Shown here piece by piece: positions 1 through 64,000 of a stretch of 64,000 bases of DNA (position 1 is its first letter; every line of letters starts with the position of its first letter). A model generated the notes under the pieces. That model had not been told where the DNA came from. It saw nothing but the letters and a program-made list of their open reading frames with translations, and ran no database searches. The DNA is from Anaerolinea sp. (GTDB lineage Bacteria > Chloroflexota > Anaerolineae > Anaerolineales > Anaerolineaceae): assembly GCA_020725865.1 (NCBI GenBank), contig DYEC01000003.1, positions 1-64,000 of the forward strand, given 5' to 3'. The position numbers and the translations under genes were made by a program.

Positions 1-1
1 A

Positions 2-112
2 ATTTCAGTATCCTCAAACGGATCGAAGGGGGTGCAACACTGCCGGCGGCAAGCCGGTTGCAAACCGCGTGTTATATTTCAGTATCCTCAAACGGATCGA
101 AGGGGGTGCAAC
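2..112 (-). CRISPR. CRISPR array, leader-proximal end (2 repeats, 1 spacer, continues left)
   Basis: Two identical 37-bp repeats lie at 2-38 and 76-112 (beginning ATTTCAGTATCC and ending GGGGGTGCAAC on the plus strand), separated by a 37-bp spacer at 39-75. Read on the minus strand the repeat begins GTTGCACC and ends ACTGAAAT, which resembles the 8-nt 5' handle left by Cas6. The array is therefore probably transcribed leftward, away from cas4, with the leader at 113-266. It runs off the window edge, so its length is unknown. It is the only array seen, and the Cas6 encoded at 2175-3209 probably processes crRNAs for both the type I and type III complexes. Confidence 0.93.
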
Positions 113-266
113 CCCCCCTGTTTCACACTTATTATACACCCCTTTTCGGAAAAAAACTCTCCTGAGCTTTCCTGGAGTATCTTTTGATACCTGATCGCAA
201 CTTCATTCGGGGCTTCCTTCGCAGATTGGTTTTTGTACAAAAAACCCGGGGGATCTGCGAACAACG
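113..266 (-). promoter_or_regulatory. CRISPR leader with candidate promoter
   Basis: This non-coding stretch separates the cas4 stop from the first repeat, where a leader is expected. On the minus strand a perfect TATAAT lies at 136-131, placing transcription start near 124, about 12 nt before the first repeat. The -35 region is weak (T-rich). A small inverted repeat GTATC/GATAC at 177-190 lies inside the leader. Leader identity is inferred from position; the -10 match is direct observation. Confidence 0.55.
218..261 (-). terminator. Large hairpin just after cas4 (possible terminator or leader boundary)
   Basis: A 44-nt imperfect palindrome starts 5 nt after the cas4 stop. The outer arms are TTCGCAGAT (218-226) and ATCTGCGAA (253-261). 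The inner arms are GGTTTTT and AAAAAACC around a GTAC centre. No U-run follows the stem on the minus strand, so it is not a textbook intrinsic terminator. It may separate the cas operon from array transcription or protect the cas mRNA 3' end. Confidence 0.45.
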
Positions 267-872
267 CTACACTACATCATTACAGAACCGGCGAAACTCA
301 CAAACCACACATTTCCCACGCTGAGAAGTTGGGGAGGGCATCTGTTCGCTTTCCAGCATCAATCGCATTGCCTGTAAAGTGCGCAACGCCTTTTCCCGCA
401 ACGAACGCGTAAATACCACTTCCTGAGGTTTGCGTAATGGGATTTCATACAGGAAACCACGTTGCACTGGCAGTGTCACATATTCTTCCAACAACAGACC
501 ATAGACAACAAGTTGTAACTGAAAATGCACTGCCGCTTTGCTGGAATACTTGTAATCCACTGCAATCACTTCGGGTTTTGATCCCTCTTCTACGTAGATC
601 ACCATATCTACCTTGCCACGCACACCCAGGCGGGTGGAAAACAGATCAACTTCAAACTCACAGCGTCCTTGCGGCAATCCATAACGACGCAGCGAACGGC
701 GCAATTCACGCAGCGCTTCTTTCCTCCCTGCTTCGCGTCCCACCTCCATCATAAATGTTATTGGCCGGATATCTGGCAGGCACAAGGCATAGTACAACAA
801 GCGGGGACAATATGCCCACTGTTTCACATCACTCGCCCGGAAGGGCAAAAAGACCTCATCTTGCGACGACAC
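267..872 (-). CDS. cas4: Cas4 exonuclease (CRISPR adaptation)
   Basis: A 201-aa RecB-like, Fe-S cluster nuclease of the adaptation module that trims prespacers and helps PAM selection. Seen directly: an N-terminal Cys in the YCPRLLYY segment; a C-terminal cluster GKCVVCEFRRFC supplying the other three cluster cysteines; a PD-(D/E)XK core with VDMVIY and VIAVDYKYS; and the QLQLVVYG motif. Length is typical. The start is a GTG at 872, two nucleotides after the cas2 stop. It is the last protein gene of the cas operon and directly precedes the leader. No abnormality was noticed. Confidence 0.95.
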   Translation of the reverse strand: MSSQDEVFLPFRASDVKQWAYCPRLLYYALCLPDIRPITFMMEVGREAGRKEALRELRRSLRRYGLPQGRCEFEVDLFSTRLGVRGKVDMVIYVEEGSKPEVIAVDYKYSSKAAVHFQLQLVVYGLLLEEYVTLPVQRGFLYEIPLRKPQEVVFTRSLREKALRTLQAMRLMLESEQMPSPTSQRGKCVVCEFRRFCNDVV

Positions 873-874
873 TG

Positions 875-1144
875 CTACCCAACTTCTTTTTGATCAATCA
901 CTTTGCGTTTGCGCCAGTCCTCGCTGCATATCGGAAAAAGCTGTACGTTACCGTTTTTTTTGCCAAGGATTTTCTGGATTTTTGCCATTAGCTCGGTCTG
1001 CTGACTGCTGGTCAGCCAGCCAACAAAAGCGCTAAACTGCAGGCGATCCAATCCGTAATCCAGACAGGCATCGGCAATCTTGTTGCGTTTGGCATCATCG
1101 GGGATGTCATAAACTAAAAGTGTATTGGGAATCCGAGATGGCAT
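875..1144 (-). CDS. cas2: Cas2 (CRISPR integration complex)
   Basis: An 89-aa ferredoxin-fold protein forming the centre of the Cas1-Cas2 spacer integrase. It has the characteristic first strand LLVYDIPDD with its acidic end and the helix-strand pattern RLQFSAFVGWLT, then QLFPICSEDW in the last strand. Length is normal. The ATG start at 1144 lies 8 nt after cas1, and the stop is 2 nt before cas4, so cas1, cas2 and cas4 form one translationally tight adaptation module. Confidence 0.95.
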   Translation of the reverse strand: MPSRIPNTLLVYDIPDDAKRNKIADACLDYGLDRLQFSAFVGWLTSSQQTELMAKIQKILGKKNGNVQLFPICSEDWRKRKVIDQKEVG

Positions 1145-1152
1145 AAATCATT

Positions 1153-2196
1153 TCACCATGAACTCAAGAAGGGCGTGTAAGTTTGGCGCTCTCCGCGTAA
1201 AAAAGCAGCAGCATGACGTGCCTGCATTTGAAGAATAATCCGCAGCGGGTATTCTTTTCCTTCAAACTCGGCAGTTGAATCTAGCCGCTGATGAATACGT
1301 TCCACTAACAGGCGCCGAAAATCGCGGCTGAGCAGTCCATCCTCCTGTCGCTCAAAAGCAACTCCTTTGGTTGCCAGAGCAAAAACCGTTCGATCTACGA
1401 CGACCGGGCGGAATTCCTCTATGAAATCCAACGTCATTGATGGTTTGCCTGGGCGGTCGGCATGCAAAAAACCGGCATAGGGATCCAAACCCGCCAGCAG
1501 CAATGCGCGCTCAATCAAACCATATAGAACACCATATCCGTAGTTCAAGCCGGCATTCACCGCATCAGCCGCGTTGCGTCCGGTGCGTCCCGGAAAGCCA
1601 TAAGACTCGGGAATGATATGAGCAACTGCTTTCCAGTAACGTTCAGCCGCTCGGCCCTCGATCCCCATTAATTCCTGACGCAGGTCTATTACAGTTTGCC
1701 GGCTGGTTCTAGAACGCTCCAATAAATTCTCCATTGCAATTTCCTGATCCATAATCTCAAGCGCACATAAACGCAATTCCTCATAAACACCGGGATCGCT
1801 TTCTTTGCGCGATTTGGCAAAATATTTGAGTAAATTTGCCTGATTACGCAGTTTTCCCAGTCCAAAGGCAACCACCAGTGCCAGCCCCAGGGGCGTGCGG
1901 TATGCTTCCAGCTGAGCACGCCGGGTGGCAATTGTCCCCACCAGTCCGCTACTGTAGAGGCTGGCATACGGACGGCCATTGGGGTGGAGAAAGAAAATAG
2001 GGATGCCGCGTTCAGCACATTCCTGTACCGCATCTGCACTCAAACTGACCCCTAAGCCGGAAATTAAAACACTTTCTAGGTGCAGCAAGGGCGCCTGGGC
2101 AATTTTTTGATTATCCTTTGTAACAATCAGACGCTCGCTGTGTTTTCCCAGAAAAGCTCCAAATTCATCAATGATCAGGTGCTGAATGATTGCCAC
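1153..2196 (-). CDS. cas1: Cas1 integrase
   Basis: A 347-aa metal-dependent integrase that inserts new spacers at the leader end. The three expected metal ligands are visible: E180 in the MGIEG segment, H245 in GFLHADRPG and E260 in LDFIEEFRP. The N-terminal beta domain (about 1-90) is intact, with the GIPIFFLHPNG segment. The start is a GTG at 2196 behind an AGGAG ribosome site in the end of cas6, which it overlaps by 22 bp. A standard type I/III Cas1. Confidence 0.96.
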   Translation of the reverse strand: MAIIQHLIIDEFGAFLGKHSERLIVTKDNQKIAQAPLLHLESVLISGLGVSLSADAVQECAERGIPIFFLHPNGRPYASLYSSGLVGTIATRRAQLEAYRTPLGLALVVAFGLGKLRNQANLLKYFAKSRKESDPGVYEELRLCALEIMDQEIAMENLLERSRTSRQTVIDLRQELMGIEGRAAERYWKAVAHIIPESYGFPGRTGRNAADAVNAGLNYGYGVLYGLIERALLLAGLDPYAGFLHADRPGKPSMTLDFIEEFRPVVVDRTVFALATKGVAFERQEDGLLSRDFRRLLVERIHQRLDSTAEFEGKEYPLRIILQMQARHAAAFLRGERQTYTPFLSSW

Positions 2197-3209
2197 GCAG
2201 ATTTCTCCTCTCTCAATAAAACAAACTTAAAGACGCCATCACCCTTAACCACATCTTTACCCACCTGAGCCAATTCTCCCCAAAATAGCCAGGGCAGTAA
2301 TTCATGCCAGACCTCTGCCGGAGCGGAGTAATCTGCCCAGCCAAGCAGTCCGCTGATCCAGGTTTTACGCCCCAAACGCTGCGACCCGCTGGCGACTTCC
2401 ACCCAGTGGGTATGGTGTTTGCCCATTTGCACTGCCTGGGCAAGACGGCGCAGGTGATTACGGGATTCGAATGAGCGTTGATAGCCACCCGCAAAACAAA
2501 ACGCCAGCTCATCCAGACGTTTGAGCAAATGAGAGAAAAGGGTTACAAAAGATGGAGTGACTTGGAGTAAGTGTTTATTGACAATGAGCCGCAACGGGGT
2601 GCGAAAGTAAAATCGAAAAGTCAATATTTCAGGGGAAGAAACATCAAGATCAATATCTGCCTTTTGTCGCAAATCACGGTGTGTAACGGGATGCTCCGGC
2701 GGACGGATAACATGATCATCATCTTTCAACACAACCCAATCTGATTGATTTGGCAATTCGGCGGTCACCGAGCGCAGACGGAAACGTCCTCTTCCGCTCC
2801 CAACCCCTATCCGTCCCATTTCTGAAACGGCAAGTACAAAATAAGCCAGATAACGCTGGGTTTCTCCAAACAAGGTAATGTAGAAGGAAAACCGCTCGCC
2901 GGACGGCAAAAGCGTAGCGGAGTCCAATGGCGGCACAAGCGCATAACCGCGCCGCACCTGACCGGGCTGTTTTTCATGTAGCAAGAGCCAGCAAACCGGG
3001 CAGGTATCTACATGCTGTGGATCAATCTTCAAACGTTCCTGCGGCGTGAAAGCCGAAAGCGCACATACCGCGCGGTTCATCACATTCAACAACGCACCGC
3101 GCAGATTGCTGCCGGCATTTAAACCACCCAGATTGACAATGGTGATTGCCTCACAATCAAACCGCAATCGAACACAGGTGAGCGGGAAAGTTAAGTCGTC
3201 GTCACTCAT
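2175..3209 (-). CDS. cas6: Cas6 pre-crRNA endoribonuclease
   Basis: A 344-aa RAMP protein that cuts the repeat to give crRNAs. Recognised from the N-terminal LRFDCEAI strand, LRGALLN, a CPVC zinc-like pair followed by LLL, RRGYALVPPL, and the glycine-rich GVGSGRGRFRL loop, a layout typical of Cas6 proteins with the CRISPR_Cas6/DUF2276 domain. The ATG at 3209 overlaps the cas3 end by 8 bp; an alternative ATG at 3233 adds 8 residues, and neither has a strong ribosome site. It is the only Cas6 seen, so it probably serves the neighbouring type III-B complex too. Confidence 0.9.
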   Translation of the reverse strand: MSDDDLTFPLTCVRLRFDCEAITIVNLGGLNAGSNLRGALLNVMNRAVCALSAFTPQERLKIDPQHVDTCPVCWLLLHEKQPGQVRRGYALVPPLDSATLLPSGERFSFYITLFGETQRYLAYFVLAVSEMGRIGVGSGRGRFRLRSVTAELPNQSDWVVLKDDDHVIRPPEHPVTHRDLRQKADIDLDVSSPEILTFRFYFRTPLRLIVNKHLLQVTPSFVTLFSHLLKRLDELAFCFAGGYQRSFESRNHLRRLAQAVQMGKHHTHWVEVASGSQRLGRKTWISGLLGWADYSAPAEVWHELLPWLFWGELAQVGKDVVKGDGVFKFVLLREEKSAWQSFST

Positions 3210-5595
3210 CTTCCAATACTTTCGGAGATCCATCCAAGTTCAAACCGAATTCGCCATCATAAGGCAAGCGAACAATGGCAGGAATATCTCGATCGGCAGG
3301 TAAAGCCTTGCCGTTTTCAAGTAGAGAAACAAACACTCCCCAGGAAAGAGGAACCAGCAAGCAATCCGCCTCAAAAAACAACCCCTGTTCCTTAAGCCTC
3401 ATGTACTCTTCGTAATGGTCTTCCACTAGAACCTCGCAGCCGTTGAACAGACGATCAAACGTATCCGCTAACGACAAATCACTCTCAAAAGGAAATAGAC
3501 GCCTAAGGAAAGACTGGCGAAATTGCTGTGCAGAGTCGTCATACTCACTTTGCCAGGATTGAAGTACCTGCTGCTGGTAGACCATTGCCAGCCAATCGGG
3601 CAAACGGCTTTCCTGAACCAGGACACCCTGGGGCGAGCAGGAAGTTTCCTGTTTTAAGAGTTTCAGCGTCTGCTCAAGCTGCGCGAAAGGCTGATACACC
3701 CGCTTGAATTCATCCGCCAAATTACAGAAAACATGGACCGGCGCTGGCGGACGGCTGGCAAGACGATTGACTCGGCCAAAGCGTTGCAACAAAGCTTCTA
3801 ATGGGGCAAGATCAGTAAAAAGAACGTCCATATCCAGGTTGAGACTGACTTCAACCACCTGCGTGGCAACGAAAACCAGAGGTTGACGAAAAGAAGTGTG
3901 TAAGCCGGCATACTGGAGTATTGCCCGCTCTTTTGCGAGACGATCGCGCCCGCAAAAGCGGCTATGCAACAAGAAAACAGGAATGGTCTCTTGAAGATGC
4001 TTTTTAAGCCATTGATACACCTGCTGCGCCCGGCGGACAGTATTGCACACAACCAGCACCTGTTTTCCCTCACCTGCAGCATGCGCAACCTGTTGCAGAT
4101 TTTGCTCTTCCAGCAGGTCACCATCACACAAACGCAAGCAATGGCGGCAAAAACGCTTCAGTAAATTACTACTGGCTTGAACTTGCTGTAAACCGGGCAA
4201 AATTTGGTCAAGTTGTCCGGCAAGGGGTGGCGGGACAGTCGCTGAAAGCACCATAAACTGCGCCCCGTAATACTGAGCCAGAAAGCGCATAGTCTCCAGA
4301 ATCATAGCCAGACGGCGCGGTTCATAGACATGCAGTTCATCCATGACAAAAGCTGCATTGGTAAAGTCACTGAGCAACGCCTCATACCCCTTGAGTTGAA
4401 AGGATGCTTTCAGCATTTGGTAAGGCGTCAGCACACGCACTGGGTAATAGGCAAGCCCGGCGCGGTTCCGCAACAGGCGTGCGGTAAAAGTGGCATCTTT
4501 GGGAGTGTACTGTTGTTCCATCAGTTTTTGATATAGTGCGAGCGCGCTGTGCCCATGCAATAGACCAACCCGATTGGGAAAGAGGATACTCAGGCGATCG
4601 TACATGGCATTCAAGCTTGCCTGATAAGGCAAGGTATAGAACAGCCGCGGCGACTTTTGCGCCATTGCCCATAGCAGAGCAGCCTCGGTTTTACCGCTGC
4701 CGGTCGGCGCAGTCAGCAACGCATGGCCCTGCAAGTAAAAAGCTTGACGTTGATGGGTGTGTAGGTCATTGGGCTGAAGCCCTACCCGAACAAGCAATTG
4801 ATTCGGGTCGAAATCAGGCAATGGAAGCCCGCCAGTTCCAGCAGAGGCAAGGTGATCTGCTTGAACCAGAAACCCGCGCGCCCAGATACCCAGACGAAGT
4901 TGTTCGATAATTTCCAGAGAATCTTCAGCTTGATCAAGGGCTTCTTCCCAAGAACGTCTCAACTCATGAACGGCTTTCAGCCGAGCGCGTAAAACCTGAG
5001 GTGAAAATTGCGACAATGCGATGTTCATTTTCGGAATGGACGGCATATATATCCCCAGCTTATCGGCTTCCAATGCTTCCAACCAGGCCGGAGCACAGTC
5101 TCGCAACCAGCCGTACAAGGCGTTCCGGTCTTGTTCGCAAAGCTCGTTCAACAGATCGGCAATCGGATCGTTATCCTCATCCGGCGGGAAAAGGTAGTCA
5201 TCCAGTTCACAAAAATCCTTGTGATGGGTAACAATTGCGGCAGAGAGAAAGGTCAGCTCGGCATCCGATAAACCCTGACTGATCCAATCCACGAAAGCCA
5301 GTGAAAGAACCTCGTGGCGGTAACGCCAGACCGGCGCTTTTCCCCGCAGGGAACGTTGAAAGCCCTGCGCAGCCTTGCCCCAGTCGTGCAGAAAGACTGC
5401 CCAAAAAAGCAGGTGGTACAGAGCAGGCTGGCAACTTTTAGCAGGCAGATCAGGCCGCAGACGAGCAAGTTCACAAAACCGTTGCAACGCTTGCCAGGTG
5501 TGTTCAACCAATGTCTGGGCAGCAGGCGGTTCTCCTGCAGGGCTTTTTGCCAAGAGGTGATCCAGCTTACCGGGTATGCAAGGTGGTGCCGTCAT
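3202..5595 (-). CDS. cas3: Cas3 nuclease-helicase
   Basis: A 797-aa fused HD nuclease and superfamily-2 helicase recruited by Cascade to degrade target DNA. HD residues: H70-D71 in FLHDWGKA, H94, and HH at 124-125. Helicase motifs: Walker A TAPTGSGKT near 295-303, motif II DELH at 419-422, motif III SAT at 451-453, and motif VI QRFGRVNR near 612-619. All key residues are present, so it should be active. The ATG at 5595 is 3 nt after the cas5 stop. Confidence 0.96.
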   Translation of the reverse strand: MTAPPCIPGKLDHLLAKSPAGEPPAAQTLVEHTWQALQRFCELARLRPDLPAKSCQPALYHLLFWAVFLHDWGKAAQGFQRSLRGKAPVWRYRHEVLSLAFVDWISQGLSDAELTFLSAAIVTHHKDFCELDDYLFPPDEDNDPIADLLNELCEQDRNALYGWLRDCAPAWLEALEADKLGIYMPSIPKMNIALSQFSPQVLRARLKAVHELRRSWEEALDQAEDSLEIIEQLRLGIWARGFLVQADHLASAGTGGLPLPDFDPNQLLVRVGLQPNDLHTHQRQAFYLQGHALLTAPTGSGKTEAALLWAMAQKSPRLFYTLPYQASLNAMYDRLSILFPNRVGLLHGHSALALYQKLMEQQYTPKDATFTARLLRNRAGLAYYPVRVLTPYQMLKASFQLKGYEALLSDFTNAAFVMDELHVYEPRRLAMILETMRFLAQYYGAQFMVLSATVPPPLAGQLDQILPGLQQVQASSNLLKRFCRHCLRLCDGDLLEEQNLQQVAHAAGEGKQVLVVCNTVRRAQQVYQWLKKHLQETIPVFLLHSRFCGRDRLAKERAILQYAGLHTSFRQPLVFVATQVVEVSLNLDMDVLFTDLAPLEALLQRFGRVNRLASRPPAPVHVFCNLADEFKRVYQPFAQLEQTLKLLKQETSCSPQGVLVQESRLPDWLAMVYQQQVLQSWQSEYDDSAQQFRQSFLRRLFPFESDLSLADTFDRLFNGCEVLVEDHYEEYMRLKEQGLFFEADCLLVPLSWGVFVSLLENGKALPADRDIPAIVRLPYDGEFGLNLDGSPKVLEDE

Positions 5596-5598
5596 TCG

Positions 5599-6324
5599 TT
5601 ATACCCATGATAGGAAACATACGCCTCGCGGATCATTGTTGATGAGCGGTTCTGTCGGGTCCGCCCACCATGAGTCCGGCAAGGGATTCTCTGGGGTTTG
5701 ATACCATTCTTTGGTATGCGTCCTGCGCTTAATGACAAGATAACGAGCAAAATTGGGCTGACGCTTCTTTTGGTAATTCAGCCAGCGCGGCATGAGGACA
5801 CTCTGCCCGGATTGGGTATGTTGAACATACTGATAAGGCAGTAAAGCATCCTGAAAATAAACCGAAGGCGCGGTTTGTAGTTCAATGACTTCCACATTGC
5901 GGTAGGTGAATAAATCCTGCGAGCGTCCCAAACAAACCGCATAACGCGGTGAACGGAAAGCATCTGCCCATTCCGGGCGAGTGAGGTATAGAGTCAGGGT
6001 TGGGAAGAACAGAATCTGACGTTCGAACGGTTGCGGCTGGCCCTCCATTGCTTTCGGATAAGGCAAATCAGCCGAGATACTTTTCCTTCCCGCAGCGGAA
6101 GTGAACAGATATATAGTCTCAATATCCGTCTGTTTCGCCCGATAAGAAAAATGGACTGCAAACAGAATGCCTTGCGGGTCGAACCATTCGCCCAGCGCAC
6201 TGGCGACATGGCCGTATAGGGTTGCCGGCGGCGGCATATCAAATGTTGGCTGTACCTGCATCATAAAATGCGGATAGCGGAAAGAAGCAGTCAGCCCCTC
6301 GGCAGTAATTTTCAGTACCTGCAT
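5599..6324 (-). CDS. cas5: Cas5 (Cas5t type), Cascade subunit
   Basis: A 241-aa RAMP protein that holds the crRNA 5' handle in the type I complex. The N-terminus (MQVLKITAEGLTASFRYP) and the glycine-containing PPPATLYGHVASALGEW segment are characteristic of Cas5, closest in form to the Tneap-type Cas5t found beside Cst1/Cst2 proteins. It lies between cas7 and cas3 with short spacers (21 and 3 nt). Subtype naming is from context as well as sequence. Confidence 0.88.
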   Translation of the reverse strand: MQVLKITAEGLTASFRYPHFMMQVQPTFDMPPPATLYGHVASALGEWFDPQGILFAVHFSYRAKQTDIETIYLFTSAAGRKSISADLPYPKAMEGQPQPFERQILFFPTLTLYLTRPEWADAFRSPRYAVCLGRSQDLFTYRNVEVIELQTAPSVYFQDALLPYQYVQHTQSGQSVLMPRWLNYQKKRQPNFARYLVIKRRTHTKEWYQTPENPLPDSWWADPTEPLINNDPRGVCFLSWV

Positions 6325-6345
6325 TTGTCGTCCTTTTAGCCTTAC

Positions 6346-7425
6346 CTATGCAAGCCAGTCTTTGTGTTGCTCAAGAGCTCCAGCCAGTGCAGAGCACGCC
6401 TGACGGGGATGCGAAATGTGAATTCGTTCCTTCCAATCTTGCAATTCACCATCAGGCTGCAAAGCGCGCAGGAGTTTCTCGCGCTCGGCATCCAGATAGC
6501 CATTTACCCATCCGAAATACACATCCGAGAGCAGGTCGTCCTTGTGAGTCTGCAAGGCTTCTTTCAAGGCGGCAAGATTGAGCAGCGGCCGCTCACCCTG
6601 GGCGCCGAACATATGCCCAAAGATATGATTTCCGCCGCGCGTTACCGCAAGCACCAGAACATCCGGGCTGACATCGGTGTAATGTAATGCCTGTTTTGCG
6701 CCGCCGTCCAGGTGCGCTAATCCCTCTAACAGCGCTTTGATACGGCGCAAACGTTCCTCATCGGGCAAACGATAAGCCTTTTCTTTCGGCAATTCAATGA
6801 GATTCTTAGCCTTTGCCTGTTTCTGACGCTCATCATCCAGATTCAAGTAACCGGTGCGCTTGACAAAGGTAAACGTTCCGGCAGCGTGTAAATCGAGCGA
6901 AAGTAGCCCCTGCAAAGTGGCACGGTAAAACTGATGTTCGTGAGGTACAGGGTTGTCTTCATGCCGCGCCATCACGCCGAAATCATTGACCAACCGCACC
7001 GGGTATAGAGAGACCAGTGTGCTAACCCGTAATGGAGAAACACGGGTAACCGTCTCGGTCGTTGGTGTAGCATCCGCTATCAAGCCGCTTTGTTCACGTT
7101 GGGTAACTGCATCTGTTTTTTTGGATTGGGCGCGCATGTAGCCGAACAAATCATCATCCCAATACTCAATGGGGTTAGCATCTGTATAAGCAATTTTTTG
7201 CTCACGAAAGACGGGCGAGGCTTTCCATCCCCACTTCCCTTTTTCCAGCGTTGTTCGCAGCCAATAGCGGAACGCCTGAGCAGAAACGTACGGATATGTC
7301 CCTTCACGGGTGCTAATGGATTTGACGGCTACAGCATTTTCTGCCACATTGCCGGGAATGTTCCCCGCGTTGTTCAGTGCCGATGCAGGGGCATCAATTA
7401 AGATTAAACCGGTGATAAAAGACAT
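6346..7425 (-). CDS. cas7: Cas7 (Cst2/DevR type), Cascade backbone
   Basis: A 359-aa backbone subunit that coats the crRNA in the type I complex. The N-terminus ITGLILIDAPASALNNAG and the later YPYVSAQAFRYWLR match the Cst2/DevR branch of Cas7. I chose the ATG at 7425 because a clear AGGAGG lies 8 nt upstream; the open frame continues to 7584 but that extension is basic, low in similarity and overlaps cas8. The 91-nt gap to cas8 holds nothing else recognisable. Confidence 0.9.
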   Translation of the reverse strand: MSFITGLILIDAPASALNNAGNIPGNVAENAVAVKSISTREGTYPYVSAQAFRYWLRTTLEKGKWGWKASPVFREQKIAYTDANPIEYWDDDLFGYMRAQSKKTDAVTQREQSGLIADATPTTETVTRVSPLRVSTLVSLYPVRLVNDFGVMARHEDNPVPHEHQFYRATLQGLLSLDLHAAGTFTFVKRTGYLNLDDERQKQAKAKNLIELPKEKAYRLPDEERLRRIKALLEGLAHLDGGAKQALHYTDVSPDVLVLAVTRGGNHIFGHMFGAQGERPLLNLAALKEALQTHKDDLLSDVYFGWVNGYLDAEREKLLRALQPDGELQDWKERIHISHPRQACSALAGALEQHKDWLA

Positions 7426-7516
7426 TTTTCTATCCTCCTGTGAATAACTGCGGGCCCAGCCGCGCCGCGCACAAACTGTGGTTTTCTCTCTGACGGCTGG
7501 TTCAGAGTGAGTACGT

Positions 7517-8989
7517 TTACATGGTTTCTTCGGCACTCTCTTCAGCGGCAATTTCTTCGGGGACCGCCTCAAGATGCTGTGCAAGCCAGCCCTCTTGATA
7601 GAGCCGCTCCATCAAACGGATCAGGACTAGATCGCGCCCCAGCCGCCAATCTGCATTGGGTATGCCTTCGCTCAACTCGAATACGGCGAGGAATTCGTCA
7701 AAGCCAATCAGTGGCGGCTGGTTCTGGCGCACCAATACTAGCGAGGTGCGAATCAGGGCAGCGCGCAATTCGCTGTATGAACGCGCCAGCCAAAAGGCAT
7801 TGAAGAAGCGCCGATCATTTTGCCGGACGATATACTCGGCCAGGCTATCGCCCAAACGTCGGATGGCATCAATTCTTTCTTTTTCCATAAGCATGACCTC
7901 TTTCAGGAATAATTCAGCAAGAGCCCAAGAAATCAAATTGGCTTCTGCTCGAAGATTATAGGTGGTTGTCGGGTCAGTTTTATCGTCCGATTTGCTCGGT
8001 TTACGTAAGAAATAACGCCGAATAAAAGCTACCGACTGGAGTGGTAGAGTAAACAAATCCTCATATAAACGGTTATAGCGGGGCTGTGCTCCTCCTTTGC
8101 GGGTCAATTGCCAGCCGCGTTTAACAAGCGCCTGCCATGCGTCTTGATAGCGCGGGCTGATTGCGTGACGCAGAAATCGGCTCACCTCAAACGGCAGAGG
8201 AATAATTTGTAACTCGACCCCTTGACCGCTATTGGTGAAATAATAGGCGGTCAACGAGCCAGTCGGATGTTCAACTTCTGCCTCATGCTTTTGCTTTTGA
8301 AGTTCAAGCTCTGCCTGGAGCAACTGCTCGATTAGTAATGTGCGGGGTTGGCGAGTGCTTGTGTCTGCTAATTTTTTTTCATTTGCGGCGCGGGCGGCTA
8401 CAATATGTTTTTGGTTAATGCCCAAAAAGGACTTTGCGAAATGCAACATCAAGCGGCTATCGTCGCAGTGAACCGCCAGAAGCCGACCCCCCACCTTGGC
8501 ACAGCCAAGGGGCAGCGCATGAAAAACCAGCAATGAAAACCCGGAAAGCGGCAAGCCCGCTTCGCCTTCGGCATGGAAGTTAACCATATCTTCGGCAGTT
8601 AGCAGTGGAATATGCTGGCGGAAGGCACGTCCCGGCGGTAGTTCCCCCTTAATATCATACGGTATCGCAGTGGCAGGTTCGCCAGAAAAGGGATCAGTGT
8701 ACGCCGGGTGTGGTTGATTCACCAGAAAAGCACCCAGGATTTTTTGAGCATATTGACAGCGTTTTTCGGGATGTGCTTCAAAAGCAGGGTTGTTAAAACC
8801 TGAATTTGGAAATGCTACCGTCAGGAATGATTTCAGCGGGTCCACTACATAGTTGGTCTTCATGTACTGAGCCGCCTTGCTTAAGTCCCCTTCGGTCAAT
8901 TGGCTGGGATGTTTTTTACCGGCAAAAGCGGCCAAGGTGGCCAGCCCCACATCGAACAAAGGATGTCCTGTATAGTCTATTCCTTTCAT
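7517..8989 (-). CDS. cas8: Cas8 (Cst1-like large subunit, type I-B Tneap)
   Basis: A 490-aa large subunit of Cascade, likely responsible for PAM recognition. The N-terminus (DYTGHPLFDVGLATLAAFAG) and overall length fit the Cst1/CXXC-CXXC family that accompanies Cst2 and Cas5t. At the place where that family carries a zinc-binding cysteine quartet, this protein reads KRCQYAQKI and DPFSGEPATA, so most expected cysteines are missing. The start codon overlaps the csx15 stop (ATGA type). Family assignment is good; which subtype label applies depends on the scheme used. Confidence 0.85.
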   Translation of the reverse strand: MKGIDYTGHPLFDVGLATLAAFAGKKHPSQLTEGDLSKAAQYMKTNYVVDPLKSFLTVAFPNSGFNNPAFEAHPEKRCQYAQKILGAFLVNQPHPAYTDPFSGEPATAIPYDIKGELPPGRAFRQHIPLLTAEDMVNFHAEGEAGLPLSGFSLLVFHALPLGCAKVGGRLLAVHCDDSRLMLHFAKSFLGINQKHIVAARAANEKKLADTSTRQPRTLLIEQLLQAELELQKQKHEAEVEHPTGSLTAYYFTNSGQGVELQIIPLPFEVSRFLRHAISPRYQDAWQALVKRGWQLTRKGGAQPRYNRLYEDLFTLPLQSVAFIRRYFLRKPSKSDDKTDPTTTYNLRAEANLISWALAELFLKEVMLMEKERIDAIRRLGDSLAEYIVRQNDRRFFNAFWLARSYSELRAALIRTSLVLVRQNQPPLIGFDEFLAVFELSEGIPNADWRLGRDLVLIRLMERLYQEGWLAQHLEAVPEEIAAEESAEETM

Positions 8990-9396
8990 TCTGCCCCTTT
9001 TTGTGAGATCATTGTAACCCGGCGCAAGCGCGCCTTTTCACGAATGGCATGTAAGTTGAGAATCTCTGCCACTTCAAAGATCGGTGGAATCGCACCTTCC
9101 ACGGGCCTCAATCGCAGACAGGCAGGGAAGTACCCCATTCGCCCGTGCAGATCCGCTATCACCATAACAGCGCTATAGTTCAGCGAGGGCGGATTGACCA
9201 GGATCGGCGCATTCTGCCATTCCTCCGGAGAAAGCCCGGCTTTGTCCACCATTTCCAGAATTTGCCCCTCCAGGGGCTCCTGGGAATTGATTTGATTGTG
9301 AACCTCGATTACCTTTTCAACAGGCTGCCGGGCCAATGTCTCCACCTGATGAAGCTGTTCTTTGGACAGTGGATGGGCAAAGTTCACAATGATCAC
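8986..9396 (-). CDS. csx15: Csx15-like protein (type III ancillary, possible cOA-handling protein)
   Basis: A 136-aa protein. Its pattern of IIVNFAHPLS at the N-terminus, LSPEEWQ, ILVNPPSLN and LHGRMGYFP matches what I know as Csx15. The GTG at 9396 was chosen because GGGAGGT lies 7 nt upstream; the longer open frame would overlap the Card1 gene and lacks a site. Small Csx proteins of this kind accompany type III systems and have been linked to binding or breakdown of cyclic oligoadenylate; for this protein that is inference. It sits between card1 and cas8, overlapping cas8, so it is co-translated with the type I module. Confidence 0.75.
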   Translation of the reverse strand: MIIVNFAHPLSKEQLHQVETLARQPVEKVIEVHNQINSQEPLEGQILEMVDKAGLSPEEWQNAPILVNPPSLNYSAVMVIADLHGRMGYFPACLRLRPVEGAIPPIFEVAEILNLHAIREKARLRRVTMISQKGAE

Positions 9397-9415
9397 GTCT
9401 GTTACCTCCCTCGAA

Positions 9416-10354
9416 TTAATTATGCAAAGGCAGGATCTCTCCGATACGATCTTTGAGCAATTGCAAATCATTTGTTGTCAGTGGTTTTCCATCGCGGTAC
9501 TCACGCAGTTCGATTACTTCTACTCGCAATGCAGTAGCGAGCGCTTTATAGCGGTCTTCTTCGGCAATCTGAGTAATGAGAAAACGGCTGACATAAGTGC
9601 CCAGATATTCACGAGCGGCAATGGTAGTTAGCTGATCCACCGCATGTTTACCGCTGCCTTCACCGCCAATTTTAAGTTCCAGCACGCCAATATGATTCCC
9701 ACAGCGGATCAGCGCATCTATTTCTGCCTGGTCTTTGACCCCTTGCGGAACAACATTCTGCATATATTCATCCACAAAAGGACTTAAGGCTTGTCGTATA
9801 GCACTCTCAAATCTGACTGCCCGCTCCCAATTGATATCGTTTTTGTCCTTGCTTTTCCGGTTCGGTTCATAACCGTCCAGATGAGCTTTGAGATAGCTAT
9901 CCAGCGTAAGCAAGGGCGGCAAGGGTGAGATTTTTGCTGTCTCTTCGAGTTGTCCGAGTGTATCAAATGCGTAGCGATACAAAACACTTCGCTGGTCGCG
10001 CCCGCGCGGTCCCTCGGTCTGGTAATACACACAGGACGCATTGAGTTCACGAGCAGCTTCATAAGCAGCAATGACCATCAGCTTGGTGCCGCCGGTCAGA
10101 TTGAAAATCAAGTCTGTTTGGTCTTTTAAGGTCTCCAGCAACTGCGAACGGATGCGAATCGGATTATAGGCGTCTTTGAGCTCCAGAAAATGAGTGGTAA
10201 CGCCAAATTCTTCAGCGAGGCTTTTCAATCGTTTTGCCGCCCTTCGAGAGCCTTCAAATGCTGAATGCACCAGCAAATTCTGATCGGGTTTAAGATATAA
10301 AATTGGCAATAAGTTGGGTATCGGTTGTTCGCCAACCAGTGAAATCAGTTTCAT
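9416..10354 (-). CDS. Card1/Can2-type CARF nuclease
   Basis: A 312-aa effector with an N-terminal CARF domain (about 1-140) and a C-terminal PD-(D/E)XK nuclease (DUF1887 type). CARF features: GEQPIPNLLP near residue 8 and the ligand-loop-like NLTGGTKLM at 85-93. Nuclease residues visible: E183 in FESAIR, D213 in EIDALI, then E226 and K228 in LELKIG. In characterised relatives cyclic tetra-adenylate made by Cas10 binds the CARF dimer and switches on DNA/RNA cleavage. GGAGGT lies 10 nt upstream of the ATG. All catalytic residues are present. Located directly after cmr6, as expected for a type III effector. Confidence 0.9.
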   Translation of the reverse strand: MKLISLVGEQPIPNLLPILYLKPDQNLLVHSAFEGSRRAAKRLKSLAEEFGVTTHFLELKDAYNPIRIRSQLLETLKDQTDLIFNLTGGTKLMVIAAYEAARELNASCVYYQTEGPRGRDQRSVLYRYAFDTLGQLEETAKISPLPPLLTLDSYLKAHLDGYEPNRKSKDKNDINWERAVRFESAIRQALSPFVDEYMQNVVPQGVKDQAEIDALIRCGNHIGVLELKIGGEGSGKHAVDQLTTIAAREYLGTYVSRFLITQIAEEDRYKALATALRVEVIELREYRDGKPLTTNDLQLLKDRIGEILPLHN

Positions 10355-10379
10355 TACTGCTCAACCTCCATAAAGTGAG

Positions 10380-11342
10380 CTATCCATTGATCATCTGAAA
10401 GTATCCGTAGCCGGCAGCAGTTTTCGCGCCGGCGCCCAACTCCACAAGTGCATTTTTCAGCCATCGGCGAGCTAGATGAAGCAATTTTTCCAGCTCGGGG
10501 GCTTTTACTCCTTTTCTCCCTCCAATAGCAAACCAGAAGGTTTTGCCTGCAGGCACGGCAAGAAAAGTTACCGGGTTTGGGCTCTCAGAGTCTGTTGGGG
10601 CACTTTTACCCTGATAATAGGAACCGTAATGGGGAGTCATGATGTCAATGTCGAGAGGAAAAGCTTGTTCAGCAGGAATGGCATCAAAGAAAACCACTGC
10701 GCCGGCTTGATCCAGCGTGCCGAATATGGCACGAAAATCTTTTGCCATCTTCAGAGCATCTTGACTTGTAAGATTGAATTTGCTTCTTTCCTTTTCAAAC
10801 TCCTCAGGTTCTTTTTCAAGCAGTTTGTCAAGGGCATCCAGTCTCGAAGCCTCTAGACCCAGTGTGTAAGCCAGCTCATACAATGCCCAAGCCCGCGCCA
10901 GCCCTTTGACACTGCTGCCCGGCAGGAAAGGAAAGCCATAACGATGGAAGCTGAAGCCGATCTCGAGCGCGCTTTTGCGCCCCAGTCCGGGAATAAAGCG
11001 CCAGTCCGTTTTCATGCGAAACGGCGTTGCCCCTGCAGTTTTGACCAGCGCCTGCCAGCGCTTTTGATAGGCTTCAAGCGTTCCAGCATGAGGGGCTTTT
11101 CGAGATTTTTCCAACGCTTGCTTACGCCATTCATTCTTCTTTCCTGCCTGCGAAAAATCCGGTGCAAAACGGTCAAAGACCAAACCGGGGTTATCGAGCT
11201 GCGCATGCTGAAACACTGCCACGACCTCTTTGGGCAGCGGATATTGGATTGGGGTAGCCGGCTGATCAGCCTTTCCACCCTTGCCTTGGGGCTGATGAGG
11301 TCTGTTCTGTGATTTGTGCCAATTTTGCCGCCCAGCTTTCAT
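10380..11342 (-). CDS. cmr6: Cmr6 (type III-B RAMP)
   Basis: A 320-aa subunit near the 3' end of the Cmr complex. A hydrophilic, basic N-terminus (about 1-45) is followed by a RAMP fold with FRMKTDWRFIPGLGRKSALEIG, the crRNA-contacting PGSSVKGLARAW segment, and a C-terminal glycine-rich TAAGYGYF. Start ATG overlaps the cmr5 stop (ATGA). The set cmr1-cmr6 is complete, with cmr6 last. Confidence 0.92.
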   Translation of the reverse strand: MKAGRQNWHKSQNRPHQPQGKGGKADQPATPIQYPLPKEVVAVFQHAQLDNPGLVFDRFAPDFSQAGKKNEWRKQALEKSRKAPHAGTLEAYQKRWQALVKTAGATPFRMKTDWRFIPGLGRKSALEIGFSFHRYGFPFLPGSSVKGLARAWALYELAYTLGLEASRLDALDKLLEKEPEEFEKERSKFNLTSQDALKMAKDFRAIFGTLDQAGAVVFFDAIPAEQAFPLDIDIMTPHYGSYYQGKSAPTDSESPNPVTFLAVPAGKTFWFAIGGRKGVKAPELEKLLHLARRWLKNALVELGAGAKTAAGYGYFQMING

Positions 11343-11752
11343 GACTTACTCTCCTCCAATTCGGCTTCAGCAAAACGTTTGTACCAGTTCAGGTACGCCA
11401 TCGCCTCCGCAGTGGCATAACGGTATTCCTGGCTGCTGGCATTTTTGATAATCCAATCTAACGCGTCCCCATTTCCGATTTGCTTAATTTGCGTCTTAAG
11501 CCAATCAGAGAGGGCATTATAAAGTTCTCGGTGATGCACCTCATTTTTCGCTCTCCAGAAAGCCAGCGTCTGTCCCAAGCCGTTGCTTTGAATGCTGGCG
11601 GGAGCACTGCTTGCCAAACTTCTCATTTCCTTTTGTTTTTCCGGTTGTTGGCGCTTAAACTGGCTTACCTTTTCCCAGGCATGCTTTGCCCGCTGTTGTT
11701 CCAGTGAGCGCTGCCGCGATTCCCCGTGAGTGTGTGCATTTGCGTTTTCCAT
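11339..11752 (-). CDS. cmr5: Cmr5 (type III-B small subunit)
   Basis: A 137-aa all-helical small subunit lining the Cmr complex beside the target RNA. The N-terminal 40 residues are very hydrophilic; then LASSAPASIQSNGLGQTLAFWRAK and DWLKTQ... YRYATAEAMAYLNWYKRFAEAEL follow the Cmr5 pattern. Tight spacing on both sides (3 nt to cmr4, overlap with cmr6) supports translation. Confidence 0.9.
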   Translation of the reverse strand: MENANAHTHGESRQRSLEQQRAKHAWEKVSQFKRQQPEKQKEMRSLASSAPASIQSNGLGQTLAFWRAKNEVHHRELYNALSDWLKTQIKQIGNGDALDWIIKNASSQEYRYATAEAMAYLNWYKRFAEAELEESKS

Positions 11753-11755
11753 GGG

Positions 11756-12658
11756 TTACTCTCCTTTGGGATACAGGCAAACTGAAACCCAGCCCTGACC
11801 GGTGGTTTCGTCCCCGCCCAACTGCAGGTAACTTTGATGCAAAGCATTGAACTTGCCAAGCACTTCCTGCGCGGTGATGTTATCCTTGCCATTCCGCACA
11901 TCCATCGCAAACATCGGCGCATAGAGCAGGCAATCTACCGGCAAGCTTTCTGTTGTCCACAGGGCGCCGGTTTGCACCGTCTTTTTTCCGGGATCAATGC
12001 GAATGTGTGTTTGAACTTCGGTGCCATAGAGGCAGAAATCTCGGAAGGCATCTTCTGGCAGAATGCACAGGCGTTTTGGCAGTGCGTTGCGCCAGTATTG
12101 ATGACCGGCAGGTAAGGCGTGCTTCGCCAGCCAATCGCCTATAGCTTTCACCTGTGAGATAACTTTGGTGTTAAAGCTGAACTCTTCAAGAATGACTTTG
12201 TTATCCAGCACAATATCGCTTGCATCCCCAACTAACGCAGAATTGTTATCAGTTGGCTCAGGAACATCCCATTGGATTTCCTGTCCCGTCAGGGAAGCGG
12301 CGCGGCGGAAAGTTTCCAGTGCATGCACACTGGTCGTCCAGGCGAAGACTCCCTTCAGAGAACGCACCGGCAAGAGTAGCAATCGCCCATCCCCGACGGA
12401 AATTGCTCCAGCAAAACTTTCACCGCCCTCGCCAGCTTTGCCAAAAATCATCTCTACTTCCTTATCATCATCCTTTAAGTTATTGCGCTCACGATAATCC
12501 GTGCGCAGGACGCCTTTTAGCCCGGAAGCCTGAAGCATTGGATATTGCGTGACGCGCTCACGCTGGATGGGTAAATCCACGTTAGCGCTGGCGCGCCCGG
12601 CTCCAACATGTAAGGGTGTTTCGGTGTAAAAGAAAATCATTCTCTTCTGCTTGAACAT
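11756..12658 (-). CDS. cmr4: Cmr4 (type III-B backbone and target RNA nuclease)
   Basis: A 300-aa Cas7-like backbone subunit present in several copies in the Cmr complex. The first 50 residues show TPLHVGAG, then VDLPIQRER, whose Asp is the expected target-RNA cleavage residue, then LQASGLKGVLR. The C-terminus ends with the conserved LGGDETTGQGWV. The ATG has AGGAG 9 nt upstream. All features of an active slicer backbone are present. Confidence 0.94.
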   Translation of the reverse strand: MFKQKRMIFFYTETPLHVGAGRASANVDLPIQRERVTQYPMLQASGLKGVLRTDYRERNNLKDDDKEVEMIFGKAGEGGESFAGAISVGDGRLLLLPVRSLKGVFAWTTSVHALETFRRAASLTGQEIQWDVPEPTDNNSALVGDASDIVLDNKVILEEFSFNTKVISQVKAIGDWLAKHALPAGHQYWRNALPKRLCILPEDAFRDFCLYGTEVQTHIRIDPGKKTVQTGALWTTESLPVDCLLYAPMFAMDVRNGKDNITAQEVLGKFNALHQSYLQLGGDETTGQGWVSVCLYPKGE

Positions 12659-12670
12659 GGTTCTTTTCTC

Positions 12671-13768
12671 CTATGATTTGATTTGATAATCCCAATTTGT
12701 GATTATGACTTGTCCATAACCAATTTCTGCGCCCTGCTCGGTGATCGCTTGCTGGATCAAGCCTGTTCGCAAAGAGGCATTCCCCGAATGGCTAAAGAAA
12801 TACACACTGCCAGCCGGTACCCAGCGCATAGCTGGCTTCTCACGGTTTTCGGCATAGTCATAACCCCCCAACACCTGATAACCGTTTAAGGCTACAGCTT
12901 CCAATTTCACTTCTCCACTGAAAAATTGTCCCCAAGACTTTGGTTGCCAACCCTGTGAAAAGTACGCTGGGCTGGCAAAATACACTTTGAAACGCTTGGG
13001 AAGCGCTCCCTGGTACCCCAGACGGGTTGAACTTTCATTTTGGAGATGCTCACTATCATTCAATGCGTGATAATTCAATGTGCGTCCTTCGCCGCCGGCA
13101 CGCATCATACCTTGCGGTGGTAAATCAGAGTAGCCGTTCACTTCCAAGTACAATCCGACACCACGACAAAGGCGGATACACTGCACTTCATAAAGCATGC
13201 CTTCTTTTGTAGAGCGTTTTTGGCTATCAAGTTGGATGCCCAATCGCATTTCTCGCTCAAACAGTTCCTCTTCCTTGATGGTGGATACTGTTTTGCCACG
13301 AAGAAGGTAATCTATCAAATCTTCTTCGCAGACGTATTCGCCCGGGGCGCTTTTGCTGATCTTCCCCGCCTCCCTGAATGGGGAAAGCAAATATGGCATT
13401 TCACTCAAGCTGTTATTCCCGGGATTTTCGCACAGCCACATCGGACTGATTCGCTTGGCTTGTTCATCTTGCAAATAAGCATCTGATGGTGTCGGAAAAT
13501 AGCGAACGAGTTTGTTGTTTTCCCAGCGAGCGAGCCAAGGACCGATCAAACGTAGACCTTTGTAGTCGGTTGCCGTGCCGACTAGGCCTGAGATAACCTC
13601 TTTTTGTAATGGTACATTTTTATTCATCAGGTAATGTGAACGGATAATGCCTTGCATCACTGAAGGCGGCGGAGGAAAGATACTGAGCGCTTCGTGGTCG
13701 CTGCCGGCATTGAACGGCCGCCCATCGCGGAAAAAGAGAACATCTTCAGCCCATAAAAACAGTTTCAT
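12671..13768 (-). CDS. cmr3: Cmr3 (type III-B Cas5-like subunit)
   Basis: A 365-aa subunit that binds the crRNA 5' handle with Cas10. Starts with LFLWAEDVLFFRDGRPF, the typical Cmr3 opening (functionally the FRDGRPF strand-loop), followed by FPPPPSVMQGIIRSHYL and a C-terminal RWVPAGSVYFF and EIGYGQVIITNW. The start overlaps the end of cas10, completing the chain of overlapping cmr genes. Confidence 0.92.
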   Translation of the reverse strand: MKLFLWAEDVLFFRDGRPFNAGSDHEALSIFPPPPSVMQGIIRSHYLMNKNVPLQKEVISGLVGTATDYKGLRLIGPWLARWENNKLVRYFPTPSDAYLQDEQAKRISPMWLCENPGNNSLSEMPYLLSPFREAGKISKSAPGEYVCEEDLIDYLLRGKTVSTIKEEELFEREMRLGIQLDSQKRSTKEGMLYEVQCIRLCRGVGLYLEVNGYSDLPPQGMMRAGGEGRTLNYHALNDSEHLQNESSTRLGYQGALPKRFKVYFASPAYFSQGWQPKSWGQFFSGEVKLEAVALNGYQVLGGYDYAENREKPAMRWVPAGSVYFFSHSGNASLRTGLIQQAITEQGAEIGYGQVIITNWDYQIKS

Positions 13769-15579
13769 TCCTTCCCTCCATTGAACAGAAATCGCGCAAT
13801 GATCAGCCAGTTGGCAACCTCGACGAGACCATGTGTTACTGATCCATCTTTATCGGATGGTTTAAGCTTTTGCTGAATACTGTCTACCCATTTCAACAGA
13901 GAATCCAGACGCCCTTCAATAAACTGACGGCTCTGTTTACTATCTATCTTGGCGGACTGCCGCGTAAGGCGGTAACGTAGCATTGCCCTTTGTGCCTCAG
14001 CAGGCATGCTTGGTGAAACCCTTGCATCCTCTGCCAGCAAATAGGGCAGAGAAGCAGAAAACTTCTCCTCTCTGAAGTACTGTACCCATTCATTGAAAAT
14101 TGTCAGTTCATCCCATGGACTGCGCGCAATAACCGCTTCACCACCGCGCCTAGTCAGCGCAACGCATACAGCATCTTTATTGCCCCATTTATCTGGCATG
14201 AAGTGTTTGGCATTCTGCTCAGCACCGTGCAGTGTCTCCAATACCCGACTTAACGGAGCAAGGTGGTGCGCAATCACGATACCGGCTGACATAGTGGCAA
14301 GCCAATCCTCCTTGCCCGCAAGTGTTTGACTGACAGTCCTCTTATACTCATATGCTATTTGACAAGCCAACGGAATGGCATGGTCAAGTGAAGCCATCAT
14401 CAGAATGTCATCCCCTCCGTTATAGATAAGAAAACCACCCTGTTCCGGAGCAACATTTCGCCTCACCCACTCAGAAAACTCAAGCAGTTTGGCGCTGAAA
14501 GCGCGATGCTCTTCTGCAGAAGAAAATTCATGTTTTTTCTTACCCACACCATCGCCGTCTAGATGAATCAGGGCGTAATAAGGAGAAGGTCTTGAGCCAG
14601 TTGCCTTTCGCAGTTTTTCCAAAGCCTCTTTTAAGCCTGTCAATTCGCTTTCACCAACTTCGATACCATAGTTGGTTTCCAGACGCTGTCGGGTAAGCGT
14701 TTCGCCGAAAAACAGATCGCCATCATAAGGCCAGAGTGAGTCGCTCTTGCGTGTTGCGTAGATTTTGCGTCCCTTTGTGTCGCAAAATTTTTCAATAGCT
14801 TCCCGATACGCCTGCAACTCGGCCTGGGCTTTCTTTTCTGCAAGCTGATAAAAATCCCAACTCGCCACCGTGCTGGTGGAAGGGAATTCACGGCTAGACA
14901 GCTTGGCAAAGCGTTTTATCAGTCCAATACTATCCAGCCGCTCTCTGCCACCGGGCTTTATCTTTGAAGTCAAAACGTGCGGGAGGACATCCACCATTTT
15001 TGCCCAGTAAGCTCTTGCGCGTTTATATTCTCGTGTATGCAATGCACTGCGCTTTCCGCTCAGACTATCCTTCTCGCCCTCCTCACAGGCTTGCTGAAAT
15101 GTGCGGCTGTACTTGAGGCTGTTGAGCCTGTCACTAGCTTCTTCATAAACCTTTTTGAATTCCGTGTTTTCTTCAACACATACCCAGAAAACCTGCCACG
15201 GCGGACAATCATATACCTGGCGCTGCCAAATGGCTTGCCACATATTGTCCTCAGTTAATTTTGCCTCCCGACGCGCTGCTTCAGCAATTCCTTGCCACTC
15301 CTTCAATAATGCGTCGCGCGCATTTGTGAGACGTTCTTCTGCCAGTTCTTTTGGCAACCGTGCCACAACTACATTCGGCACATCTTCAGTTTTGCCTAAG
15401 CTAGCAGGAGAAACCAAAGTTCCCTGATCTCCGTTAACAAGCGCCTGCGCAGCCGCTTGAGCAAGACGAACGAGAATCGCGCTCCCATTAAACAAATCTT
15501 CGCTGCGCCGCGCCTCAGCAATAAATGACTGCACTGGCGAAAACGTGAAAATACATAGTGACATCGGCGGTTCGCTCAT
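13765..15579 (-). CDS. cmr2: Cmr2/Cas10, cyclic-oligoadenylate synthase subunit without HD domain
   Basis: A 604-aa large subunit. The N-terminus contains FTFSPVQSFIAEARRSEDLF, typical of Cmr2. The second palm domain has NGGDD at about 387-391, the cyclase active site, preceded by LIHLDGDGVGKKK. I see no histidine-aspartate nuclease motif at the N-terminus and the protein is short for Cmr2 (often over 800 aa), so it probably signals by cyclic oligoadenylate without cutting DNA. The ATG at 15579 overlaps the cmr1 stop (ATGA) and is preferred to the GTG at 15588. Confidence 0.92.
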   Translation of the reverse strand: MSEPPMSLCIFTFSPVQSFIAEARRSEDLFNGSAILVRLAQAAAQALVNGDQGTLVSPASLGKTEDVPNVVVARLPKELAEERLTNARDALLKEWQGIAEAARREAKLTEDNMWQAIWQRQVYDCPPWQVFWVCVEENTEFKKVYEEASDRLNSLKYSRTFQQACEEGEKDSLSGKRSALHTREYKRARAYWAKMVDVLPHVLTSKIKPGGRERLDSIGLIKRFAKLSSREFPSTSTVASWDFYQLAEKKAQAELQAYREAIEKFCDTKGRKIYATRKSDSLWPYDGDLFFGETLTRQRLETNYGIEVGESELTGLKEALEKLRKATGSRPSPYYALIHLDGDGVGKKKHEFSSAEEHRAFSAKLLEFSEWVRRNVAPEQGGFLIYNGGDDILMMASLDHAIPLACQIAYEYKRTVSQTLAGKEDWLATMSAGIVIAHHLAPLSRVLETLHGAEQNAKHFMPDKWGNKDAVCVALTRRGGEAVIARSPWDELTIFNEWVQYFREEKFSASLPYLLAEDARVSPSMPAEAQRAMLRYRLTRQSAKIDSKQSRQFIEGRLDSLLKWVDSIQQKLKPSDKDGSVTHGLVEVANWLIIARFLFNGGKE

Positions 15580-16517
15580 TTGTTCCACCCCTCAATTTCC
15601 AGTTTCTGTCCTCCAAGCCCTTCAAACCCTCGCAGCCACTTCTCAAGTTGGACATAGTCATCACCTGTTTTCAACTTTGAGGGTAACACGGTAAGCAGAA
15701 GATGGTATTTGGGTCTGCTGCCATTTGTCAAAAATACATGCGCCCAAAGCGGCGAAGCCTGACGCGGATTGATCCCCCCTAACCAATTAACTTTTGGGAC
15801 TTTCTGCATAAGGCTGGCAAGCGCCTGTGCGGGATTGTCTCCCCAATTTTTGACATAAACCATAGAAGCCCCTCTCGCCGCACAAGGGAACGTCGTTGGT
15901 TTAGCAGGGAGCCCCACAGTTGAAACTTTTTCTCTAGAGGCTAATTGTTTGGCAAAGTCTATTGCCGAGCGAATAATTTTGGCTATCATCGTTTGAATCT
16001 GACCAGTGTCATTGGGCAAAGCTGGCACCAAATCGTTGTCACTGCTTCTAATCACTTGCAGATTGCCCGCTCCGCGCCGGCTACGTAAACCAAAACCGCC
16101 CAATAGCAGTGCCAGATTAAGCGCCATGCAGGCATTCTTCCATACCAAATCATCACAATAAGGCGCAGCTTGAAGTGTCAGATTAAAATTCTGACCAGGA
16201 CTAAACGCCTTTCTTTTGGCTGAATCAGGTTTATGAGGAAGGATAGGATACATATCCGTCTTCAGAGATCCATGCAACCGGATCGACACTGATGAAGCGC
16301 AATCAGTGGCACCAAACACCAACGCCTCGAGCCTCTGCAATTCTGACAGGTTTTGGTTTCCAATCACCCCGCCTAATAAAGCGCGGTACCAGTAGCGCAA
16401 CACACCACGGAATGCTGGGGAGCGCAGCTCGGGAGGACCATTCTGATCAGCTCCTCTAATAAATAACGGGGTCACTGTTTGTAGGTCTAACGTTACTTTG
16501 CGTATGTGATCTGGCAT
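15576..16517 (-). CDS. cmr1: Cmr1 (type III-B RAMP)
   Basis: A 313-aa subunit at the 3' end of the Cmr-bound crRNA. It opens with LDLQTVTPLFIRGADQN and carries ELRSPAFRGVLRYWYRALLG, the classic Cmr1 signature, plus the glycine-rich LLGGFGLRSRRGAGNL. It is the first structural gene of the cmr set, 87 nt downstream of the CARF regulator gene; that gap contains only a short GGCT/AGCC hairpin and AT-rich sequence. Confidence 0.93.
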   Translation of the reverse strand: MPDHIRKVTLDLQTVTPLFIRGADQNGPPELRSPAFRGVLRYWYRALLGGVIGNQNLSELQRLEALVFGATDCASSVSIRLHGSLKTDMYPILPHKPDSAKRKAFSPGQNFNLTLQAAPYCDDLVWKNACMALNLALLLGGFGLRSRRGAGNLQVIRSSDNDLVPALPNDTGQIQTMIAKIIRSAIDFAKQLASREKVSTVGLPAKPTTFPCAARGASMVYVKNWGDNPAQALASLMQKVPKVNWLGGINPRQASPLWAHVFLTNGSRPKYHLLLTVLPSKLKTGDDYVQLEKWLRGFEGLGGQKLEIEGWNK

Positions 16518-16604
16518 ATCCGCTCCTTTCAGGCTTTTCTAGCCGTTTCAAGTGTAATATATTGTGAACAAGCTGCAATTGTGATTTTTCCTATGTTTTT
16601 ATAG

Positions 16605-17462
16605 TCATTTTTTACTATCCATATCGCCGAGCAATGTTGCAAGCTCAGCAATGAGAGTGGCTCGCGTAGCAGGTACACCGCGCCATTCCTGATACGACCG
16701 ATATACTTGTGATAACTGATTCGCAATTGTGCGTTCGCTTTTTCCCAAACGGCGAGCAATGCTCACATTATCCAATCCTTCGCGAACAAGTAATTCCACA
16801 ACTTGACGTTGTGCGGGAGTAAGATAATGCCGCCAGAACTCCCGGCGCCGTCGTTGTTTTTCACTGGAGGCAAACTCTTGCTGGCGATGAATGGCTTCCC
16901 ATGGATCGTCAGGACCATCTAGTAATAAGCGAACAGTGGCAGCATCAGCCCAGCGAATTACCGGTACTGCAATGACTTGAAATGTATCCTCTGGAGTGGG
17001 GTGAAGTCGCTTCTCGCCACCTTGCCAAGCCATCTTAGAAATCATATGCCAGACGTGATCTTGTTCGTCAAACAACAGCTGAGCCGCGACCATGCCATAC
17101 ACTGCCATGGTCTTCCGTCCGCTGACTAAACTAAGATGAACGGTTTGACCGGCACGCTTTGCAAGACGGATTTCTCGATAGAACGCGCCTAGCAAAACCC
17201 AAGTATCTTCATCGGAAACAATATCCTCAACAGCAGTTCCTCCTTTACGTTCCAATGGGACAAAACGCGGACGTATTGATGGGTAAAGCACACCAAACTC
17301 TTCGGATAATCGCTGGGCTGCTATACGAATAATGTCGGCTTGAGTATGAATCACACAAACTTCCTGAATTGGATATTCTTGTTCTAACAGCCAATCCAAT
17401 AACCAGATGACTCCCTGTGGTTCGGTGCTTAATGGACTAATCAGAACGTGTCCAATGCTCAC
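16605..17462 (-). CDS. CARF-like (NE0113/ring-nuclease-type) domain fused to LuxR-type HTH; putative cOA-responsive regulator
   Basis: A 285-aa protein. Residues about 1-175 resemble the NE0113-type CRISPR-associated Rossmann domain: a LISPLSTEPQGVIWLLDWLL start, VCVIHTQ as second strand, and LSLVSGRKTMAVYG with the GRKTM ligand-loop motif. Residues about 215-270 form a GerE/LuxR helix-turn-helix (YLTPAQRQVVELLV, VSIARRLGKSERTIANQLSQVY). It is the first gene of the cmr-cas operon, so a role in sensing cyclic oligoadenylate and controlling this operon is a reasonable inference. Whether the CARF part also degrades the ligand cannot be told from sequence. GTG start at 17462. Confidence 0.8.
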   Translation of the reverse strand: MSIGHVLISPLSTEPQGVIWLLDWLLEQEYPIQEVCVIHTQADIIRIAAQRLSEEFGVLYPSIRPRFVPLERKGGTAVEDIVSDEDTWVLLGAFYREIRLAKRAGQTVHLSLVSGRKTMAVYGMVAAQLLFDEQDHVWHMISKMAWQGGEKRLHPTPEDTFQVIAVPVIRWADAATVRLLLDGPDDPWEAIHRQQEFASSEKQRRRREFWRHYLTPAQRQVVELLVREGLDNVSIARRLGKSERTIANQLSQVYRSYQEWRGVPATRATLIAELATLLGDMDSKK

Positions 17463-17522
17463 TTTCCCAACCCCTTTTGATCGTAGATAAAGGAATAACT
17501 TTAAGATTACAATTCAGTAACT

Positions 17523-17550
17523 ATTCTAGCAAAGTTTTGATAAATGCGAA
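17523..17550 (-). promoter_or_regulatory. Candidate promoter of the cmr-cas operon
   Basis: In the 95-bp gap between the cobU stop and the CARF-regulator start, the minus strand has TTCGCA (17550-17545), a 16-nt spacer and TAGAAT (17528-17523). This places transcription start about 50 nt before the GTG start. It is a match to the vegetative consensus by eye only. Confidence 0.35.
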
Positions 17551-17557
17551 CTTTTCC

Positions 17558-18103
17558 CTACCCTTTCAACCGCATTGGCAGTCCTGCTACCATGAAAATC
17601 ACCTCATCTGCTGCCTGTGCCAGACGCTGATTGACCCGACCCAAAACATCGCGATATACCCGTCCAAGCGGGTATGGCGGCACCAAGCCCAACCCTACTT
17701 CATTAGAAACGATGATCCAAACCGCCGGGCTTTCTGCGTATACTGCCAGCAGATCATCCACTTCAGCATCCAGCGCCATTTGGGCTTGTTCTTCAGAAAA
17801 TCCTTCCGGTAAACCTAGCAGAACATTGCTCGCCAAAACGGTCAAACAATCCAGCAATACCGTCTCGACAGGGGCTGAAATGGCTCGTATGTGCTGCCCG
17901 ACCTGAAGCGGCGCTTCCAGTGTCACCCAGTCCGCTGGGCGCTGTGACTGATGAACCGCAATCCGTTGTTTCATTTCATCATCGCCTGCTTCAGCGGTTG
18001 CCACATATAAAACCCGACCCCTACGCTCTTGCGCCAACCGCTGAGCGTAATCACTTTTCCCGCTGCGCGCGCCGCCCAGTATCAAAATAAGCCGTTCTCC
18101 CAT
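17558..18103 (-). CDS. cobU: Adenosylcobinamide kinase / adenosylcobinamide-phosphate guanylyltransferase
   Basis: A 181-aa bifunctional enzyme that phosphorylates adenosylcobinamide and attaches GMP, activating it for lower-ligand joining by CobS. The P-loop GGARSGKS lies at residues 10-17, and the [15 protein letters not shown] segment carries the histidine used in guanylylation. [21 protein letters not shown] matches the conserved CobU loop. ATG start, 3 nt after the CbiR-like gene. It is the third gene of a cobS-cbiR-cobU operon. Confidence 0.95.
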
Positions 18104-18106
18104 ATG

Positions 18107-18928
18107 TCAGTTTCCTTTTACTCTGCCGCTTGTCTGTAACCTTTCAAAAGAAGCGTGTAGCGCATCCATCGAAAGACGGAAATCGTTTTCTGAAAATACC
18201 TCTATTGTTACCACCCCGTCGTATTCTGCGCTGAGAAGCATTTTCAACACTGCATCTAACTTGTGTGAAGGAACAAAAGACAGCGAGCGATGATCGCGCT
18301 CTGCCTGACCATGTAAATGAATGACACGGGTTCTGCTTAACCAACGCTCTAGAAAAAGCAAAGGATCATGGTTATCCAGCCACAGGTGACCGATGTCAAC
18401 ACAAAAACTAACGCCGCTTTGTTCCAATATTGCATCGAGGAAATCCAGTGGATAACCTTCCAGATTTTCCACTGCCAACCGCTCTATACCGCCCGCCCAA
18501 CCAGCAACTATCCCTAAAGCTTGCACCGCCTGCCTTTGCCAGTTTTTGAGCTCTCCTGCAGACACCCCTGTGCGTACTTCCTTGCCATCCAGATGCAACA
18601 CATAAGCTTTTGGCTGTAGCGGCAGTGTACAGCCAATCGCCTTTTGCGCCTTACACAGCGAGACATGCTGTGGCCCGCCCCCTTCACCCAGTCGCAAGTC
18701 TAGCGGCAAATGAACGGTAAAACTCAGGTCATAAGTATTCGCCAGAACCAGCAATTCATCTATCACTTGCGTTGCAGGCAGGTTGCTCAACCCATCGTCC
18801 AGCTCAAACAGAACCAGTTCAATATCTCGAACCCGACCTGCCAGCCAGCGGGCATTAGGCAGAATATCATCAGGGATGATATACGAGGTGGTACCAAGGC
18901 GGAAAGGCAGGAGATCAATCCAGCTCAT
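18107..18928 (-). CDS. cbiR: CbiR-like TIM-barrel enzyme (cobamide amidohydrolase/remodelling candidate)
   Basis: A 273-aa xylose-isomerase-like TIM barrel. The start FRLGTTSYIIPDDILPN and ELVLFELDDG, then VHLPLDLRLG, LAVENLEGYP, FCVDIGHLW and VIHLHG, show the metal-site pattern of the sugar-phosphate isomerase/AP-endonuclease-2 superfamily. The CbiR family described in Akkermansia removes the nucleotide loop of cobamides so they can be rebuilt with another lower ligand. Location between cobS and cobU strongly supports that role. The ATG at 18928 is chosen; an upstream frame to 18970 would overlap cobS by 35 nt. Confidence 0.75.
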   Translation of the reverse strand: MSWIDLLPFRLGTTSYIIPDDILPNARWLAGRVRDIELVLFELDDGLSNLPATQVIDELLVLANTYDLSFTVHLPLDLRLGEGGGPQHVSLCKAQKAIGCTLPLQPKAYVLHLDGKEVRTGVSAGELKNWQRQAVQALGIVAGWAGGIERLAVENLEGYPLDFLDAILEQSGVSFCVDIGHLWLDNHDPLLFLERWLSRTRVIHLHGQAERDHRSLSFVPSHKLDAVLKMLLSAEYDGVVTIEVFSENDFRLSMDALHASFERLQTSGRVKGN

Positions 18929-18935
18929 GGCAAGT

Positions 18936-19676
18936 TCAAAAACGAACGACGAAACCGAGTAACACAACAAGCTCTGTCACTTCAACCGTCATCCCCAGCA
19001 CATCGCCGGTTACGCCGCCCAAGCGAGAGCGTGCTAACCACAGCACACCCAAAAGCGCTAGAAATGCCAGCCCGCTTGCCAGAAGCACCTGCAAACCGCC
19101 AAAGAGGATAAATAAAGCCGGCAGTATCGCTGAAATCCAGATAAGACGCGGCGAAAGCCCGAGTGCAAAATCTGCACCCAGCCCCTCTGAACGTGCTTGC
19201 GGCCGGCGCGCTGCCAGCAGCAACAGCCAACGTGCTAGGACAGGCGAGAACAAAAGCGGAATGGGCGAGAAAGGCATCAGTGAATTAATCAGTGATGCCT
19301 TGAACAACAAATGTAAAACCACTCCAGCAACGCCAAATGTCCCCAAATGCGGATCACGCATGACTTCCAGACGGCGCTGGGGCGTGGCCGCTAGAAAGAG
19401 CGCATCACAGCAATCTGCTAGGCCGTCCAGATGTAGCCCGCCAGTCAGAAAAACCCAAAGCGCCAATACTATTACCGCTACCGCCAGCGGTGGAAGAATG
19501 AGCTGCAATACCCACCCTGCCCCGTATAGTATCCCACCCAATACAAGCCCCACCAGGGGAAACCACAGTGCAGATTGTCCCAATTCGCCGGGTTTGGTGA
19601 TTTTGGCGGGTTGAATGGGCAGGACTGTAAGAAACTGAATGGCTATACGCAATTCATTAAACCAAGCTGACATCAC
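18936..19676 (-). CDS. cobS: Adenosylcobinamide-GDP ribazoletransferase (cobalamin synthase)
   Basis: A 246-aa integral membrane enzyme joining adenosylcobinamide-GDP to alpha-ribazole (phosphate). The signature FLTGGLHLDGLADCCDALF with its acidic cluster is present, followed by MRDPHLGTFGV. Several hydrophobic membrane segments follow (for example LVGLVLGGILYGAGWVLQ). First gene of the cobS-cbiR-cobU operon. No cobalamin riboswitch was seen upstream. Confidence 0.94.
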   Translation of the reverse strand: MMSAWFNELRIAIQFLTVLPIQPAKITKPGELGQSALWFPLVGLVLGGILYGAGWVLQLILPPLAVAVIVLALWVFLTGGLHLDGLADCCDALFLAATPQRRLEVMRDPHLGTFGVAGVVLHLLFKASLINSLMPFSPIPLLFSPVLARWLLLLAARRPQARSEGLGADFALGLSPRLIWISAILPALFILFGGLQVLLASGLAFLALLGVLWLARSRLGGVTGDVLGMTVEVTELVVLLGFVVRF

Positions 19677-19742
19677 ACCAATCCTGAACAGCGCTATTTT
19701 ACCCTAACCATGGTGGTGAGTACCAATCGCCTCACAATAGCA

Positions 19743-19771
19743 CTCCCCCAAATCCATATGATTTGGGGGAG
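19743..19771. repeat. Perfect 11-bp inverted repeat (terminator-like, no U-run)
   Basis: CTCCCCCAAAT (19743-19753) and ATTTGGGGGAG (19761-19771) flank a 7-nt loop. It lies in the 194-bp gap between the glcD-like gene and cobS, both on the minus strand, 100 nt downstream of the former. No T-tract follows on either strand, so factor-independent termination is uncertain. The rest of this gap shows nothing recognisable. Confidence 0.5.
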
Positions 19772-19870
19772 CGTGGTCAAATCAAATAACTTGTAACGGG
19801 GTATCCCCAACCTGCAAGAAAAGTTAACCAACTTGCATACAAACAACGCAGATAGCAAACACTGCTGATC

Positions 19871-21265
19871 TCAGTTTTTTATATGGTAGGGAAACTTCTT
19901 GCCAGGATTCAGAATGCCCTTCGGATCAAAAACGTGCTTGATGGCTTGCATTAGTTCGATCTCAATAGGCGACAAAGCTAATCTCAAGAAAGGTAACTTA
20001 AGAACACCAATCCCGTGTTCTCCCGACAATGTCCCTCCGAGCTCAATCGCTATATTGAAAATATCTCGGCTGGCCTGCTCCATCCGGCGCACTTGCTCTG
20101 GATCGCGTTTGTCATATAAAATGCTTGGATGTAAATTACCATCTCCTGCATGACCGAAAACAGCTATCGTCAGTCCATATTTCTCGCTAATGGCTTTAAT
20201 GCGTCGAATCGCTTCTGGAATCGCGGCACGCGGCAGGCTTATATCTTCGCTCAATTGATCGGGTCCCCTACGCACTAACGATGGAAGGACTGATCGTCGC
20301 CCGCGCCATAAATCAGCACGCTCCGTTTCAGTTTTTGCCAAGCGAACATCGGACGCACCACTCGCGCGGCAAACCTGACCTATCGTTTCAATCTGCTTGG
20401 TTACTGTCTCCTCATCGCTGCCGTCCACCTCGATAATCAAAATTGCGGCGACATTCGTTGGAAGGCCCAAATGCAGATACTCTTCTATCGTTTCAATGGT
20501 TGTGTTGTCCATCAGTTCTATTGTCGCCGGGAGAACACCCGCACGTAACACATTGTTGACTGTCACTGAAGCATTTTCCAGCAGCGGGTAGACAGCCATC
20601 GCAGTGCGTGCAAATTCTGGCTTGGGAATCAGCTTCAACAAAACTTCGGTGATGATACCCAAAGTGCCTTCAGAGCCAACGAAAAGGTTTTTGAGATCGT
20701 AACTGGTTACATTCTTAATTGCTTTGGTGCCGGTCTGCAGGATACGACCATCTGACAGTACGACAGTTAACCCCATCACGTAGTCTCTGGTGACACCATA
20801 CTTCAAGCAACGCGCCCCTCCAGCATTGCATGCAACATTACCGCCAATGGTCGAATGCCTGACTGAAGATGGATCAGGTGGGTAGAACAAGCCCACTGAT
20901 TCAACTTGTGCCTGGAGGTCGGCAGTTATGATACCCGCCTCAACCCGCACCATCATATTTTCAGTATCCAGATTCAAAACTCGATTCATTCGCGTCAGGC
21001 AAAGGCTAACTCCACCTGAAACCGGTACCGCCCCCCCAGCTAATCCCGAAGCCATTCCGCGTGGAACTACGCAGATTCCCTCGCGATAACAAACCTGCAT
21101 TACGCGGCTCACTTGTTCTGTGTTGAACGGAGAAACAACTGCGTCGGGACAATACTCAACCGAGGTGCCATCGTATGAATACGCGATCAGGTCTTCTGGC
21201 GATGTAAGAACATGTTCGCTTCCGACAATTTGTACAAATTCCTTAAGGATTTCGGCGGATAACAT
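19871..21265 (-). CDS. FAD-linked 2-hydroxyacid oxidase (GlcD-like)
   Basis: A 464-aa flavoprotein of the GlcD/D-lactate dehydrogenase type. The FAD-binding PP-loop VVPRGMASGLAGGAVPVSGG lies near residues 67-86, with STIGGNVACNAGGARCLKYG and VGSEGTLGIITE following. The C-terminal cap ends with GGTLSGEHGIGVLKL, which holds the conserved His of this family. It forms a pair with the Fe-S protein immediately upstream (10 nt), as glcD-glcF do. Substrate is unknown; in this operon a 2-hydroxyacid from the aldolase/hydratase route is a plausible guess. The GTG at 21271 is an alternative start. Confidence 0.88.
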   Translation of the reverse strand: MLSAEILKEFVQIVGSEHVLTSPEDLIAYSYDGTSVEYCPDAVVSPFNTEQVSRVMQVCYREGICVVPRGMASGLAGGAVPVSGGVSLCLTRMNRVLNLDTENMMVRVEAGIITADLQAQVESVGLFYPPDPSSVRHSTIGGNVACNAGGARCLKYGVTRDYVMGLTVVLSDGRILQTGTKAIKNVTSYDLKNLFVGSEGTLGIITEVLLKLIPKPEFARTAMAVYPLLENASVTVNNVLRAGVLPATIELMDNTTIETIEEYLHLGLPTNVAAILIIEVDGSDEETVTKQIETIGQVCRASGASDVRLAKTETERADLWRGRRSVLPSLVRRGPDQLSEDISLPRAAIPEAIRRIKAISEKYGLTIAVFGHAGDGNLHPSILYDKRDPEQVRRMEQASRDIFNIAIELGGTLSGEHGIGVLKLPFLRLALSPIEIELMQAIKHVFDPKGILNPGKKFPYHIKN

Positions 21266-21275
21266 AGGCACCCTG

Positions 21276-22562
21276 TTATTGATAAGACCGATCCAGCAAC
21301 TGAATCGGATGTTCGATTAAAACTTTCAACCCGAAACGTTTTGCACCCAACCCAAGTTGCAATTGGCAACCCGGACAACCTGCGTAAACAATCGTGGCCT
21401 CGGTAGCAGCAATGTTTTGTATTTTGCGCGCGAGGATTTGCATTGAACCTTTGTAATTCATAATTATTTGCATGCCGGCAGAACCACAACACCAATCCGC
21501 TTCGCGTAGTTCGATGAGCTCGGCTCCAGCAAGCTGGAGCAACTGGCGCGGTTCGCTCCAAACATTTTGCCCACGCCGCAAATGGCATGCGTCGTGGTAG
21601 GTGACACGCGCCCTTTGCGGATGTTGAGGTTCGCGCAAAGGAATAGCACCAAGAAATTCGGATATATCTTTAACTTTGGCACTGATGGCGCGAGCGCGAA
21701 CATTGTACTCTGCATCCTCAGCGAGGAGGCTATCATATGTCTTCAACGTGGATCCGCACGTAGCGCAATCAGTGACGATTGCATCAACATCAAGTTTTTC
21801 CAAGATATCAATGTTATGGCGCGCCAGTGTGCGGGCAGTTTTTAGGTCACCGTGGCCGACATGGGGCATCCCACAGCATTTTATGTCCTTTGGAGTAACC
21901 ACCTCGCAACCGTTATGCGCGAGGACGCGCACCGTTGCCGCGCTGACATTCGTAAAGACTATGTTTTGAAAACAGCCCAGGAAAAAACCAATGCGATATT
22001 TGCGCTCCCCTCTTGCTGGCATTACTTCAGGTAAACGGTGACGAAGTGAGCGCTCTGGAAGTGGCGGCAACATTCGCTCCATATCACGCAGCTGTTCTGG
22101 CAATCGCTCCAAAATGCCAAACGCTCTTACAGCCCCCTGGATGCCAAGGCACTGGTAGAGAAACATCGGTAACACCGAAAGTTCCATCAGACTCGAGTGA
22201 GAGAAATAGTTACCAAAAATCAAAGATTGGAGCAAAGACTGCGGTCTAGCCTGATGGATCATGGATCTCGCCGCAAGTGCAATATCGCTTGGTTTAATGC
22301 CGACCGGACAAATCACATTGCAGGCAAGGCAATTCAGGCAACCATACATCTTGGCGACGAACCCGCGCGAAATTTGCAATTCGCCTTCAATGACCTTACG
22401 AAGTAACATTAGACGTGCACGCGGCGAATCGGTCTCCCGCAAAGTCTCGCGATAGGTTGGACAAACCGACAAGCACAACCCGCACCGGCTACAGAGATGA
22501 CATTGCTTCTCTTCAGGAACCGATATGTCCTGCAAAATGCGTTGGGTTATTTTTTCAGCCAT
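21276..22562 (-). CDS. Fe-S oxidoreductase subunit (GlcF-like, CCG domains)
   Basis: A 428-aa electron-transfer partner of the flavoprotein. Two [4Fe-4S] motifs occur near the N-terminus: CHLCSRCGLCLSVCP (about 20-34) and CLNCLACNVICP (about 75-86). Two cysteine-rich CCG domains follow, seen as CCGMPHVGHG, YHDACHLRRG and WCCGSAGM. This is the GlcF/LldE type of heterodisulfide-reductase-like subunit, passing electrons to a membrane acceptor. ATG start; the preceding 65-aa open frame overlaps it by 16 bp. Confidence 0.88.
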   Translation of the reverse strand: MAEKITQRILQDISVPEEKQCHLCSRCGLCLSVCPTYRETLRETDSPRARLMLLRKVIEGELQISRGFVAKMYGCLNCLACNVICPVGIKPSDIALAARSMIHQARPQSLLQSLIFGNYFSHSSLMELSVLPMFLYQCLGIQGAVRAFGILERLPEQLRDMERMLPPLPERSLRHRLPEVMPARGERKYRIGFFLGCFQNIVFTNVSAATVRVLAHNGCEVVTPKDIKCCGMPHVGHGDLKTARTLARHNIDILEKLDVDAIVTDCATCGSTLKTYDSLLAEDAEYNVRARAISAKVKDISEFLGAIPLREPQHPQRARVTYHDACHLRRGQNVWSEPRQLLQLAGAELIELREADWCCGSAGMQIIMNYKGSMQILARKIQNIAATEATIVYAGCPGCQLQLGLGAKRFGLKVLIEHPIQLLDRSYQ

Positions 22563-22744
22563 AGCGTAGTTTTCAGTATCACCGGAAGACGGCGACCTCC
22601 ATATGGAATAATAGGTGTTGCGGGACGCAGATTGCCTTGTAATAGGCTTGTAAAGTTAGCAACGTGATCTATCTGCGTCCCGACTGTGGTTGCGGCCAGA
22701 AGCAATGCAATAATCTGGGCACCGAATAAGGAAGAGCAGGTCAC
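22547..22744 (-). CDS. Possible 65-aa protein, unknown
   Basis: A short open frame fills the gap between the isochorismatase-fold gene and glcF. Its GTG overlaps the upstream TGA (GTGA), and its end overlaps the glcF start by 16 bp. The first 35 residues are hydrophobic (FGAQIIALLLAATTVG); the C-terminal part is basic. I recognise no family. Its coupled position is its main support; it may equally be chance readthrough of a 178-nt spacer. Confidence 0.3.
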   Translation of the reverse strand: MTCSSLFGAQIIALLLAATTVGTQIDHVANFTSLLQGNLRPATPIIPYGGRRLPVILKTTLWLKK

Positions 22745-23343
22745 TCTAACCGTTTTAAGAATTCATCGTGCGTCAATGCTTCCCCAACGTAAGGCATGAA
22801 TCTTTCCTCTACATACTTTTGTTCCTCGGCCGTTAGAGCAGCACAGCAATCCTTCAGAAGGAAAACTTTGTATCCTCTGTCATAGGCAGACCTCAATGTT
22901 CCTTCTACACAGACATTGGTGAGAAAGCCGCAGAAAGCCACATTCTTTATACAATTGACCCTGAGAAGGAAGTCAATATTACTGGAACTGAAAGCATCCA
23001 GTCCGCGCTTGCCCTCAACTACAATATCTTGGTCGGTAGGGCTTAACTCGTCAATAATGGCACCCCCCCACGTGCCTTTCCTGAAAGCTTTAGCGCCCAT
23101 GGCGTTAGCATGTATGGGCCCTAACACCCCTTGGCATCCTGCATCGGCATAGTCCTGTTCGAAAAGGATGGGAGCAATCAATGTCAGACACTTGCCTCTG
23201 GCTCTCTGGATACAATCTTGCGCATTCTTGATGGTATTCTGTGCCCTTATTTGCTCTTTAACCCCCTCATACAAAGCACCACCTTCCTTGCAAAAATCAT
23301 TTTGGAACTCGATGAAAACGATCGCGGTCTCACTGGCTTTCAT
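22741..23343 (-). CDS. Isochorismatase-fold cysteine hydrolase
   Basis: A 200-aa alpha/beta hydrolase with the family triad visible: Asp in FIEFQNDFC near residue 15, Lys in VVEGKRGLDAF, and the nucleophilic Cys in GFLTNVCVEGTLRSAYDRGY with the preceding cis-peptide-type turn. Members cleave amides (maleamate, N-carbamoyl compounds, nicotinamide) or ureas. In an operon that ends with the pyruvate/acetyl-CoA-forming steps of ring-fission pathways, an amidase acting on a nitrogenous cleavage product is plausible but unproven. Confidence 0.85.
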   Translation of the reverse strand: MKASETAIVFIEFQNDFCKEGGALYEGVKEQIRAQNTIKNAQDCIQRARGKCLTLIAPILFEQDYADAGCQGVLGPIHANAMGAKAFRKGTWGGAIIDELSPTDQDIVVEGKRGLDAFSSSNIDFLLRVNCIKNVAFCGFLTNVCVEGTLRSAYDRGYKVFLLKDCCAALTAEEQKYVEERFMPYVGEALTHDEFLKRLE

Positions 23344-23412
23344 TACTCACTCTCCTTTCTAGATCATGTAGGACTTTTGCTTAAGCGGGCAGAAAACCAT
23401 ACCCGCCAACAA

Positions 23413-24456
23413 TCAAACTTTCGGTGACATGACTTTTCCTGAAAGTGCTTTTTGTTTTTTCTGCATCAATTCATATGCCACATCAATGATCATGTCTTCC
23501 TGCCCACCCACGATTCGTCTCCGACCCAATTCAACCAAGATATCACGAGGATCAACGTTAAATCGCTCGGCAGCCCGGGTGGTATGAAGCAGAAAACTTG
23601 AATACACCCCGGCATATCCCAACATCAGGGTAGCATCTGGACCCTCCTTGGGTTGAGTCTTGAAAGGATCTACCAGTTTGGCGGCATCCATGATCTTGTA
23701 CAAATCAACGCCGCTATCAATTCCCAGCCGCTCCAGCACTGCAATCAAGGTCTCGGTGGAGGCATTGCCACCACCAGCTCCCATAGAGCGCAACGAGCCA
23801 TCAACAATATGAACCCCTGCTTCGATAGCCGTTAGGGTATTCCCGATAGCTAAACCAAGATTATTGTGGGCATGAAAGCCAACTTTGCATTGGACTGCTG
23901 CTTTCAGTGCCTCCACCCGCTCCCGAACTTCGGGCGGCAACATATATCCTGCCGAGTCAACTATATAAACGCAGTCAGCACCATAGCTTTCCATCAATCT
24001 GGCGTTTTGCGTCATGATCTCGATGGGAGCCATGTGAGCCATCATCAGAAACCCTATGACCTCCATACCGCGCTTCTTAGCCAGTCCCATGTGTTGTTCG
24101 GAAATGTCGGCTTCGGTTACGTGAGTGGCAATGCGCGCCACTTTCGCCCCCAAGTTCGCAGCCATGTCCAAGTCTTCTTTAGTGCCAATACCCGGCAACA
24201 AAAGAACGGCTAATTTGCTTTGTCTGAGCACGGACGCGACTGCTTCTAAATATGCTTCATCTGAAGCAGCAGCCCGCCCATATTGGAGAGAAGACCCACC
24301 CAGTCCATCACCGTGTGACACTTCAAGGGTATCAACCCCAGCAACGTCCATCGCGGCAGCGATGGTAGCCATCTGTTGCGGGGTAAATTGATGCGCCACA
24401 GAGTGCATACCATCGCGCAACGTGGTATCAACTACGCGAATAGACCCTGGCAACAA
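23413..24456 (-). CDS. 4-hydroxy-2-oxovalerate aldolase
   Basis: A 347-aa class II aldolase (MhpE/DmpG/BphI family) that splits 4-hydroxy-2-oxovalerate to pyruvate and acetaldehyde. Opening [18 protein letters not shown] carries the metal-binding Asp; [15 protein letters not shown], and [15 protein letters not shown] with the metal His pair follow. The start is TTG at 24456, with GGAGG 6 nt upstream. In relatives it is physically coupled to the acetaldehyde dehydrogenase encoded 11 nt upstream, so the toxic aldehyde is channelled. Confidence 0.94.
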
Positions 24457-24467
24457 AATCTTCCTCC

Positions 24468-25340
24468 CTAAGAGCCAATAATATGATTAACTAGCCGTTC
24501 AGCAACTCCGACAGCGGCGGCCGTCATGATATCCAGGTTGCCAGAATACTTGGGCAAATAATCACCAGCACCCTCTACTTCAATCATCGTGGTAATCAGG
24601 CGATCTTGTACCAGCGGAGGCACGCGCAGTCGGTAACCGGGCACATAAGTGTGCACCACCTTGATCATTTCTTCCACAGAGGAGTGTACAACTCCCTCTG
24701 CAACGGGGTACTCCACCTCGCAATATATTGTGTTACGCATCATGATGGGAGGCTCAGCAGGATTGAGGATAATAATCGCTTTGCCCTTACTTGCCTTACC
24801 CACCACTTCAATCCCGCGCGCTGTGGTTTTCGTAAACTCGTCTATGTTTTGACGGGTGCCCGGCCCAGCACTCTTAGAGGCAATTGTAGCCACAATTTCA
24901 GCATAAACCACAGGAACTACACGACTTATTGCTGCGACAATAGGAATGGTTGCCTGTCCGCCACAAGTGACCAAATTTATATTGGGGTGATCCAGATATT
25001 CTTCGATGTTAACCGCTGGCACCACATAGGGTCCCACCGCAGCCGGGGTAAGGTCAATAGCGATCTTTCCATATTCTCTTAATAGGGGGGCGTGGAGCAT
25101 GTGCGGCTTCGCTCCAGTGGTGTCAAACACCAATCGGATACCATCTTGTTCAAGCACCGGACCAATACCTTTGTCCGTGATCGGAATGCCCAATGTTACA
25201 GCGCGCTTCAACCCCTCAGAATCCGGGACAATCCCAGCCATCATACATAGTTCCAACTTTGGGCTACGCAGCACCTTGTACATCAAATCGGTGCCGATAT
25301 TTCCAGAACCAACGATGGCTACCTTAAGTCGCTCATTCAT
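24468..25340 (-). CDS. Acetaldehyde dehydrogenase (acylating)
   Basis: A 290-aa MhpF/DmpF/BphJ-family enzyme making acetyl-CoA from acetaldehyde, NAD and CoA. The Rossmann motif [18 protein letters not shown] begins at residue 8, and the active-site Cys lies in [14 protein letters not shown] (about 130). [13 protein letters not shown] is also typical. It neighbours its aldolase partner, and the hydratase gene lies 3 nt upstream. Length is slightly below the usual 300 or more. Confidence 0.94.
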
Positions 25341-25343
25341 AAT

Positions 25344-26129
25344 TTACACAAAGCATGCCGATACGCTACCCAGCCGATCAAAGTCTGCCCGAAAGTGATC
25401 TCCTGCAGCCACTGGTGGGGCAGTGGTTAGAGAACCTGATAGGACAATCTCTCCGGCTTTAAGGGTGATATCAAACTCATGCAATTTGTTTGCCAGCCAA
25501 GCCACGGATGCAGCCGGGTGCCCAAGGACTGCCGCGCCTGCGCCAGTTGCAACTATGTAACCGTTCTTCATCAAAACCATGCCCACCAGCCTCAGGTCCA
25601 GATCATGAACCGGCGTCAGCTTATCACCTAAAACCACTCGGGCACTGGCAGCATTATCGGCAATGGTGTCTTGAATCTTTATTTTCCAGTCCCGAATCCG
25701 GCTATCAACAATCTCCAACGCCGGGATGACCGCATTTGTCGCAGCCAGCACGTCAGCAATGGTAACTCCCGGTCCCCTTAGGTCTCGTTCAAGCAGAAAA
25801 GCAATCTCTCCCTCACAACGAGGTTGCAACAATTTGTTCACAGCAATGGGTTGTCCGTTTGACACCACCATGTCATCAAACAAATGGCCATAGTCCGGTT
25901 CGTGGACACCCAGCAGATCCTGCATTGCTTTGCTAGTCAGTCCAATCTTCTTGCCAACGACTCGCCGCCCCTCCCCCAGTCGAGTGCGGACAGCGGCCAG
26001 CTGAATCTGATATGCATGTGCAATGCTCAGATCTGAAAAGCGCTCTGTTAGGGGTTCCAATGGGGTACATTCCTGCTGGGCACGTAGCAATTCGGTTGCA
26101 AGAGCTTCTATATTGAGTGGGATGCTCAT
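25344..26129 (-). CDS. 2-oxopent-4-enoate hydratase (MhpD/DmpE family)
   Basis: A 261-aa fumarylacetoacetase-fold hydratase producing 4-hydroxy-2-oxovalerate. Seen: GKKIGLTSKAMQDLLGVHEPDYG, EGEIAFLLERDLRG with the acidic metal ligands, LEIVDSRIRDWKIKIQDTIADNA and the C-terminal LSGSLTTAPPVAAGD. The closely related 4-oxalocrotonate decarboxylase has the same fold and cannot be ruled out. It is the first gene of the operon, facing the IclR regulator. Confidence 0.88.
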   Translation of the reverse strand: MSIPLNIEALATELLRAQQECTPLEPLTERFSDLSIAHAYQIQLAAVRTRLGEGRRVVGKKIGLTSKAMQDLLGVHEPDYGHLFDDMVVSNGQPIAVNKLLQPRCEGEIAFLLERDLRGPGVTIADVLAATNAVIPALEIVDSRIRDWKIKIQDTIADNAASARVVLGDKLTPVHDLDLRLVGMVLMKNGYIVATGAGAAVLGHPAASVAWLANKLHEFDITLKAGEIVLSGSLTTAPPVAAGDHFRADFDRLGSVSACFV

Positions 26130-26204
26130 GATGTCACCGCCTGAGGGGGTATGATCGTGGCATTATGTGATTGAACACCTTTGTATGTTTATTATGAGGT
26201 AAAT

Positions 26205-26257
26205 ATATCGGACTTACAAGAATATCATCCGACAATATCGGATAAAATTCTTATCCG
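26205..26257. promoter_or_regulatory. Palindromic operator candidates between the catabolic operon and iclR gene
   Basis: CGGATAA (26239-26245) and TTATCCG (26251-26257) form a perfect 7-bp inverted repeat with a 5-nt spacer. ATATCGGA is repeated directly at 26205 and 26235, and TCGGA/TCCGA form another inverted pair at 26208-26232. This lies in the divergent region, as an IclR operator would. The regulator-site link is inference. Confidence 0.5.
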
Positions 26258-26273
26258 CGCGATACATTTATCT

Positions 26274-26279
26274 TATAAT
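26274..26279 (+). promoter_or_regulatory. Candidate -10 box of the iclR-type gene
   Basis: A perfect TATAAT at 26274-26279 lies about 80 nt before the ATG of the IclR gene, directly downstream of the palindrome at 26239-26257, so a bound regulator would block it. The -35 region (TTATCC around 26251) is poor and overlaps the palindrome. Confidence 0.4.
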
Positions 26280-26358
26280 GAACACATGAAAAATTCCAGT
26301 TTCCCGCTGTCACCCGAGCAATCAGGTACTGCCATAGCAGATAGCAGAGATTATCGGC

Positions 26359-27108
26359 ATGCTTAAAACCATCGCCAAAGTTAGCAAATTGTTATCATTA
26401 TACGATCGCGAACACACGGAATGGGGCACTCAGCAGGTAGCCCAGCGTCTTGGCATTGCTAAATCAAGCGCCCATGACTTGCTGGCTTCACTGGCTGAAG
26501 TCGGTTTTCTTACCCGGACAGATAAAGGCCGTTACACACTTGGTTGGCGGTTAGTAGCACTCGGTGAAATATTGTTGTCTACGGCTGAGATTCGTTGCCA
26601 GGCTCATCCAATAATGGAAGAAATTGCTGCTCAATATCAAGAGACCATTCATCTGGCCATTTTGGACGATACGAAAGTTGTTTATATTGATAAGCTTGAA
26701 GGAAACCAGGCTGTCCGTGTTGAGTTGACGTCCCTCGGCACGCGGCTTCACGCGCATTGCAGTGCTGTCGGCAAGGTACTGCTTGCCTACCGTCCAGTAG
26801 AAGATGTCAAACGAATCATTGCCATCGAAGGGTTGCCGCGTTTTACTCCGAATACGATCACCGATGAAGCTAAGCTGGAAGAAGCTCTCCTTAACATACG
26901 AAAGCAAGGTTACGCTTACGACCGAGAAGAAGTCCTGCTGGATTTGTGCTGTATTGGCGCACCAGTGCGTGACTACACCGGGCGCGTGGTTGCAGCCATC
27001 AGTATGTCCGTACCAACCTACCGTTTTCAACGCTCAGAGTTGACATACCGTAGAGCAATTATTTCGGCCGCTAAGCGGATCGAGGAAAAATTAGGGTACT
27101 ACGCCTGA
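26359..27108 (+). CDS. IclR-family transcriptional regulator
   Basis: A 249-aa regulator. N-terminal winged HTH (about 1-70): TQQVAQRLGIAKSSAHDLLASL with the recognition helix, then GRYTLGWRLVALG. C-terminal effector domain (about 80-249) with HLAILDDTKVVYIDKLEG, HCSAVGKVLLAY and CCIGAPVRDYTGRVVAAISMS. The only in-frame start after a stop codon is the ATG at 26359, with a weak ribosome site. Divergent from the hydratase-aldolase-dehydrogenase operon, which it probably controls; the ligand is likely an intermediate of that pathway. Confidence 0.92.
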   Translation: MLKTIAKVSKLLSLYDREHTEWGTQQVAQRLGIAKSSAHDLLASLAEVGFLTRTDKGRYTLGWRLVALGEILLSTAEIRCQAHPIMEEIAAQYQETIHLAILDDTKVVYIDKLEGNQAVRVELTSLGTRLHAHCSAVGKVLLAYRPVEDVKRIIAIEGLPRFTPNTITDEAKLEEALLNIRKQGYAYDREEVLLDLCCIGAPVRDYTGRVVAAISMSVPTYRFQRSELTYRRAIISAAKRIEEKLGYYA

Positions 27109-27317
27109 CCTTCGCAAGGGTACTTATCAACACCACCAGTAATTACCCGGTTGCTCATCAAGCATCGCTGTTTCTATCCGTAAAGTTGCAAGTACTTTCA
27201 GGGATGCAAGAACTCATGTCCTAAACAGAGATGCGAAGGCTGTTCATGTTCTGCAGGATGGTGAATAACAGCTCATCAGTCAGGACAGTGTCACCTTAGG
27301 CTGCATTAATTTTTTTA

Positions 27318-27343
27318 AGCTGGCAGAGTTCCCTCTGCCAGCT
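27318..27343. repeat. Perfect 11-bp hairpin between convergent genes
   Basis: AGCTGGCAGAG and CTCTGCCAGCT flank a 4-nt TTCC loop in the 290-bp gap between the convergent IclR and isomerase genes. A run of seven T residues (27310-27316) lies on the plus-strand 5' side only, so the usual U-run after the stem is missing in both directions. It may still end transcription with other factors. The rest of the gap shows nothing coding. Confidence 0.45.
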
Positions 27344-27398
27344 CGATATAGATGGCTTTATCCCCAAGAGATGTTTTTTAGACCAGATTCCGCGCAGT

Positions 27399-28805
27399 TC
27401 ACCCATTAGTATATGTTTCCCAACCCATGTAGGTTGTAAACGCTTCTTCCAAAGTGTGAGCTACATGTCCCATGGTAATTGCCACATGATGCTCAAAACC
27501 ATGCTCGCAAATGTGTTGTAAAAGAGCCTGCAAACCGGGGACTTGAGCCACAGCACGATGTCCAAATGTGTCCAGAGGATCATTTGTCAACAAACCTTCA
27601 CCTGCATAAGCACGTATGACTCCCCATTGATCATCTGTGCTAATACGCGCAAACGTCATCGGACCCGTTAGTGCACGCCCAGCCATCGCCCCGTAAGTAT
27701 TTTCTTCGCCCAACGTGGTACCGAGAATTGGAGCTGTCTTGATTTCCAGATCAGGGACAAGGCTCTTTGCCCAGTTTCCACAATGGAACAGAACACAACG
27801 TTCCGGATCATCTCCATAATTGTTATTCCAGTCAACCAGTGCGCTGGGGGTACCGGAAGCAAGCTGTAAGGCATACATGGAAATTGTCCCCATAATATCT
27901 GTTTCACAGGCTGATGGCATTAACCGATCGCTCATCATGCTCATCAATGTACATACATTAATACCGTAGTTCTTTTGAACTGAAGGCCAGCATTGCAGTG
28001 CACTGGCAATCAGATCATTGGCAGACATCCAATCTTCGATGACCGCCCCAAGTTTCGCCATTTGAAGCATTGAGGAAGACGGGACGCCGGCGCTTTTGGC
28101 ATAGCCCTGAATTTCGGTCAATTTTTCCCGGACACGCGGATGGTCATCCGATAACTTTTGCGCCATGCCAAAAATTTCCGAAAGATCAATTGTTGAAACA
28201 CTGATCCCATAAGCCTGCAATAGCTTTTCACTAAACCGCACCGTGTTAAAGGCGCTTGGGCGTGCCCCGATCAAACCGACTCTGGCTTTTCGCAGCCCAT
28301 TAACAACTCGGCAGACCCCAAGAAACTTCTTAAAATCATCCTTGAAGCTCTGATCCAGAGGGTGAACAGTATGTCTCGTGGTCAACGAAAAGGGAAAACC
28401 GTATTGTCGCAAATTGTTGCAGACTGAAATTTTGCCACAAAACGCATCGCGGCGTTGTTCCACGTTGAGAGCCCCCAAGTCATCTGGATAAGCCTGCACC
28501 AGAATTGGGACCTGTAAACCGGAAAGCTTTACCGTATCAGCAATACCTTTCTCATCCCCAAAATTGGGCAGTACTACCAGAATTCCTATGATCCCATCCT
28601 GGTGGCGCTTGAAAAGCTCCGCACAGGTTTTGGCATGTTCATAAGTTTCAACAGAGCCAAGAGCCGGCTCATCCTCTCCTAGCATTACCCCCTGAACACC
28701 AAATTCATTAAAGAGTTTGTCAATATCCTGGCGGGCAGCACTAATCAGATGGGTTGGAAAAAAATCACGATTGCCAAAAATAACTCCTAATGTGTGATTT
28801 CCCAT
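27399..28805 (-). CDS. L-fucose isomerase-like sugar isomerase
   Basis: A 468-aa protein of the FucI/AraA fold. Seen: an N-terminal Rossmann-like region with GVIFGNRDFFP and GILVVLPNFGDEKG, a middle VGLIGARPSAFNTVRFSEK, and a C-terminal region with CETDIMGTISMYALQLASG, DWNNNYGDDPERCVLFHCGNW and a late HHVAITMGH. These resemble the metal and substrate-binding parts of aldose-ketose isomerases. It is the last gene of the sugar operon. Which sugar it isomerises is not readable; the operon context suggests an aldose taken up by the adjacent ribose-type ABC transporter. Confidence 0.75.
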   Translation of the reverse strand: MGNHTLGVIFGNRDFFPTHLISAARQDIDKLFNEFGVQGVMLGEDEPALGSVETYEHAKTCAELFKRHQDGIIGILVVLPNFGDEKGIADTVKLSGLQVPILVQAYPDDLGALNVEQRRDAFCGKISVCNNLRQYGFPFSLTTRHTVHPLDQSFKDDFKKFLGVCRVVNGLRKARVGLIGARPSAFNTVRFSEKLLQAYGISVSTIDLSEIFGMAQKLSDDHPRVREKLTEIQGYAKSAGVPSSSMLQMAKLGAVIEDWMSANDLIASALQCWPSVQKNYGINVCTLMSMMSDRLMPSACETDIMGTISMYALQLASGTPSALVDWNNNYGDDPERCVLFHCGNWAKSLVPDLEIKTAPILGTTLGEENTYGAMAGRALTGPMTFARISTDDQWGVIRAYAGEGLLTNDPLDTFGHRAVAQVPGLQALLQHICEHGFEHHVAITMGHVAHTLEEAFTTYMGWETYTNG

Positions 28806-28834
28806 CGCGTTCTCCTCTCTGTGCTGTAATCCTG

Positions 28835-29245
28835 TTATTTTGCCAAATCAAATCCCCATGCCCCGGCAACCAGAATCACGTTGGCAAAGGGGGTGAACTC
28901 GCCAGTACGGACAACAGCCTTGGTTGAGGCGGTCAATTTTTTAAATTCAGTATGTGGCAGAGTTTCAATAGGGACATTTCCCAACAATTCCTGGATGCCT
29001 TGATAAATATGCGGGTTTCTTGTCAAAACATCCTCCGAAACATAAGCCTTCTCAACAAACATCTCAGTCAGCACCACTTCAAGGGTTTCCAGGAAACCGG
29101 GCTGTCCGCGCTTTAGCGCCAGATCAATCCTCTGTGTGCCTGAGGGAATAGGTAATCCTGCATCTGCAATGGTGATCATATCGGAATGACCAAGATGAGC
29201 TACCACTGCTGATAAAGGACCATTGATTAAGCCAGTTTTCTTCAT
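28835..29245 (-). CDS. RbsD/FucU-family sugar mutarotase
   Basis: A 136-aa D-ribose pyranase-type protein that interconverts ring forms of the imported sugar. MKKTGLINGPLSAVVAHLGHSD with the catalytic His near residue 20, then DAGLPIP, and the C-terminal RTGEFTPFANVILVAG are typical. The ATG at 29245 is preceded by GGAAAGGA; the longer frame to 29278 has no site. It lies after the attenuator-like hairpin and before the isomerase. Confidence 0.88.
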   Translation of the reverse strand: MKKTGLINGPLSAVVAHLGHSDMITIADAGLPIPSGTQRIDLALKRGQPGFLETLEVVLTEMFVEKAYVSEDVLTRNPHIYQGIQELLGNVPIETLPHTEFKKLTASTKAVVRTGEFTPFANVILVAGAWGFDLAK

Positions 29246-29296
29246 CCCATAATTTCCTTTCCGGGTGATGCATTGCAAACTTTTTGCTGTTTTTTC

Positions 29297-29366
29297 AAAA
29301 AACTCGCGGGGATACCTGCGAGAAAGCTTACGTTGTCGGCATCGGGAGCATTCCGCAGGTATCCCC
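29297..29366 (-). terminator. Attenuator-like alternative hairpins after the binding-protein gene
   Basis: Two 13-nt arms, GGGGATACCTGCG (29308-29320) and CGCAGGTATCCCC (29354-29366), are perfectly complementary across a 33-nt loop. On the minus strand a second, smaller hairpin CTCGC/GCGAG (29322-29318 with 29307-29303) uses part of the same arm and is followed immediately by six T residues (29302-29297). The two structures are mutually exclusive. This could attenuate expression of rbsD and the isomerase relative to the binding protein, or stabilise the upstream mRNA. Confidence 0.6.
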
Positions 29367-29403
29367 TATCAATTAGAGGAGATTGTTTTGATGAGCAGAA
29401 CTC

Positions 29404-30516
<1,113 letters not shown>

Positions 30517-30629
30517 TCATTCGTGTATGTATAAACCACAGACCTATCGCGCTACTTTTCCTATCTACCACCTCCGCATAAAAGAATTTATGATACGCCG
30601 TATGCATCCGCGGTATAGCTACATAGTGG

Positions 30630-31763
30630 TTAAACTTGTTCTTTGCTTTGCAACTTTTCTTTATCAGCTTCAAGCACCTCAAGTTGTTGCTGTAGCGCAA
30701 TGCGTTCTTGCATTCGGGCTTGTGCCTGATCAATAATCACTGCAAGGACAATTACCGCACCTTTGATCACTTTCTGCCAGAATGACGAAACACCAAGCAT
30801 AACCAGGCCATCCCCCAGAACACCAATCACAAACGCACCAATAAGAGTACCTCCAATACTGCCGCGCCCACCAGCGAGCGATGTGCCCCCCAAAACCACA
30901 GCGGCAATAGCATTCAGTTCAAATGTCTCACCTGTGGCTGGATGTGCCGCCACAAGCTGTGATGCAATGATCAGCCCAACCATTGCAGAGCAAAAACCGC
31001 TGATCATATAGACAATCGTTTTGGTTACTTTAATTCGAACCCCGGAAAGCTCGGCGGCTCGCTCACTGCCGCCAATGGCATACACATGCCGCCCGAAAGG
31101 CAAGCGTGTGGTAACAAAGTAAGCTACCAGAGCAAATATAATCATGATCCAGATTGAATAGTTAATGCCCAGAAAATCACCGGCACCCAGCTTTTCAAAG
31201 CCTGTGTTGCCAAACTCGGGTCTTCCCACCAGATTGGGAAATGTATAACCGTTATTACGTAAACCGGCAAAACCCCGGGCCACATATAACATCCCCAAAG
31301 TAGCGATGAACGGCGCCACATTGAACCTAGTGATCACAAACCCGCTAACCGCCCCCATTACTGTCCCCACCAAAAGAGAAATCAACATCACCATCCAGGT
31401 ATGAGGATAAACGATCACTCCCAGTTGGGGCAAAATAATCCCTTCGTTGATTAACCCACCGGCGATCATCGCTGTAAGACCGACCACCGAGCCCACAGAA
31501 AGATCAATACCGCCAGTTAGGATTACAAATGTCATACCGATAGCCAGCAACGCATTAATTGCCACATGTTTTGACATGATGATCAAATTTTCCGTGGTCA
31601 AAAATTTCGGCGAAGCCAGCGAAAACACGATGACAACCAGAATTAACGCAATGAATGCGCGCCCACGCAAAAGAAACTGCTGAATATCAGTTTTGCTAAT
31701 TCTTGTTTTTTGATGTGTAGTGGTAGAGGTGTTACTTTGAGTTGTCGTGGTTTTTTCTGCCAT
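30630..31763 (-). CDS. Sugar ABC transporter permease (RbsC-like)
   Basis: A 377-aa permease with about ten hydrophobic segments starting near residue 37 (FIALILVVIVFSLASPKFLT). The BPD_transp_2 signatures NALLAIGMTFVILTGGIDLSVGSVVGLTAM and ELNAIAAVVLGGTSLAGGRGSI are visible in part of their length. The ATG at 31763 has GGAGGG 8 nt upstream and overlaps the ATPase gene by 32 bp; an earlier in-frame start at 31850 is unlikely. The C-terminal tail is a hydrophilic helix (MQERIALQQQLEVLEADKEK). Confidence 0.93.
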   Translation of the reverse strand: MAEKTTTTQSNTSTTTHQKTRISKTDIQQFLLRGRAFIALILVVIVFSLASPKFLTTENLIIMSKHVAINALLAIGMTFVILTGGIDLSVGSVVGLTAMIAGGLINEGIILPQLGVIVYPHTWMVMLISLLVGTVMGAVSGFVITRFNVAPFIATLGMLYVARGFAGLRNNGYTFPNLVGRPEFGNTGFEKLGAGDFLGINYSIWIMIIFALVAYFVTTRLPFGRHVYAIGGSERAAELSGVRIKVTKTIVYMISGFCSAMVGLIIASQLVAAHPATGETFELNAIAAVVLGGTSLAGGRGSIGGTLIGAFVIGVLGDGLVMLGVSSFWQKVIKGAVIVLAVIIDQAQARMQERIALQQQLEVLEADKEKLQSKEQV

Positions 31764-33348
31764 TATTATTCCCTCCGCTGGATACCGCATGACCAATCGC
31801 TGAGGCTGTAACCAGCTTTTCCTCTGTGGCTTCCGCGCGATTGAACTCACCCGTGATTCTTCCTTTAGACATTACTAGAATTCGGTCGGACATTGCGAGA
31901 ATCTCTTTGAGTTCTGACGAAACAAAGATTATCCCGTAGCCTTGTTTGGCTAAACGATTAACGATTTCAAATATTTCAGATTTTGCCCCCACATCAATAC
32001 CCCGCGTTGGTTCATCCAATAAAAGAACTTTTGGCAAGGTCAATAAACCTTTTGCCACAACCACTTTCTGTTGGTTGCCGCCACTCAGTGAAGTGATCGG
32101 TTGCTGTACATTCGCAACACGGATGGAGAGGTCTTTGACCATGGAGACAGCAGCTTCTCTTTCTCTGCGCTTTGATAAAAAATAACGCGCGAGATACCGC
32201 TTCAGGCTTGCCAGTAACATATTATGTTCAACCGACAACGTAGGGACCAGCCCTTGCCCTTTACGATCCTCCGGAATAAGGATAAAACCAGAAGCAATAC
32301 GCTCAGCAACCGTGCCGGTATTAATTTCCTTTCCCATTAGCCAAATGTGACCGGAAGCCGGAGTCTTTACGCCAGCAAGGCATTCCAGCAAATCAGAACG
32401 CCCTGCCCCCATCAAGCCATATATCCCCAGAATCTCACCTTTTCTTAACTCAAAGGAAATGTGATCTAGCACGTAGCCGCCGCTGGACCGCGGTAGTGTT
32501 AGATCCTCGACTCTTAACAGCACTTCGCCAATGTCATGCTCCTGGCGGGTAAACAGCGCCGCGGGACTTCTACCCACCATCCTCTCGATAATCCATGGAA
32601 CATCAACATTTCCAACAGATTCTTCCGCTATTTTTCTGCCGTCTCTAAGCACGGTGATGTAATCACCAATTTGCAGTAATTCCTCAAGTTTGTGCGAAAT
32701 ATAAACGATGGAAACCCCGGCAGCTTTTAATTCGCGAATGACCTTGAAAAGTACTTCCACTTCCGCAGCACTCAATGCCGAAGTTGGCTCGTCCATAATC
32801 AAAATGCGCATGTTTTGGGCAATTGCTTTGGCAATTTCAACAATTTGCTGTTGTCCAATACGTAAATCGCCTACTATAGCATCTGGGTCAATCTGATGTC
32901 CCAGCCTGCGAACCAACTCAGCCGTTTGCTGATGCTGAAGTTTTTTATCGACGGCACCTCGTTTAACAACCTCGCGCGCAAGAAATATGTTGTCACTGAC
33001 ACTCAAGTTGGGGCAAAGGTTTAATTCTTGATAAATGATTCCAATGCCATAACGAGCTGCATCCAGCGGAGAATGAAGGTGAATCTCTTTGCCTTCCAGC
33101 AAAATACGCCCATGCGTTGGTTGTTCAACCCCCACCATAATTTTCATAAGCGTTGACTTGCCTGCCCCATTTTCGCCAACCAACACGTTTACCTTGCCGC
33201 GATACACGCGAAAATCCACCTTATTAAGTGCCAATGTGCCGGGGAAGACTTTGGTGATGTTTTCGGCGCGCAGAACTACGTCGTTGGTAATATCCAGAGG
33301 GGATGGAGGGGCATTAACCATATCAACAGAGATTGAACCGGCCATCAT
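31732..33348 (-). CDS. Sugar ABC transporter ATP-binding protein (RbsA/MglA-like, two ABC domains)
   Basis: A 538-aa tandem ATPase. Domain 1 Walker A GENGAGKST near residue 60, degenerate signature LRIGQQQ, Walker B ILIMDEPTSAL. Domain 2 has a degenerate Walker A (YGLMGAGRSDLL), an intact LSGGNQQK signature and LLLDEPTRGIDVG. This asymmetry is usual for the ribose/galactose class. Start ATG at 33348 (or 33345) directly after the DUF2291 stop, with GGAG just upstream. Confidence 0.94.
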   Translation of the reverse strand: MMAGSISVDMVNAPPSPLDITNDVVLRAENITKVFPGTLALNKVDFRVYRGKVNVLVGENGAGKSTLMKIMVGVEQPTHGRILLEGKEIHLHSPLDAARYGIGIIYQELNLCPNLSVSDNIFLAREVVKRGAVDKKLQHQQTAELVRRLGHQIDPDAIVGDLRIGQQQIVEIAKAIAQNMRILIMDEPTSALSAAEVEVLFKVIRELKAAGVSIVYISHKLEELLQIGDYITVLRDGRKIAEESVGNVDVPWIIERMVGRSPAALFTRQEHDIGEVLLRVEDLTLPRSSGGYVLDHISFELRKGEILGIYGLMGAGRSDLLECLAGVKTPASGHIWLMGKEINTGTVAERIASGFILIPEDRKGQGLVPTLSVEHNMLLASLKRYLARYFLSKRREREAAVSMVKDLSIRVANVQQPITSLSGGNQQKVVVAKGLLTLPKVLLLDEPTRGIDVGAKSEIFEIVNRLAKQGYGIIFVSSELKEILAMSDRILVMSKGRITGEFNRAEATEEKLVTASAIGHAVSSGGNNNGRKNHDNSK

Positions 33349-33349
33349 T

Positions 33350-34054
33350 TCACTCCACAAGGGAAATCTGAACAGGCACGATTTTGACTTCTTTGAGGTT
33401 GATATCTATCAGATTGAACGTTCGAATAGTAAACGCGCCATAAAACGTGATCTTTTTGCCTTCCAAAGCTGTCTTGTCCAGGTTCGAAAGAACCTGTTGC
33501 GTTACCCGCTTGTTGATTTCCGCCGCCACCTTGCCATACTCCGTTTGCTCTCTGAAGTCCCCAAAACTAATAAAGCCCACTGCATCCCGAACTGATGTTT
33601 CATCACTGGGTATGCGCGTTCCAATGTAAATCAAGGGCTTGATCGGTCCAGAATAACCATCAAGTTTTACTTCAATGGTGCCAATGCTTGATTTTGTGTT
33701 TACACCCACTACCTGACCAGTCCCCTTAACGGCATACACATGGGCTTCACCCACCGTGATTAATCCATACTTTTGGGCAATAGGTATCAGACTCTCTTTT
33801 GAGGCTGTTCCATTTTCATCAGGATTCATTTCGTTAAGCACTGCTGAAAGATCAGCAGATTTTTCAAGAAAGGTGGGAATGAGTTTGCTATCCCAAATGC
33901 TGTCCACGTAAGAGACCGGATCAAATTTCTCACTTTCCTTGACTTGTTCCACTTCCTGAATAGGCACTACCGTGAAAGCATAGGGCCAGATGAGATAAGT
34001 CAAACCAGCACAGAGAAGGATCAGAAAAGGAATGAGAATGATTTTTTTCTTCAT
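33350..34054 (-). CDS. DUF2291 membrane-anchored protein associated with sugar ABC transporter
   Basis: A 234-aa protein with an N-terminal membrane segment (IILIPFLILLCAGLTYLIWP) and an extracytoplasmic part. It matches what I know as DUF2291, a family found repeatedly beside ribose-type ABC transporter genes and annotated as predicted lipoprotein. Here the LILLC region is not a good lipobox, so a membrane anchor is more likely. Function unknown; its place between kinase and ATPase genes suggests an accessory transport role. Confidence 0.75.
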   Translation of the reverse strand: MKKKIILIPFLILLCAGLTYLIWPYAFTVVPIQEVEQVKESEKFDPVSYVDSIWDSKLIPTFLEKSADLSAVLNEMNPDENGTASKESLIPIAQKYGLITVGEAHVYAVKGTGQVVGVNTKSSIGTIEVKLDGYSGPIKPLIYIGTRIPSDETSVRDAVGFISFGDFREQTEYGKVAAEINKRVTQQVLSNLDKTALEGKKITFYGAFTIRTFNLIDINLKEVKIVPVQISLVE

Positions 34055-34058
34055 AATT

Positions 34059-35552
34059 TCATTTTCCGCCTGTTCCTAGGACTTGGTTTACAGCAGTCTT
34101 CCAACCTGCATACAGTGATTGAGCCCGAGAACCATCCATTTCGGGAAAGTACTCGGTTGTGCTAAACGGAAGTGCCTGTATATCTTCCAGTGAGCGAAAA
34201 ATTCCTAACCCCAACATCCCGCTCAGCGCTGCCCCGAGAGCAGATAATTCCGGCAAATTGGACGCTTTGACCTTTAGACGTGTCATATCGGCAACAAACT
34301 GCATCAGAAAGCGATTCTTCACCGCTCCACCATCAGCGTGAATCTGGCTCAGGTTCACTCCGGCATCATTCGCCATCGCGTTCAATACATCCGCCACGAT
34401 ATAGGCAATCGACTCGAGGGCTGCACGAATAATGTGTTTTTTGCTGCTGTGAGGAGTCAGTCCGGTGATAATGGCTTTTGCGCTGGGGTGCCAGTAAGGA
34501 GCGCTAAGACCAACAAACGCCGGAACGAGATAAACTCCACCATTATCTTCGAGTTCCATTGCAATGGCTTCGGTTTCCTCTGGCGACTGAATCAACCCAA
34601 GTTGGTTCTGCAACCAAGCAATCGTCGCGCCCGTGAAGTTGATAATTCCCTCAAACGCATATACGGGCTTACCATTCAATACCCAACCAATGGCAGTGAC
34701 CGCCCCAGGCGAGATGACTTTTTGCTCGCCAATATTAAGTAACACGGATGAACCGGAACCAAAGGTAACCTTAGCATTGCCGGGCAAAAAACAGCGCTGT
34801 GCGAACAATGCCGCCTGAGAGTCTCCTATCACCCCACAAATTGGAAGCTCACGGGCCAGCAAGCCTTCTACATTGGTATATCCAAAAAGGGCATTACTAT
34901 CGCGCACTTCTGGTAATGATGAGAGAGGTGCTTTAAATAATTTGCAAAGGCTCTCATCCCAAGACAAGTTGCCTATATCGAACAATAGCATCCGAGAAGC
35001 GTTTGTGGAATCGGTGGCAAACGTCTTGCCCCGCGTTAGGCGATAAATCAGATAGGCATCAATGGTTCCGATGAGAGCTTCTCCGCGAACAAGCTTACGA
35101 TGAATATCCGGCTGGCACTCAGCCAGCCATGCGATTTTGGGAGCAGAAAAATATGTGTCAATTTTTAAGCCCGTGCGCTCTCGCACCCAATCTTCATTGC
35201 CCTCAGCGATCAATCGAGAACAGATTGGTTCTCCCCTGCGACATTGCCATACCATTGCATTGTACAAGGGGACACCAGTTTGCCGATCAAATACAACTAC
35301 TGTTTCTCGCTGGTTGGTAATGCTCAACCCGGCTATGTTCTTTTGCTGATTTGGATTTCTTTCTAAAAGGTTTTGTATCGCGCCGACGGTATGACGATAA
35401 ATTTCCTCTGCATCATGCTCCACATAACCCGGCAGAGGGTAAATCTGTTGATGAGCAAGAGAAACTTTATCCAGAACTTGACCCGAGGACGAAAACAACA
35501 GTGCCTTTGTTGCTGAAGTGCTTTGATCAACCGCCAGGATTACATTGCCCAT
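34059..35552 (-). CDS. FGGY-family carbohydrate kinase (glycerol-kinase-like)
   Basis: A 497-aa kinase with the FGGY fold. The first phosphate-binding loop is LAVDQSTSATKALLF; SITNQRETVVVFDRQTG and VWQCRRGEPIC resemble glycerol kinase, while the substrate is likely a ketose given the operon. GLSAPYWHPSAKAIITGLTPHSSK and the C-terminal adenosine-binding DGGAVKNRFLMQFVADM are present. ATG at 35552 overlaps the upstream TGA (TGATG), with AGGAG 9 nt before. It probably phosphorylates the ketose made by the isomerase. Confidence 0.88.
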   Translation of the reverse strand: MGNVILAVDQSTSATKALLFSSSGQVLDKVSLAHQQIYPLPGYVEHDAEEIYRHTVGAIQNLLERNPNQQKNIAGLSITNQRETVVVFDRQTGVPLYNAMVWQCRRGEPICSRLIAEGNEDWVRERTGLKIDTYFSAPKIAWLAECQPDIHRKLVRGEALIGTIDAYLIYRLTRGKTFATDSTNASRMLLFDIGNLSWDESLCKLFKAPLSSLPEVRDSNALFGYTNVEGLLARELPICGVIGDSQAALFAQRCFLPGNAKVTFGSGSSVLLNIGEQKVISPGAVTAIGWVLNGKPVYAFEGIINFTGATIAWLQNQLGLIQSPEETEAIAMELEDNGGVYLVPAFVGLSAPYWHPSAKAIITGLTPHSSKKHIIRAALESIAYIVADVLNAMANDAGVNLSQIHADGGAVKNRFLMQFVADMTRLKVKASNLPELSALGAALSGMLGLGIFRSLEDIQALPFSTTEYFPEMDGSRAQSLYAGWKTAVNQVLGTGGK

Positions 35553-36505
35553 CACTTTATCTCCTGTTTCGAACAGAGCAGCCTGGTAGCAGTTTCCGCT
35601 AAACCCTGCGGAGTTATATTGTAATGTGCGAATATCTCCGATTGACTCCCGGTGACCATATACTCAACCGGAAATGCAACCATTTTGAATGGAACAAAAA
35701 TGCCTTTCTCAAGCAATAACGATGCCACACGGCTTCCAAGCCCCCCATTTACGCTGTGTTCTTCAACAGTCACAATTGCGCGTGACGTGCTGGCAGCTTC
35801 AAGAATGGATTCCTCGTCAAGCGGACAAAGCGTATGTACACTTATCACCCCGCTTGAAATCCCTCTTTCCGTAAGTACTCGTGTTGCCATTACCGCCGGA
35901 GCAACTGTTTCACCCGTGGCGATAAAGGTAACGTCGCTTCCCCTCGATAACACTATCGCTTTGCCAATTTGAAACACGGTATCAGGATGATGCAGATGAT
36001 AAACAGGTTTTTTGTCCAAACGAATATAAATTGGGCGCGGGTGATTCAGGGCTGCCTTAACCGTCTCTCGTGTCTCAAAATTATCTGCTGGAACCACAAT
36101 ATCGATGTTGTGAATGGCAAGTAATACCGCAAAATCGTGGAGAGAGTGATGGGTAGTTCCAAGCGCGCCATAACTTACCCCTGCACTAATGCCGATAAGT
36201 TTCACGGGCATATCCGAATAGGCAACATCATTCTTGATTTGTTCTAGTCCTCGCGCGGTTAAAAAACAGGCTGGAGAAACCGCAAATACTTTTTTCCCAG
36301 CCGCTGTTAAGCCGGCGGAAATCCCAACCAGATTTTGTTCCGCTATTCCGACTTCCACAACCTGACCCGGCAGTGTCTGGCAAAATGCGGCTAATTTGGC
36401 AGAACCCCGGGAGTCACCTGTCACAACCAGCAGATTGGGTTCCTGACGTCCCAATTCCAACAAGGTTTCTGCGAATACATCCAGATTGGGCTTACCCAGC
36501 TCCAT
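35552..36505 (-). CDS. Transketolase-like C-terminal subunit
   Basis: A 317-aa protein covering the pyrimidine-binding and C-terminal domains of transketolase. VVEVGIAEQNLVGISAGL holds the catalytic Glu that activates thiamine diphosphate; IHNIDIVVPADNFETRETVKAA and VTVEEHSVNGGLGSRVASLL follow. The ATG at 36505 has GGAGGG 7 nt upstream and overlaps the N-subunit gene by 14 bp; the frame open to 36601 is a shadow of that gene. With the partner it forms a complete enzyme. Confidence 0.92.
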   Translation of the reverse strand: MELGKPNLDVFAETLLELGRQEPNLLVVTGDSRGSAKLAAFCQTLPGQVVEVGIAEQNLVGISAGLTAAGKKVFAVSPACFLTARGLEQIKNDVAYSDMPVKLIGISAGVSYGALGTTHHSLHDFAVLLAIHNIDIVVPADNFETRETVKAALNHPRPIYIRLDKKPVYHLHHPDTVFQIGKAIVLSRGSDVTFIATGETVAPAVMATRVLTERGISSGVISVHTLCPLDEESILEAASTSRAIVTVEEHSVNGGLGSRVASLLLEKGIFVPFKMVAFPVEYMVTGSQSEIFAHYNITPQGLAETATRLLCSKQEIK

Positions 36506-37340
36506 AGCGTTCCCTCCACTTCTTTTCGGCTTGCTCAAGTTCGCGAATTGCGGCGTGGAATTCTTCATCGGTAGGAACACGATGATGCCAGCTTGTCCCA
36601 TTTTCCATAAAACTAACCCCTTTACCTTTAACCGTATGCGCCAGAATCAAATTGGGCTTTCCATTCTCAAACGGTACTGACTTAAATATATTGATCAAAT
36701 CAGGAATACTGTGTCCATCAACATGACGCACGGCATAGCCAAAGGCAACAAATTTATCTTCCAAAGGCTCCAGTTGATTGACTTCCTCCGTTCTCCCGGT
36801 GATTTGCAACATGTTGCGATCAACAATAACCACCAGGTTGTCCAGCTTGTAATGTGCGGCGCTCATGGAAGCCTCCCAATTCGAGCCCTCATCCAGCTCT
36901 CCATCCCCTAACAGTACGTATACTTTATCGAGTCGCCTATCAAGTTTTCCTGCCAGTGCCATGCCAACCGCCACAGACAATCCATGCCCCAACGCTCCGG
37001 TGTTATGTTCTATCCCGGGAACTTTACGGGTGGGATGTCCAATAAAGGGCGATTGGTACTGTTCAAATGTATCCAACTCGCTCTCAGCAAAGAAACCGCG
37101 ATCTGCCAGCACCACATACAACGCTTCTACGGAGTGCCCTTTGCTTTGGACATACCGATCACGCTGGTAAAGCGCAAAGTTTTCGGGTGAGATATTCAAT
37201 ATTTGGTTGTAAAGCACATTAAGAATGTCAACACAGGATAAGCTGCCCGCAGTATGGCCGGCATTGGCATGTTTAATCATTGAGAGAATTTTTTTGCGGT
37301 ATTGAATGGATTTCAGTTCCAGTTCCGCAACGGTCATCAT
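36492..37340 (-). CDS. Transketolase-like N-terminal (TPP-binding) subunit
   Basis: A 282-aa thiamine diphosphate and metal-binding subunit. The cofactor motif GDGELDEGSNWEA with its later Asn (VDRNMLQ) is present, along with GHTAGSLSCVDILNVLY and TGALGHGLSVAVGMALAG. Split transketolases occur widely in bacteria; in sugar operons with FGGY kinases they have been shown in apiose (apulose-4-phosphate) catabolism. First gene of the operon, divergent from the SorC-type regulator. The alternative ATG is one codon in. Confidence 0.92.
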   Translation of the reverse strand: MMTVAELELKSIQYRKKILSMIKHANAGHTAGSLSCVDILNVLYNQILNISPENFALYQRDRYVQSKGHSVEALYVVLADRGFFAESELDTFEQYQSPFIGHPTRKVPGIEHNTGALGHGLSVAVGMALAGKLDRRLDKVYVLLGDGELDEGSNWEASMSAAHYKLDNLVVIVDRNMLQITGRTEEVNQLEPLEDKFVAFGYAVRHVDGHSIPDLINIFKSVPFENGKPNLILAHTVKGKGVSFMENGTSWHHRVPTDEEFHAAIRELEQAEKKWRERYGAG

Positions 37341-37357
37341 TGTTCATTCACCATGCT

Positions 37358-37472
37358 TGAATATATATTCATAATTATAATAATTATCCAGACACATGAT
37401 AACATATCACAATCAATTTCGGTATGTCAAGTGGTGAGAATAAATATTCATCTAGTGTATCTTATTCGAATA
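37358..37472. promoter_or_regulatory. AT-rich divergent promoter with TGAATA-type palindromes
   Basis: TGAATATATATTCA (37358-37371) is a perfect 14-bp palindrome 18 nt upstream of the transketolase start. Related elements are GAATAAATATTCA (37438-37450) and TATTCGAATA (37463-37472, perfect palindrome). Spacing of about 80-90 bp between the outer elements would allow DNA looping by a tetrameric SorC-type regulator. Direct observation of the palindromes; the binding role is inferred. Confidence 0.5.
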
Positions 37473-37522
37473 TGATAATATTATTATGAATTCCAAGTTA
37501 AGAAATAAATGGAAACCGATTC

Positions 37523-38509
37523 ATGACGAGATTTGACGAATTGCGACTGATGACCAAAGTGGCGCGAATGTACTACGAGCAGGATTTGCGTCAGCCTGAA
37601 ATTGCACAAAAACTGGAAATATCACAGGCGACTATCTCACGATTGCTGAAACGCGCCCGAGAAGAAAATATCGTCCGTCTTGTAATCAACGTGCCAAACG
37701 GTGTTTTTCCTGAGCTTGAGGATGAGCTGCAAAAAAAGTATGGCTTAGAAGATGCTGTGGTTGTTGATTGCGAGAACGAAGATAATGAAGAGCTGATTCA
37801 GCGAGATATTGGGGCTGCAGCAGCATATTACGTTGAGTCCAGGATTCAGGATAATGAGATCATTGGCTTATCTTCTTGGAGCTCGACATTATTGGCACTG
37901 GTTGATGCCATGCATCCCCTGCCAGGTAGAAGCGGTGTGCAAGTTGTACAGATTTTGGGTGGAATTGGTAATCCCTCCGCAGAAGTTCACGCTACGCGGC
38001 TGACGGGTCGTTTTGCCAGCTTAGTGAATGGGACGCCCGTCTTTCTACCTGCCCCTGGGATTGTTGGGTCAGAAGCCGCCTTGCATGTATTGCTCGAAGA
38101 CCAGTTTGTCCAGGAAGCAATAAAGCTATTCAATCATGTAACCATGGCACTGGTAGGAATTGGTGATGTCAAACCCTCAAAATTGCTCACATTGAGCGGC
38201 AACATCTTTTCGAACGAAGAACTCAAATATTTACAAGAAAACGGCGCCGTTGGAGATATTTTGCTTCACTTTTTCGATGCAAATGGCAATCCGGTTCAAA
38301 GCACACTGGATAAACGCGTAGTTTCCATGAGTCTGGAGCAATTGAAACGTATCAAACGCTCTATTGCGGTTGCCGGTGGAAAAAGAAAGTTTGATGCCAT
38401 TTGCGGCGCCATCCGCGGCGGTTGGGTCAATGTTTTGATTACAGATCGGGGCACGGCAGAAAGATTAATCAAAGCGAACCGCGAAACAAGCGGGGACTAC
38501 CGCTCGTAA
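37523..38509 (+). CDS. SorC/DeoR-type sugar-responsive transcriptional regulator
   Basis: A 328-aa regulator. The N-terminal HTH (about 1-55) has MTKVARMYYEQDLRQPEIAQ and LEISQATISRLLKRAREENIVRL in part; the C-terminal sugar-phosphate-binding domain shows IIGLSSWSSTLLALVDAM, VQILGGIGNP, and VAGGKRKFDAICGAIRGGWVNVLITD. Divergent from the transketolase-kinase-transporter operon, so it is probably its regulator, with a phosphorylated sugar as ligand. A truncated transposase relic begins right after its stop. Confidence 0.92.
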   Translation: MTRFDELRLMTKVARMYYEQDLRQPEIAQKLEISQATISRLLKRAREENIVRLVINVPNGVFPELEDELQKKYGLEDAVVVDCENEDNEELIQRDIGAAAAYYVESRIQDNEIIGLSSWSSTLLALVDAMHPLPGRSGVQVVQILGGIGNPSAEVHATRLTGRFASLVNGTPVFLPAPGIVGSEAALHVLLEDQFVQEAIKLFNHVTMALVGIGDVKPSKLLTLSGNIFSNEELKYLQENGAVGDILLHFFDANGNPVQSTLDKRVVSMSLEQLKRIKRSIAVAGGKRKFDAICGAIRGGWVNVLITDRGTAERLIKANRETSGDYRS

Positions 38510-39258
38510 TGGGAGAAGAAGGCCGGTTCTCTGTGGCTGATGTAACATAAATCTATGTGCCATCTGGGGGCTGAGGTCATGATCCACAGGGGTTTGGAAA
38601 GGCTCTTTTGCCAAGAACCGATCCAATTGACTTTCACCGTTCCTAAATAGTAGACATGGGGGTAGATAACCGTTTCACCTGGCCGGATGAAGAGTTTGAC
38701 CAGCTCTTCATCTGCATCGATCAGATGGGACTGCTTGCGCTGGTCACCCGGGTTCAGGCGAATGACAAGCTGGATTTGCTCAAAATAGAACACCTCGGTC
38801 AGTTATTTATAGGAAAACCCCTGACCCAGCACCAGGGGACGATCACCTGGCGGCTCTTTGATTTCATGGAAATAGCGAAAGTGTTCCTTGTTGCGGGAAG
38901 TACATTGCTCTCTAATGGTTTTCAATGGGTACACCCAAAACGAGAAAGGCAATAATCGCCCGCGAAAGGGTGTCGAAAGCACCAGCAACCAATATCCCGC
39001 AGTTTTTCCATCCTTCAAGGCGTTTACACATAGGATGTTTTCGGAGCTTTGTGGCGTCCCATTTCGGTTGGGTCACCGATCACAAACTCTGCCTCTTCCT
39101 GATAAAGTCGCATCAGGGCTTGTTTTAAGTCCACTTTCTCCAGGAAACGCTGGATCCCTTTGTGTCAACTTTTACTCTTCCCTGACACTTTCTCCGATAT
39201 ATCCGTCAGGCGTGGAAACTGTGTTTCTAACAAGGCCTTGGTGATCCTGGCAACCTTT
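38510..39258 (-). pseudogene. Degraded IS4-type transposase
   Basis: Translation of the minus strand in several frames gives consecutive pieces of one IS4-family transposase: KVARITKALLETQFPRLTD; then after an in-frame stop HKGIQRFLEKVDLKQALMRL, VIGDPTEMGRHKAPKTSYV; after a frameshift LEGWKNCGILVAG and DGKTAGYWLLVLSTPFRGR; then KEHFRYFHEIKEPPGDRPLV and FEQIQLVIRLNPGDQRKQ, TVIYPHVYYLGTVKVNWIG. The order is right, but frameshifts, stops and truncation at the SorC gene end mean it cannot be functional. Parts of two small frames (38497-38793 and 38803-39018) belong to it. Confidence 0.8.
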
Positions 39259-39260
39259 TC

Positions 39261-39447
39261 TCAGAGGAGTCTCCAAGACGCCGGAGCGACAGGGTTGTCG
39301 AAAGCATAGGACTCCGACGGGACATCTCCGATGAAAACTGAATCGTTATTGAGAAGAAGCGAGACACAATGATCGGTGTGGCCAGGCGTATACAGGATTT
39401 CCCCAGCAACTCCGAGTTTCGAGAGTCCTTGGCCAGCCGATATTAAC
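39261..39447 (-). pseudogene. Fragment of metallo-beta-lactamase-fold hydrolase
   Basis: The minus strand encodes LGVAGEILYTPGHTDHC followed by VSLLLNNDSVFIGDVPSE and ends at a stop at 39261. TPGHTDH is the metal-binding motif of the metallo-beta-lactamase fold, and the following strand with GD is its normal continuation. The rest of the gene is missing on both sides. It adjoins, in the same frame, the N-terminal part of the IS4 relic, so one may have disrupted the other. Confidence 0.65.
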
Positions 39448-39481
39448 GAGCAAGCGAGAAGTGCCCGCGCTTACAACCCAA

Positions 39482-39560
39482 CAATTGGCCGAGCGGTAGC
39501 CAACATTCACAAATGGTCACGGTTGTTATTTTATCCACAATTCGCCGAGTGCTAGCCAAC
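39482..39560. repeat. Pair of 23-bp imperfect direct repeats, 56 bp apart
   Basis: Copies at 39482-39504 and 39538-39560 differ at 3 of 23 positions (core GCCGAG followed by TAGCCAAC). Small hairpins TTGGC/GCCAA and GCCAAC/GTTGGC lie in and beside them. They sit in the 39.45-39.82 kb stretch that has no convincing gene, between the hydrolase fragment and the methyltransferase. They could be decayed recombination (attC) material or a protein-binding site. Confidence 0.5.
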
Positions 39561-39823
39561 GGTTGGCGTTACCCGCTGGCAGATGGACGTAGGGAAAACT
39601 TGGGGAGCAGGACTCTCCTTGAGTGTGAGAAAAGCTTATAAGTCGGGGCGAATCCAACCAATCGGCTACACGCTGTGTTGGGTCGCTTAGAATGAATATG
39701 GCAACCATGCACGGTAATCCTGCCATGTCGGTCTTCCCAGTAGGGTGTGCGAGATGATCTCACGTGACTGCCGAGGGTTTTTCCTTTTCACATTGCCAGA
39801 GATCGTGATCCCGAGCTTATGTC

Positions 39824-40660
39824 CTAATATCGGTAGACCAATATACGTTCCATCCTGCGTAGCGTGGGGTTGAGTTCTTGCAAGCGGTAAAGGGCACGCC
39901 ACCATAAGGGAAAACGGGAAAACGCGACCTGTTCGCTGGGTCTGTATTCCTTGACCAGTTCCAGCTTCGGCTCAAGCTGCTTGATATCCTTCGGATCGTC
40001 GAGACCCCATTTGTAGGTTGCACCCGTGCCTCCAACATTCGAGCCTGCTCGTTTCACAATAAACGAATTGCAGATATCGAAGATCATCTGACCAGTGGGA
40101 AAGTGAGCGACCACTGCATTGAGCAGCGCTTTGACTTCGGTTTCGCTCAGATAGTGCAGAACTCCCTCGGCGATCAGTAGACCGGGACGGTCTCGCGGAA
40201 CATCATCCAGCCAGTGCAAATCCGACAACGGCGCGCCGATCAGGTGATAGGCAGCATCCCGTTCGGGGAACAGTTGGCGGCGCAGTTCGATCACATCAGG
40301 ATAATCTACGTCAAACCACTCGACACTGGCAGGCGGATTGACGCGGAAAACGCGGCTGTCCATACCGCAACCCACTTGGAGGACAACCGTGTCCGGGTGA
40401 TCAACTAGAAAGCGATTCGTGAGCATATCAAAGGTCGCAGCACGCGTGGCGATGATGGTGGGTCCAATATCTTTCCACACACTCCATGAAGCTACTCCCG
40501 TTAATTGCTTGCTCAGGTCATAATCGATATGCCGCATAGCTTCTTCAGCCCAGGGATCCTGCAAGATAGGATTCTTCCACTGGCTCTGAATCGCTCGACC
40601 GCTCAAGGTCATGAGCATCGTTTCTTTCTCTTTTGTGAACTGGATCTTATTTGTTTTCAT
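39824..40660 (-). CDS. LCM/TcmP-family O-methyltransferase (possible integron cassette)
   Basis: A 278-aa S-adenosylmethionine-dependent methyltransferase of the leucine-carboxyl-methyltransferase-like family (PF04072 type), which includes polyketide O-methyltransferases. SAM-binding motif VVLQVGCGMDSRVFRV near residue 91, VEWFDVDYPDVIELRR after it, and GLLIAEGVLHYL. Ribosome site AAGGAG 8 nt before ATG. It is codirectional with the glyoxalase gene and points away from intI, the orientation of a cassette. Its substrate is unknown. Confidence 0.82.
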   Translation of the reverse strand: MKTNKIQFTKEKETMLMTLSGRAIQSQWKNPILQDPWAEEAMRHIDYDLSKQLTGVASWSVWKDIGPTIIATRAATFDMLTNRFLVDHPDTVVLQVGCGMDSRVFRVNPPASVEWFDVDYPDVIELRRQLFPERDAAYHLIGAPLSDLHWLDDVPRDRPGLLIAEGVLHYLSETEVKALLNAVVAHFPTGQMIFDICNSFIVKRAGSNVGGTGATYKWGLDDPKDIKQLEPKLELVKEYRPSEQVAFSRFPLWWRALYRLQELNPTLRRMERILVYRY

Positions 40661-40747
40661 TGATCACTCCTTAGCATGTCGTTCGCTTCGAATCCTTTGC
40701 TGTTGTTGGACGTTTTTTGCGTAAGACACGATTTGCATTTGTGATTA

Positions 40748-41140
40748 TTAAACCGTAAGTTCAAGTCTATTTCCGTCAGGGTCAAGGACGACGCTCTCAT
40801 AATAACCATCACCAGTTCTACGAGGCTCATCCAAAACAGGATACCCAGCTGCACAAAGTTCGGCAGTGATTCTATCCACTTCCTTTTCCGAGCCAAGCGC
40901 AATGGCTAGATGGGTTAGTCCCATGCATTGCACCCCTGCATCGTGGCAAATAGGGCTAAATGCGGTTGTTTTCATTACTTCAACACGTGTGCCAGACGTA
41001 AAGGTGAGAAAACGAGACGCAAAACCTTTTGAAGGATTTGTATATAGTGGGCCGATGCTGGCGGCGAAGAAGCGAGCATAAAACTGGCAGGTTCTGTCGA
41101 TATCTTCAACCCATAGGGCTATATGTTCAATGTGAGGCAT
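40748..41140 (-). CDS. VOC/glyoxalase-family protein (possible integron cassette)
   Basis: A 130-aa vicinal-oxygen-chelate protein with two beta-alpha-beta-beta-beta modules. PHIEHIALWVEDIDRTCQFY carries the first metal His; GLTHLAIALGSEKEVD the second; YYESVVLDPDGNRLEL ends with the typical Glu. The ATG at 41140 (MPHIEH) is preferred over 41167, which lies in sequence without similarity. It may be a glyoxalase, fosfomycin/bleomycin-type resistance protein or dioxygenase; not distinguishable. It lies directly after the attC-like site, as a cassette gene would. Confidence 0.82.
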   Translation of the reverse strand: MPHIEHIALWVEDIDRTCQFYARFFAASIGPLYTNPSKGFASRFLTFTSGTRVEVMKTTAFSPICHDAGVQCMGLTHLAIALGSEKEVDRITAELCAAGYPVLDEPRRTGDGYYESVVLDPDGNRLELTV

Positions 41141-41240
41141 ATGATTCCTAAAAACTGTGTGGGGCAAAATAGACTTCCATGTAGATCATTTCTTTATTGC
41201 GGCCTCAATCTCTTTTCGTTTTGTATGCTGGCAACAAACC

Positions 41241-41360
41241 GCCTAACGGTTTGCGTTAGCGGTAGGGCAGGCAAGACTCCTTTACAGACCAAAACCATCG
41301 CTGGCAAAGCCCCTGTGTACCCTCAGGGCGAAGCCCCGCTGGCTGGGCGTTTTGTTGGGC
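41241..41360 (-). repeat. attC-like integron recombination site (120 bp)
   Basis: On the minus strand the segment begins GCCCAAC (fits RYYYAAC) at 41360-41354 and ends GTTAGGC (fits GTTRRRY, the cassette cutting core) at 41247-41241. The ends are complementary at 6 of 7 positions. Inside are GCTAAC near the 3' end and several hairpins (GCTGGC, GGGGC/GCCCC). Size and layout fit an attC site; it lies between the intI-proximal DNA and the glyoxalase gene in the right orientation. No structure calculation was possible. Confidence 0.55.
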
Positions 41361-41524
41361 AGCACTCACAACACAAGTTGTGTATTCTGTTATCATGTTA
41401 CTTATTGCGCTTCTAGCTCCCAGACCAAGATGCCAGTGACCATCGTGCCAGCCGCAGGGATTAGTTGAGTTTTGACGGTCAAGTGATTACCAGAGAACTC
41501 TAAAGAATCTTTTCTGGTCTTCAC

Positions 41525-41713
41525 CTACCCAATTCGGAAAGTGACTACCTTGAATATGGTGAATGGACAGTTCCTTTTTTTCATTGAAATCGAACTTGCC
41601 AACATATGCCAAGTATCCATCAAGTTACATACACCGCAGCGATAATGCTGACCGGAAGGAGTGAACCCTGCTTTGTATTGCTTTTGGATAGCTTCGCATC
41701 CTGGGCACTTCAT
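41525..41713 (-). pseudogene. Zinc-ribbon fragment, possibly transposase N-terminus
   Basis: A 62-aa open frame opens with KCPGCEAIQKQYKAGF and HYRCGVCN, a CxxC...CxxC zinc ribbon as seen at the start of IS1/IS1595-type transposases; the remainder has no similarity I recognise. It lies in the first 500 bp next to intI, where the first cassette would be. It may be a decayed mobile element piece or a small cassette protein. The flanking sequence (41361-41524 and 41714-41830) shows nothing else. Confidence 0.35.
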
Positions 41714-41838
41714 TCACCTATTTTATTATGTTTTTGAGATTAGACACCTCCTTATAATCAAGAAATTTTGGCAAAAACGTGCCACCCAATTATTATTTAT
41801 TCTACCGAATCCAAATATACTGCATTTTTACCGTATAA

Positions 41839-41867
41839 TTGACAAAAAAAGTGTGTTATACTGCAAT
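41839..41867 (+). promoter_or_regulatory. Candidate intI promoter
   Basis: A perfect TTGACA (41839-41844), 17-nt spacer and TGCAAT (41862-41867) lie 84 nt before the intI ATG. A TATAAT at 41834-41839 overlaps but has no -35. No LexA-type operator was recognised, so SOS control, common for integron integrases, is not supported here. An attI site should lie in this AT-rich leader but cannot be identified by eye. Confidence 0.4.
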
Positions 41868-41950
41868 AATGCTTGTTTACCCGAAACTCTCTACTGAAAA
41901 TAAATCTTATATTGATTGTATATTCAGACTCGTAAAGTCAAGCTGTTTTT

Positions 41951-42931
41951 ATGCCTGATCAATCCCCTCCAAAGCCCCAAAAACTTCTCGATCAGCTTCG
42001 TGATGTGATCCGACTCAAGCATTATTCCTACAGCACCGAGAAAACCTATGTTCATTGGGCAAAGCGTTACATTCTCTTTCATCACAAACGTCACCCAGCT
42101 GAAATGGGCGCCGCTGAGATCGAAGCCTTCCTCACCTATCTAGCGAAAGATAAGCACGTGTCCGCCTCGACCCAGAACCAGGCGCTCAATGCCCTGCTAT
42201 TTCTATACCGCAATGTGCTACAAATGAATCTCTCCGTTCCGCTCCACGCACTGCGTGCCAAGCGATCAGAACGCCTGCCAACGATCTTGTCAAAAGATGA
42301 GGTCATGCGAGTGCTCTCAGGGATGCAGGGGCTGCATCAGTTAATGGCGAAGTTGCTTTACGGCTGCGGGTTACGCTTGACGGAATGTATGCGCCTGCGG
42401 GTGAAAGATATCGATTTCGAGCAATCTCAGATCATCATTCGGGATGGAAAGGGCGAAAAAGACCGCGCGACCATACTTCCTGTTAGTCTGGTTCAACCCC
42501 TCAAGGATCAGATTGCTTATGTGAAAAAACTTCATGAACAAGATTTACGCCAGGGATACGGTTCGGTTGAACTCCCCTATGCACTTGCCCGCAAATATCC
42601 CAACGCAGAGAAAGAATTGGATTGGAAATACCTTTTTCCATCCGAACGTTTATCCACCGATCCACGCAGTGGGGTTATTCGTCGTCACCATTTAGATCCC
42701 AGCGGGTTACAGCGCGCCGTCAGGATAGCAGTGAAGCTGGCAGGAATTGACAAGCCTGTCAGCCCGCACACTTTTCGGCATTGTTTTGCCACGCATCTGC
42801 TAGAAAACGGCTATGACATTCGCACCGTGCAGGAATTGTTGGGTCACAAAGATGTCAAAACTACCAAGGTCTACACCCACGTTTTGAACAAAGGACCAAA
42901 GGCAGTACGCAGTCCGCTGGACGGGGGATGA
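41951..42931 (+). CDS. intI: Integron integrase (IntI-type tyrosine recombinase)
   Basis: A 326-aa tyrosine recombinase. SAM-like N-terminal domain: [20 protein letters not shown] and [20 protein letters not shown]. Catalytic residues: R142 in CGLRLTE, K168 in [11 protein letters not shown]273 and R276 in HTFRH, H299 in LLGHKD, Y308 in VYTHVL. Crucially it has the extra IntI helix region [20 protein letters not shown] (about 208-227) and the following [12 protein letters not shown], and ends with SPLDGG; these separate integron integrases from XerC/D. Full length and intact. Transcribed away from the attC-like site and cassette-like genes at 39.8-41.4 kb. Confidence 0.92.
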
Positions 42932-42958
42932 CAACAATTGCAACTTGAAAAGGAGACT

Positions 42959-43741
42959 ATGAAACAAGAAGACACTCTATACCACGTACAACTGCGCGCC
43001 GGAGATGTAGGTCGCTATGTCTTGTTGCCCGGCGACCCCGGACGAGTTGAGCGTATCGCCCGCTATTTGGATCATCCCCGTTTTGTCGCCAGCAACCGGG
43101 AATACTGCACCTGGACAGGCTCTTTGCTCGGCGAGAAAGTGTCGGTGACCTCTACAGGTATCGGCTGCCCCTCCACCGCGATCGCGGTGGAAGAACTGAT
43201 GATGATCGGCGCAGATACCTTCATCCGTGTCGGCACCGCAGGCGGCATTCAGCCGGAAAACAAAACCGGCGATGTTGCCATTATTACCGGCGCCATACGC
43301 GACGAGGGTACCACCTCACAATATCTGCCTATTGAGTTCCCGGCGGTGGCTGATCTGGACGTTACACTAGCACTGCGTGAAGCCGCTCAAAGGCTCGGCT
43401 TGCGATACCACCTGGGCATTGCCCATTCCAAAGACTCGTTCTATGCCGAAGTTGAACCGCACCGTATGCCGATCGCCGCGCGCTTGCTGGAACGCTGGGA
43501 AGCGTGGAAAGGCGGTGGCGCCGTCGCTTCGGAAATGGAAGCTGCTGTCATTTTCATCCTTGCCAGCATCCATCGCAAACGGGCTGGCGGTGTCATGTTG
43601 ATCATCGGCAACCCTGCCGAGCAGATGAACCGGCAAGACTTGGAAGCCTGGAACCAGATGCTCAGTGAAGACCGCCAGATTCTCGTTGCAATTGAGGGAT
43701 TAAAAATCCTCATCCAGCGTGATCGCACAGCCGCTTCATAG
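42959..43741 (+). CDS. udp: Uridine/nucleoside phosphorylase (NP-I family)
   Basis: A 260-aa hexameric-type nucleoside phosphorylase. YVLLPGDPGRVERIA is the phosphate-binding start; STGIGCPSTAIAVEEL, RVGTAGGIQPE and SEMEAAVIFILA follow, the last with the ribose-binding Glu-Met-Glu. The overall form is closest to uridine phosphorylase (Udp). ATG at 42959 with AAGGAG 5 nt upstream; the TTG at 42938 is less likely. It starts 27 nt after intI. It cleaves uridine (or related) to base and ribose-1-phosphate, functionally related to the nucleoside cluster at 50-64 kb. Confidence 0.9.
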   Translation: MKQEDTLYHVQLRAGDVGRYVLLPGDPGRVERIARYLDHPRFVASNREYCTWTGSLLGEKVSVTSTGIGCPSTAIAVEELMMIGADTFIRVGTAGGIQPENKTGDVAIITGAIRDEGTTSQYLPIEFPAVADLDVTLALREAAQRLGLRYHLGIAHSKDSFYAEVEPHRMPIAARLLERWEAWKGGGAVASEMEAAVIFILASIHRKRAGGVMLIIGNPAEQMNRQDLEAWNQMLSEDRQILVAIEGLKILIQRDRTAAS

Positions 43742-43756
43742 GGCTTTATTCCGCTG

Positions 43757-45232
43757 TCACTCAGCAAGACGCTGTTCTGCCAGCCTGCGCCGGCGCGCAT
43801 CTATCCATAGCGCTGCCACCGCCAGAAGCGTGGCAACCACTATCGAAAGCGCCCCTGTCCGGTAAGTACGTCCTACCCCCTCAACCAGCGCGGCGGGTGC
43901 TGCGGTCGTTACATCCACACCGGCAGATAAACCGGCTGAGTTCAGAACATGGATGGCAAAAATGGCGCTCATCAAAGGCAGCCCGGAAGTTTGTCCCAAC
44001 GTACGCGAAAGGGAGAGCAAGCCAGAAGCAATCCCCAATCGCTGGCGCGGGGCAGAACCCATGACAGCGCTGTTATTGGGCGCCTGAAAGAAACCAAACC
44101 CAATTCCGACCGGAATAATCCGCAGGACATAGCCCAGCGGCGTCACGTTCTGGTGTAATGTCCCCATTAACAAAAAGCCCGCAATGATAAAAAGCAGCCC
44201 GATCAGACTAATGCCGCGCGAGCCGTAGCGGTCAGAAAGCGAGCCAGCCAGCGGTGCCACCACGCCTGCTGCCACTGGTTGTGCCATCATCAACAAGCCA
44301 ACAAATTGGGGAGAATAGCCCTTAACCAGCTCCAAGAAAAACGGCAGGATCACCACAACCGACATCACCAAGAACACCAGAAAACCCATTAACAGGTTCA
44401 GACTGAACAACACATTGCGAAACAAACTCAAATCCACCATTGGCTGTTTTGCCCGGCGTTCTATGGCAATGAAAATAATCAACCCAATCAGCGCCAGCCC
44501 GAGCAGCACTCTCGTAAGGGACGAGCCAAACCCATTTTGCTGTCCAAGCGTCATACCCAATGCATAAATTGAAAGCGTCAGAAACATCACCACTGCGCCG
44601 GCAATGTCGAAATGCTGTTTCCCTTGATGCGGCACAGAATGCGGCACATAACGGCTGACCATCCATGCCGTCACCATACCCACCGGTACATTGACCAAAA
44701 ACACCGCCCGCCAGCCCACCAGTCCAATTAATAACCCGCCCAGCGGAGGACCAAAACCAATCCCCAGTGAAACGATACTGCCCATCAATCCAAGCGCTTT
44801 ACCGCGTTCTTCAGCGGGAAACACTTCCGTAATTTGTGCCATTCCTAACGCCTGCATCATAGTCGCACCAATTCCCTGCAATGCCCGGAAAGCAATCAAC
44901 TGCCCCACACTGCCAGCCATACCACACGTCAACGAGCCCAGCGTAAAAAGCACCACGCCGGTCAGGTATATTTTTTTCTTATCCAGCATATCACCCAAGC
45001 GACCGGCACTCAGGATCAGCGATGTCACCACCAGCGAATAGCTCAAAATGACCCATTGAATAATGGCAAAGGTAGTATCAAATTCAGCTTCAAGGGTTGG
45101 CAGGGAGATATTTACAATGCTGGCATCGAGCGTAGCCATAAACACCCCCAATCCCAGCCCGGTGAAAGCCAGCCATTTTTCCGTAGCGGTTAGCGCTTGC
45201 CGATGCGTTCTTGCTTCCACGTTATGCCTCAT
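43757..45232 (-). CDS. MFS drug exporter, DHA2 (14-TM) type
   Basis: A 491-aa membrane transporter with about 14 hydrophobic segments. Conserved motifs: LDASIVNISLPTLEAEFD in TM1, GRLGDMLDKKKIYL (motif A) after TM2, LQGIGATMMQALGMAQI, and GFGPPLGGLLIGLVGWRAVF (motif C) in TM5. The EmrB/QacA group exports drugs or metabolites with proton antiport. Convergent with udp (15 nt) and divergent from enolase. Substrate not predictable. Confidence 0.9.
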   Translation of the reverse strand: MRHNVEARTHRQALTATEKWLAFTGLGLGVFMATLDASIVNISLPTLEAEFDTTFAIIQWVILSYSLVVTSLILSAGRLGDMLDKKKIYLTGVVLFTLGSLTCGMAGSVGQLIAFRALQGIGATMMQALGMAQITEVFPAEERGKALGLMGSIVSLGIGFGPPLGGLLIGLVGWRAVFLVNVPVGMVTAWMVSRYVPHSVPHQGKQHFDIAGAVVMFLTLSIYALGMTLGQQNGFGSSLTRVLLGLALIGLIIFIAIERRAKQPMVDLSLFRNVLFSLNLLMGFLVFLVMSVVVILPFFLELVKGYSPQFVGLLMMAQPVAAGVVAPLAGSLSDRYGSRGISLIGLLFIIAGFLLMGTLHQNVTPLGYVLRIIPVGIGFGFFQAPNNSAVMGSAPRQRLGIASGLLSLSRTLGQTSGLPLMSAIFAIHVLNSAGLSAGVDVTTAAPAALVEGVGRTYRTGALSIVVATLLAVAALWIDARRRRLAEQRLAE

Positions 45233-45412
45233 GTACTTTTATCAATTACTCAGCCTTTGCAACATGGTGCAAATTATAGTCCAAATAGCCCTATCGCGGA
45301 CCTTAACCAAGGACTACACTCTGATAATAGGGGGGGAGACTGTGAAAAACTTGTGTCTTAGAATCTAAAAATTTTCCAATCCTCTTTGTTGGAAATATCT
45401 TGCTCTCATCTC

Positions 45413-45440
45413 TTGACACCCGCTAGGGAAGGGTTAGAAT
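45413..45440 (+). promoter_or_regulatory. Enolase promoter
   Basis: TTGACA (45413-45418), 16-nt spacer and TAGAAT (45435-45440). The predicted transcript would begin near 45447, exactly where the riboswitch P1 stem starts, which supports the assignment. The rest of the 349-bp gap back to the MFS gene (45233-45412) holds no other recognisable element. Confidence 0.75.
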
Positions 45441-45447
45441 AGAAATG

Positions 45448-45507
45448 CAGCGATGAGGCTCGCTGGAAACCGACCAAACCGCCTTTGATGGCTGATAGCC
45501 TCTGTCT
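45448..45507 (+). promoter_or_regulatory. Fluoride riboswitch aptamer (crcB motif)
   Basis: The RNA carries the conserved parts of the crcB/fluoride motif: CAGCGATGAGGCTCGCTG (P1/P2 loop), AAACCGCC (474-483 region of this line), and GGCTGATAGCCTCT. GAGGC (45456-45459 region) can form the pseudoknot with GCCTC (45498-45502). The layout closely follows the known Thermotoga aptamer. The 3' part overlaps an intrinsic terminator, so fluoride binding should free transcription into eno. Enolase is inhibited by fluoride and is a known regulon member of this riboswitch class. Confidence 0.88.
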
Positions 45508-45532
45508 TCAAACCGGAGACAGAGGCTTTTTG
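45497..45532 (+). terminator. Riboswitch expression-platform terminator
   Basis: AGCCTCTGTCT (45497-45507) pairs perfectly with AGACAGAGGCT (45517-45527) across a 9-nt loop, followed by TTTTT. The 5' arm contains the GCCTC that the aptamer needs for its pseudoknot, so aptamer folding and termination compete: an ON switch. Confidence 0.88.
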
Positions 45533-45569
45533 ATTGAAGTTTGTTTTTTTGCAAAGAATCTTTATTTGA

Positions 45570-46865
<1,296 letters not shown>

Positions 46866-46881
46866 ACCCCTGCGGTTGTTC

Positions 46882-46910
46882 GGGGGCTGGTGAGCCCGCT
46901 TCCAGCCCCC
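46882..46910 (+). terminator. Hairpin after eno
   Basis: GGGGGCTGG (46882-46890) pairs with CCAGCCCCC (46902-46910), 17 nt after the eno stop. The following sequence lacks an immediate T-run (a TTTTT comes 45 nt later), so termination is likely but not certain. Confidence 0.5.
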
Positions 46911-46979
46911 ACGGAAATGGTCAAGCCCCCAGCTCATACCGTTTGATCTTTATCCGTTTTTGGGTTCAGGATTTTCCCC

Positions 46980-48512
46980 GTGACTTTCCACAGTATTCTA
47001 TTCGAACGACCGCAAGACCGCCTTCAGGAAACCCCTGATATGCCGGACTTTTTTGTGGATTTGAATCTGGATCAGGTCATCGAGGCAATCACAGTCACAA
47101 AACAGGAATACAACCTGAAACCGTTTTTCCACACGCCCCTGCGCCATCCTGCCGCGATCCGTTACCGGCATCAGGTCATGCAGGACCTCGAGAACCGGGA
47201 GCTGTTCGAGGCGGTGGAGACCTTTGCCCGGCAGATGCGCGCCATGCGCGAACATTTGGCACAGTCAGAGAAGCTGTATTATCCCTATCAAAAGAAGCGC
47301 TGGTTTTTGGACGCGGTGAATATCTATTGCGATGCCGTCCTCGCTTTGACCGGTTCACTGGAGCAAATCGAATTAAAGTCTCGCGGCTTTCAGTCCTTGC
47401 GGGAGTATCTGCGCGGCTATGTTGCATCCGAACGGTTCACCACATTGCGGGCAGAGACCAGACAACTGCTCGCCGATCTCGCCGCCGTGCATTACTGCGT
47501 GCAGATTAAGGGCAATGCGGTCAAAGTTCGCCGCTATGAAGGGGAAGCGGATTACAGCACCGAAGTGGAACAGACTTTTAAGAAATTCCAGCAGGGCGAG
47601 GTCAAGGATTACCGCGTGCAGTTCCGTGAACGGGTGGATATGAACCATGTCGAGGCAAAGGTGCTGGAGCTGGTTGCCCTGCTCTATCCCGAAACCTTTG
47701 CCAATCTGGACGAATTTTGTGCCAAATATGAGACTTACCTAGATGAAACCATTGCCGTTTTTGACCGCGAGGTGCAGTTTTACATCGCCTATCTGGAGTA
47801 TATGGACATCCTCAAGCGGCGCGGACTGCGGTTCTGCTATCCAAGGGTTTCCAATAACAGCAAGGAAATTTATGTTGAGGATGGATTTGATCTGGCGCTG
47901 GCATATCGGCTCATGCGCCAGAACACGGCGGTGGTCTGCAACAGTTTTCATCTGAAAGACAGCGAGCGTATCATTGTCGTTTCCGGTCCCAATCAGGGCG
48001 GAAAAACCACTTTCGCCCGCATGTTCGGGCAACTTCATTACCTTGCCAGTTTGGGCGTTCCAGTCGCAGGGAAAAAAGCGCAACTCTTTCTCTTCGACCG
48101 GCTGTTCACCCACTTTGAAAAAGAAGAGGACATTGCCAATTTAAGGGGCAAACTGGAAGATGACCTGATCCGCATGCACCAGATATTACAACAGGCAACA
48201 TCCAGCAGTATCATCATCATGAATGAAATTTTTACCTCCACCACACTGGAGGACGCGGTTTTTCTGAGCCGGAAAATCATGGAGGAAATCATCCGTCTGG
48301 ATTCACTCTGCGTATGCGTCACATTCATTGATGAGCTGGCATCCATGAGCGAGAAAACGGTCAGCATGGTCAGCACGGTAGTACCGGAGAACCCGGCACA
48401 GCGCACCTATAAAATCCTGCGCAAACCCGCTGATGGGCTGGCGTTTGCCCTCTCGATCGCTGAAAAACACCGCCTGACCTATCAACAGTTGCAGGAGCGC
48501 ATCAAGCCATGA
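46980..48512 (+). CDS. MutS-like ATPase, first of a tandem pair
   Basis: A 510-aa protein with a helical core (about 40-300) resembling the MutS lever/clamp and a C-terminal MutS ATPase domain. Walker A SGPNQGGKTTFARM at about 335-348, Walker B SIIIMNEIFTSTT, and the signature-like EDAVFLSRKIMEEII. The N-terminal mismatch-recognition and connector domains of MutS1 are absent, and there is no Smr/nuclease domain as in MutS2, so canonical repair is unlikely. GTG start. It overlaps the second copy by 4 bp (ATGA), which implies a heterodimer. Function unknown. Confidence 0.82.
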   Translation: MTFHSILFERPQDRLQETPDMPDFFVDLNLDQVIEAITVTKQEYNLKPFFHTPLRHPAAIRYRHQVMQDLENRELFEAVETFARQMRAMREHLAQSEKLYYPYQKKRWFLDAVNIYCDAVLALTGSLEQIELKSRGFQSLREYLRGYVASERFTTLRAETRQLLADLAAVHYCVQIKGNAVKVRRYEGEADYSTEVEQTFKKFQQGEVKDYRVQFRERVDMNHVEAKVLELVALLYPETFANLDEFCAKYETYLDETIAVFDREVQFYIAYLEYMDILKRRGLRFCYPRVSNNSKEIYVEDGFDLALAYRLMRQNTAVVCNSFHLKDSERIIVVSGPNQGGKTTFARMFGQLHYLASLGVPVAGKKAQLFLFDRLFTHFEKEEDIANLRGKLEDDLIRMHQILQQATSSSIIIMNEIFTSTTLEDAVFLSRKIMEEIIRLDSLCVCVTFIDELASMSEKTVSMVSTVVPENPAQRTYKILRKPADGLAFALSIAEKHRLTYQQLQERIKP

Positions 48513-50038
48513 AGGCTTTTTTGATGTACAAAGACCGCGATTTTGACCTGCATCAGAAACTGCCGGTCAACGCTGAAGATTTGACACAGGACCTTGAACT
48601 GAACACCCTGTTCAACGCAATGGCGCGGGGCGATAAATTTTTGCTGGAAGTGGCAAAGACGGCGGTGTTGTGCGGTGCAGACCATTCACCGGATGCCATC
48701 CTCTACCGGCAGGCGGTGCTCAAAGACTGTCTGAAAAACTCCGCTGTGGTGCGGGAAATCTACGCCATCGCCATCGAGGCATTAGAAAGGGAACGCAAAG
48801 TGTTCTGGGGCATCTTTAGCAAATATCCGGATGCCATCCTGCACCGCGCTGTCGAGGTGATGCTGATTTTTGTCGAATTGCTCAAACGGCTGAAAACGCT
48901 GGCAGAGAAACACGCTAACGAGTTTGACTCAGAGGGCTTTCGCACCTTCTTTGACATGATTAACCGCGAATTGAACGCCGAATACTTTGCCGTCATTCAG
49001 CATCATTTGCGCGAGCTGAAGTTCCGCGATGGGGTTCTCATTAGCGCCCGGCTGGGCAAAGGCAACCGCGGTGAGGATTACGTCCTGCGCAAACATACCG
49101 CTCAAAAGCGCAGTTTGGTGGAACGGGTTTTCTCCCGAAAGCCGCGCAGTTTTACCTTTTACATTGCCGAGCGCGATGAGAACGGCTATCGGGCGCTCTC
49201 GGAATTGAAGGATAGGGGCATTAATTTAGTTGCCAATGCGCTGGCGCAGTCCACCGAACACATTCTTAGTTTTTTCACCATGCTGCGTACCGAGCTGGCT
49301 TTTTACGTTGGCTGTCTAAACCTGCATGAGCAGCTCATTCAAAAGGGCGTTCCAGTTTGTTTCCCTCAGCCGGCGCCTGCCTATGAGCGCCGGCACAGCG
49401 GAAAGGAAATCCGTGACGTCTGTCTGGTTTTGACGCTGGAGCAGCCTGTGGTGGGTAACGACCTGAAAGCAGATGGTAAAAATCTGGTCATCATCACTGG
49501 TGCTAATCAGGGCGGCAAGTCCACCTTCCTGCGCGGCATTGGGCTGGCACAGTTGATGATGCAGTGCGGGATGTTTGTCACAGCTGAAGCGTTCTCATCC
49601 AATCTGTGTGATGGTTTCTTTACCCACTTCAAACGTGAAGAGGATGTTACCATGAAGAGCGGCAAACTGGATGAGGAATTAAGCCGCATGAGCAATATTA
49701 TTGACCAGCTGACACCTAACGCCATGCTGCTGTTCAACGAATCCTTTGCTGCAACCAACGAGCGCGAAGGCTCCGAGATCGCCCGTCAGATCATCAGCGC
49801 CCTGCTGGAAAAACGCATCAAAGTGTTCTATGTTACCCACCTGTACGATTTTGCCAGCCGCTTTTACCGCCTAGGACGGGAAGATGTCGTTTCACTACGC
49901 GCTGAACGGGGAGTAAACGGCGAACGAACTTTCAAACTGGTAGAAGGTGAACCTTTGCCCACCAGCTTTGGCAAAGATTTGTATGCCAGTGTGTTCGAGA
50001 ACACAAATTTATTTCTCTCTAGCTGCACCGATGAATAG
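48509..50038 (+). CDS. MutS-like ATPase, second of a tandem pair
   Basis: A 509-aa relative of the preceding protein. ATPase motifs: Walker A TGANQGGKSTFLRG (about 330-343), LMMQCGMFVTAEAFSSNLCD, FTHFKREEDVTMKSGKLDEEL, Walker B AMLLFNESFAATNEREG, and VFYVTHLYDF with the switch His. The helical core is highly charged. Like its partner it lacks the recognition domain. The paired genes are probably translated together. No neighbour ties them to a pathway; enolase upstream is separated by a hairpin. Confidence 0.82.
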   Translation: MKAFLMYKDRDFDLHQKLPVNAEDLTQDLELNTLFNAMARGDKFLLEVAKTAVLCGADHSPDAILYRQAVLKDCLKNSAVVREIYAIAIEALERERKVFWGIFSKYPDAILHRAVEVMLIFVELLKRLKTLAEKHANEFDSEGFRTFFDMINRELNAEYFAVIQHHLRELKFRDGVLISARLGKGNRGEDYVLRKHTAQKRSLVERVFSRKPRSFTFYIAERDENGYRALSELKDRGINLVANALAQSTEHILSFFTMLRTELAFYVGCLNLHEQLIQKGVPVCFPQPAPAYERRHSGKEIRDVCLVLTLEQPVVGNDLKADGKNLVIITGANQGGKSTFLRGIGLAQLMMQCGMFVTAEAFSSNLCDGFFTHFKREEDVTMKSGKLDEELSRMSNIIDQLTPNAMLLFNESFAATNEREGSEIARQIISALLEKRIKVFYVTHLYDFASRFYRLGREDVVSLRAERGVNGERTFKLVEGEPLPTSFGKDLYASVFENTNLFLSSCTDE

Positions 50039-50133
50039 CTACTCATAATTTTGCTCGCCCCGCACAGCAAATTTTACGAGAATCAGATCTCAACATCCAG
50101 TATTAGCCCTTGCGTAAGGCTAGCTGATACCAC

Positions 50134-50550
50134 CTACTCCCCCATAATCTGTACCACAATCTGCCGGTGGCGGGGGCGGATATCAAAATCTACATAGATG
50201 ATCTGCTGCCAGTCACCCAACGTCAGATGCCCTGAAACAAACGGTATGGTCAAATCGGCTTTCAGCAACGCCGCCCGCACATGGCTGTGCCCGTTGCCAT
50301 CGCCCCAGCGCGCATTGTGTTGATACGGGCGGTTAGGCGACACAATTTCGTCAAACAGGCGGCATAAATCGCTCAAAACGCCCGGCTCGTACTCAATCGT
50401 GGTCAGCGCGCTGGTTGAAGAAGGACAGAAAAGGGTTACGATGCCGTTTTTCAGTCCGCTCTTTGCCACAGCCTGCTCTACCTCGGCAGTGATGTCATGA
50501 ATATCCGCATTACCGCGCATGGATAACTTGAGATAGGTTGTCTGTACCAT
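50134..50550 (-). CDS. YjbQ/UPF0047 family protein
   Basis: A 138-aa protein of the YjbQ family, described as having weak thiamin-phosphate-synthase activity in one case but with no settled role. CPSSTSALTTIEYEPGVLSDL replaces the usual HTS segment; RWGDGNGHSHVRAALL and GDWQQIIYVDFDIRPRHR are conserved. ATG at 50550 with a GGTGG site; the frame open to 50721 overlaps the methyltransferase gene and is rejected. Last gene of the nucleoside cluster. A second family member lies at 59415-59828. Confidence 0.85.
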   Translation of the reverse strand: MVQTTYLKLSMRGNADIHDITAEVEQAVAKSGLKNGIVTLFCPSSTSALTTIEYEPGVLSDLCRLFDEIVSPNRPYQHNARWGDGNGHSHVRAALLKADLTIPFVSGHLTLGDWQQIIYVDFDIRPRHRQIVVQIMGE

Positions 50551-50552
50551 GG

Positions 50553-51251
50553 CTACACCACCTTTCCCCATACACCTGTCCATTCCGGCAACCGCGCCCA
50601 GCCATGCCGGCGTATCGCAGCCGCCAGTTCGCTGCCAAAGAAAAACTCTGTATAAGCAACTGCCTCTTCCACATTGGAAAACTGGTAATCCGTCTGGATT
50701 ACTTCGCGGCTGAACCCCCAATACTCTTCAATCCATTGATAATATTCCGCCAGTTCTTTGGTAGGCGGCGCCGGTATCAGGTTGCCAGTGGTCATAGTTT
50801 CGAGGATAATCATCGCGCCGCCCGAAGCAACAGCGCGGTGCATTTCTTCCAACACGTACCCAGTTTGCTGCTTCCAATCCGCAGCAAACCAGCCGCGCAA
50901 ATGACCAATCGCCCAACCGGCAATCACCACCTCCGCCCAACGGTCAGGCACAGGCAGCCACCGCATATCCGCCTGCACTAAATCCCAATTCCCCCCTACC
51001 CTGTCACGCTGAGCCTTCTGTTCCCGCAGCATCGCCCGGCTGAGGTCAAGCGCAAGCACCTGCGCAGCGCGCCCAGCGACCAATAGCGGGACGCGCCCGC
51101 TGCCGCTGCCAAGATCGAGCACCTTTTTACCAGCAAGCGGCGCAATCCGCTCCAGCGCAGGCAGCAAGTTGCCGTCCACATCCTCAACCGCTATCATACG
51201 ATGGTACTCAGCTGCCCGGGTGGCATAAATTTCTTCAAAGTGATCAGTCAT
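50553..51251 (-). CDS. SAM-dependent methyltransferase (class I)
   Basis: A 232-aa Rossmann-fold methyltransferase. Motif I KVLDLGSGSGRVPLLV near residue 43, motif II VLALDLSRAML, then NWDLVQADMRWLPVPD and AEVVIAGWAIGHL. The C-terminal half (EYYQWIEEYWGFSREVIQ) resembles small-molecule methyltransferases. It overlaps the PfkB-methyltransferase fusion gene by 4 bp. Substrate unknown; in this operon a base or nucleoside-derived compound is possible. Confidence 0.85.
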   Translation of the reverse strand: MTDHFEEIYATRAAEYHRMIAVEDVDGNLLPALERIAPLAGKKVLDLGSGSGRVPLLVAGRAAQVLALDLSRAMLREQKAQRDRVGGNWDLVQADMRWLPVPDRWAEVVIAGWAIGHLRGWFAADWKQQTGYVLEEMHRAVASGGAMIILETMTTGNLIPAPPTKELAEYYQWIEEYWGFSREVIQTDYQFSNVEEAVAYTEFFFGSELAAAIRRHGWARLPEWTGVWGKVV

Positions 51252-52753
51252 TTTTTCTCCGCTACTACCAGATAAAAATCCTGCTCATCGGCAAGTTCCA
51301 CCACCCGCCAGCCGCGCGCCTTTAGATTCTCCGCCAGTTCAGCCGCCGGAGGCAACTGATCTTTACGCAAAACAGCTTCGGCATGACCGGCGTGAATGGC
51401 ATTGACCTGTTCACGCCCAATCACGTGACTGATGACCAGCCGGCAATCCGGTGTCAAAACCCGCCAGAAGGCATCCAGCGCCAGATCGAAATCGGACAGA
51501 TGAGGAAACACTCCGTGACAAAAAACGGCTTGAATACTCTCTGCTGCCAGCGGCAGGGCTAACGCTTCCGCCTGCAAAGGCGAGAGCGCCGCATGTGTAA
51601 TGTTTCCGCGCAAACGCTGAAGCATGTGCCACGAAAAATCCAGCGCAATCACCCGTGCCGGATGATGCTCCAGCAAGACCTGGGTCAGATGCCCGGTACC
51701 ACATCCCACATCCAGCACACGATCGCCAACGCGTACATGCCCCGATGCGGCAATTCGCTCCAGTTTTCCCCTCATATCCGGCGGTATCGGCAGCGCACCC
51801 CAATTTGCCGCCATGCGGTCAAACACCCTGTGGCGCGGATTGGGAGACGACAGGTAATAATCCTGCAAACGCTTCTGCGCACGCTGACGTAACCCATTAA
51901 GAGAATACAGCGCGCCAAACTGCTCTAATGCAAAAGAAGCCGAAACTGCAGCCATACAACCAGCCCTGACGACATCATCATACTGAGCCATACCGGCAAT
52001 CAACCCGCCGCAGTATGCGTTGCCTGCGCCGGTGACATCCACAATGCGTTGCGGCTTTGCAGGTGGAAGATTTAATCGCAACCCTTCGCACGTTGCCAGC
52101 AAACTGCCTCGCTCCCCCATTCGCAATGCCAGCATCTGTACACCCCCCTCCAACATCCTTTCAGCGATTTTTTCAGGATCATCCAGCTGGGTCAACTGCT
52201 GACCTTCGCTCAAATTAGGTGAAACACAATTTGCCAACTGCGCCAAACGGCAGAAAAGCTGCCAGTTTTCAGCAATGCAGAAAGTATCCCACGGCTCCCA
52301 GAGGATGAAAGGATCAGCAAAACTGCGCAGGAATGCCACCCAAGCCTCTACCTGATCTGGCGAGCAATGTAGATGAATGCCCTTGAGCGAGCGGTACGTT
52401 TCAGGAAATTCCCGCGGAGTTGGGATTTGAGCCGCCATTTCCTCAAATGAAGTACGGAAAACCTCGTTGCGCGTCCCATCTAACTCAAAAAGCTGCCAGG
52501 CGCGCGGCGTCTTACAGGGGCGCGTCAGCACCCCCTGCAGGTCAAAATGCACCGCCAGGTCATCCCGCAACTGCGGTGGAAAATCCTTTCCTACCGCCGA
52601 AACGAGACCAACCCGATCCCACCAGACCCGCATTCCCATCACCGCATGGGTTGCACCGCCTCCCAGAGTCGCCATGCGGCTCTGACCGTCCGGCAGGATG
52701 ATGTCGTCAATAATGACAGAGCCGATTGAAATCAGCCACTCAAGCGAGTCCAT
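51248..52753 (-). CDS. PfkB-type kinase fused to SAM methyltransferase
   Basis: A 501-aa two-domain protein. Residues 1-300 form a PfkB (ribokinase-like) domain: SVIIDDIILPDG start, TLGGGATHAVMGMRVW, and VDVTGAGNAYCGG at about 238-250. In the anion-hole motif the usual catalytic Asp of GAGD is Asn (245). Residues about 320-501 are a class I methyltransferase with RVLDVGCGTGHLTQVLL (346 on) and VIALDFSWHMLQRL. ATG at 52753; the frame to 52921 overlaps the hydrolase gene and is rejected. Its kinase part is a clear paralogue of the protein at 55619-56569. Such a fusion suggests both reactions act on one metabolite. Confidence 0.85.
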   Translation of the reverse strand: MDSLEWLISIGSVIIDDIILPDGQSRMATLGGGATHAVMGMRVWWDRVGLVSAVGKDFPPQLRDDLAVHFDLQGVLTRPCKTPRAWQLFELDGTRNEVFRTSFEEMAAQIPTPREFPETYRSLKGIHLHCSPDQVEAWVAFLRSFADPFILWEPWDTFCIAENWQLFCRLAQLANCVSPNLSEGQQLTQLDDPEKIAERMLEGGVQMLALRMGERGSLLATCEGLRLNLPPAKPQRIVDVTGAGNAYCGGLIAGMAQYDDVVRAGCMAAVSASFALEQFGALYSLNGLRQRAQKRLQDYYLSSPNPRHRVFDRMAANWGALPIPPDMRGKLERIAASGHVRVGDRVLDVGCGTGHLTQVLLEHHPARVIALDFSWHMLQRLRGNITHAALSPLQAEALALPLAAESIQAVFCHGVFPHLSDFDLALDAFWRVLTPDCRLVISHVIGREQVNAIHAGHAEAVLRKDQLPPAAELAENLKARGWRVVELADEQDFYLVVAEKK

Positions 52754-53651
52754 CATACAACACCTGGTAAAAGCGCTCCCGGTCAATGTGAATTCCAACG
52801 TCTGCGTTGGCAGGCTGCCGATGATGACCGCTGACATCCGCCACCGTACGCCCGCGCGTCCACTGACCTTGCAGCTCAATACAAACACGCATGGGGCGGG
52901 TCTCGACCAGAGCAGGATCAATCACCGCCGCCACGGCGCAGGCATCAAAAATTTGCCCATCTACTCCCAAATGCTCACGAAACCAGTCTATCTCCCGCTG
53001 CATCAGTCGGGCAGCAATCTGCGCCTGCGGCGTCCCAAGTGCAAACGTTTTCTTAACCACTTCCTCACTGACCGGCGCCTGCGAGGTAACTTCAAGCCCA
53101 ATCATCGTGATTGGGATACCAGAAGAAAAGACAACCTGCGCCGCTTCTGGATCCGCCAGCACATTGAACTCTGCTGAAGGGGTGACATTTCCCTCCTGAT
53201 AAGCCCCTGCCATGGTAACGATGCGCGGGATGCGCTGCACCAGCCGGGGTTCAAGACGCAATGCCAGTGCCATATTAGTCTGCGGACCAACAGGCATATA
53301 AATTGTCTCAGTCCCATGCGGGCCAAGATAGTACGCTATTAAGAACTCTACCGCATGTTTTGGTTGAGCGCGCAGCGTGGACGGCGGAACAGGCAGGGTC
53401 TCGGATTGATACCGATGGGTCGGAATCGGCGGACCAATCAACGGGCTATGCGCACCAGCATAAACCGGAATATGCGCCAGACCGCCCGCCTGCATCACAC
53501 GCAGCGTATTGTCCAGCGTTACCGACAATGGCGCATTGCCGTGCGTCACTGTCACAGCCACCAGTTCCAGCGCCGGATGATGGCCCGCGAGTAGAATTGC
53601 CACAGCATCATCTCCACCGGTATCCACGTCCAAAATAACCTTTTGCGGCAT
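52740..53651 (-). CDS. Inosine-uridine-type nucleoside hydrolase
   Basis: A 303-aa nucleoside N-ribohydrolase (IunH/Rih family) that hydrolyses the glycosidic bond. Metal site: VILDVDTGGDDAVAILLA (DxDxxxDD at residues 8-15). TVTHGN, PVYAGAHSPL, IYMPVGPQTNMALAL, and the late DACAVAAVIDP with the last metal Asp follow. One of three paralogues in this cluster. The specificity of each is not readable from sequence. Confidence 0.93.
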   Translation of the reverse strand: MPQKVILDVDTGGDDAVAILLAGHHPALELVAVTVTHGNAPLSVTLDNTLRVMQAGGLAHIPVYAGAHSPLIGPPIPTHRYQSETLPVPPSTLRAQPKHAVEFLIAYYLGPHGTETIYMPVGPQTNMALALRLEPRLVQRIPRIVTMAGAYQEGNVTPSAEFNVLADPEAAQVVFSSGIPITMIGLEVTSQAPVSEEVVKKTFALGTPQAQIAARLMQREIDWFREHLGVDGQIFDACAVAAVIDPALVETRPMRVCIELQGQWTRGRTVADVSGHHRQPANADVGIHIDRERFYQVLYDGLA

Positions 53652-53653
53652 CG

Positions 53654-54487
53654 CTAGTTACCCTTGTTTACACTGGCAGTAACAACTCTCTCCATAAAGT
53701 CAGCAATGAGTCCTTCATCCCATTCCTCCAGCAATCCCTGACGTGTCCAACCACCGCTGGCTTTAAACGCCGTGCTGACGATGACGCCATCTGCATATTG
53801 AGCAAAACGACCAATGTTCTCCGCTGTTGCCCCGCCACCCAACAACAGTGGTACACCCAAACCCGCAGAACGCACCTCTCCCAGCATCTGTAACGACTCG
53901 TCCGGCGACAAACCGGTCAATATCAAACCATCAGCACGACCAAAAACTGCCGCCTGACGCGCTTCCTCGACCAGCGGGCGGCGCCCGAGCGGTTCGCCTG
54001 TGCGGTCATATACATCTGCCAGAATTTGGATATCCTCCGCCTCAAGCTGCGCCCGGTACTGAATCGCCTCATACGCACAACCCTGTAGGATGCCTTCTGC
54101 CTTGACCATTGCGCCAACATAAACTTTCAGCCGTACAAACTGCGCTCCAATCGCCTGTGCAACCGCCAGCGGCTCGCGCGCGCCGTGGCTCATCATGCAC
54201 ACACCCAGCGTCAGATCAGGAAACTCCCGCCGCAGTGCCGCCCCGACCACCGATAACGCCGCTACAGTGTGAGGTTGAATTGAAGGTGCCAATGGCGTGT
54301 CTGCGGTATCCTGAATATACAGCGCCCTCACACCGGCACACCAGGCTTTTTTTGCATTGCGTAAAGCATGCGCCACCGCTGCATCAATCGGCTGAGCAGA
54401 CGGATGGTGCGAACCCGGCAATGGCGGCAGATGGAGCGCGGCAATCACCTCCAGCCTGCCGCGCTCAAATAGGTGTGGAGCGCTCAT
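53654..54487 (-). CDS. BtpA/SgcQ-family TIM-barrel protein
   Basis: A 277-aa TIM-barrel protein of the BtpA family (PF03437 type). Seen: EVIAALHLPPLPGSHH, GVRALYIQDTADTPL, LGVCMMSHGAREPLAVA, AQFVRLKVYVGAM and GADGLILTG-type segments with LLLGGGATAENIGRFAQYADGVIVSTAFK ending as a phosphate-binding loop. The name comes from a photosystem I biogenesis factor, but most members sit in sugar or nucleoside operons and probably act on a phosphorylated sugar. ATG at 54487 overlaps the SIS gene stop (ATGA). Confidence 0.85.
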   Translation of the reverse strand: MSAPHLFERGRLEVIAALHLPPLPGSHHPSAQPIDAAVAHALRNAKKAWCAGVRALYIQDTADTPLAPSIQPHTVAALSVVGAALRREFPDLTLGVCMMSHGAREPLAVAQAIGAQFVRLKVYVGAMVKAEGILQGCAYEAIQYRAQLEAEDIQILADVYDRTGEPLGRRPLVEEARQAAVFGRADGLILTGLSPDESLQMLGEVRSAGLGVPLLLGGGATAENIGRFAQYADGVIVSTAFKASGGWTRQGLLEEWDEGLIADFMERVVTASVNKGN

Positions 54488-55635
54488 GGCTTCTTCCAGG
54501 AAGTCCAAATCTCACTGGTACGAATGCGGCTGATCCCGCCGCCGCCCTCAGTGCTGCGTCCACCGGTAAAATTCCTGAAAAACGGCTCACCAATCACATC
54601 CGCCCGGTGAGCAGCAAACAGCTCACCCGGAACTGCAGCAATCAGGGGTGAAAACATTTCGGCAACACGGGCAATTGGCAGCAAGCCGTCTGCCAGCTCG
54701 ACCAGTTCAGCAGCATCTTTCGGTGCAACTACCGCCAGACGACGTCCGATAGTCTTTGCCGCCACCGCAGCCTCAAGTGCTCGCGAGTAATCACGATCCG
54801 CAGCGGTGATGATAAACGTAGGTGTATCCACTGCGCGGGCAAAGTACTGCAAATGACACCATTCTTCAGTTTCCTGTCCGAGAGCAGGATCACCCGAAGC
54901 CTCCAGCACCTTTGCCGCTGAGAACAGCGCCGTGGCAAAATTCGGTCCGCCGCCAACGAAAACAAATTCTGCGGCATCTTTCCAATCCTTCGCCAGCTTC
55001 AGTGCGGCATCATCGCAGTCAGCAATCGTCTGCTCCAGCGCATCTGCCAGTCCAAAAATTTGTCTGCGCACCGCGCCGGCATCCGCCGAAGATAACACAC
55101 CGCGCACTTCGCCCAAACGAACCGCCATTAAAAGAAGCGCAACCTGATTGGCAAAATACGAGCGAACGCCGGGGATATGTTGATCAGGCGGGTCCTGGAA
55201 AGGCGGCGTCGGCACCAAAAGAGTATGCTGAGCGACGGTGGTTACCCGGCTACCGGGTGTGGCAGTCAGCGCCAGCGTGGTGGCTCCAGTTTCATTTGCC
55301 ATCGTCAACGCCTCCGCCGTGCGTGCCACTTCCCCCGAAACCGAAATACCGATCACCAGATTCGTCTTTGGGCCGGTTTGCGGGATAAAACCGGCTGCAT
55401 AGCGGGCAAACTGCTGAGCTGTCATCGGTTCGGTTGGGATACCGGCAAGCGCTTCAAACGCCAGTTCGCTGCCTAAAGAAGCATGATGCGAATCACCACA
55501 CCCGGTAACAAACAAACGCTTTACCGAAAGGCACAGTTCATGATTGAGTGTGCTGCGTACCGCTTCATCTAATGGATCAAAAATCTCTCTCAATTGAGCG
55601 GGTAAACTACGCACCTGATTAATCATGCCGTTCAT
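54484..55635 (-). CDS. SIS-domain sugar isomerase/deaminase-like protein
   Basis: A 383-aa protein with two SIS (sugar isomerase) domains. SIS1: KRLFVTGCGDSHHASLGSEL then LVIGISVSGEVARTAEAL; SIS2: EFVFVGGGPNFATALFSAAK and the EWCHLQYFARAVDTPTFI region. These resemble the isomerase half of glucosamine-6-phosphate synthase and related deglycases. The start at 55635 has GAGGAGG at ideal spacing. It probably isomerises a phosphorylated sugar released in the pathway. Confidence 0.85.
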   Translation of the reverse strand: MNGMINQVRSLPAQLREIFDPLDEAVRSTLNHELCLSVKRLFVTGCGDSHHASLGSELAFEALAGIPTEPMTAQQFARYAAGFIPQTGPKTNLVIGISVSGEVARTAEALTMANETGATTLALTATPGSRVTTVAQHTLLVPTPPFQDPPDQHIPGVRSYFANQVALLLMAVRLGEVRGVLSSADAGAVRRQIFGLADALEQTIADCDDAALKLAKDWKDAAEFVFVGGGPNFATALFSAAKVLEASGDPALGQETEEWCHLQYFARAVDTPTFIITAADRDYSRALEAAVAAKTIGRRLAVVAPKDAAELVELADGLLPIARVAEMFSPLIAAVPGELFAAHRADVIGEPFFRNFTGGRSTEGGGGISRIRTSEIWTSWKKP

Positions 55636-56569
55636 AAAAAACCTCCTCAATAAATAAATTTTCGACATTATCCCGAAGCGCAGCCAACCGTTTTTGGGCT
55701 TCTGCGCGTATTTCATCCGTTACTACTGGAACACTAACCTGCTCAACCGCAAACGAAGCCGCCACACAGCCGTATAAGCCAGCAGTGCGCAGATCGCCGC
55801 TCTCCACCCAGCCAACTAGAAAACCACCGCAGAACGCATTCCCAGCGCCGACGGGGTCAATCACCTGAACTGGAACAGCCGGTATATGATATGCCACACG
55901 CTCTCCGCGCCGTGCAACCAACGCACCCTGTGCGCCCATACGCAGCGCCGCAACCTCCACCCCGTTTGCAAGCAAGCCTTTTAGCAATGCCAGCGGTTCG
56001 TCTCGCCCAAGCAGTGAAGTTGCCTCTTCAATATTGGGCGAGAAGATGAGTGCTGCTTCCAGTAGTTCTCTTAATTCTCTGGGATCCGGCAAACGTTCAG
56101 CAGGCTTAAACGGCTCAATGCTGACCACCCCGCCCAGTTGACGCAGCTCTGCAATGAAACCCAAGTCGGCTTCCAGTGGGTGCACTCCCAGATGGAAGCC
56201 TCGCGCCTGACGATAGGTTTGTGGCAGGTAATCCAGCTTGCGGGTTAACTGAGCACCAATCGCCACACTTGATACTCGCCAGACCTGTGTGCGCCGCCCA
56301 TTCTCCTCTAATACCTGCCAGGCGCGCGGGGTTGGAAAATTTGTCAGACGTACACCAGTAGTATCTATCCCGCTGGTGCACAGCCAATCCATTGCCACCA
56401 AGGGAAGGTCTGCGCCAACACCCGCCACCAGTCCGACTGACTCCGACCATAATCGCATCCCAAACGCCGTCTGCACGCCACCGCCGCCAAGTACGCCCAT
56501 GCGCGTCTGACCGTCCGGAAAAACAATATCATCTAGAATGATGCCAAACGTCACATAATCAACTGACAT
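55619..56569 (-). CDS. PfkB-type carbohydrate kinase with Asn in the catalytic motif
   Basis: A 316-aa ribokinase-like protein. TFGIILDDIVFPDGQTRMG start, VLGGGGVQTAFGMRLW, and IDPVGAGNAFCGGFLVGW at 237-254. The expected catalytic Asp of GAGD is Asn at 244. It aligns closely with the kinase half of the fusion protein at 51248-52753, including the shortened N-terminus. ATG at 56569 with GAGGAAG upstream; TGATG overlap with the preceding kinase. May have altered chemistry or be a non-catalytic paralogue. Confidence 0.85.
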   Translation of the reverse strand: MSVDYVTFGIILDDIVFPDGQTRMGVLGGGGVQTAFGMRLWSESVGLVAGVGADLPLVAMDWLCTSGIDTTGVRLTNFPTPRAWQVLEENGRRTQVWRVSSVAIGAQLTRKLDYLPQTYRQARGFHLGVHPLEADLGFIAELRQLGGVVSIEPFKPAERLPDPRELRELLEAALIFSPNIEEATSLLGRDEPLALLKGLLANGVEVAALRMGAQGALVARRGERVAYHIPAVPVQVIDPVGAGNAFCGGFLVGWVESGDLRTAGLYGCVAASFAVEQVSVPVVTDEIRAEAQKRLAALRDNVENLFIEEVFYERHD

Positions 56570-57486
56570 CAAACTTCCTCCCCCTGCTGTGTCAGGAAAC
56601 GCTCTACTACGACGCGGTCGGGCAAGCCGCCACGAGCGCCCAGCGCCTGAACAGAAAGCGCAGCCGCCGCGCTGGCAAAGCGCAAACAACGCCGCAATTC
56701 CCAATTTTCTAACCAGCCGACCAGAAAAGCAGCATGAAAACAGTCGCCGGCGCCTGTCGTATCTACCACTGGCACTTGAAATGCGGGATGTTGACAAAAT
56801 TCGTCTCGTGTAGCTGCGACAGCGCCGGACGCTCCCAAGGTGACAACCACCGCATGGATACCGATCTCAAGCAATTTCCGCACACCAGCCTCAAGCGAGT
56901 CGCTACCGGTAGCCAATTTCAACCCATCTCGGCTGAAAAAAGCCACGTCACTGTTGCGCAGTGCAGCATCAAGATCAGCCCCTTTGACCGGGCAGCTTCC
57001 TTCTACATCCACAATCACCTGCCCGCCGCCCGAATGCACCGCTCGGCTGAAACGTTCAAACCAATTCGGCGCGCGCGGCAAGGTATACCCCAGACGCGAG
57101 AGTGACAAAGCCTTCAATATATCCGCTGTCAAAGGCGGTTCGGAAAAGTTAGAAACAATCAGTATCGTGCGCTCACCGCCCGGCGTAAGCAGGATAACCG
57201 TGAAATCGCTGTTTGTTCCCTGTACACTAACCGCGTACCGGCTATCTACACCAAAGCGGGCAAAATCCTCCAACACCAGCCGCCCGAAATCGTCATCACC
57301 CAGATAACCGCTCCAGCCGACTTGAAGCCCAAGCCGCGTTGCTGCGCAGGCTGTGTTTGCCACCAGCCCGCCGGGCAAACACCCGGCAAAAGCTGTTTCC
57401 AGTTTTTCATCCAGCAATGGCAGGCGCGGCACACGCAGCATCAGGTCAACCGCCGAACCGCCCAGACAGAAGAGATCGTAAGTCAT
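56569..57486 (-). CDS. PfkB-type sugar/nucleoside kinase
   Basis: A 305-aa ribokinase-family protein with all catalytic elements: [18 protein letters not shown] start, [18 protein letters not shown] substrate-binding glycine pair, and [18 protein letters not shown] with an intact GAGD. Ribokinase, nucleoside kinase or adenosine-kinase-like functions are all possible. It overlaps the upstream nucleoside hydrolase gene by 4 bp. Confidence 0.9.
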
Positions 57487-58409
57487 CGCAGTGTTTTGTA
57501 GAGTGTCTCCTTCCAGAGCGGGATGTCAATCTCCCAGCATACCTCGATATTGGGCGGCTTATTCAATACACCAAGCTGATCTACTACCGTCATACCGCGT
57601 GTCAATTCACTGGCAGTTTCCACATCCACATAGTGTTTGCTTTTGCGCGTGCATACTGCCGGGTCCAATGCAATAGCCATGGTCACCGGATCTGGCAATG
57701 GCAGGAAAGGATCATGCAGCCATTCCTGATTGGTAATAATCGCCTGACGATTACAGTCAATGGCAAAATCCGCATATACCGTGCCGAACGAACGTACGTA
57801 TTCAATATCCTCCTTGTCAAGGTTTGCCTTGCCACGGCAAAGTTCCCAACCCACCATTGTCACAGGCAGTCCGGAATGAAACACCATGCGCGCCGCTTCA
57901 GGATCTACCCAGATATTGTATTCTGCCGCCGGCGTGATATTACCCACCGTGCAGGCTGCTCCTCCCATGGTGTAACATTGTGGAATCTTCTCTGCCAGAT
58001 CGGGCGCTAATTGCAAAGCCGCGGCAATATTAGTGAGAGGTCCAAGTGTGACTAAAGTAATTTCACCTGGGTGTGCCCGAACAACTTCAATCAACGCCTC
58101 AACGGCATGTTGCTTTGCCGGCGGGCGCTTAGGCTGGGGATAATTCATTCCACCCATCCCATCGGGACCATGAAAGAAAAACGCGTAATGCGGCTCGCGC
58201 AAATAAGGACGTGCCATGCCCTCGTAAACGGGGGTTTCTTTACCGCACAACTCGACCGTATAACGTGCATTGACACTGCACATCTCTAAAGGTACGTTGC
58301 CAACCACCACTGAGATACCCTCAACATGAACATCGGGCCAACGCAGTGCCATCAAAATTGCCACAGCATCATCTGAAGCTGTATCGGTATCAATCCAGAA
58401 ACGACGCAT
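57483..58409 (-). CDS. Nucleoside hydrolase (second paralogue)
   Basis: A 308-aa IunH-family protein. Metal motif [18 protein letters not shown] (DTDTASDD) is a variant form; [35 protein letters not shown], and [12 protein letters not shown] follow. AAGGAG site 7 nt before ATG. The DTASDD loop differs from the two sister hydrolases, hinting at different substrate preference. Confidence 0.92.
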
Positions 58410-58467
58410 TCTTCACTCCTTTCCACTGACGAGGCAACGGGATGCCAGCACCACGGGTGAATCTTAC

Positions 58468-59400
58468 TTACCTCGTCAATCGTTCTTCGATCAGTGCCAA
58501 AACACCCGGTGCGTCCACCTCCACGCAAACAGAGACCGGAGGACGTTGACCAAGCTGCCGGCGCCGGTCGGCAATTGTTTGACCAAAACCATACCCACTG
58601 GTCTCGACATACACTGGCACCTCTTCCACCTTAAACAATTCGGGATCAAGCACGTATGCCAGCGCAGAAGGGTCGTGTGTATGAATATCGCCGCCCATGC
58701 CATACGCCTGATCATGATACCTCTGATAGCACGGCAAAATTGAGCGCAACAGATGCCCCGCCGGATTATTCGCTGCTTTGATTTTGTCCAGATACTGTCG
58801 GGTTTGAATCACCTTGAGCGTCACATCCAGCCCAACCATTACCAGCGGCAAACCTGCACTGAAAACAATTTCGGCAGCGTGCGGGTCGTGAAAGATATTC
58901 GCTTCCGCTACTGGGGAAATATTTCCGCCTGCGCCGATAGAACCGCCCATGATCACCACCTGTTCGACCAGTTCAACAATGCGCGGTTCAAGGCGCAGTG
59001 CCAGCGCTACGTTCGTCAGAGGGCCCACTGCCAGCAGTGTCACCTGACGGGGATTATCCAGCACCTTTTGGGCAATAAATTGTGCCGCTGAAATGTCCAG
59101 CCATTTCCCTTTTGGCAATGGAGGATTGGTATTTCCCATTCCATCCTCACCATGAACCATCGTCCCCAGCATTTGCGCTTCAACTACCAGTCCGCGGTCG
59201 CTGCCGCGCGCCACCGGAATATTGTCATTGCCTTCCAGTTCTACCAGCCGCAATGCATTCTGCGCCGTGGCGTAACCGCTAGCATTCCCAAATATGCTGG
59301 TCAAACCGATTACTTCCAGTTCTGGCGAACGTAATGCTGCCAGTATCATCATGGCATCATCCACGCCGGGGTCGGTATCAACGATCACCTTTTTTCGCAT
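58468..59400 (-). CDS. Nucleoside hydrolase (third paralogue)
   Basis: A 310-aa IunH-family protein with canonical KVIVDTDPGVDDAMMILA (DTDPGVDD), TSIFGNASG, MVHGEDGMGNTN, LLAVGPLTNVALAL and IHTHDPSALAYVLDP containing the fourth metal ligand. The ATG at 59400 has GAGGTG 6 nt upstream; the upstream in-frame extension to 59445 overlaps the YjbQ gene. A 58-nt gap separates it from the next hydrolase. Confidence 0.93.
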   Translation of the reverse strand: MRKKVIVDTDPGVDDAMMILAALRSPELEVIGLTSIFGNASGYATAQNALRLVELEGNDNIPVARGSDRGLVVEAQMLGTMVHGEDGMGNTNPPLPKGKWLDISAAQFIAQKVLDNPRQVTLLAVGPLTNVALALRLEPRIVELVEQVVIMGGSIGAGGNISPVAEANIFHDPHAAEIVFSAGLPLVMVGLDVTLKVIQTRQYLDKIKAANNPAGHLLRSILPCYQRYHDQAYGMGGDIHTHDPSALAYVLDPELFKVEEVPVYVETSGYGFGQTIADRRRQLGQRPPVSVCVEVDAPGVLALIEERLTR

Positions 59401-59414
59401 CCTGTCACCTCGCT

Positions 59415-59828
59415 TCAGCTTAAATCTGGCATCACCCGCACCCAAACCTCACGAGAACGCGGACCGTCAAATTCACAAAACAAAATGCTTTGCGAACCGC
59501 CTAATAGCAGTCTGCCTTCAGACACCATTAACATTATGCTTGTGCCAATCAGGGTGGATTTGATATGCCCGGCGGCATCGGCAGGCGTGTCAAACGTATG
59601 ATGAAAATCCACACGGGTCGGCACCAAACGCCGCAGCTCAGAAAGAATGTCTAACGAGGTATTTGGATCAATTGCCGAGTTGACTGTTAAAGCGGCAGTG
59701 GTATGTGGAACAAAAAGAAAACAAATTCCTTCCTTGACACCGCTTGCCTGCACCGCAGCATTCACTTGCTTGGTAATATTCACCAACGTTTCATCAGGCG
59801 GGGTCTGCAATGTAATCTTTGTAAACAA
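59415..59828 (-). CDS. YjbQ/UPF0047 family protein (second copy)
   Basis: A 137-aa YjbQ-family protein with the conserved FLFVPHTTAALTVNSAIDP and HHTFDTPADAAGHIKSTL, then LLLGGSQSILFCEFDGPRSR. The start is TTG with GGAG 6 nt upstream; no better codon is available. It lies between a kinase and a nucleoside hydrolase. This copy keeps the HTT residues altered in the copy at 50134. Confidence 0.85.
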   Translation of the reverse strand: MFTKITLQTPPDETLVNITKQVNAAVQASGVKEGICFLFVPHTTAALTVNSAIDPNTSLDILSELRRLVPTRVDFHHTFDTPADAAGHIKSTLIGTSIMLMVSEGRLLLGGSQSILFCEFDGPRSREVWVRVMPDLS

Positions 59829-59841
59829 TGAACTCTCCTTT

Positions 59842-60804
59842 CTATGTCAAAAACGGGACCTGCACATTGAACACCTGCAATAATTCTTGAACTTCCCGCA
59901 ACGTTGCTACCTGCCGGCCCGAGCCAAGCTTGCGTACTTTTGCCGCCCCAACTGCATTGGCAAAGGCTACAACCTGCTCCGCCTGCCAGCCATGTAAGTA
60001 GCCATAGAGAAAGCCGGCAGCAAACGAATCACCGGCAGCTGTCGTATCCCGCACGGTCACCGGATAGCCGGGATGCTCAACTTGCTTGTCTGCAGTGCAC
60101 AACATACACCCTTTGGCACCGCGCTTAACACATACCAGTTCAGGACCGCGGCGCATAATCTCCTGCACACCTTCCAGACCCTGCAAGCCGCCACTCAGCA
60201 AGGGAATCTCTTCCTCCGTCAGTAAGACACCGCTACAATGGGCAAGTACTTCAACCAACCGGGGCTGCTCGATGGCTGCAACATAAGGTCCTGGATCGAA
60301 AAAAACCGGACATCCGGCAGAGCGGGCAAATGCCATGCCATCCACCATCGCCTGGCTCAACCGCTCCTCTTGTAGCGTGTACCCCCAGGCAATCATCGCA
60401 TCCGCCGAGCACAACACTTCCCGCCAGTCCTCTGAAAACACAACCAGAGAACCCTGACCATACTGTCCAAGAAAGACATGTTGACCCTGTTCGTCAACCA
60501 AAACCAGAACGGTAGTGGTTGTACCATCTGGCTGACGCAACGCATGATCGGTGTTCACACTCTCAGCCCTCAGCGCCTGCATGGTCAAATTTCCAAACTC
60601 ATCTGCGCCCACTACTCCTAACGCTTGCATATTCATCCCAAGCCGGGCGCCGGCAATAAGGAAATTTCCTGCCCCGCCCGGTTCAATTTGTATACTCCGC
60701 ACAATCTGGTGTTGCCCGGCGACAACTGGCAGACGCTGGATCGTTACCACCATGTCCGCCACCAGGTCGCCAAAGGAAACCACACAAGGCTGCTTTTCCG
60801 TCAT
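59842..60804 (-). CDS. PfkB-type sugar/nucleoside kinase
   Basis: A 320-aa ribokinase-family protein: VVSFGDLVADMVVTIQRLP start, IEPGGAGNFLIAGARLG, and RDTTAAGDSFAAGFLYGY in which the first Gly of GAGD is Ala while the catalytic Asp is kept. The ATG at 60804 is favoured (AAGG 8 nt upstream) over a TTG at 60825. Probably phosphorylates the sugar or nucleoside handled by the adjacent hydrolases. Confidence 0.9.
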   Translation of the reverse strand: MTEKQPCVVSFGDLVADMVVTIQRLPVVAGQHQIVRSIQIEPGGAGNFLIAGARLGMNMQALGVVGADEFGNLTMQALRAESVNTDHALRQPDGTTTTVLVLVDEQGQHVFLGQYGQGSLVVFSEDWREVLCSADAMIAWGYTLQEERLSQAMVDGMAFARSAGCPVFFDPGPYVAAIEQPRLVEVLAHCSGVLLTEEEIPLLSGGLQGLEGVQEIMRRGPELVCVKRGAKGCMLCTADKQVEHPGYPVTVRDTTAAGDSFAAGFLYGYLHGWQAEQVVAFANAVGAAKVRKLGSGRQVATLREVQELLQVFNVQVPFLT

Positions 60805-60828
60805 GGATTGCCTTAACACCTCCAACTT

Positions 60829-61821
60829 TCAAAGCGATTCAAGAAGTTTCAATGCCACAACCCGAAGATCAGCGTCCAGCGTCCTGTTTCCTAAATCGCT
60901 CAAATAAGCCAGCACTGCCTCCCGCCCTGGCATACTCATCCCGGCTCCCCAAGTCGTGGCAGCCAGCGCCCCAAGCGCTCCTGCTAGACCGGCACATAGA
61001 AAGGCATCCCAACCTCTCAACCAGCCATAGATCAAACCGGCGCAAAACGCATCGCCAGCACCTGTGCTGTCTACTGCCCGTACCGGAAAAGCAGGCAAAC
61101 GGACAGAATACTTTTGATCTGCCACCAGACAACCCTCTCGCCCCAGCTTTAAGCCTGCCATACGAACGCCACGCTCCAGCAAGCAGGCAACAATAGCTTG
61201 TGGCTCACTCAGCCCAAATGCAAAATTTGCCTCCTCGACCCCTAAAACGCACAACGAGAGATGAGGCAACAGCCAACGCACTTCTTCAGCACAATGACGC
61301 GCTGGTTCGCTCATCAAGTCCAGGCTGATCGGGATGCTGCGCTCTTCTGCCAGTGACACCGCCCGCCAAAGCGCCTCTCGCTGGGGAGCATCCAGCAGGG
61401 CATATGCCGAAAGCTGTAGTAAAACCGCATCGTCAAATAACTCCGCGGGAATCGTCTCGGCTCGCAACAAACCATTTGCACCGCGGCAGGAAAACATCGT
61501 GCGCTCGCCGTCCGGTGTTATAGCGATAAAGGCAATGCCGGTTGCGACTTGCGGGTTGCGCTGAACTCCTATTAGATTGATGCCCATTGCCTCCAGATCC
61601 GGCAAAATTGCTTGTGCCCAGATATCCTGTCCAATACAGGCAATCAAAGCGGCAGACACTCCAAAGCGCCTCAAGGTGATCGCTGTGTTACAGATACCGC
61701 CCCCAATGGACGTGACCAGGCGGCTGGCAAGACCATCCCCGCCTGGTTTGGGCAGATCACCCATTAACTGTAAAATCGCATCCAGGTTGATGTCTCCCAG
61801 CAAAACAACACGCCCGCTCAT
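60829..61821 (-). CDS. PfkB-type sugar/nucleoside kinase
   Basis: A 330-aa ribokinase-family protein with VVLLGDINLDAILQLMG start, TSIGGGICNTAITLRRFG, and VDSTGAGDAFCAGLIYGW intact. ATG overlaps the stop of the TrpF-like gene (ATGA). The KPGGDGLASR stretch and the G-rich loop resemble ribokinase/ADP-dependent nucleoside kinases. Fifth kinase domain of the cluster in map order. Confidence 0.9.
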   Translation of the reverse strand: MSGRVVLLGDINLDAILQLMGDLPKPGGDGLASRLVTSIGGGICNTAITLRRFGVSAALIACIGQDIWAQAILPDLEAMGINLIGVQRNPQVATGIAFIAITPDGERTMFSCRGANGLLRAETIPAELFDDAVLLQLSAYALLDAPQREALWRAVSLAEERSIPISLDLMSEPARHCAEEVRWLLPHLSLCVLGVEEANFAFGLSEPQAIVACLLERGVRMAGLKLGREGCLVADQKYSVRLPAFPVRAVDSTGAGDAFCAGLIYGWLRGWDAFLCAGLAGALGALAATTWGAGMSMPGREAVLAYLSDLGNRTLDADLRVVALKLLESL

Positions 61822-62504
61822 GCCAACCCCAACTCCCTGGCAGCCCGGCGCGCGGCTTTCACAAATTCAGCTACCCGGCGCAGGTCTTTAGCAACAGGAT
61901 CACCGGGTAGATTGGTAGCCGTATTCGAATCAACCCCCCAAGGGCGGACTACAGCGATCGCTTCCGCTACATTCTCCGGGCTTAAGCCGCCTGCCAGAAT
62001 AACCGGTACCGGCACAGCATCCACAATCCGGCGGCTGATGCGCCAGTCATGTGCCTGCCCCGTGGCACCCACGCCCGGTAAGCCGCTGACCTTTGTGTCT
62101 AAAAGCAACAGATCGCAAACCTCTGCAAAACGTAATGAAATCTCAATACTCTCTTCACCGATCACTGGAATGGCTTTCATCAATCCAATGTCTTCTGGCA
62201 AGCGGCGGCGCAATTCAGCCATTGCTTCCAACCCAACTGCTTCCAGGTCGCTGGAGACATGGACGATGTCCGGCTGAACAGCCTCAGCCATGCGCAAAAT
62301 CTCTTCGACATCCGAGGACATAGTCAACGCCACCAAACGCGCCTGTGGCGGGAGGGCTTCGCTAATCTGCCGCGCTTCAACAAAATCCAATTCGCCGTAC
62401 ACCTCGCCATAGCGGCCAGCAACCACGCCAATATGATCAACACCTGCTTCAACGGCAGCAAGTGCATCTTTCAGATGGGTAAAAGCATAAACTTGAACAA
62501 TCAT
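61818..62504 (-). CDS. TrpF-like TIM-barrel protein (not a tryptophan enzyme)
   Basis: A 228-aa protein resembling phosphoribosylanthranilate isomerase in its C-terminal half: CDLLLLDTKVSGLPGVGATG, then VPVILAGGLSPENVAEAI and the phosphate-binding loop PWGVDSNTATN. At the N-terminus the catalytic Cys segment (usually KICG) reads QVYAFT, so the normal general base is missing. No trp gene is nearby. It probably acts on another phosphoribosyl or sugar phosphate compound. Confidence 0.8.
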   Translation of the reverse strand: MIVQVYAFTHLKDALAAVEAGVDHIGVVAGRYGEVYGELDFVEARQISEALPPQARLVALTMSSDVEEILRMAEAVQPDIVHVSSDLEAVGLEAMAELRRRLPEDIGLMKAIPVIGEESIEISLRFAEVCDLLLLDTKVSGLPGVGATGQAHDWRISRRIVDAVPVPVILAGGLSPENVAEAIAVVRPWGVDSNTATNLPGDPVAKDLRRVAEFVKAARRAARELGLA

Positions 62505-63829
62505 GCCGGATAAAACGCTATTCTCCTGCCCGGAACGCGCTGGTTGAGACGCTCCAGGCGTTGGGCAATCTCCTGCTTAACGCGGGCTTTATCTATCGTG
62601 AGCAGTTGCCGCTCACGCATCAATACCTTGCCAGCACAGATGACTGTATCTACATCTGATGCACGAGAAGAATAAACCAGATTCGCCGCCGGGCTATAAC
62701 GCGGAAAGACATGGACGCCATCCTGGCGCAAGAGAGCAATATCCGCCAGTTTGCCGGTCTGCAAATCGCCAACCCGATCTCCCATTCGCAGCACCTGCCA
62801 GCCACCATGAAACGCAATCTCAAGCACTTCATCTACCGGCATTACCGTCGGGTCTTGTGCCAGATGCTTCTGCGTTAACGCCAGTAAACGTGCCTGTTCA
62901 TACAGGTCAAGCGTATTATTGCTAGCTGCCCCATCACTGGCAAGTCCAATCGGTATACCGGCAGCGCGCAGTTTGTTCAGTGGGGCGGTTCCCATGCCAG
63001 CCTTCATATAAGTTTTGGGAGCTTGCGCAATACCGGTCGGTGCATCTGCGAGAATCTGAATGTCTTCATCGGTCGGAAAGAGACAATGCGCCAGTATTGT
63101 GGGAACGTCCAGCACACCAGTATCTTTCAACATCCGCACCGGCGTTACACCGTATTCTCTCAAACTGAGCTGTACCTGCTCCAGTGTCTCGGAAACGTGA
63201 ATGTGGATTCCAACACCCAACTCGCGGGCTTTTTTCGCCGAAAGACGCAGAAAATCCGGACCGGTGGTATAGGGTGCATGGGGACCCAACCAGGTGACAA
63301 TCCGACCGCCTGCTACCCCCTGCCAGCGGCGGACAAAATCCACCGTCGCATTCAGTTTTTCCTCTCCTTCATGCCCAAACACTGCCCAGACCAGATTGGC
63401 GCGCATGCCCGAATCGCGCACTGCCTCGGCAACCTGGTCCATAAAAAAGTAATGATCTGCAACTGCCGTGATTCCGCTCTCAATCATCTCGGCAATACCC
63501 AGTAATGCCCCCCAATAGACATCTTCCGGGGTCAGATTCGACTCAAGCGGGAAAATATAATCATTGAACCAGGAAGCCAAGGTGACATCTTCTACCAACC
63601 CGCGAAACAACACCATCGGCACATGGGCATGGGTATTCGCTAGCCCGGGCACCGCCAGCAATCCCTTCGCGGGTAAAACCTCTTTCGCATTGGCAGGGTT
63701 AATGGAGCCTGCAGAGGTAATTTGATTAATGATGCCATCACGAATGGCTATATCCTGATTAAGCTCTATGGTCGTCTGTCCCCTATCCAGACGTAAAATA
63801 TCACATCCCTGTATCAGCAGGTCAATCAT
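62501..63829 (-). CDS. Amidohydrolase, MtaD/SsnA-type deaminase
   Basis: A 442-aa metal-dependent hydrolase. VPGLANTHAHVPMVLFRGL (HxH metal pair), GIHIHVSETLEQV, ILAHCLFPTDED and LASDGAASNNTLDLY (metal Asp) match the 5-methylthioadenosine/S-adenosylhomocysteine deaminase and related guanine/cytosine-type deaminases. It may deaminate a nucleoside or free base upstream of the hydrolases. ATG overlaps the stop of the next gene upstream (ATGA). Confidence 0.88.
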   Translation of the reverse strand: MIDLLIQGCDILRLDRGQTTIELNQDIAIRDGIINQITSAGSINPANAKEVLPAKGLLAVPGLANTHAHVPMVLFRGLVEDVTLASWFNDYIFPLESNLTPEDVYWGALLGIAEMIESGITAVADHYFFMDQVAEAVRDSGMRANLVWAVFGHEGEEKLNATVDFVRRWQGVAGGRIVTWLGPHAPYTTGPDFLRLSAKKARELGVGIHIHVSETLEQVQLSLREYGVTPVRMLKDTGVLDVPTILAHCLFPTDEDIQILADAPTGIAQAPKTYMKAGMGTAPLNKLRAAGIPIGLASDGAASNNTLDLYEQARLLALTQKHLAQDPTVMPVDEVLEIAFHGGWQVLRMGDRVGDLQTGKLADIALLRQDGVHVFPRYSPAANLVYSSRASDVDTVICAGKVLMRERQLLTIDKARVKQEIAQRLERLNQRVPGRRIAFYPA

Positions 63830-64000
63830 CCCCGCCTCCGCACCAGGTCAAATAATCCCTGTGCCACCATATCAAAATCCAACGCCGGATTGGCCGCCTT
63901 GAGTTGCTGGACAATGAATGGTTCAAAGGCTTCGATGCCTTTCCATGCGCCAGCAATTGCACAAGCCATTGCCCCAACTGTATCCGCATCGCCCGACAAA
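63826..64000 (-). CDS. ADP-ribosylglycohydrolase family, C-terminal end (cut by window edge)
   Basis: The last 57 codons are visible: LSGDADTVGAMACAIAGAWK near the start of the fragment carries the GDADT metal-binding motif of ADP-ribosylglycohydrolases (DraG/ARH family). The final part is ordinary helical sequence, ending at a TGA that overlaps the amidohydrolase ATG. Members remove ADP-ribose or hydrolyse N-ribosyl bonds, consistent with the nucleoside theme. The start lies outside the window. Confidence 0.85.
   Translation of the reverse strand, partial: LSGDADTVGAMACAIAGAWKGIEAFEPFIVQQLKAANPALDFDMVAQGLFDLVRRRG

Follow-up and report, generated by a model that had tools for sequence, protein, structure and literature searches.

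A candidate nucleoside-scavenging and sugar-catabolism operon in an Anaerolinea genome, with three subfamilies that carry a changed active-site residue

Catabolism of nucleosides by a nucleoside hydrolase and a ribokinase, together with a Bmp/PnrA-type importer, is a known general theme. To our knowledge, neither the UPF0047/YjbQ family nor BtpA has a settled physiological role. Pseudouridine is catabolized by PsuK and then PsuG (PMC9247573), and in the haloarchaeal non-carboxylating pentose bisphosphate pathway ribose stripped from nucleosides is handled by a PfkB-type kinase and an isomerase (PMC9700705). Our literature search, which covered few subscription papers, found nothing on nucleoside hydrolases in Anaerolineae. 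BtpA combined with nucleoside hydrolase returned only effector work, and nucleoside hydrolase combined with ADP-ribosylglycohydrolase and PfkB only work on an alga. Among the matches listed, the term YjbQ is absent from titles and abstracts, and those for SgcQ/BtpA by title mostly concern other things called BtpA.

The window analyzed here is a stretch of 64,000 nucleotides from Anaerolinea sp. (contig DYEC01000003.1, positions 1 to 64,000). The contig carries 23 consecutive minus-strand genes at positions 50134-72463; fifteen lie entirely inside the window and a sixteenth extends into it. The preliminary description had recognized an uninterrupted minus-strand cluster; it is real and larger than was claimed, with seven further genes past the window edge, and the count of sixteen is correct provided that the ADP-ribosylglycohydrolase (ARH) gene cut by the edge is included. 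That these genes mostly overlap by 4 bp is an overstatement: when each gene is taken from its longest-ORF start, neighbors overlap by exactly 4 bp at 5 of 15 junctions (51248, 57483, 61818, 62501 and 63826) and are separated by gaps of 2, 3, 13 and 58 bp at four; at the other six the overlaps are longer and vary with the choice of start. Every family that had been named is detected above its Pfam cut-off: three IunH nucleoside hydrolases, five PfkB domains, BtpA, SIS, PRAI (the TrpF-like barrel), two UPF0047/YjbQ proteins, an amidohydrolase, an ADP-ribosylglycohydrolase, and two methyltransferase domains, one fused to a PfkB and the other separate. NCBIfam scans covered 20 of the 23 proteins (all except MT1, YjbQ2 and one permease). 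Neither Rfam at gathering thresholds nor ARAGORN gave a match in the window.

We consider that the run is a regulated nucleoside-scavenging and sugar-catabolism operon, with a probability, judged from its sequence, of roughly 70%. IunH1 (52740..53651), IunH2 (57483..58409) and IunH3 (58468..59445) score 270, 316.8 and 302.4 bits against PF01156, and a fourth IunH lies past the window edge; all four exceed the family cut-off (270–317 bits) and are the only IunH genes that a whole-genome search found. DxDxxxDDA, the signature of IunH nucleoside hydrolases, was recognized by eye near the N-terminus of all four translations. All four fall below the NCBIfam cut-offs of the RihA, RihB-type, RihC and UriH equivalogs, and the nearest solved relative of IunH2 is a purine nucleosidase (3t8i). 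The amidohydrolase (62501..63829; PF01979, 200.9 bits) has MTA/SAH deaminases as its nearest solved relatives (4f0r, TM0936) and is below the NCBIfam equivalog cut-offs for MTA/SAH deaminase and its relatives, the best among the matches listed being 383.4 of 609. The 3' end of the ARH gene (PF03747, 190.1 bits) occupies 63826..64000, and its start is at contig position 64842. Extension to the right, proposed in the preliminary description as a search for a transporter and a regulator, found both at the right end, a Bmp-type ABC transporter and a GntR-UTRA regulator, which supports the reading of nucleoside salvage or degradation. The seven additional genes also include a ribokinase, RbsK (70753-71673), whose TIGR02152 score of 364.1 bits exceeds the cut-off of 299.65; among the transporter, regulator, deaminase, IunH and RbsK, it is the sole core enzyme above a curated equivalog cut-off. 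The nearest relatives of the Bmp protein are Lbp and TmpC, the latter a purine-nucleoside receptor. The NCBIfam models that score best for the ATPase, the binding protein and one permease are those of a 'putative B6 transporter', in every case far below cut-off.

In the proposed route, whose steps are all assigned from protein family and gene context, nucleosides would be imported by the Bmp-type ABC transporter under the control of the GntR-UTRA protein, adenosine-type nucleosides would be deaminated by the amidohydrolase, the four IunH paralogs would split different N-nucleosides into base and free ribose, and RbsK would convert ribose to ribose 5-phosphate. Nucleosides or sugars not released by IunH may enter side branches through phosphorylation by PfkB4 or PfkB5, whose neighbor in some relatives is PsuG, an enzyme that cuts pseudouridine 5'-phosphate. 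Two branches may isomerize sugar phosphates, one formed by the Asn-type PfkB proteins, SIS and BtpA, the other by the TrpF-like/PfkB pair, and ARH could release ribose from ribosyl conjugates. The roles given to YjbQ2, PfkB1, PfkB2, SIS, BtpA, the TrpF-like protein and ARH are put forward as hypotheses.

Another Anaerolineae assembly (locus L040) has 16 of the 23 genes in identical order at 45-73% identity, namely thirteen of the window's sixteen, the ATPase and two permeases; it lacks PfkB2 and IunH1 and has PurD inserted. Because this order is kept at such identities, chance is not a plausible source of the cluster. The separate SAM-type methyltransferase MT1 (50553..51251; PF08241, 47.4 bits) has an ortholog, 58% identical, at the matching end of the L040/L222 cluster. 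Other versions, partial and modular, are present in six families of the class (L202, L205, L209, L213, L215 and L219) and at L226; the order Bmp-ABC-ARH-PfkB4-YjbQ2-IunH3 is found in L219, L226, L266, L267 and L269, all from one family. Contexts in relatives were read from six-frame ORFs with phmmer (E ≤1e-5), with the window proteins and later the L209 PsuG and PNP as queries, and show only genes resembling these queries; row counts are of genes rather than genomes, ignore kinship and include the window copies. Co-occurrence of at least six of the families, which the preliminary description had suggested looking for, is found in L040 and in genome G525 (L226 counted with L227, which holds the amidohydrolase), but these are the only two of the relatives read to reach six. 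A wide stretch was examined around 20 of the 29 IunH2 loci outside the window; at least two of these 20 lie on contigs shorter than 10 kb. Six of these stretches hold at least three of ten families besides IunH (a count that includes PsuG, PNP and Bmp), ten hold none, and the TrpF-like gene is absent from all 20. The cluster genes are often grouped and also often apart. In eight genomes PsuG and an IunH gene are no more than 1.5 kb apart (PsuG is Pfam-confirmed in L209 and L045), and in L209 and L213 PsuG is part of the cluster. PNP-family genes are present in L209, L277 and L279, and an adenine deaminase in L215. The PsuG, PNP and YjbQ modules may be present or absent and swap positions from one genome to another.

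The six PfkB proteins of the cluster, RbsK included, are distributed over five groups in a tree of 85 rows (score ≥70, 230-400 aa, no masked residues). The catalytic-Asp motif is kept as GAGD in PfkB3 (56569..57486; PF00294, 170 bits) and PfkB5 (60829..61821; 148.1 bits) and as AAGD in PfkB4 (59842..60825; 160.4 bits) and RbsK. PfkB1 (51248..52921; PF00294, 67.5 bits), which is fused to a C-terminal methyltransferase domain (PF08241, 64.9 bits) and whose kinase is unfused in the relatives read, and PfkB2 (55619..56797, the true start probably inside this ORF; 93 bits) have GAGN, with Asn for the catalytic Asp, and still exceed the Pfam cut-off. Asn is present in 22 of 24 rows of their clade (support 100/98); two Asp rows, G579 and G410, are nested inside, so that the tree requires at least two changes. 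This retention of Asn disfavors simple decay. The Asn-type proteins may resemble fungal MAK32. In plant FLN proteins, which have no fructokinase activity, the change is a different one, GSGD (PMC9698557). Members of the PfkB4 clade mostly adjoin ARH and YjbQ2, or PsuG in L209. PfkB5 groups with the PfkB that adjoins PsuG in L045 and with PfkB5 of L040.

Both YjbQ proteins exceed the PF01894 cut-off of 27. YjbQ1 (50134..50721, the true start probably inside this ORF; 118 bits) also passes TIGR00149 (103.9 bits, cut-off 67.75), a model named secondary thiamine-phosphate synthase. YjbQ2 (59415..59828; 130.1 bits) belongs to the same sequence family, which includes nine solved relatives, but, unlike ordinary YjbQ, it has the Glu of the HTTAxxTxNE motif replaced by Ser and WQ by SQ, contains a short insert, and occurs in kinase/SIS neighborhoods. 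In the alignment the acidic site is Ser in 16 rows including YjbQ2, Glu in 41 and Asp in one. All 16 S-type genes have cluster genes within 1.5 kb, compared with none of the 42 ordinary ones. A function of YjbQ2 as a plain thiamine-phosphate synthase is disfavored, though not more than that.

The TrpF-like barrel (61818..62504; PF00697, 70.4 bits) resembles TrpF, the phosphoribosylanthranilate isomerase, in fold (closest 1nsj, TM-score 0.82/0.91) and in the catalytic Asp, which is present in all 111 aligned rows. TrpF catalysis uses a Cys. At this position the 38 top-scoring rows covering the site have Tyr, and the lower rows have Ala (5) or Cys (67); PfkB lies within 1.2 kb of 28 of the 38 Tyr-type genes and of none of the 67 Cys-type genes. 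TrpA gave no match in the genome (search control 14/14; the genome is listed as 4% contaminated), and PF00697 matches nothing there besides the TrpF-like gene. With Cys replaced by Tyr and no TrpA or other TrpF found in the genome, a role for the window protein in tryptophan synthesis is rejected. Tyr-type proteins exceed the Pfam cut-off without the catalytic Cys, so automatic annotation to the tryptophan pathway can mislead. IunH, TrpF-like and PfkB genes are adjacent in L041 and L055. At L037 and L038, his genes were recognized by eye. The isomerase/TIM-barrel steps of the preliminary description are hypothetical for the TrpF-like protein, which has lost the catalytic Cys of TrpF and is paired with PfkB.

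The SIS protein (54484..55716; PF01380, 52.9 bits) is GlmS-isomerase-like but lacks the glutaminase domain, its TIGR01135 match covering model positions 252-591 of 607 only. Functional residues of GlmS-type isomerases include a Glu and a His 16 residues apart, and these are found in 25 of 26 aligned rows (some are near-duplicates, and the remaining row is a fragment). BtpA (53654..54508) scores 143.9 bits against PF03437 (cut-off 30) and 150.7 against the NCBIfam subfamily model TIGR00259 (cut-off 153.4). Its predicted structure, built from two sequences with the partly masked L045 BtpA excluded, has low confidence (pLDDT 69.3) and would place it as a TIM barrel of the phosphate-binding kind and nothing narrower, the model's neighbors being dihydropteroate synthase, TrpA and ribulose-phosphate epimerase. 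None of 29 BtpA loci outside the window has IunH within 1.5 kb, and at 15 of them a PfkB5-like gene is the only neighbor from the cluster; BtpA and PfkB may therefore act on other sugars. L125 combines GntR, Bmp ABC, PfkB2, SIS and BtpA without IunH, and SIS and BtpA adjoin a sugar-type ABC transporter in L121 and one of ECF type (by eye) in L120.

For a nucleoside operon count RbsK, the fourth IunH, the Bmp ABC transporter and GntR-UTRA, the order kept in L040, the PsuG, PNP and adenine deaminase neighbors, the likeness of IunH2 to a purine nucleosidase and of Bmp to Lbp/TmpC, and the IunH/TrpF-like/PfkB groups of L041 and L055. Against it count the B6-transporter matches, the ten IunH2 stretches without other families, the BtpA loci without IunH, L125, the transporters of L121 and L120, and the 4% contamination. 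The preliminary description had proposed a pathway for unusual or modified nucleosides, here taken as devoted to just one of them. The whole order retained in L040 and the three subfamilies with changed active sites, which suggest a special substrate, speak for it, but it is weakened by modules that are optional and swap places and by a TrpF-like gene found in 0 of 20 wide stretches; six PfkB in five tree groups are better suited to several substrates, and we regard it as unlikely. Catabolism of ribosylamines or glycated (Amadori-type) compounds, in which PfkB phosphorylates, the TrpF-like protein and BtpA rearrange, and a GlmS/FrlB-like SIS frees the amine, seems quite unlikely. The TrpF reaction is an Amadori rearrangement, and FrlB and FrlD are an SIS protein and a PfkB; the Glu and His of the SIS protein and the PurD within the L040 cluster also fit, but the TrpF-like protein lacks the catalytic Cys and the IunH, PsuG and PNP neighbors indicate nucleosides.

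The B6-transporter matches, the thiamine-phosphate synthase model passed by YjbQ1, and ARH suggest that the cluster might instead recover NAD/ADP-ribose or a vitamin (B6, thiamine moieties) or vitamin precursor. We consider this improbable: the transporter matches are far below cut-off, the Glu kept by ordinary YjbQ is missing from YjbQ2, and Pfam scans of the 23 proteins gave no other vitamin-type family. A pile-up of paralogs without one function would agree with the lack of a close IunH2 in ten same-family genomes and with a G+C content of 53.5% in the run compared with 49.6% in the first 50 kb of the window; the run may thus have been assembled through transfer or derive from a different genome, and, given the listed contamination, the contig could be foreign to its bin. 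Order in L040 at 45-73% identity and modules recurring across many genera make a mere pile-up very improbable.

Within the proposed operon, the new elements are three subfamilies in which an active-site residue differs: Tyr-type TrpF-like, S-type YjbQ and Asn-type PfkB. With a key residue swapped in relatives of known enzymes, some steps may be new chemistry. One tentative and rather doubtful scheme is an undescribed ribosyl-phosphate route, in which PfkB would phosphorylate a pentose or nucleoside that is not freed by IunH, S-type YjbQ would break a ribosyl-phosphate bond, the job of PsuG in relatives, and the sugar phosphate would be isomerized by Asn-type PfkB with SIS and BtpA and by the Tyr-type TrpF barrel. 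Against it, PsuG is present elsewhere in the genome, and the supposed YjbQ2/PsuG exchange is drawn from one gene order (L209). If true, these would be the first physiological roles for a UPF0047 subfamily, for BtpA and for an enzyme that derives from TrpF but is distinct from it. The YjbQ and TrpF changes coincide with a neighborhood of PfkB and often nucleoside hydrolase, which offers concrete test substrates.

Compared with TrpF, the cluster protein has Tyr for the catalytic Cys, a PfkB partner, and a genome in which neither TrpA nor a second TrpF was found. The haloarchaeal pathway is approached by PfkB4, whose best NCBIfam match is that pathway's R1P kinase model (130 of 330, far below cut-off); the cluster has hydrolases rather than a phosphorylase, and no R15P isomerase family is among the Pfam matches of its 23 proteins. 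With PsuK-PsuG it shares a PfkB-family kinase, and relatives carry PsuG in the cluster or beside IunH, whereas the window cluster has YjbQ2 in the place PsuG holds in L209, and its genome's PsuG lies on contig C10, where no nearby PfkB was detected. With the nucleoside hydrolase/ribokinase/Bmp theme it shares IunH, RbsK, the Bmp ABC transporter and the GntR regulator; it has four IunH and five further PfkB, and adds SIS, BtpA, the TrpF-like barrel, YjbQ, ARH and methyltransferases.

The window covers the first 64,000 bases of a 72,758-base contig, and the minus-strand run at its right edge continues past it to a total of 23 genes and 22.3 kb. In transcription order, the run opens with genes, all on the minus strand, for a GntR-UTRA regulator (71675-72463), ribokinase (70753-71673), the nucleoside hydrolase IunH4 (69821-70756), a Bmp-type binding protein (68668-69729), an ABC ATPase (67057-68616), two permeases (65933-67060 and 64951-66108) and an ADP-ribosylglycohydrolase (ARH, 63826-64842). 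These are followed by an amidohydrolase, a TrpF-like protein, PfkB5, PfkB4, YjbQ2, IunH3, IunH2, PfkB3, PfkB2, SIS, BtpA, IunH1, a PfkB1-methyltransferase fusion, a second methyltransferase and YjbQ1. The Bmp-type ABC genes and the GntR-UTRA gene are the transporter and regulator that the preliminary description had proposed looking for to the right of the window; the contig ends 295 bases beyond the regulator. The genome (completeness 99.03, contamination 4.01) has four IunH genes, all within the run. Among the NCBIfam matches shown for 20 of the 23 proteins, only ribokinase and YjbQ1 pass the cut-off, the latter for a model of hypothetical-equivalog type, so the model names do not disclose the substrates.

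IunH, PsuG, PNP and ARH are families that cleave bonds to ribose, and for this reason their association supports a role of the run in the catabolism of nucleosides and ribosyl compounds, with branches that can be exchanged. At one related locus (L209), PsuG lies between PfkB4 and IunH3, where the window has YjbQ2, and two PNP-type genes, one confirmed by Pfam, lie at the end. Of 30 IunH2 loci, 7 have PsuG no more than 1.5 kb from IunH2, and genome G661 has it that close to an IunH3-like gene; at L045 the order is BtpA-SIS-PfkB5-PsuG. PNP, YjbQ2, SIS and a PfkB with Asn in its GAGD motif (Asn-type) are grouped at L277 and L279. IunH, TrpF-like and PfkB genes adjoin at L041 and in an Atopobium (L055), the latter with an ECF-type transporter recognized by eye. 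At L274 (3979-6087) and L277 (9576-11717), YjbQ2, SIS and PfkB adjoin a protein of roughly 700 aa whose N-terminal domain belongs to the ADP-ribosylglycohydrolase family; by eye, a second such protein follows the first at L277.

The best-conserved copy of the cluster, in an Anaerolineae assembly (L040), has 16 of the 23 genes in identical order (45-73% identity) and lacks PfkB2 and IunH1. Its regulator end is not visible because the contig begins within the ATPase gene; an additional gene, PurD (15067-16386), separates PfkB1 from the methyltransferase. IunH2-like matches occur in 230 of 396 genomes of the class. Surroundings were read widely for 20 of the 29 best IunH2 loci outside the window (59-71% identity), counting ten families besides IunH: PfkB, SIS, BtpA, ARH, TrpF-like, YjbQ, amidohydrolase, Bmp, PsuG and PNP. 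Six loci, from six different families of the class, have at least three of these; nine have at least two, one has one and ten have none. By a stricter measure, at least six of the families named in the preliminary description occur together at L040 and in genome G525 (L226 with L227), and at 0 of the 20 wide loci. The arrangement Bmp-ABC-ARH-PfkB4-YjbQ2-IunH3 is common to five genomes of one family (L219, L226, L266, L267 and L269).

Three components depart from their relatives at catalytic positions. In the TrpF-like protein, the catalytic Cys is Tyr in the 38 top-scoring rows that cover the position (one further row lacks it); lower-ranked rows have Ala (5) or Cys (67), and the catalytic Asp is kept in all. 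A PfkB match lies within 1.2 kb of 28/38 Tyr rows versus 0/67 Cys and 0/5 Ala rows, counting weak PfkB matches from 25 bits and with four loci contributing two genes each. The ten Tyr rows without one are at L037, L038, L135-L138, L045, L142, L145 and L047; at L045 a PfkB is present but farther away. At L037 (10001-10693) and L038 (10001-10675), the Tyr-type gene lies in what by eye is a histidine operon, with no PfkB nearby. The predicted structure (pLDDT 93.5) is closest to Thermotoga TrpF. A genome-wide search of the window genome found no TrpA and no additional TrpF. In four genomes from a single family, the Tyr-type protein coexists with a second, distant match, in one case with an internal stop; these second matches are probably ordinary TrpF.

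PfkB1 and PfkB2 belong to a 24-row clade (support 100/98) in which the catalytic Asp is Asn in 22 rows; the PfkB tree requires at least two changes at this position, and the six PfkB of the run form five groups. In ketohexokinase, the corresponding Asp is considered the base (PMC2651755). Since Asn replaces it, proteins of the PfkB1/PfkB2 type may bind rather than phosphorylate.

YjbQ2 has Ser for the Glu of ordinary YjbQ (S-type), an insert, and SQ for WQ. A cluster gene lies within 1.5 kb at 16/16 S-type loci, the window's own included, versus 0/42 others (Fisher's p = 1e-14, a statistic that ignores kinship). Among 28 further loci typed from the higher-scoring matches of a phylum search, none was S-type. 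The boldest interpretation would have S-type YjbQ act after PfkB4 as PsuG does, a suggestion drawn from one gene order and neighbourhood counts, not from chemistry. That YjbQ2 is the genome's only means for pseudouridine is disfavoured because PsuG is kept on another contig (C10), where no PfkB was found around it. Counting against nucleoside and ribosyl catabolism, IunH is within 1.5 kb at 0 of the 29 non-window BtpA loci, 15 of which (L019, L021-L034) have a PfkB5-like kinase as the sole cluster gene within that distance, and a compact locus in a same-family genome (L125, 5300-18400) lacks IunH but combines BtpA, GntR and Bmp ABC with two copies of PfkB2 and three of SIS. For this reason, BtpA, SIS and some PfkB may act on other sugars. 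The BtpA and PfkB5-like pair deserves separate study. A second, distant BtpA (26% identity) is on contig C9 (161492-162190) of the window genome.

The IunH2 search over the class found no close IunH2 in 10 same-family genomes, and G+C is 53.5% in the run versus 49.6% in the window's first 50 kb. Together these sequence features allow that the run was gained by transfer or that the contig is misbinned.

Elsewhere in the window, a plus-strand PNP/UDP-family phosphorylase gene (42938-43741), about 6 kb from the cluster, adjoins a phage-type integrase gene (41951-42931). Two neighbouring plus-strand proteins of about 510 aa each (46980-50038) match MutS domain V only. Homologues of Cas3 (3202-5595) and Cas10/Cmr2 (13765-15588), in the left part, belong to CRISPR systems of types I and III. 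Genes of L-fucose-isomerase type (27399-28805) and for an FGGY kinase (34059-35555) are a second sugar-catabolism stretch.

The core of the nucleoside and ribosyl catabolism proposed for the run would proceed from import through deamination and hydrolysis to ribokinase. Judged by its families, this core appears ordinary in kind; the branches are new in composition.
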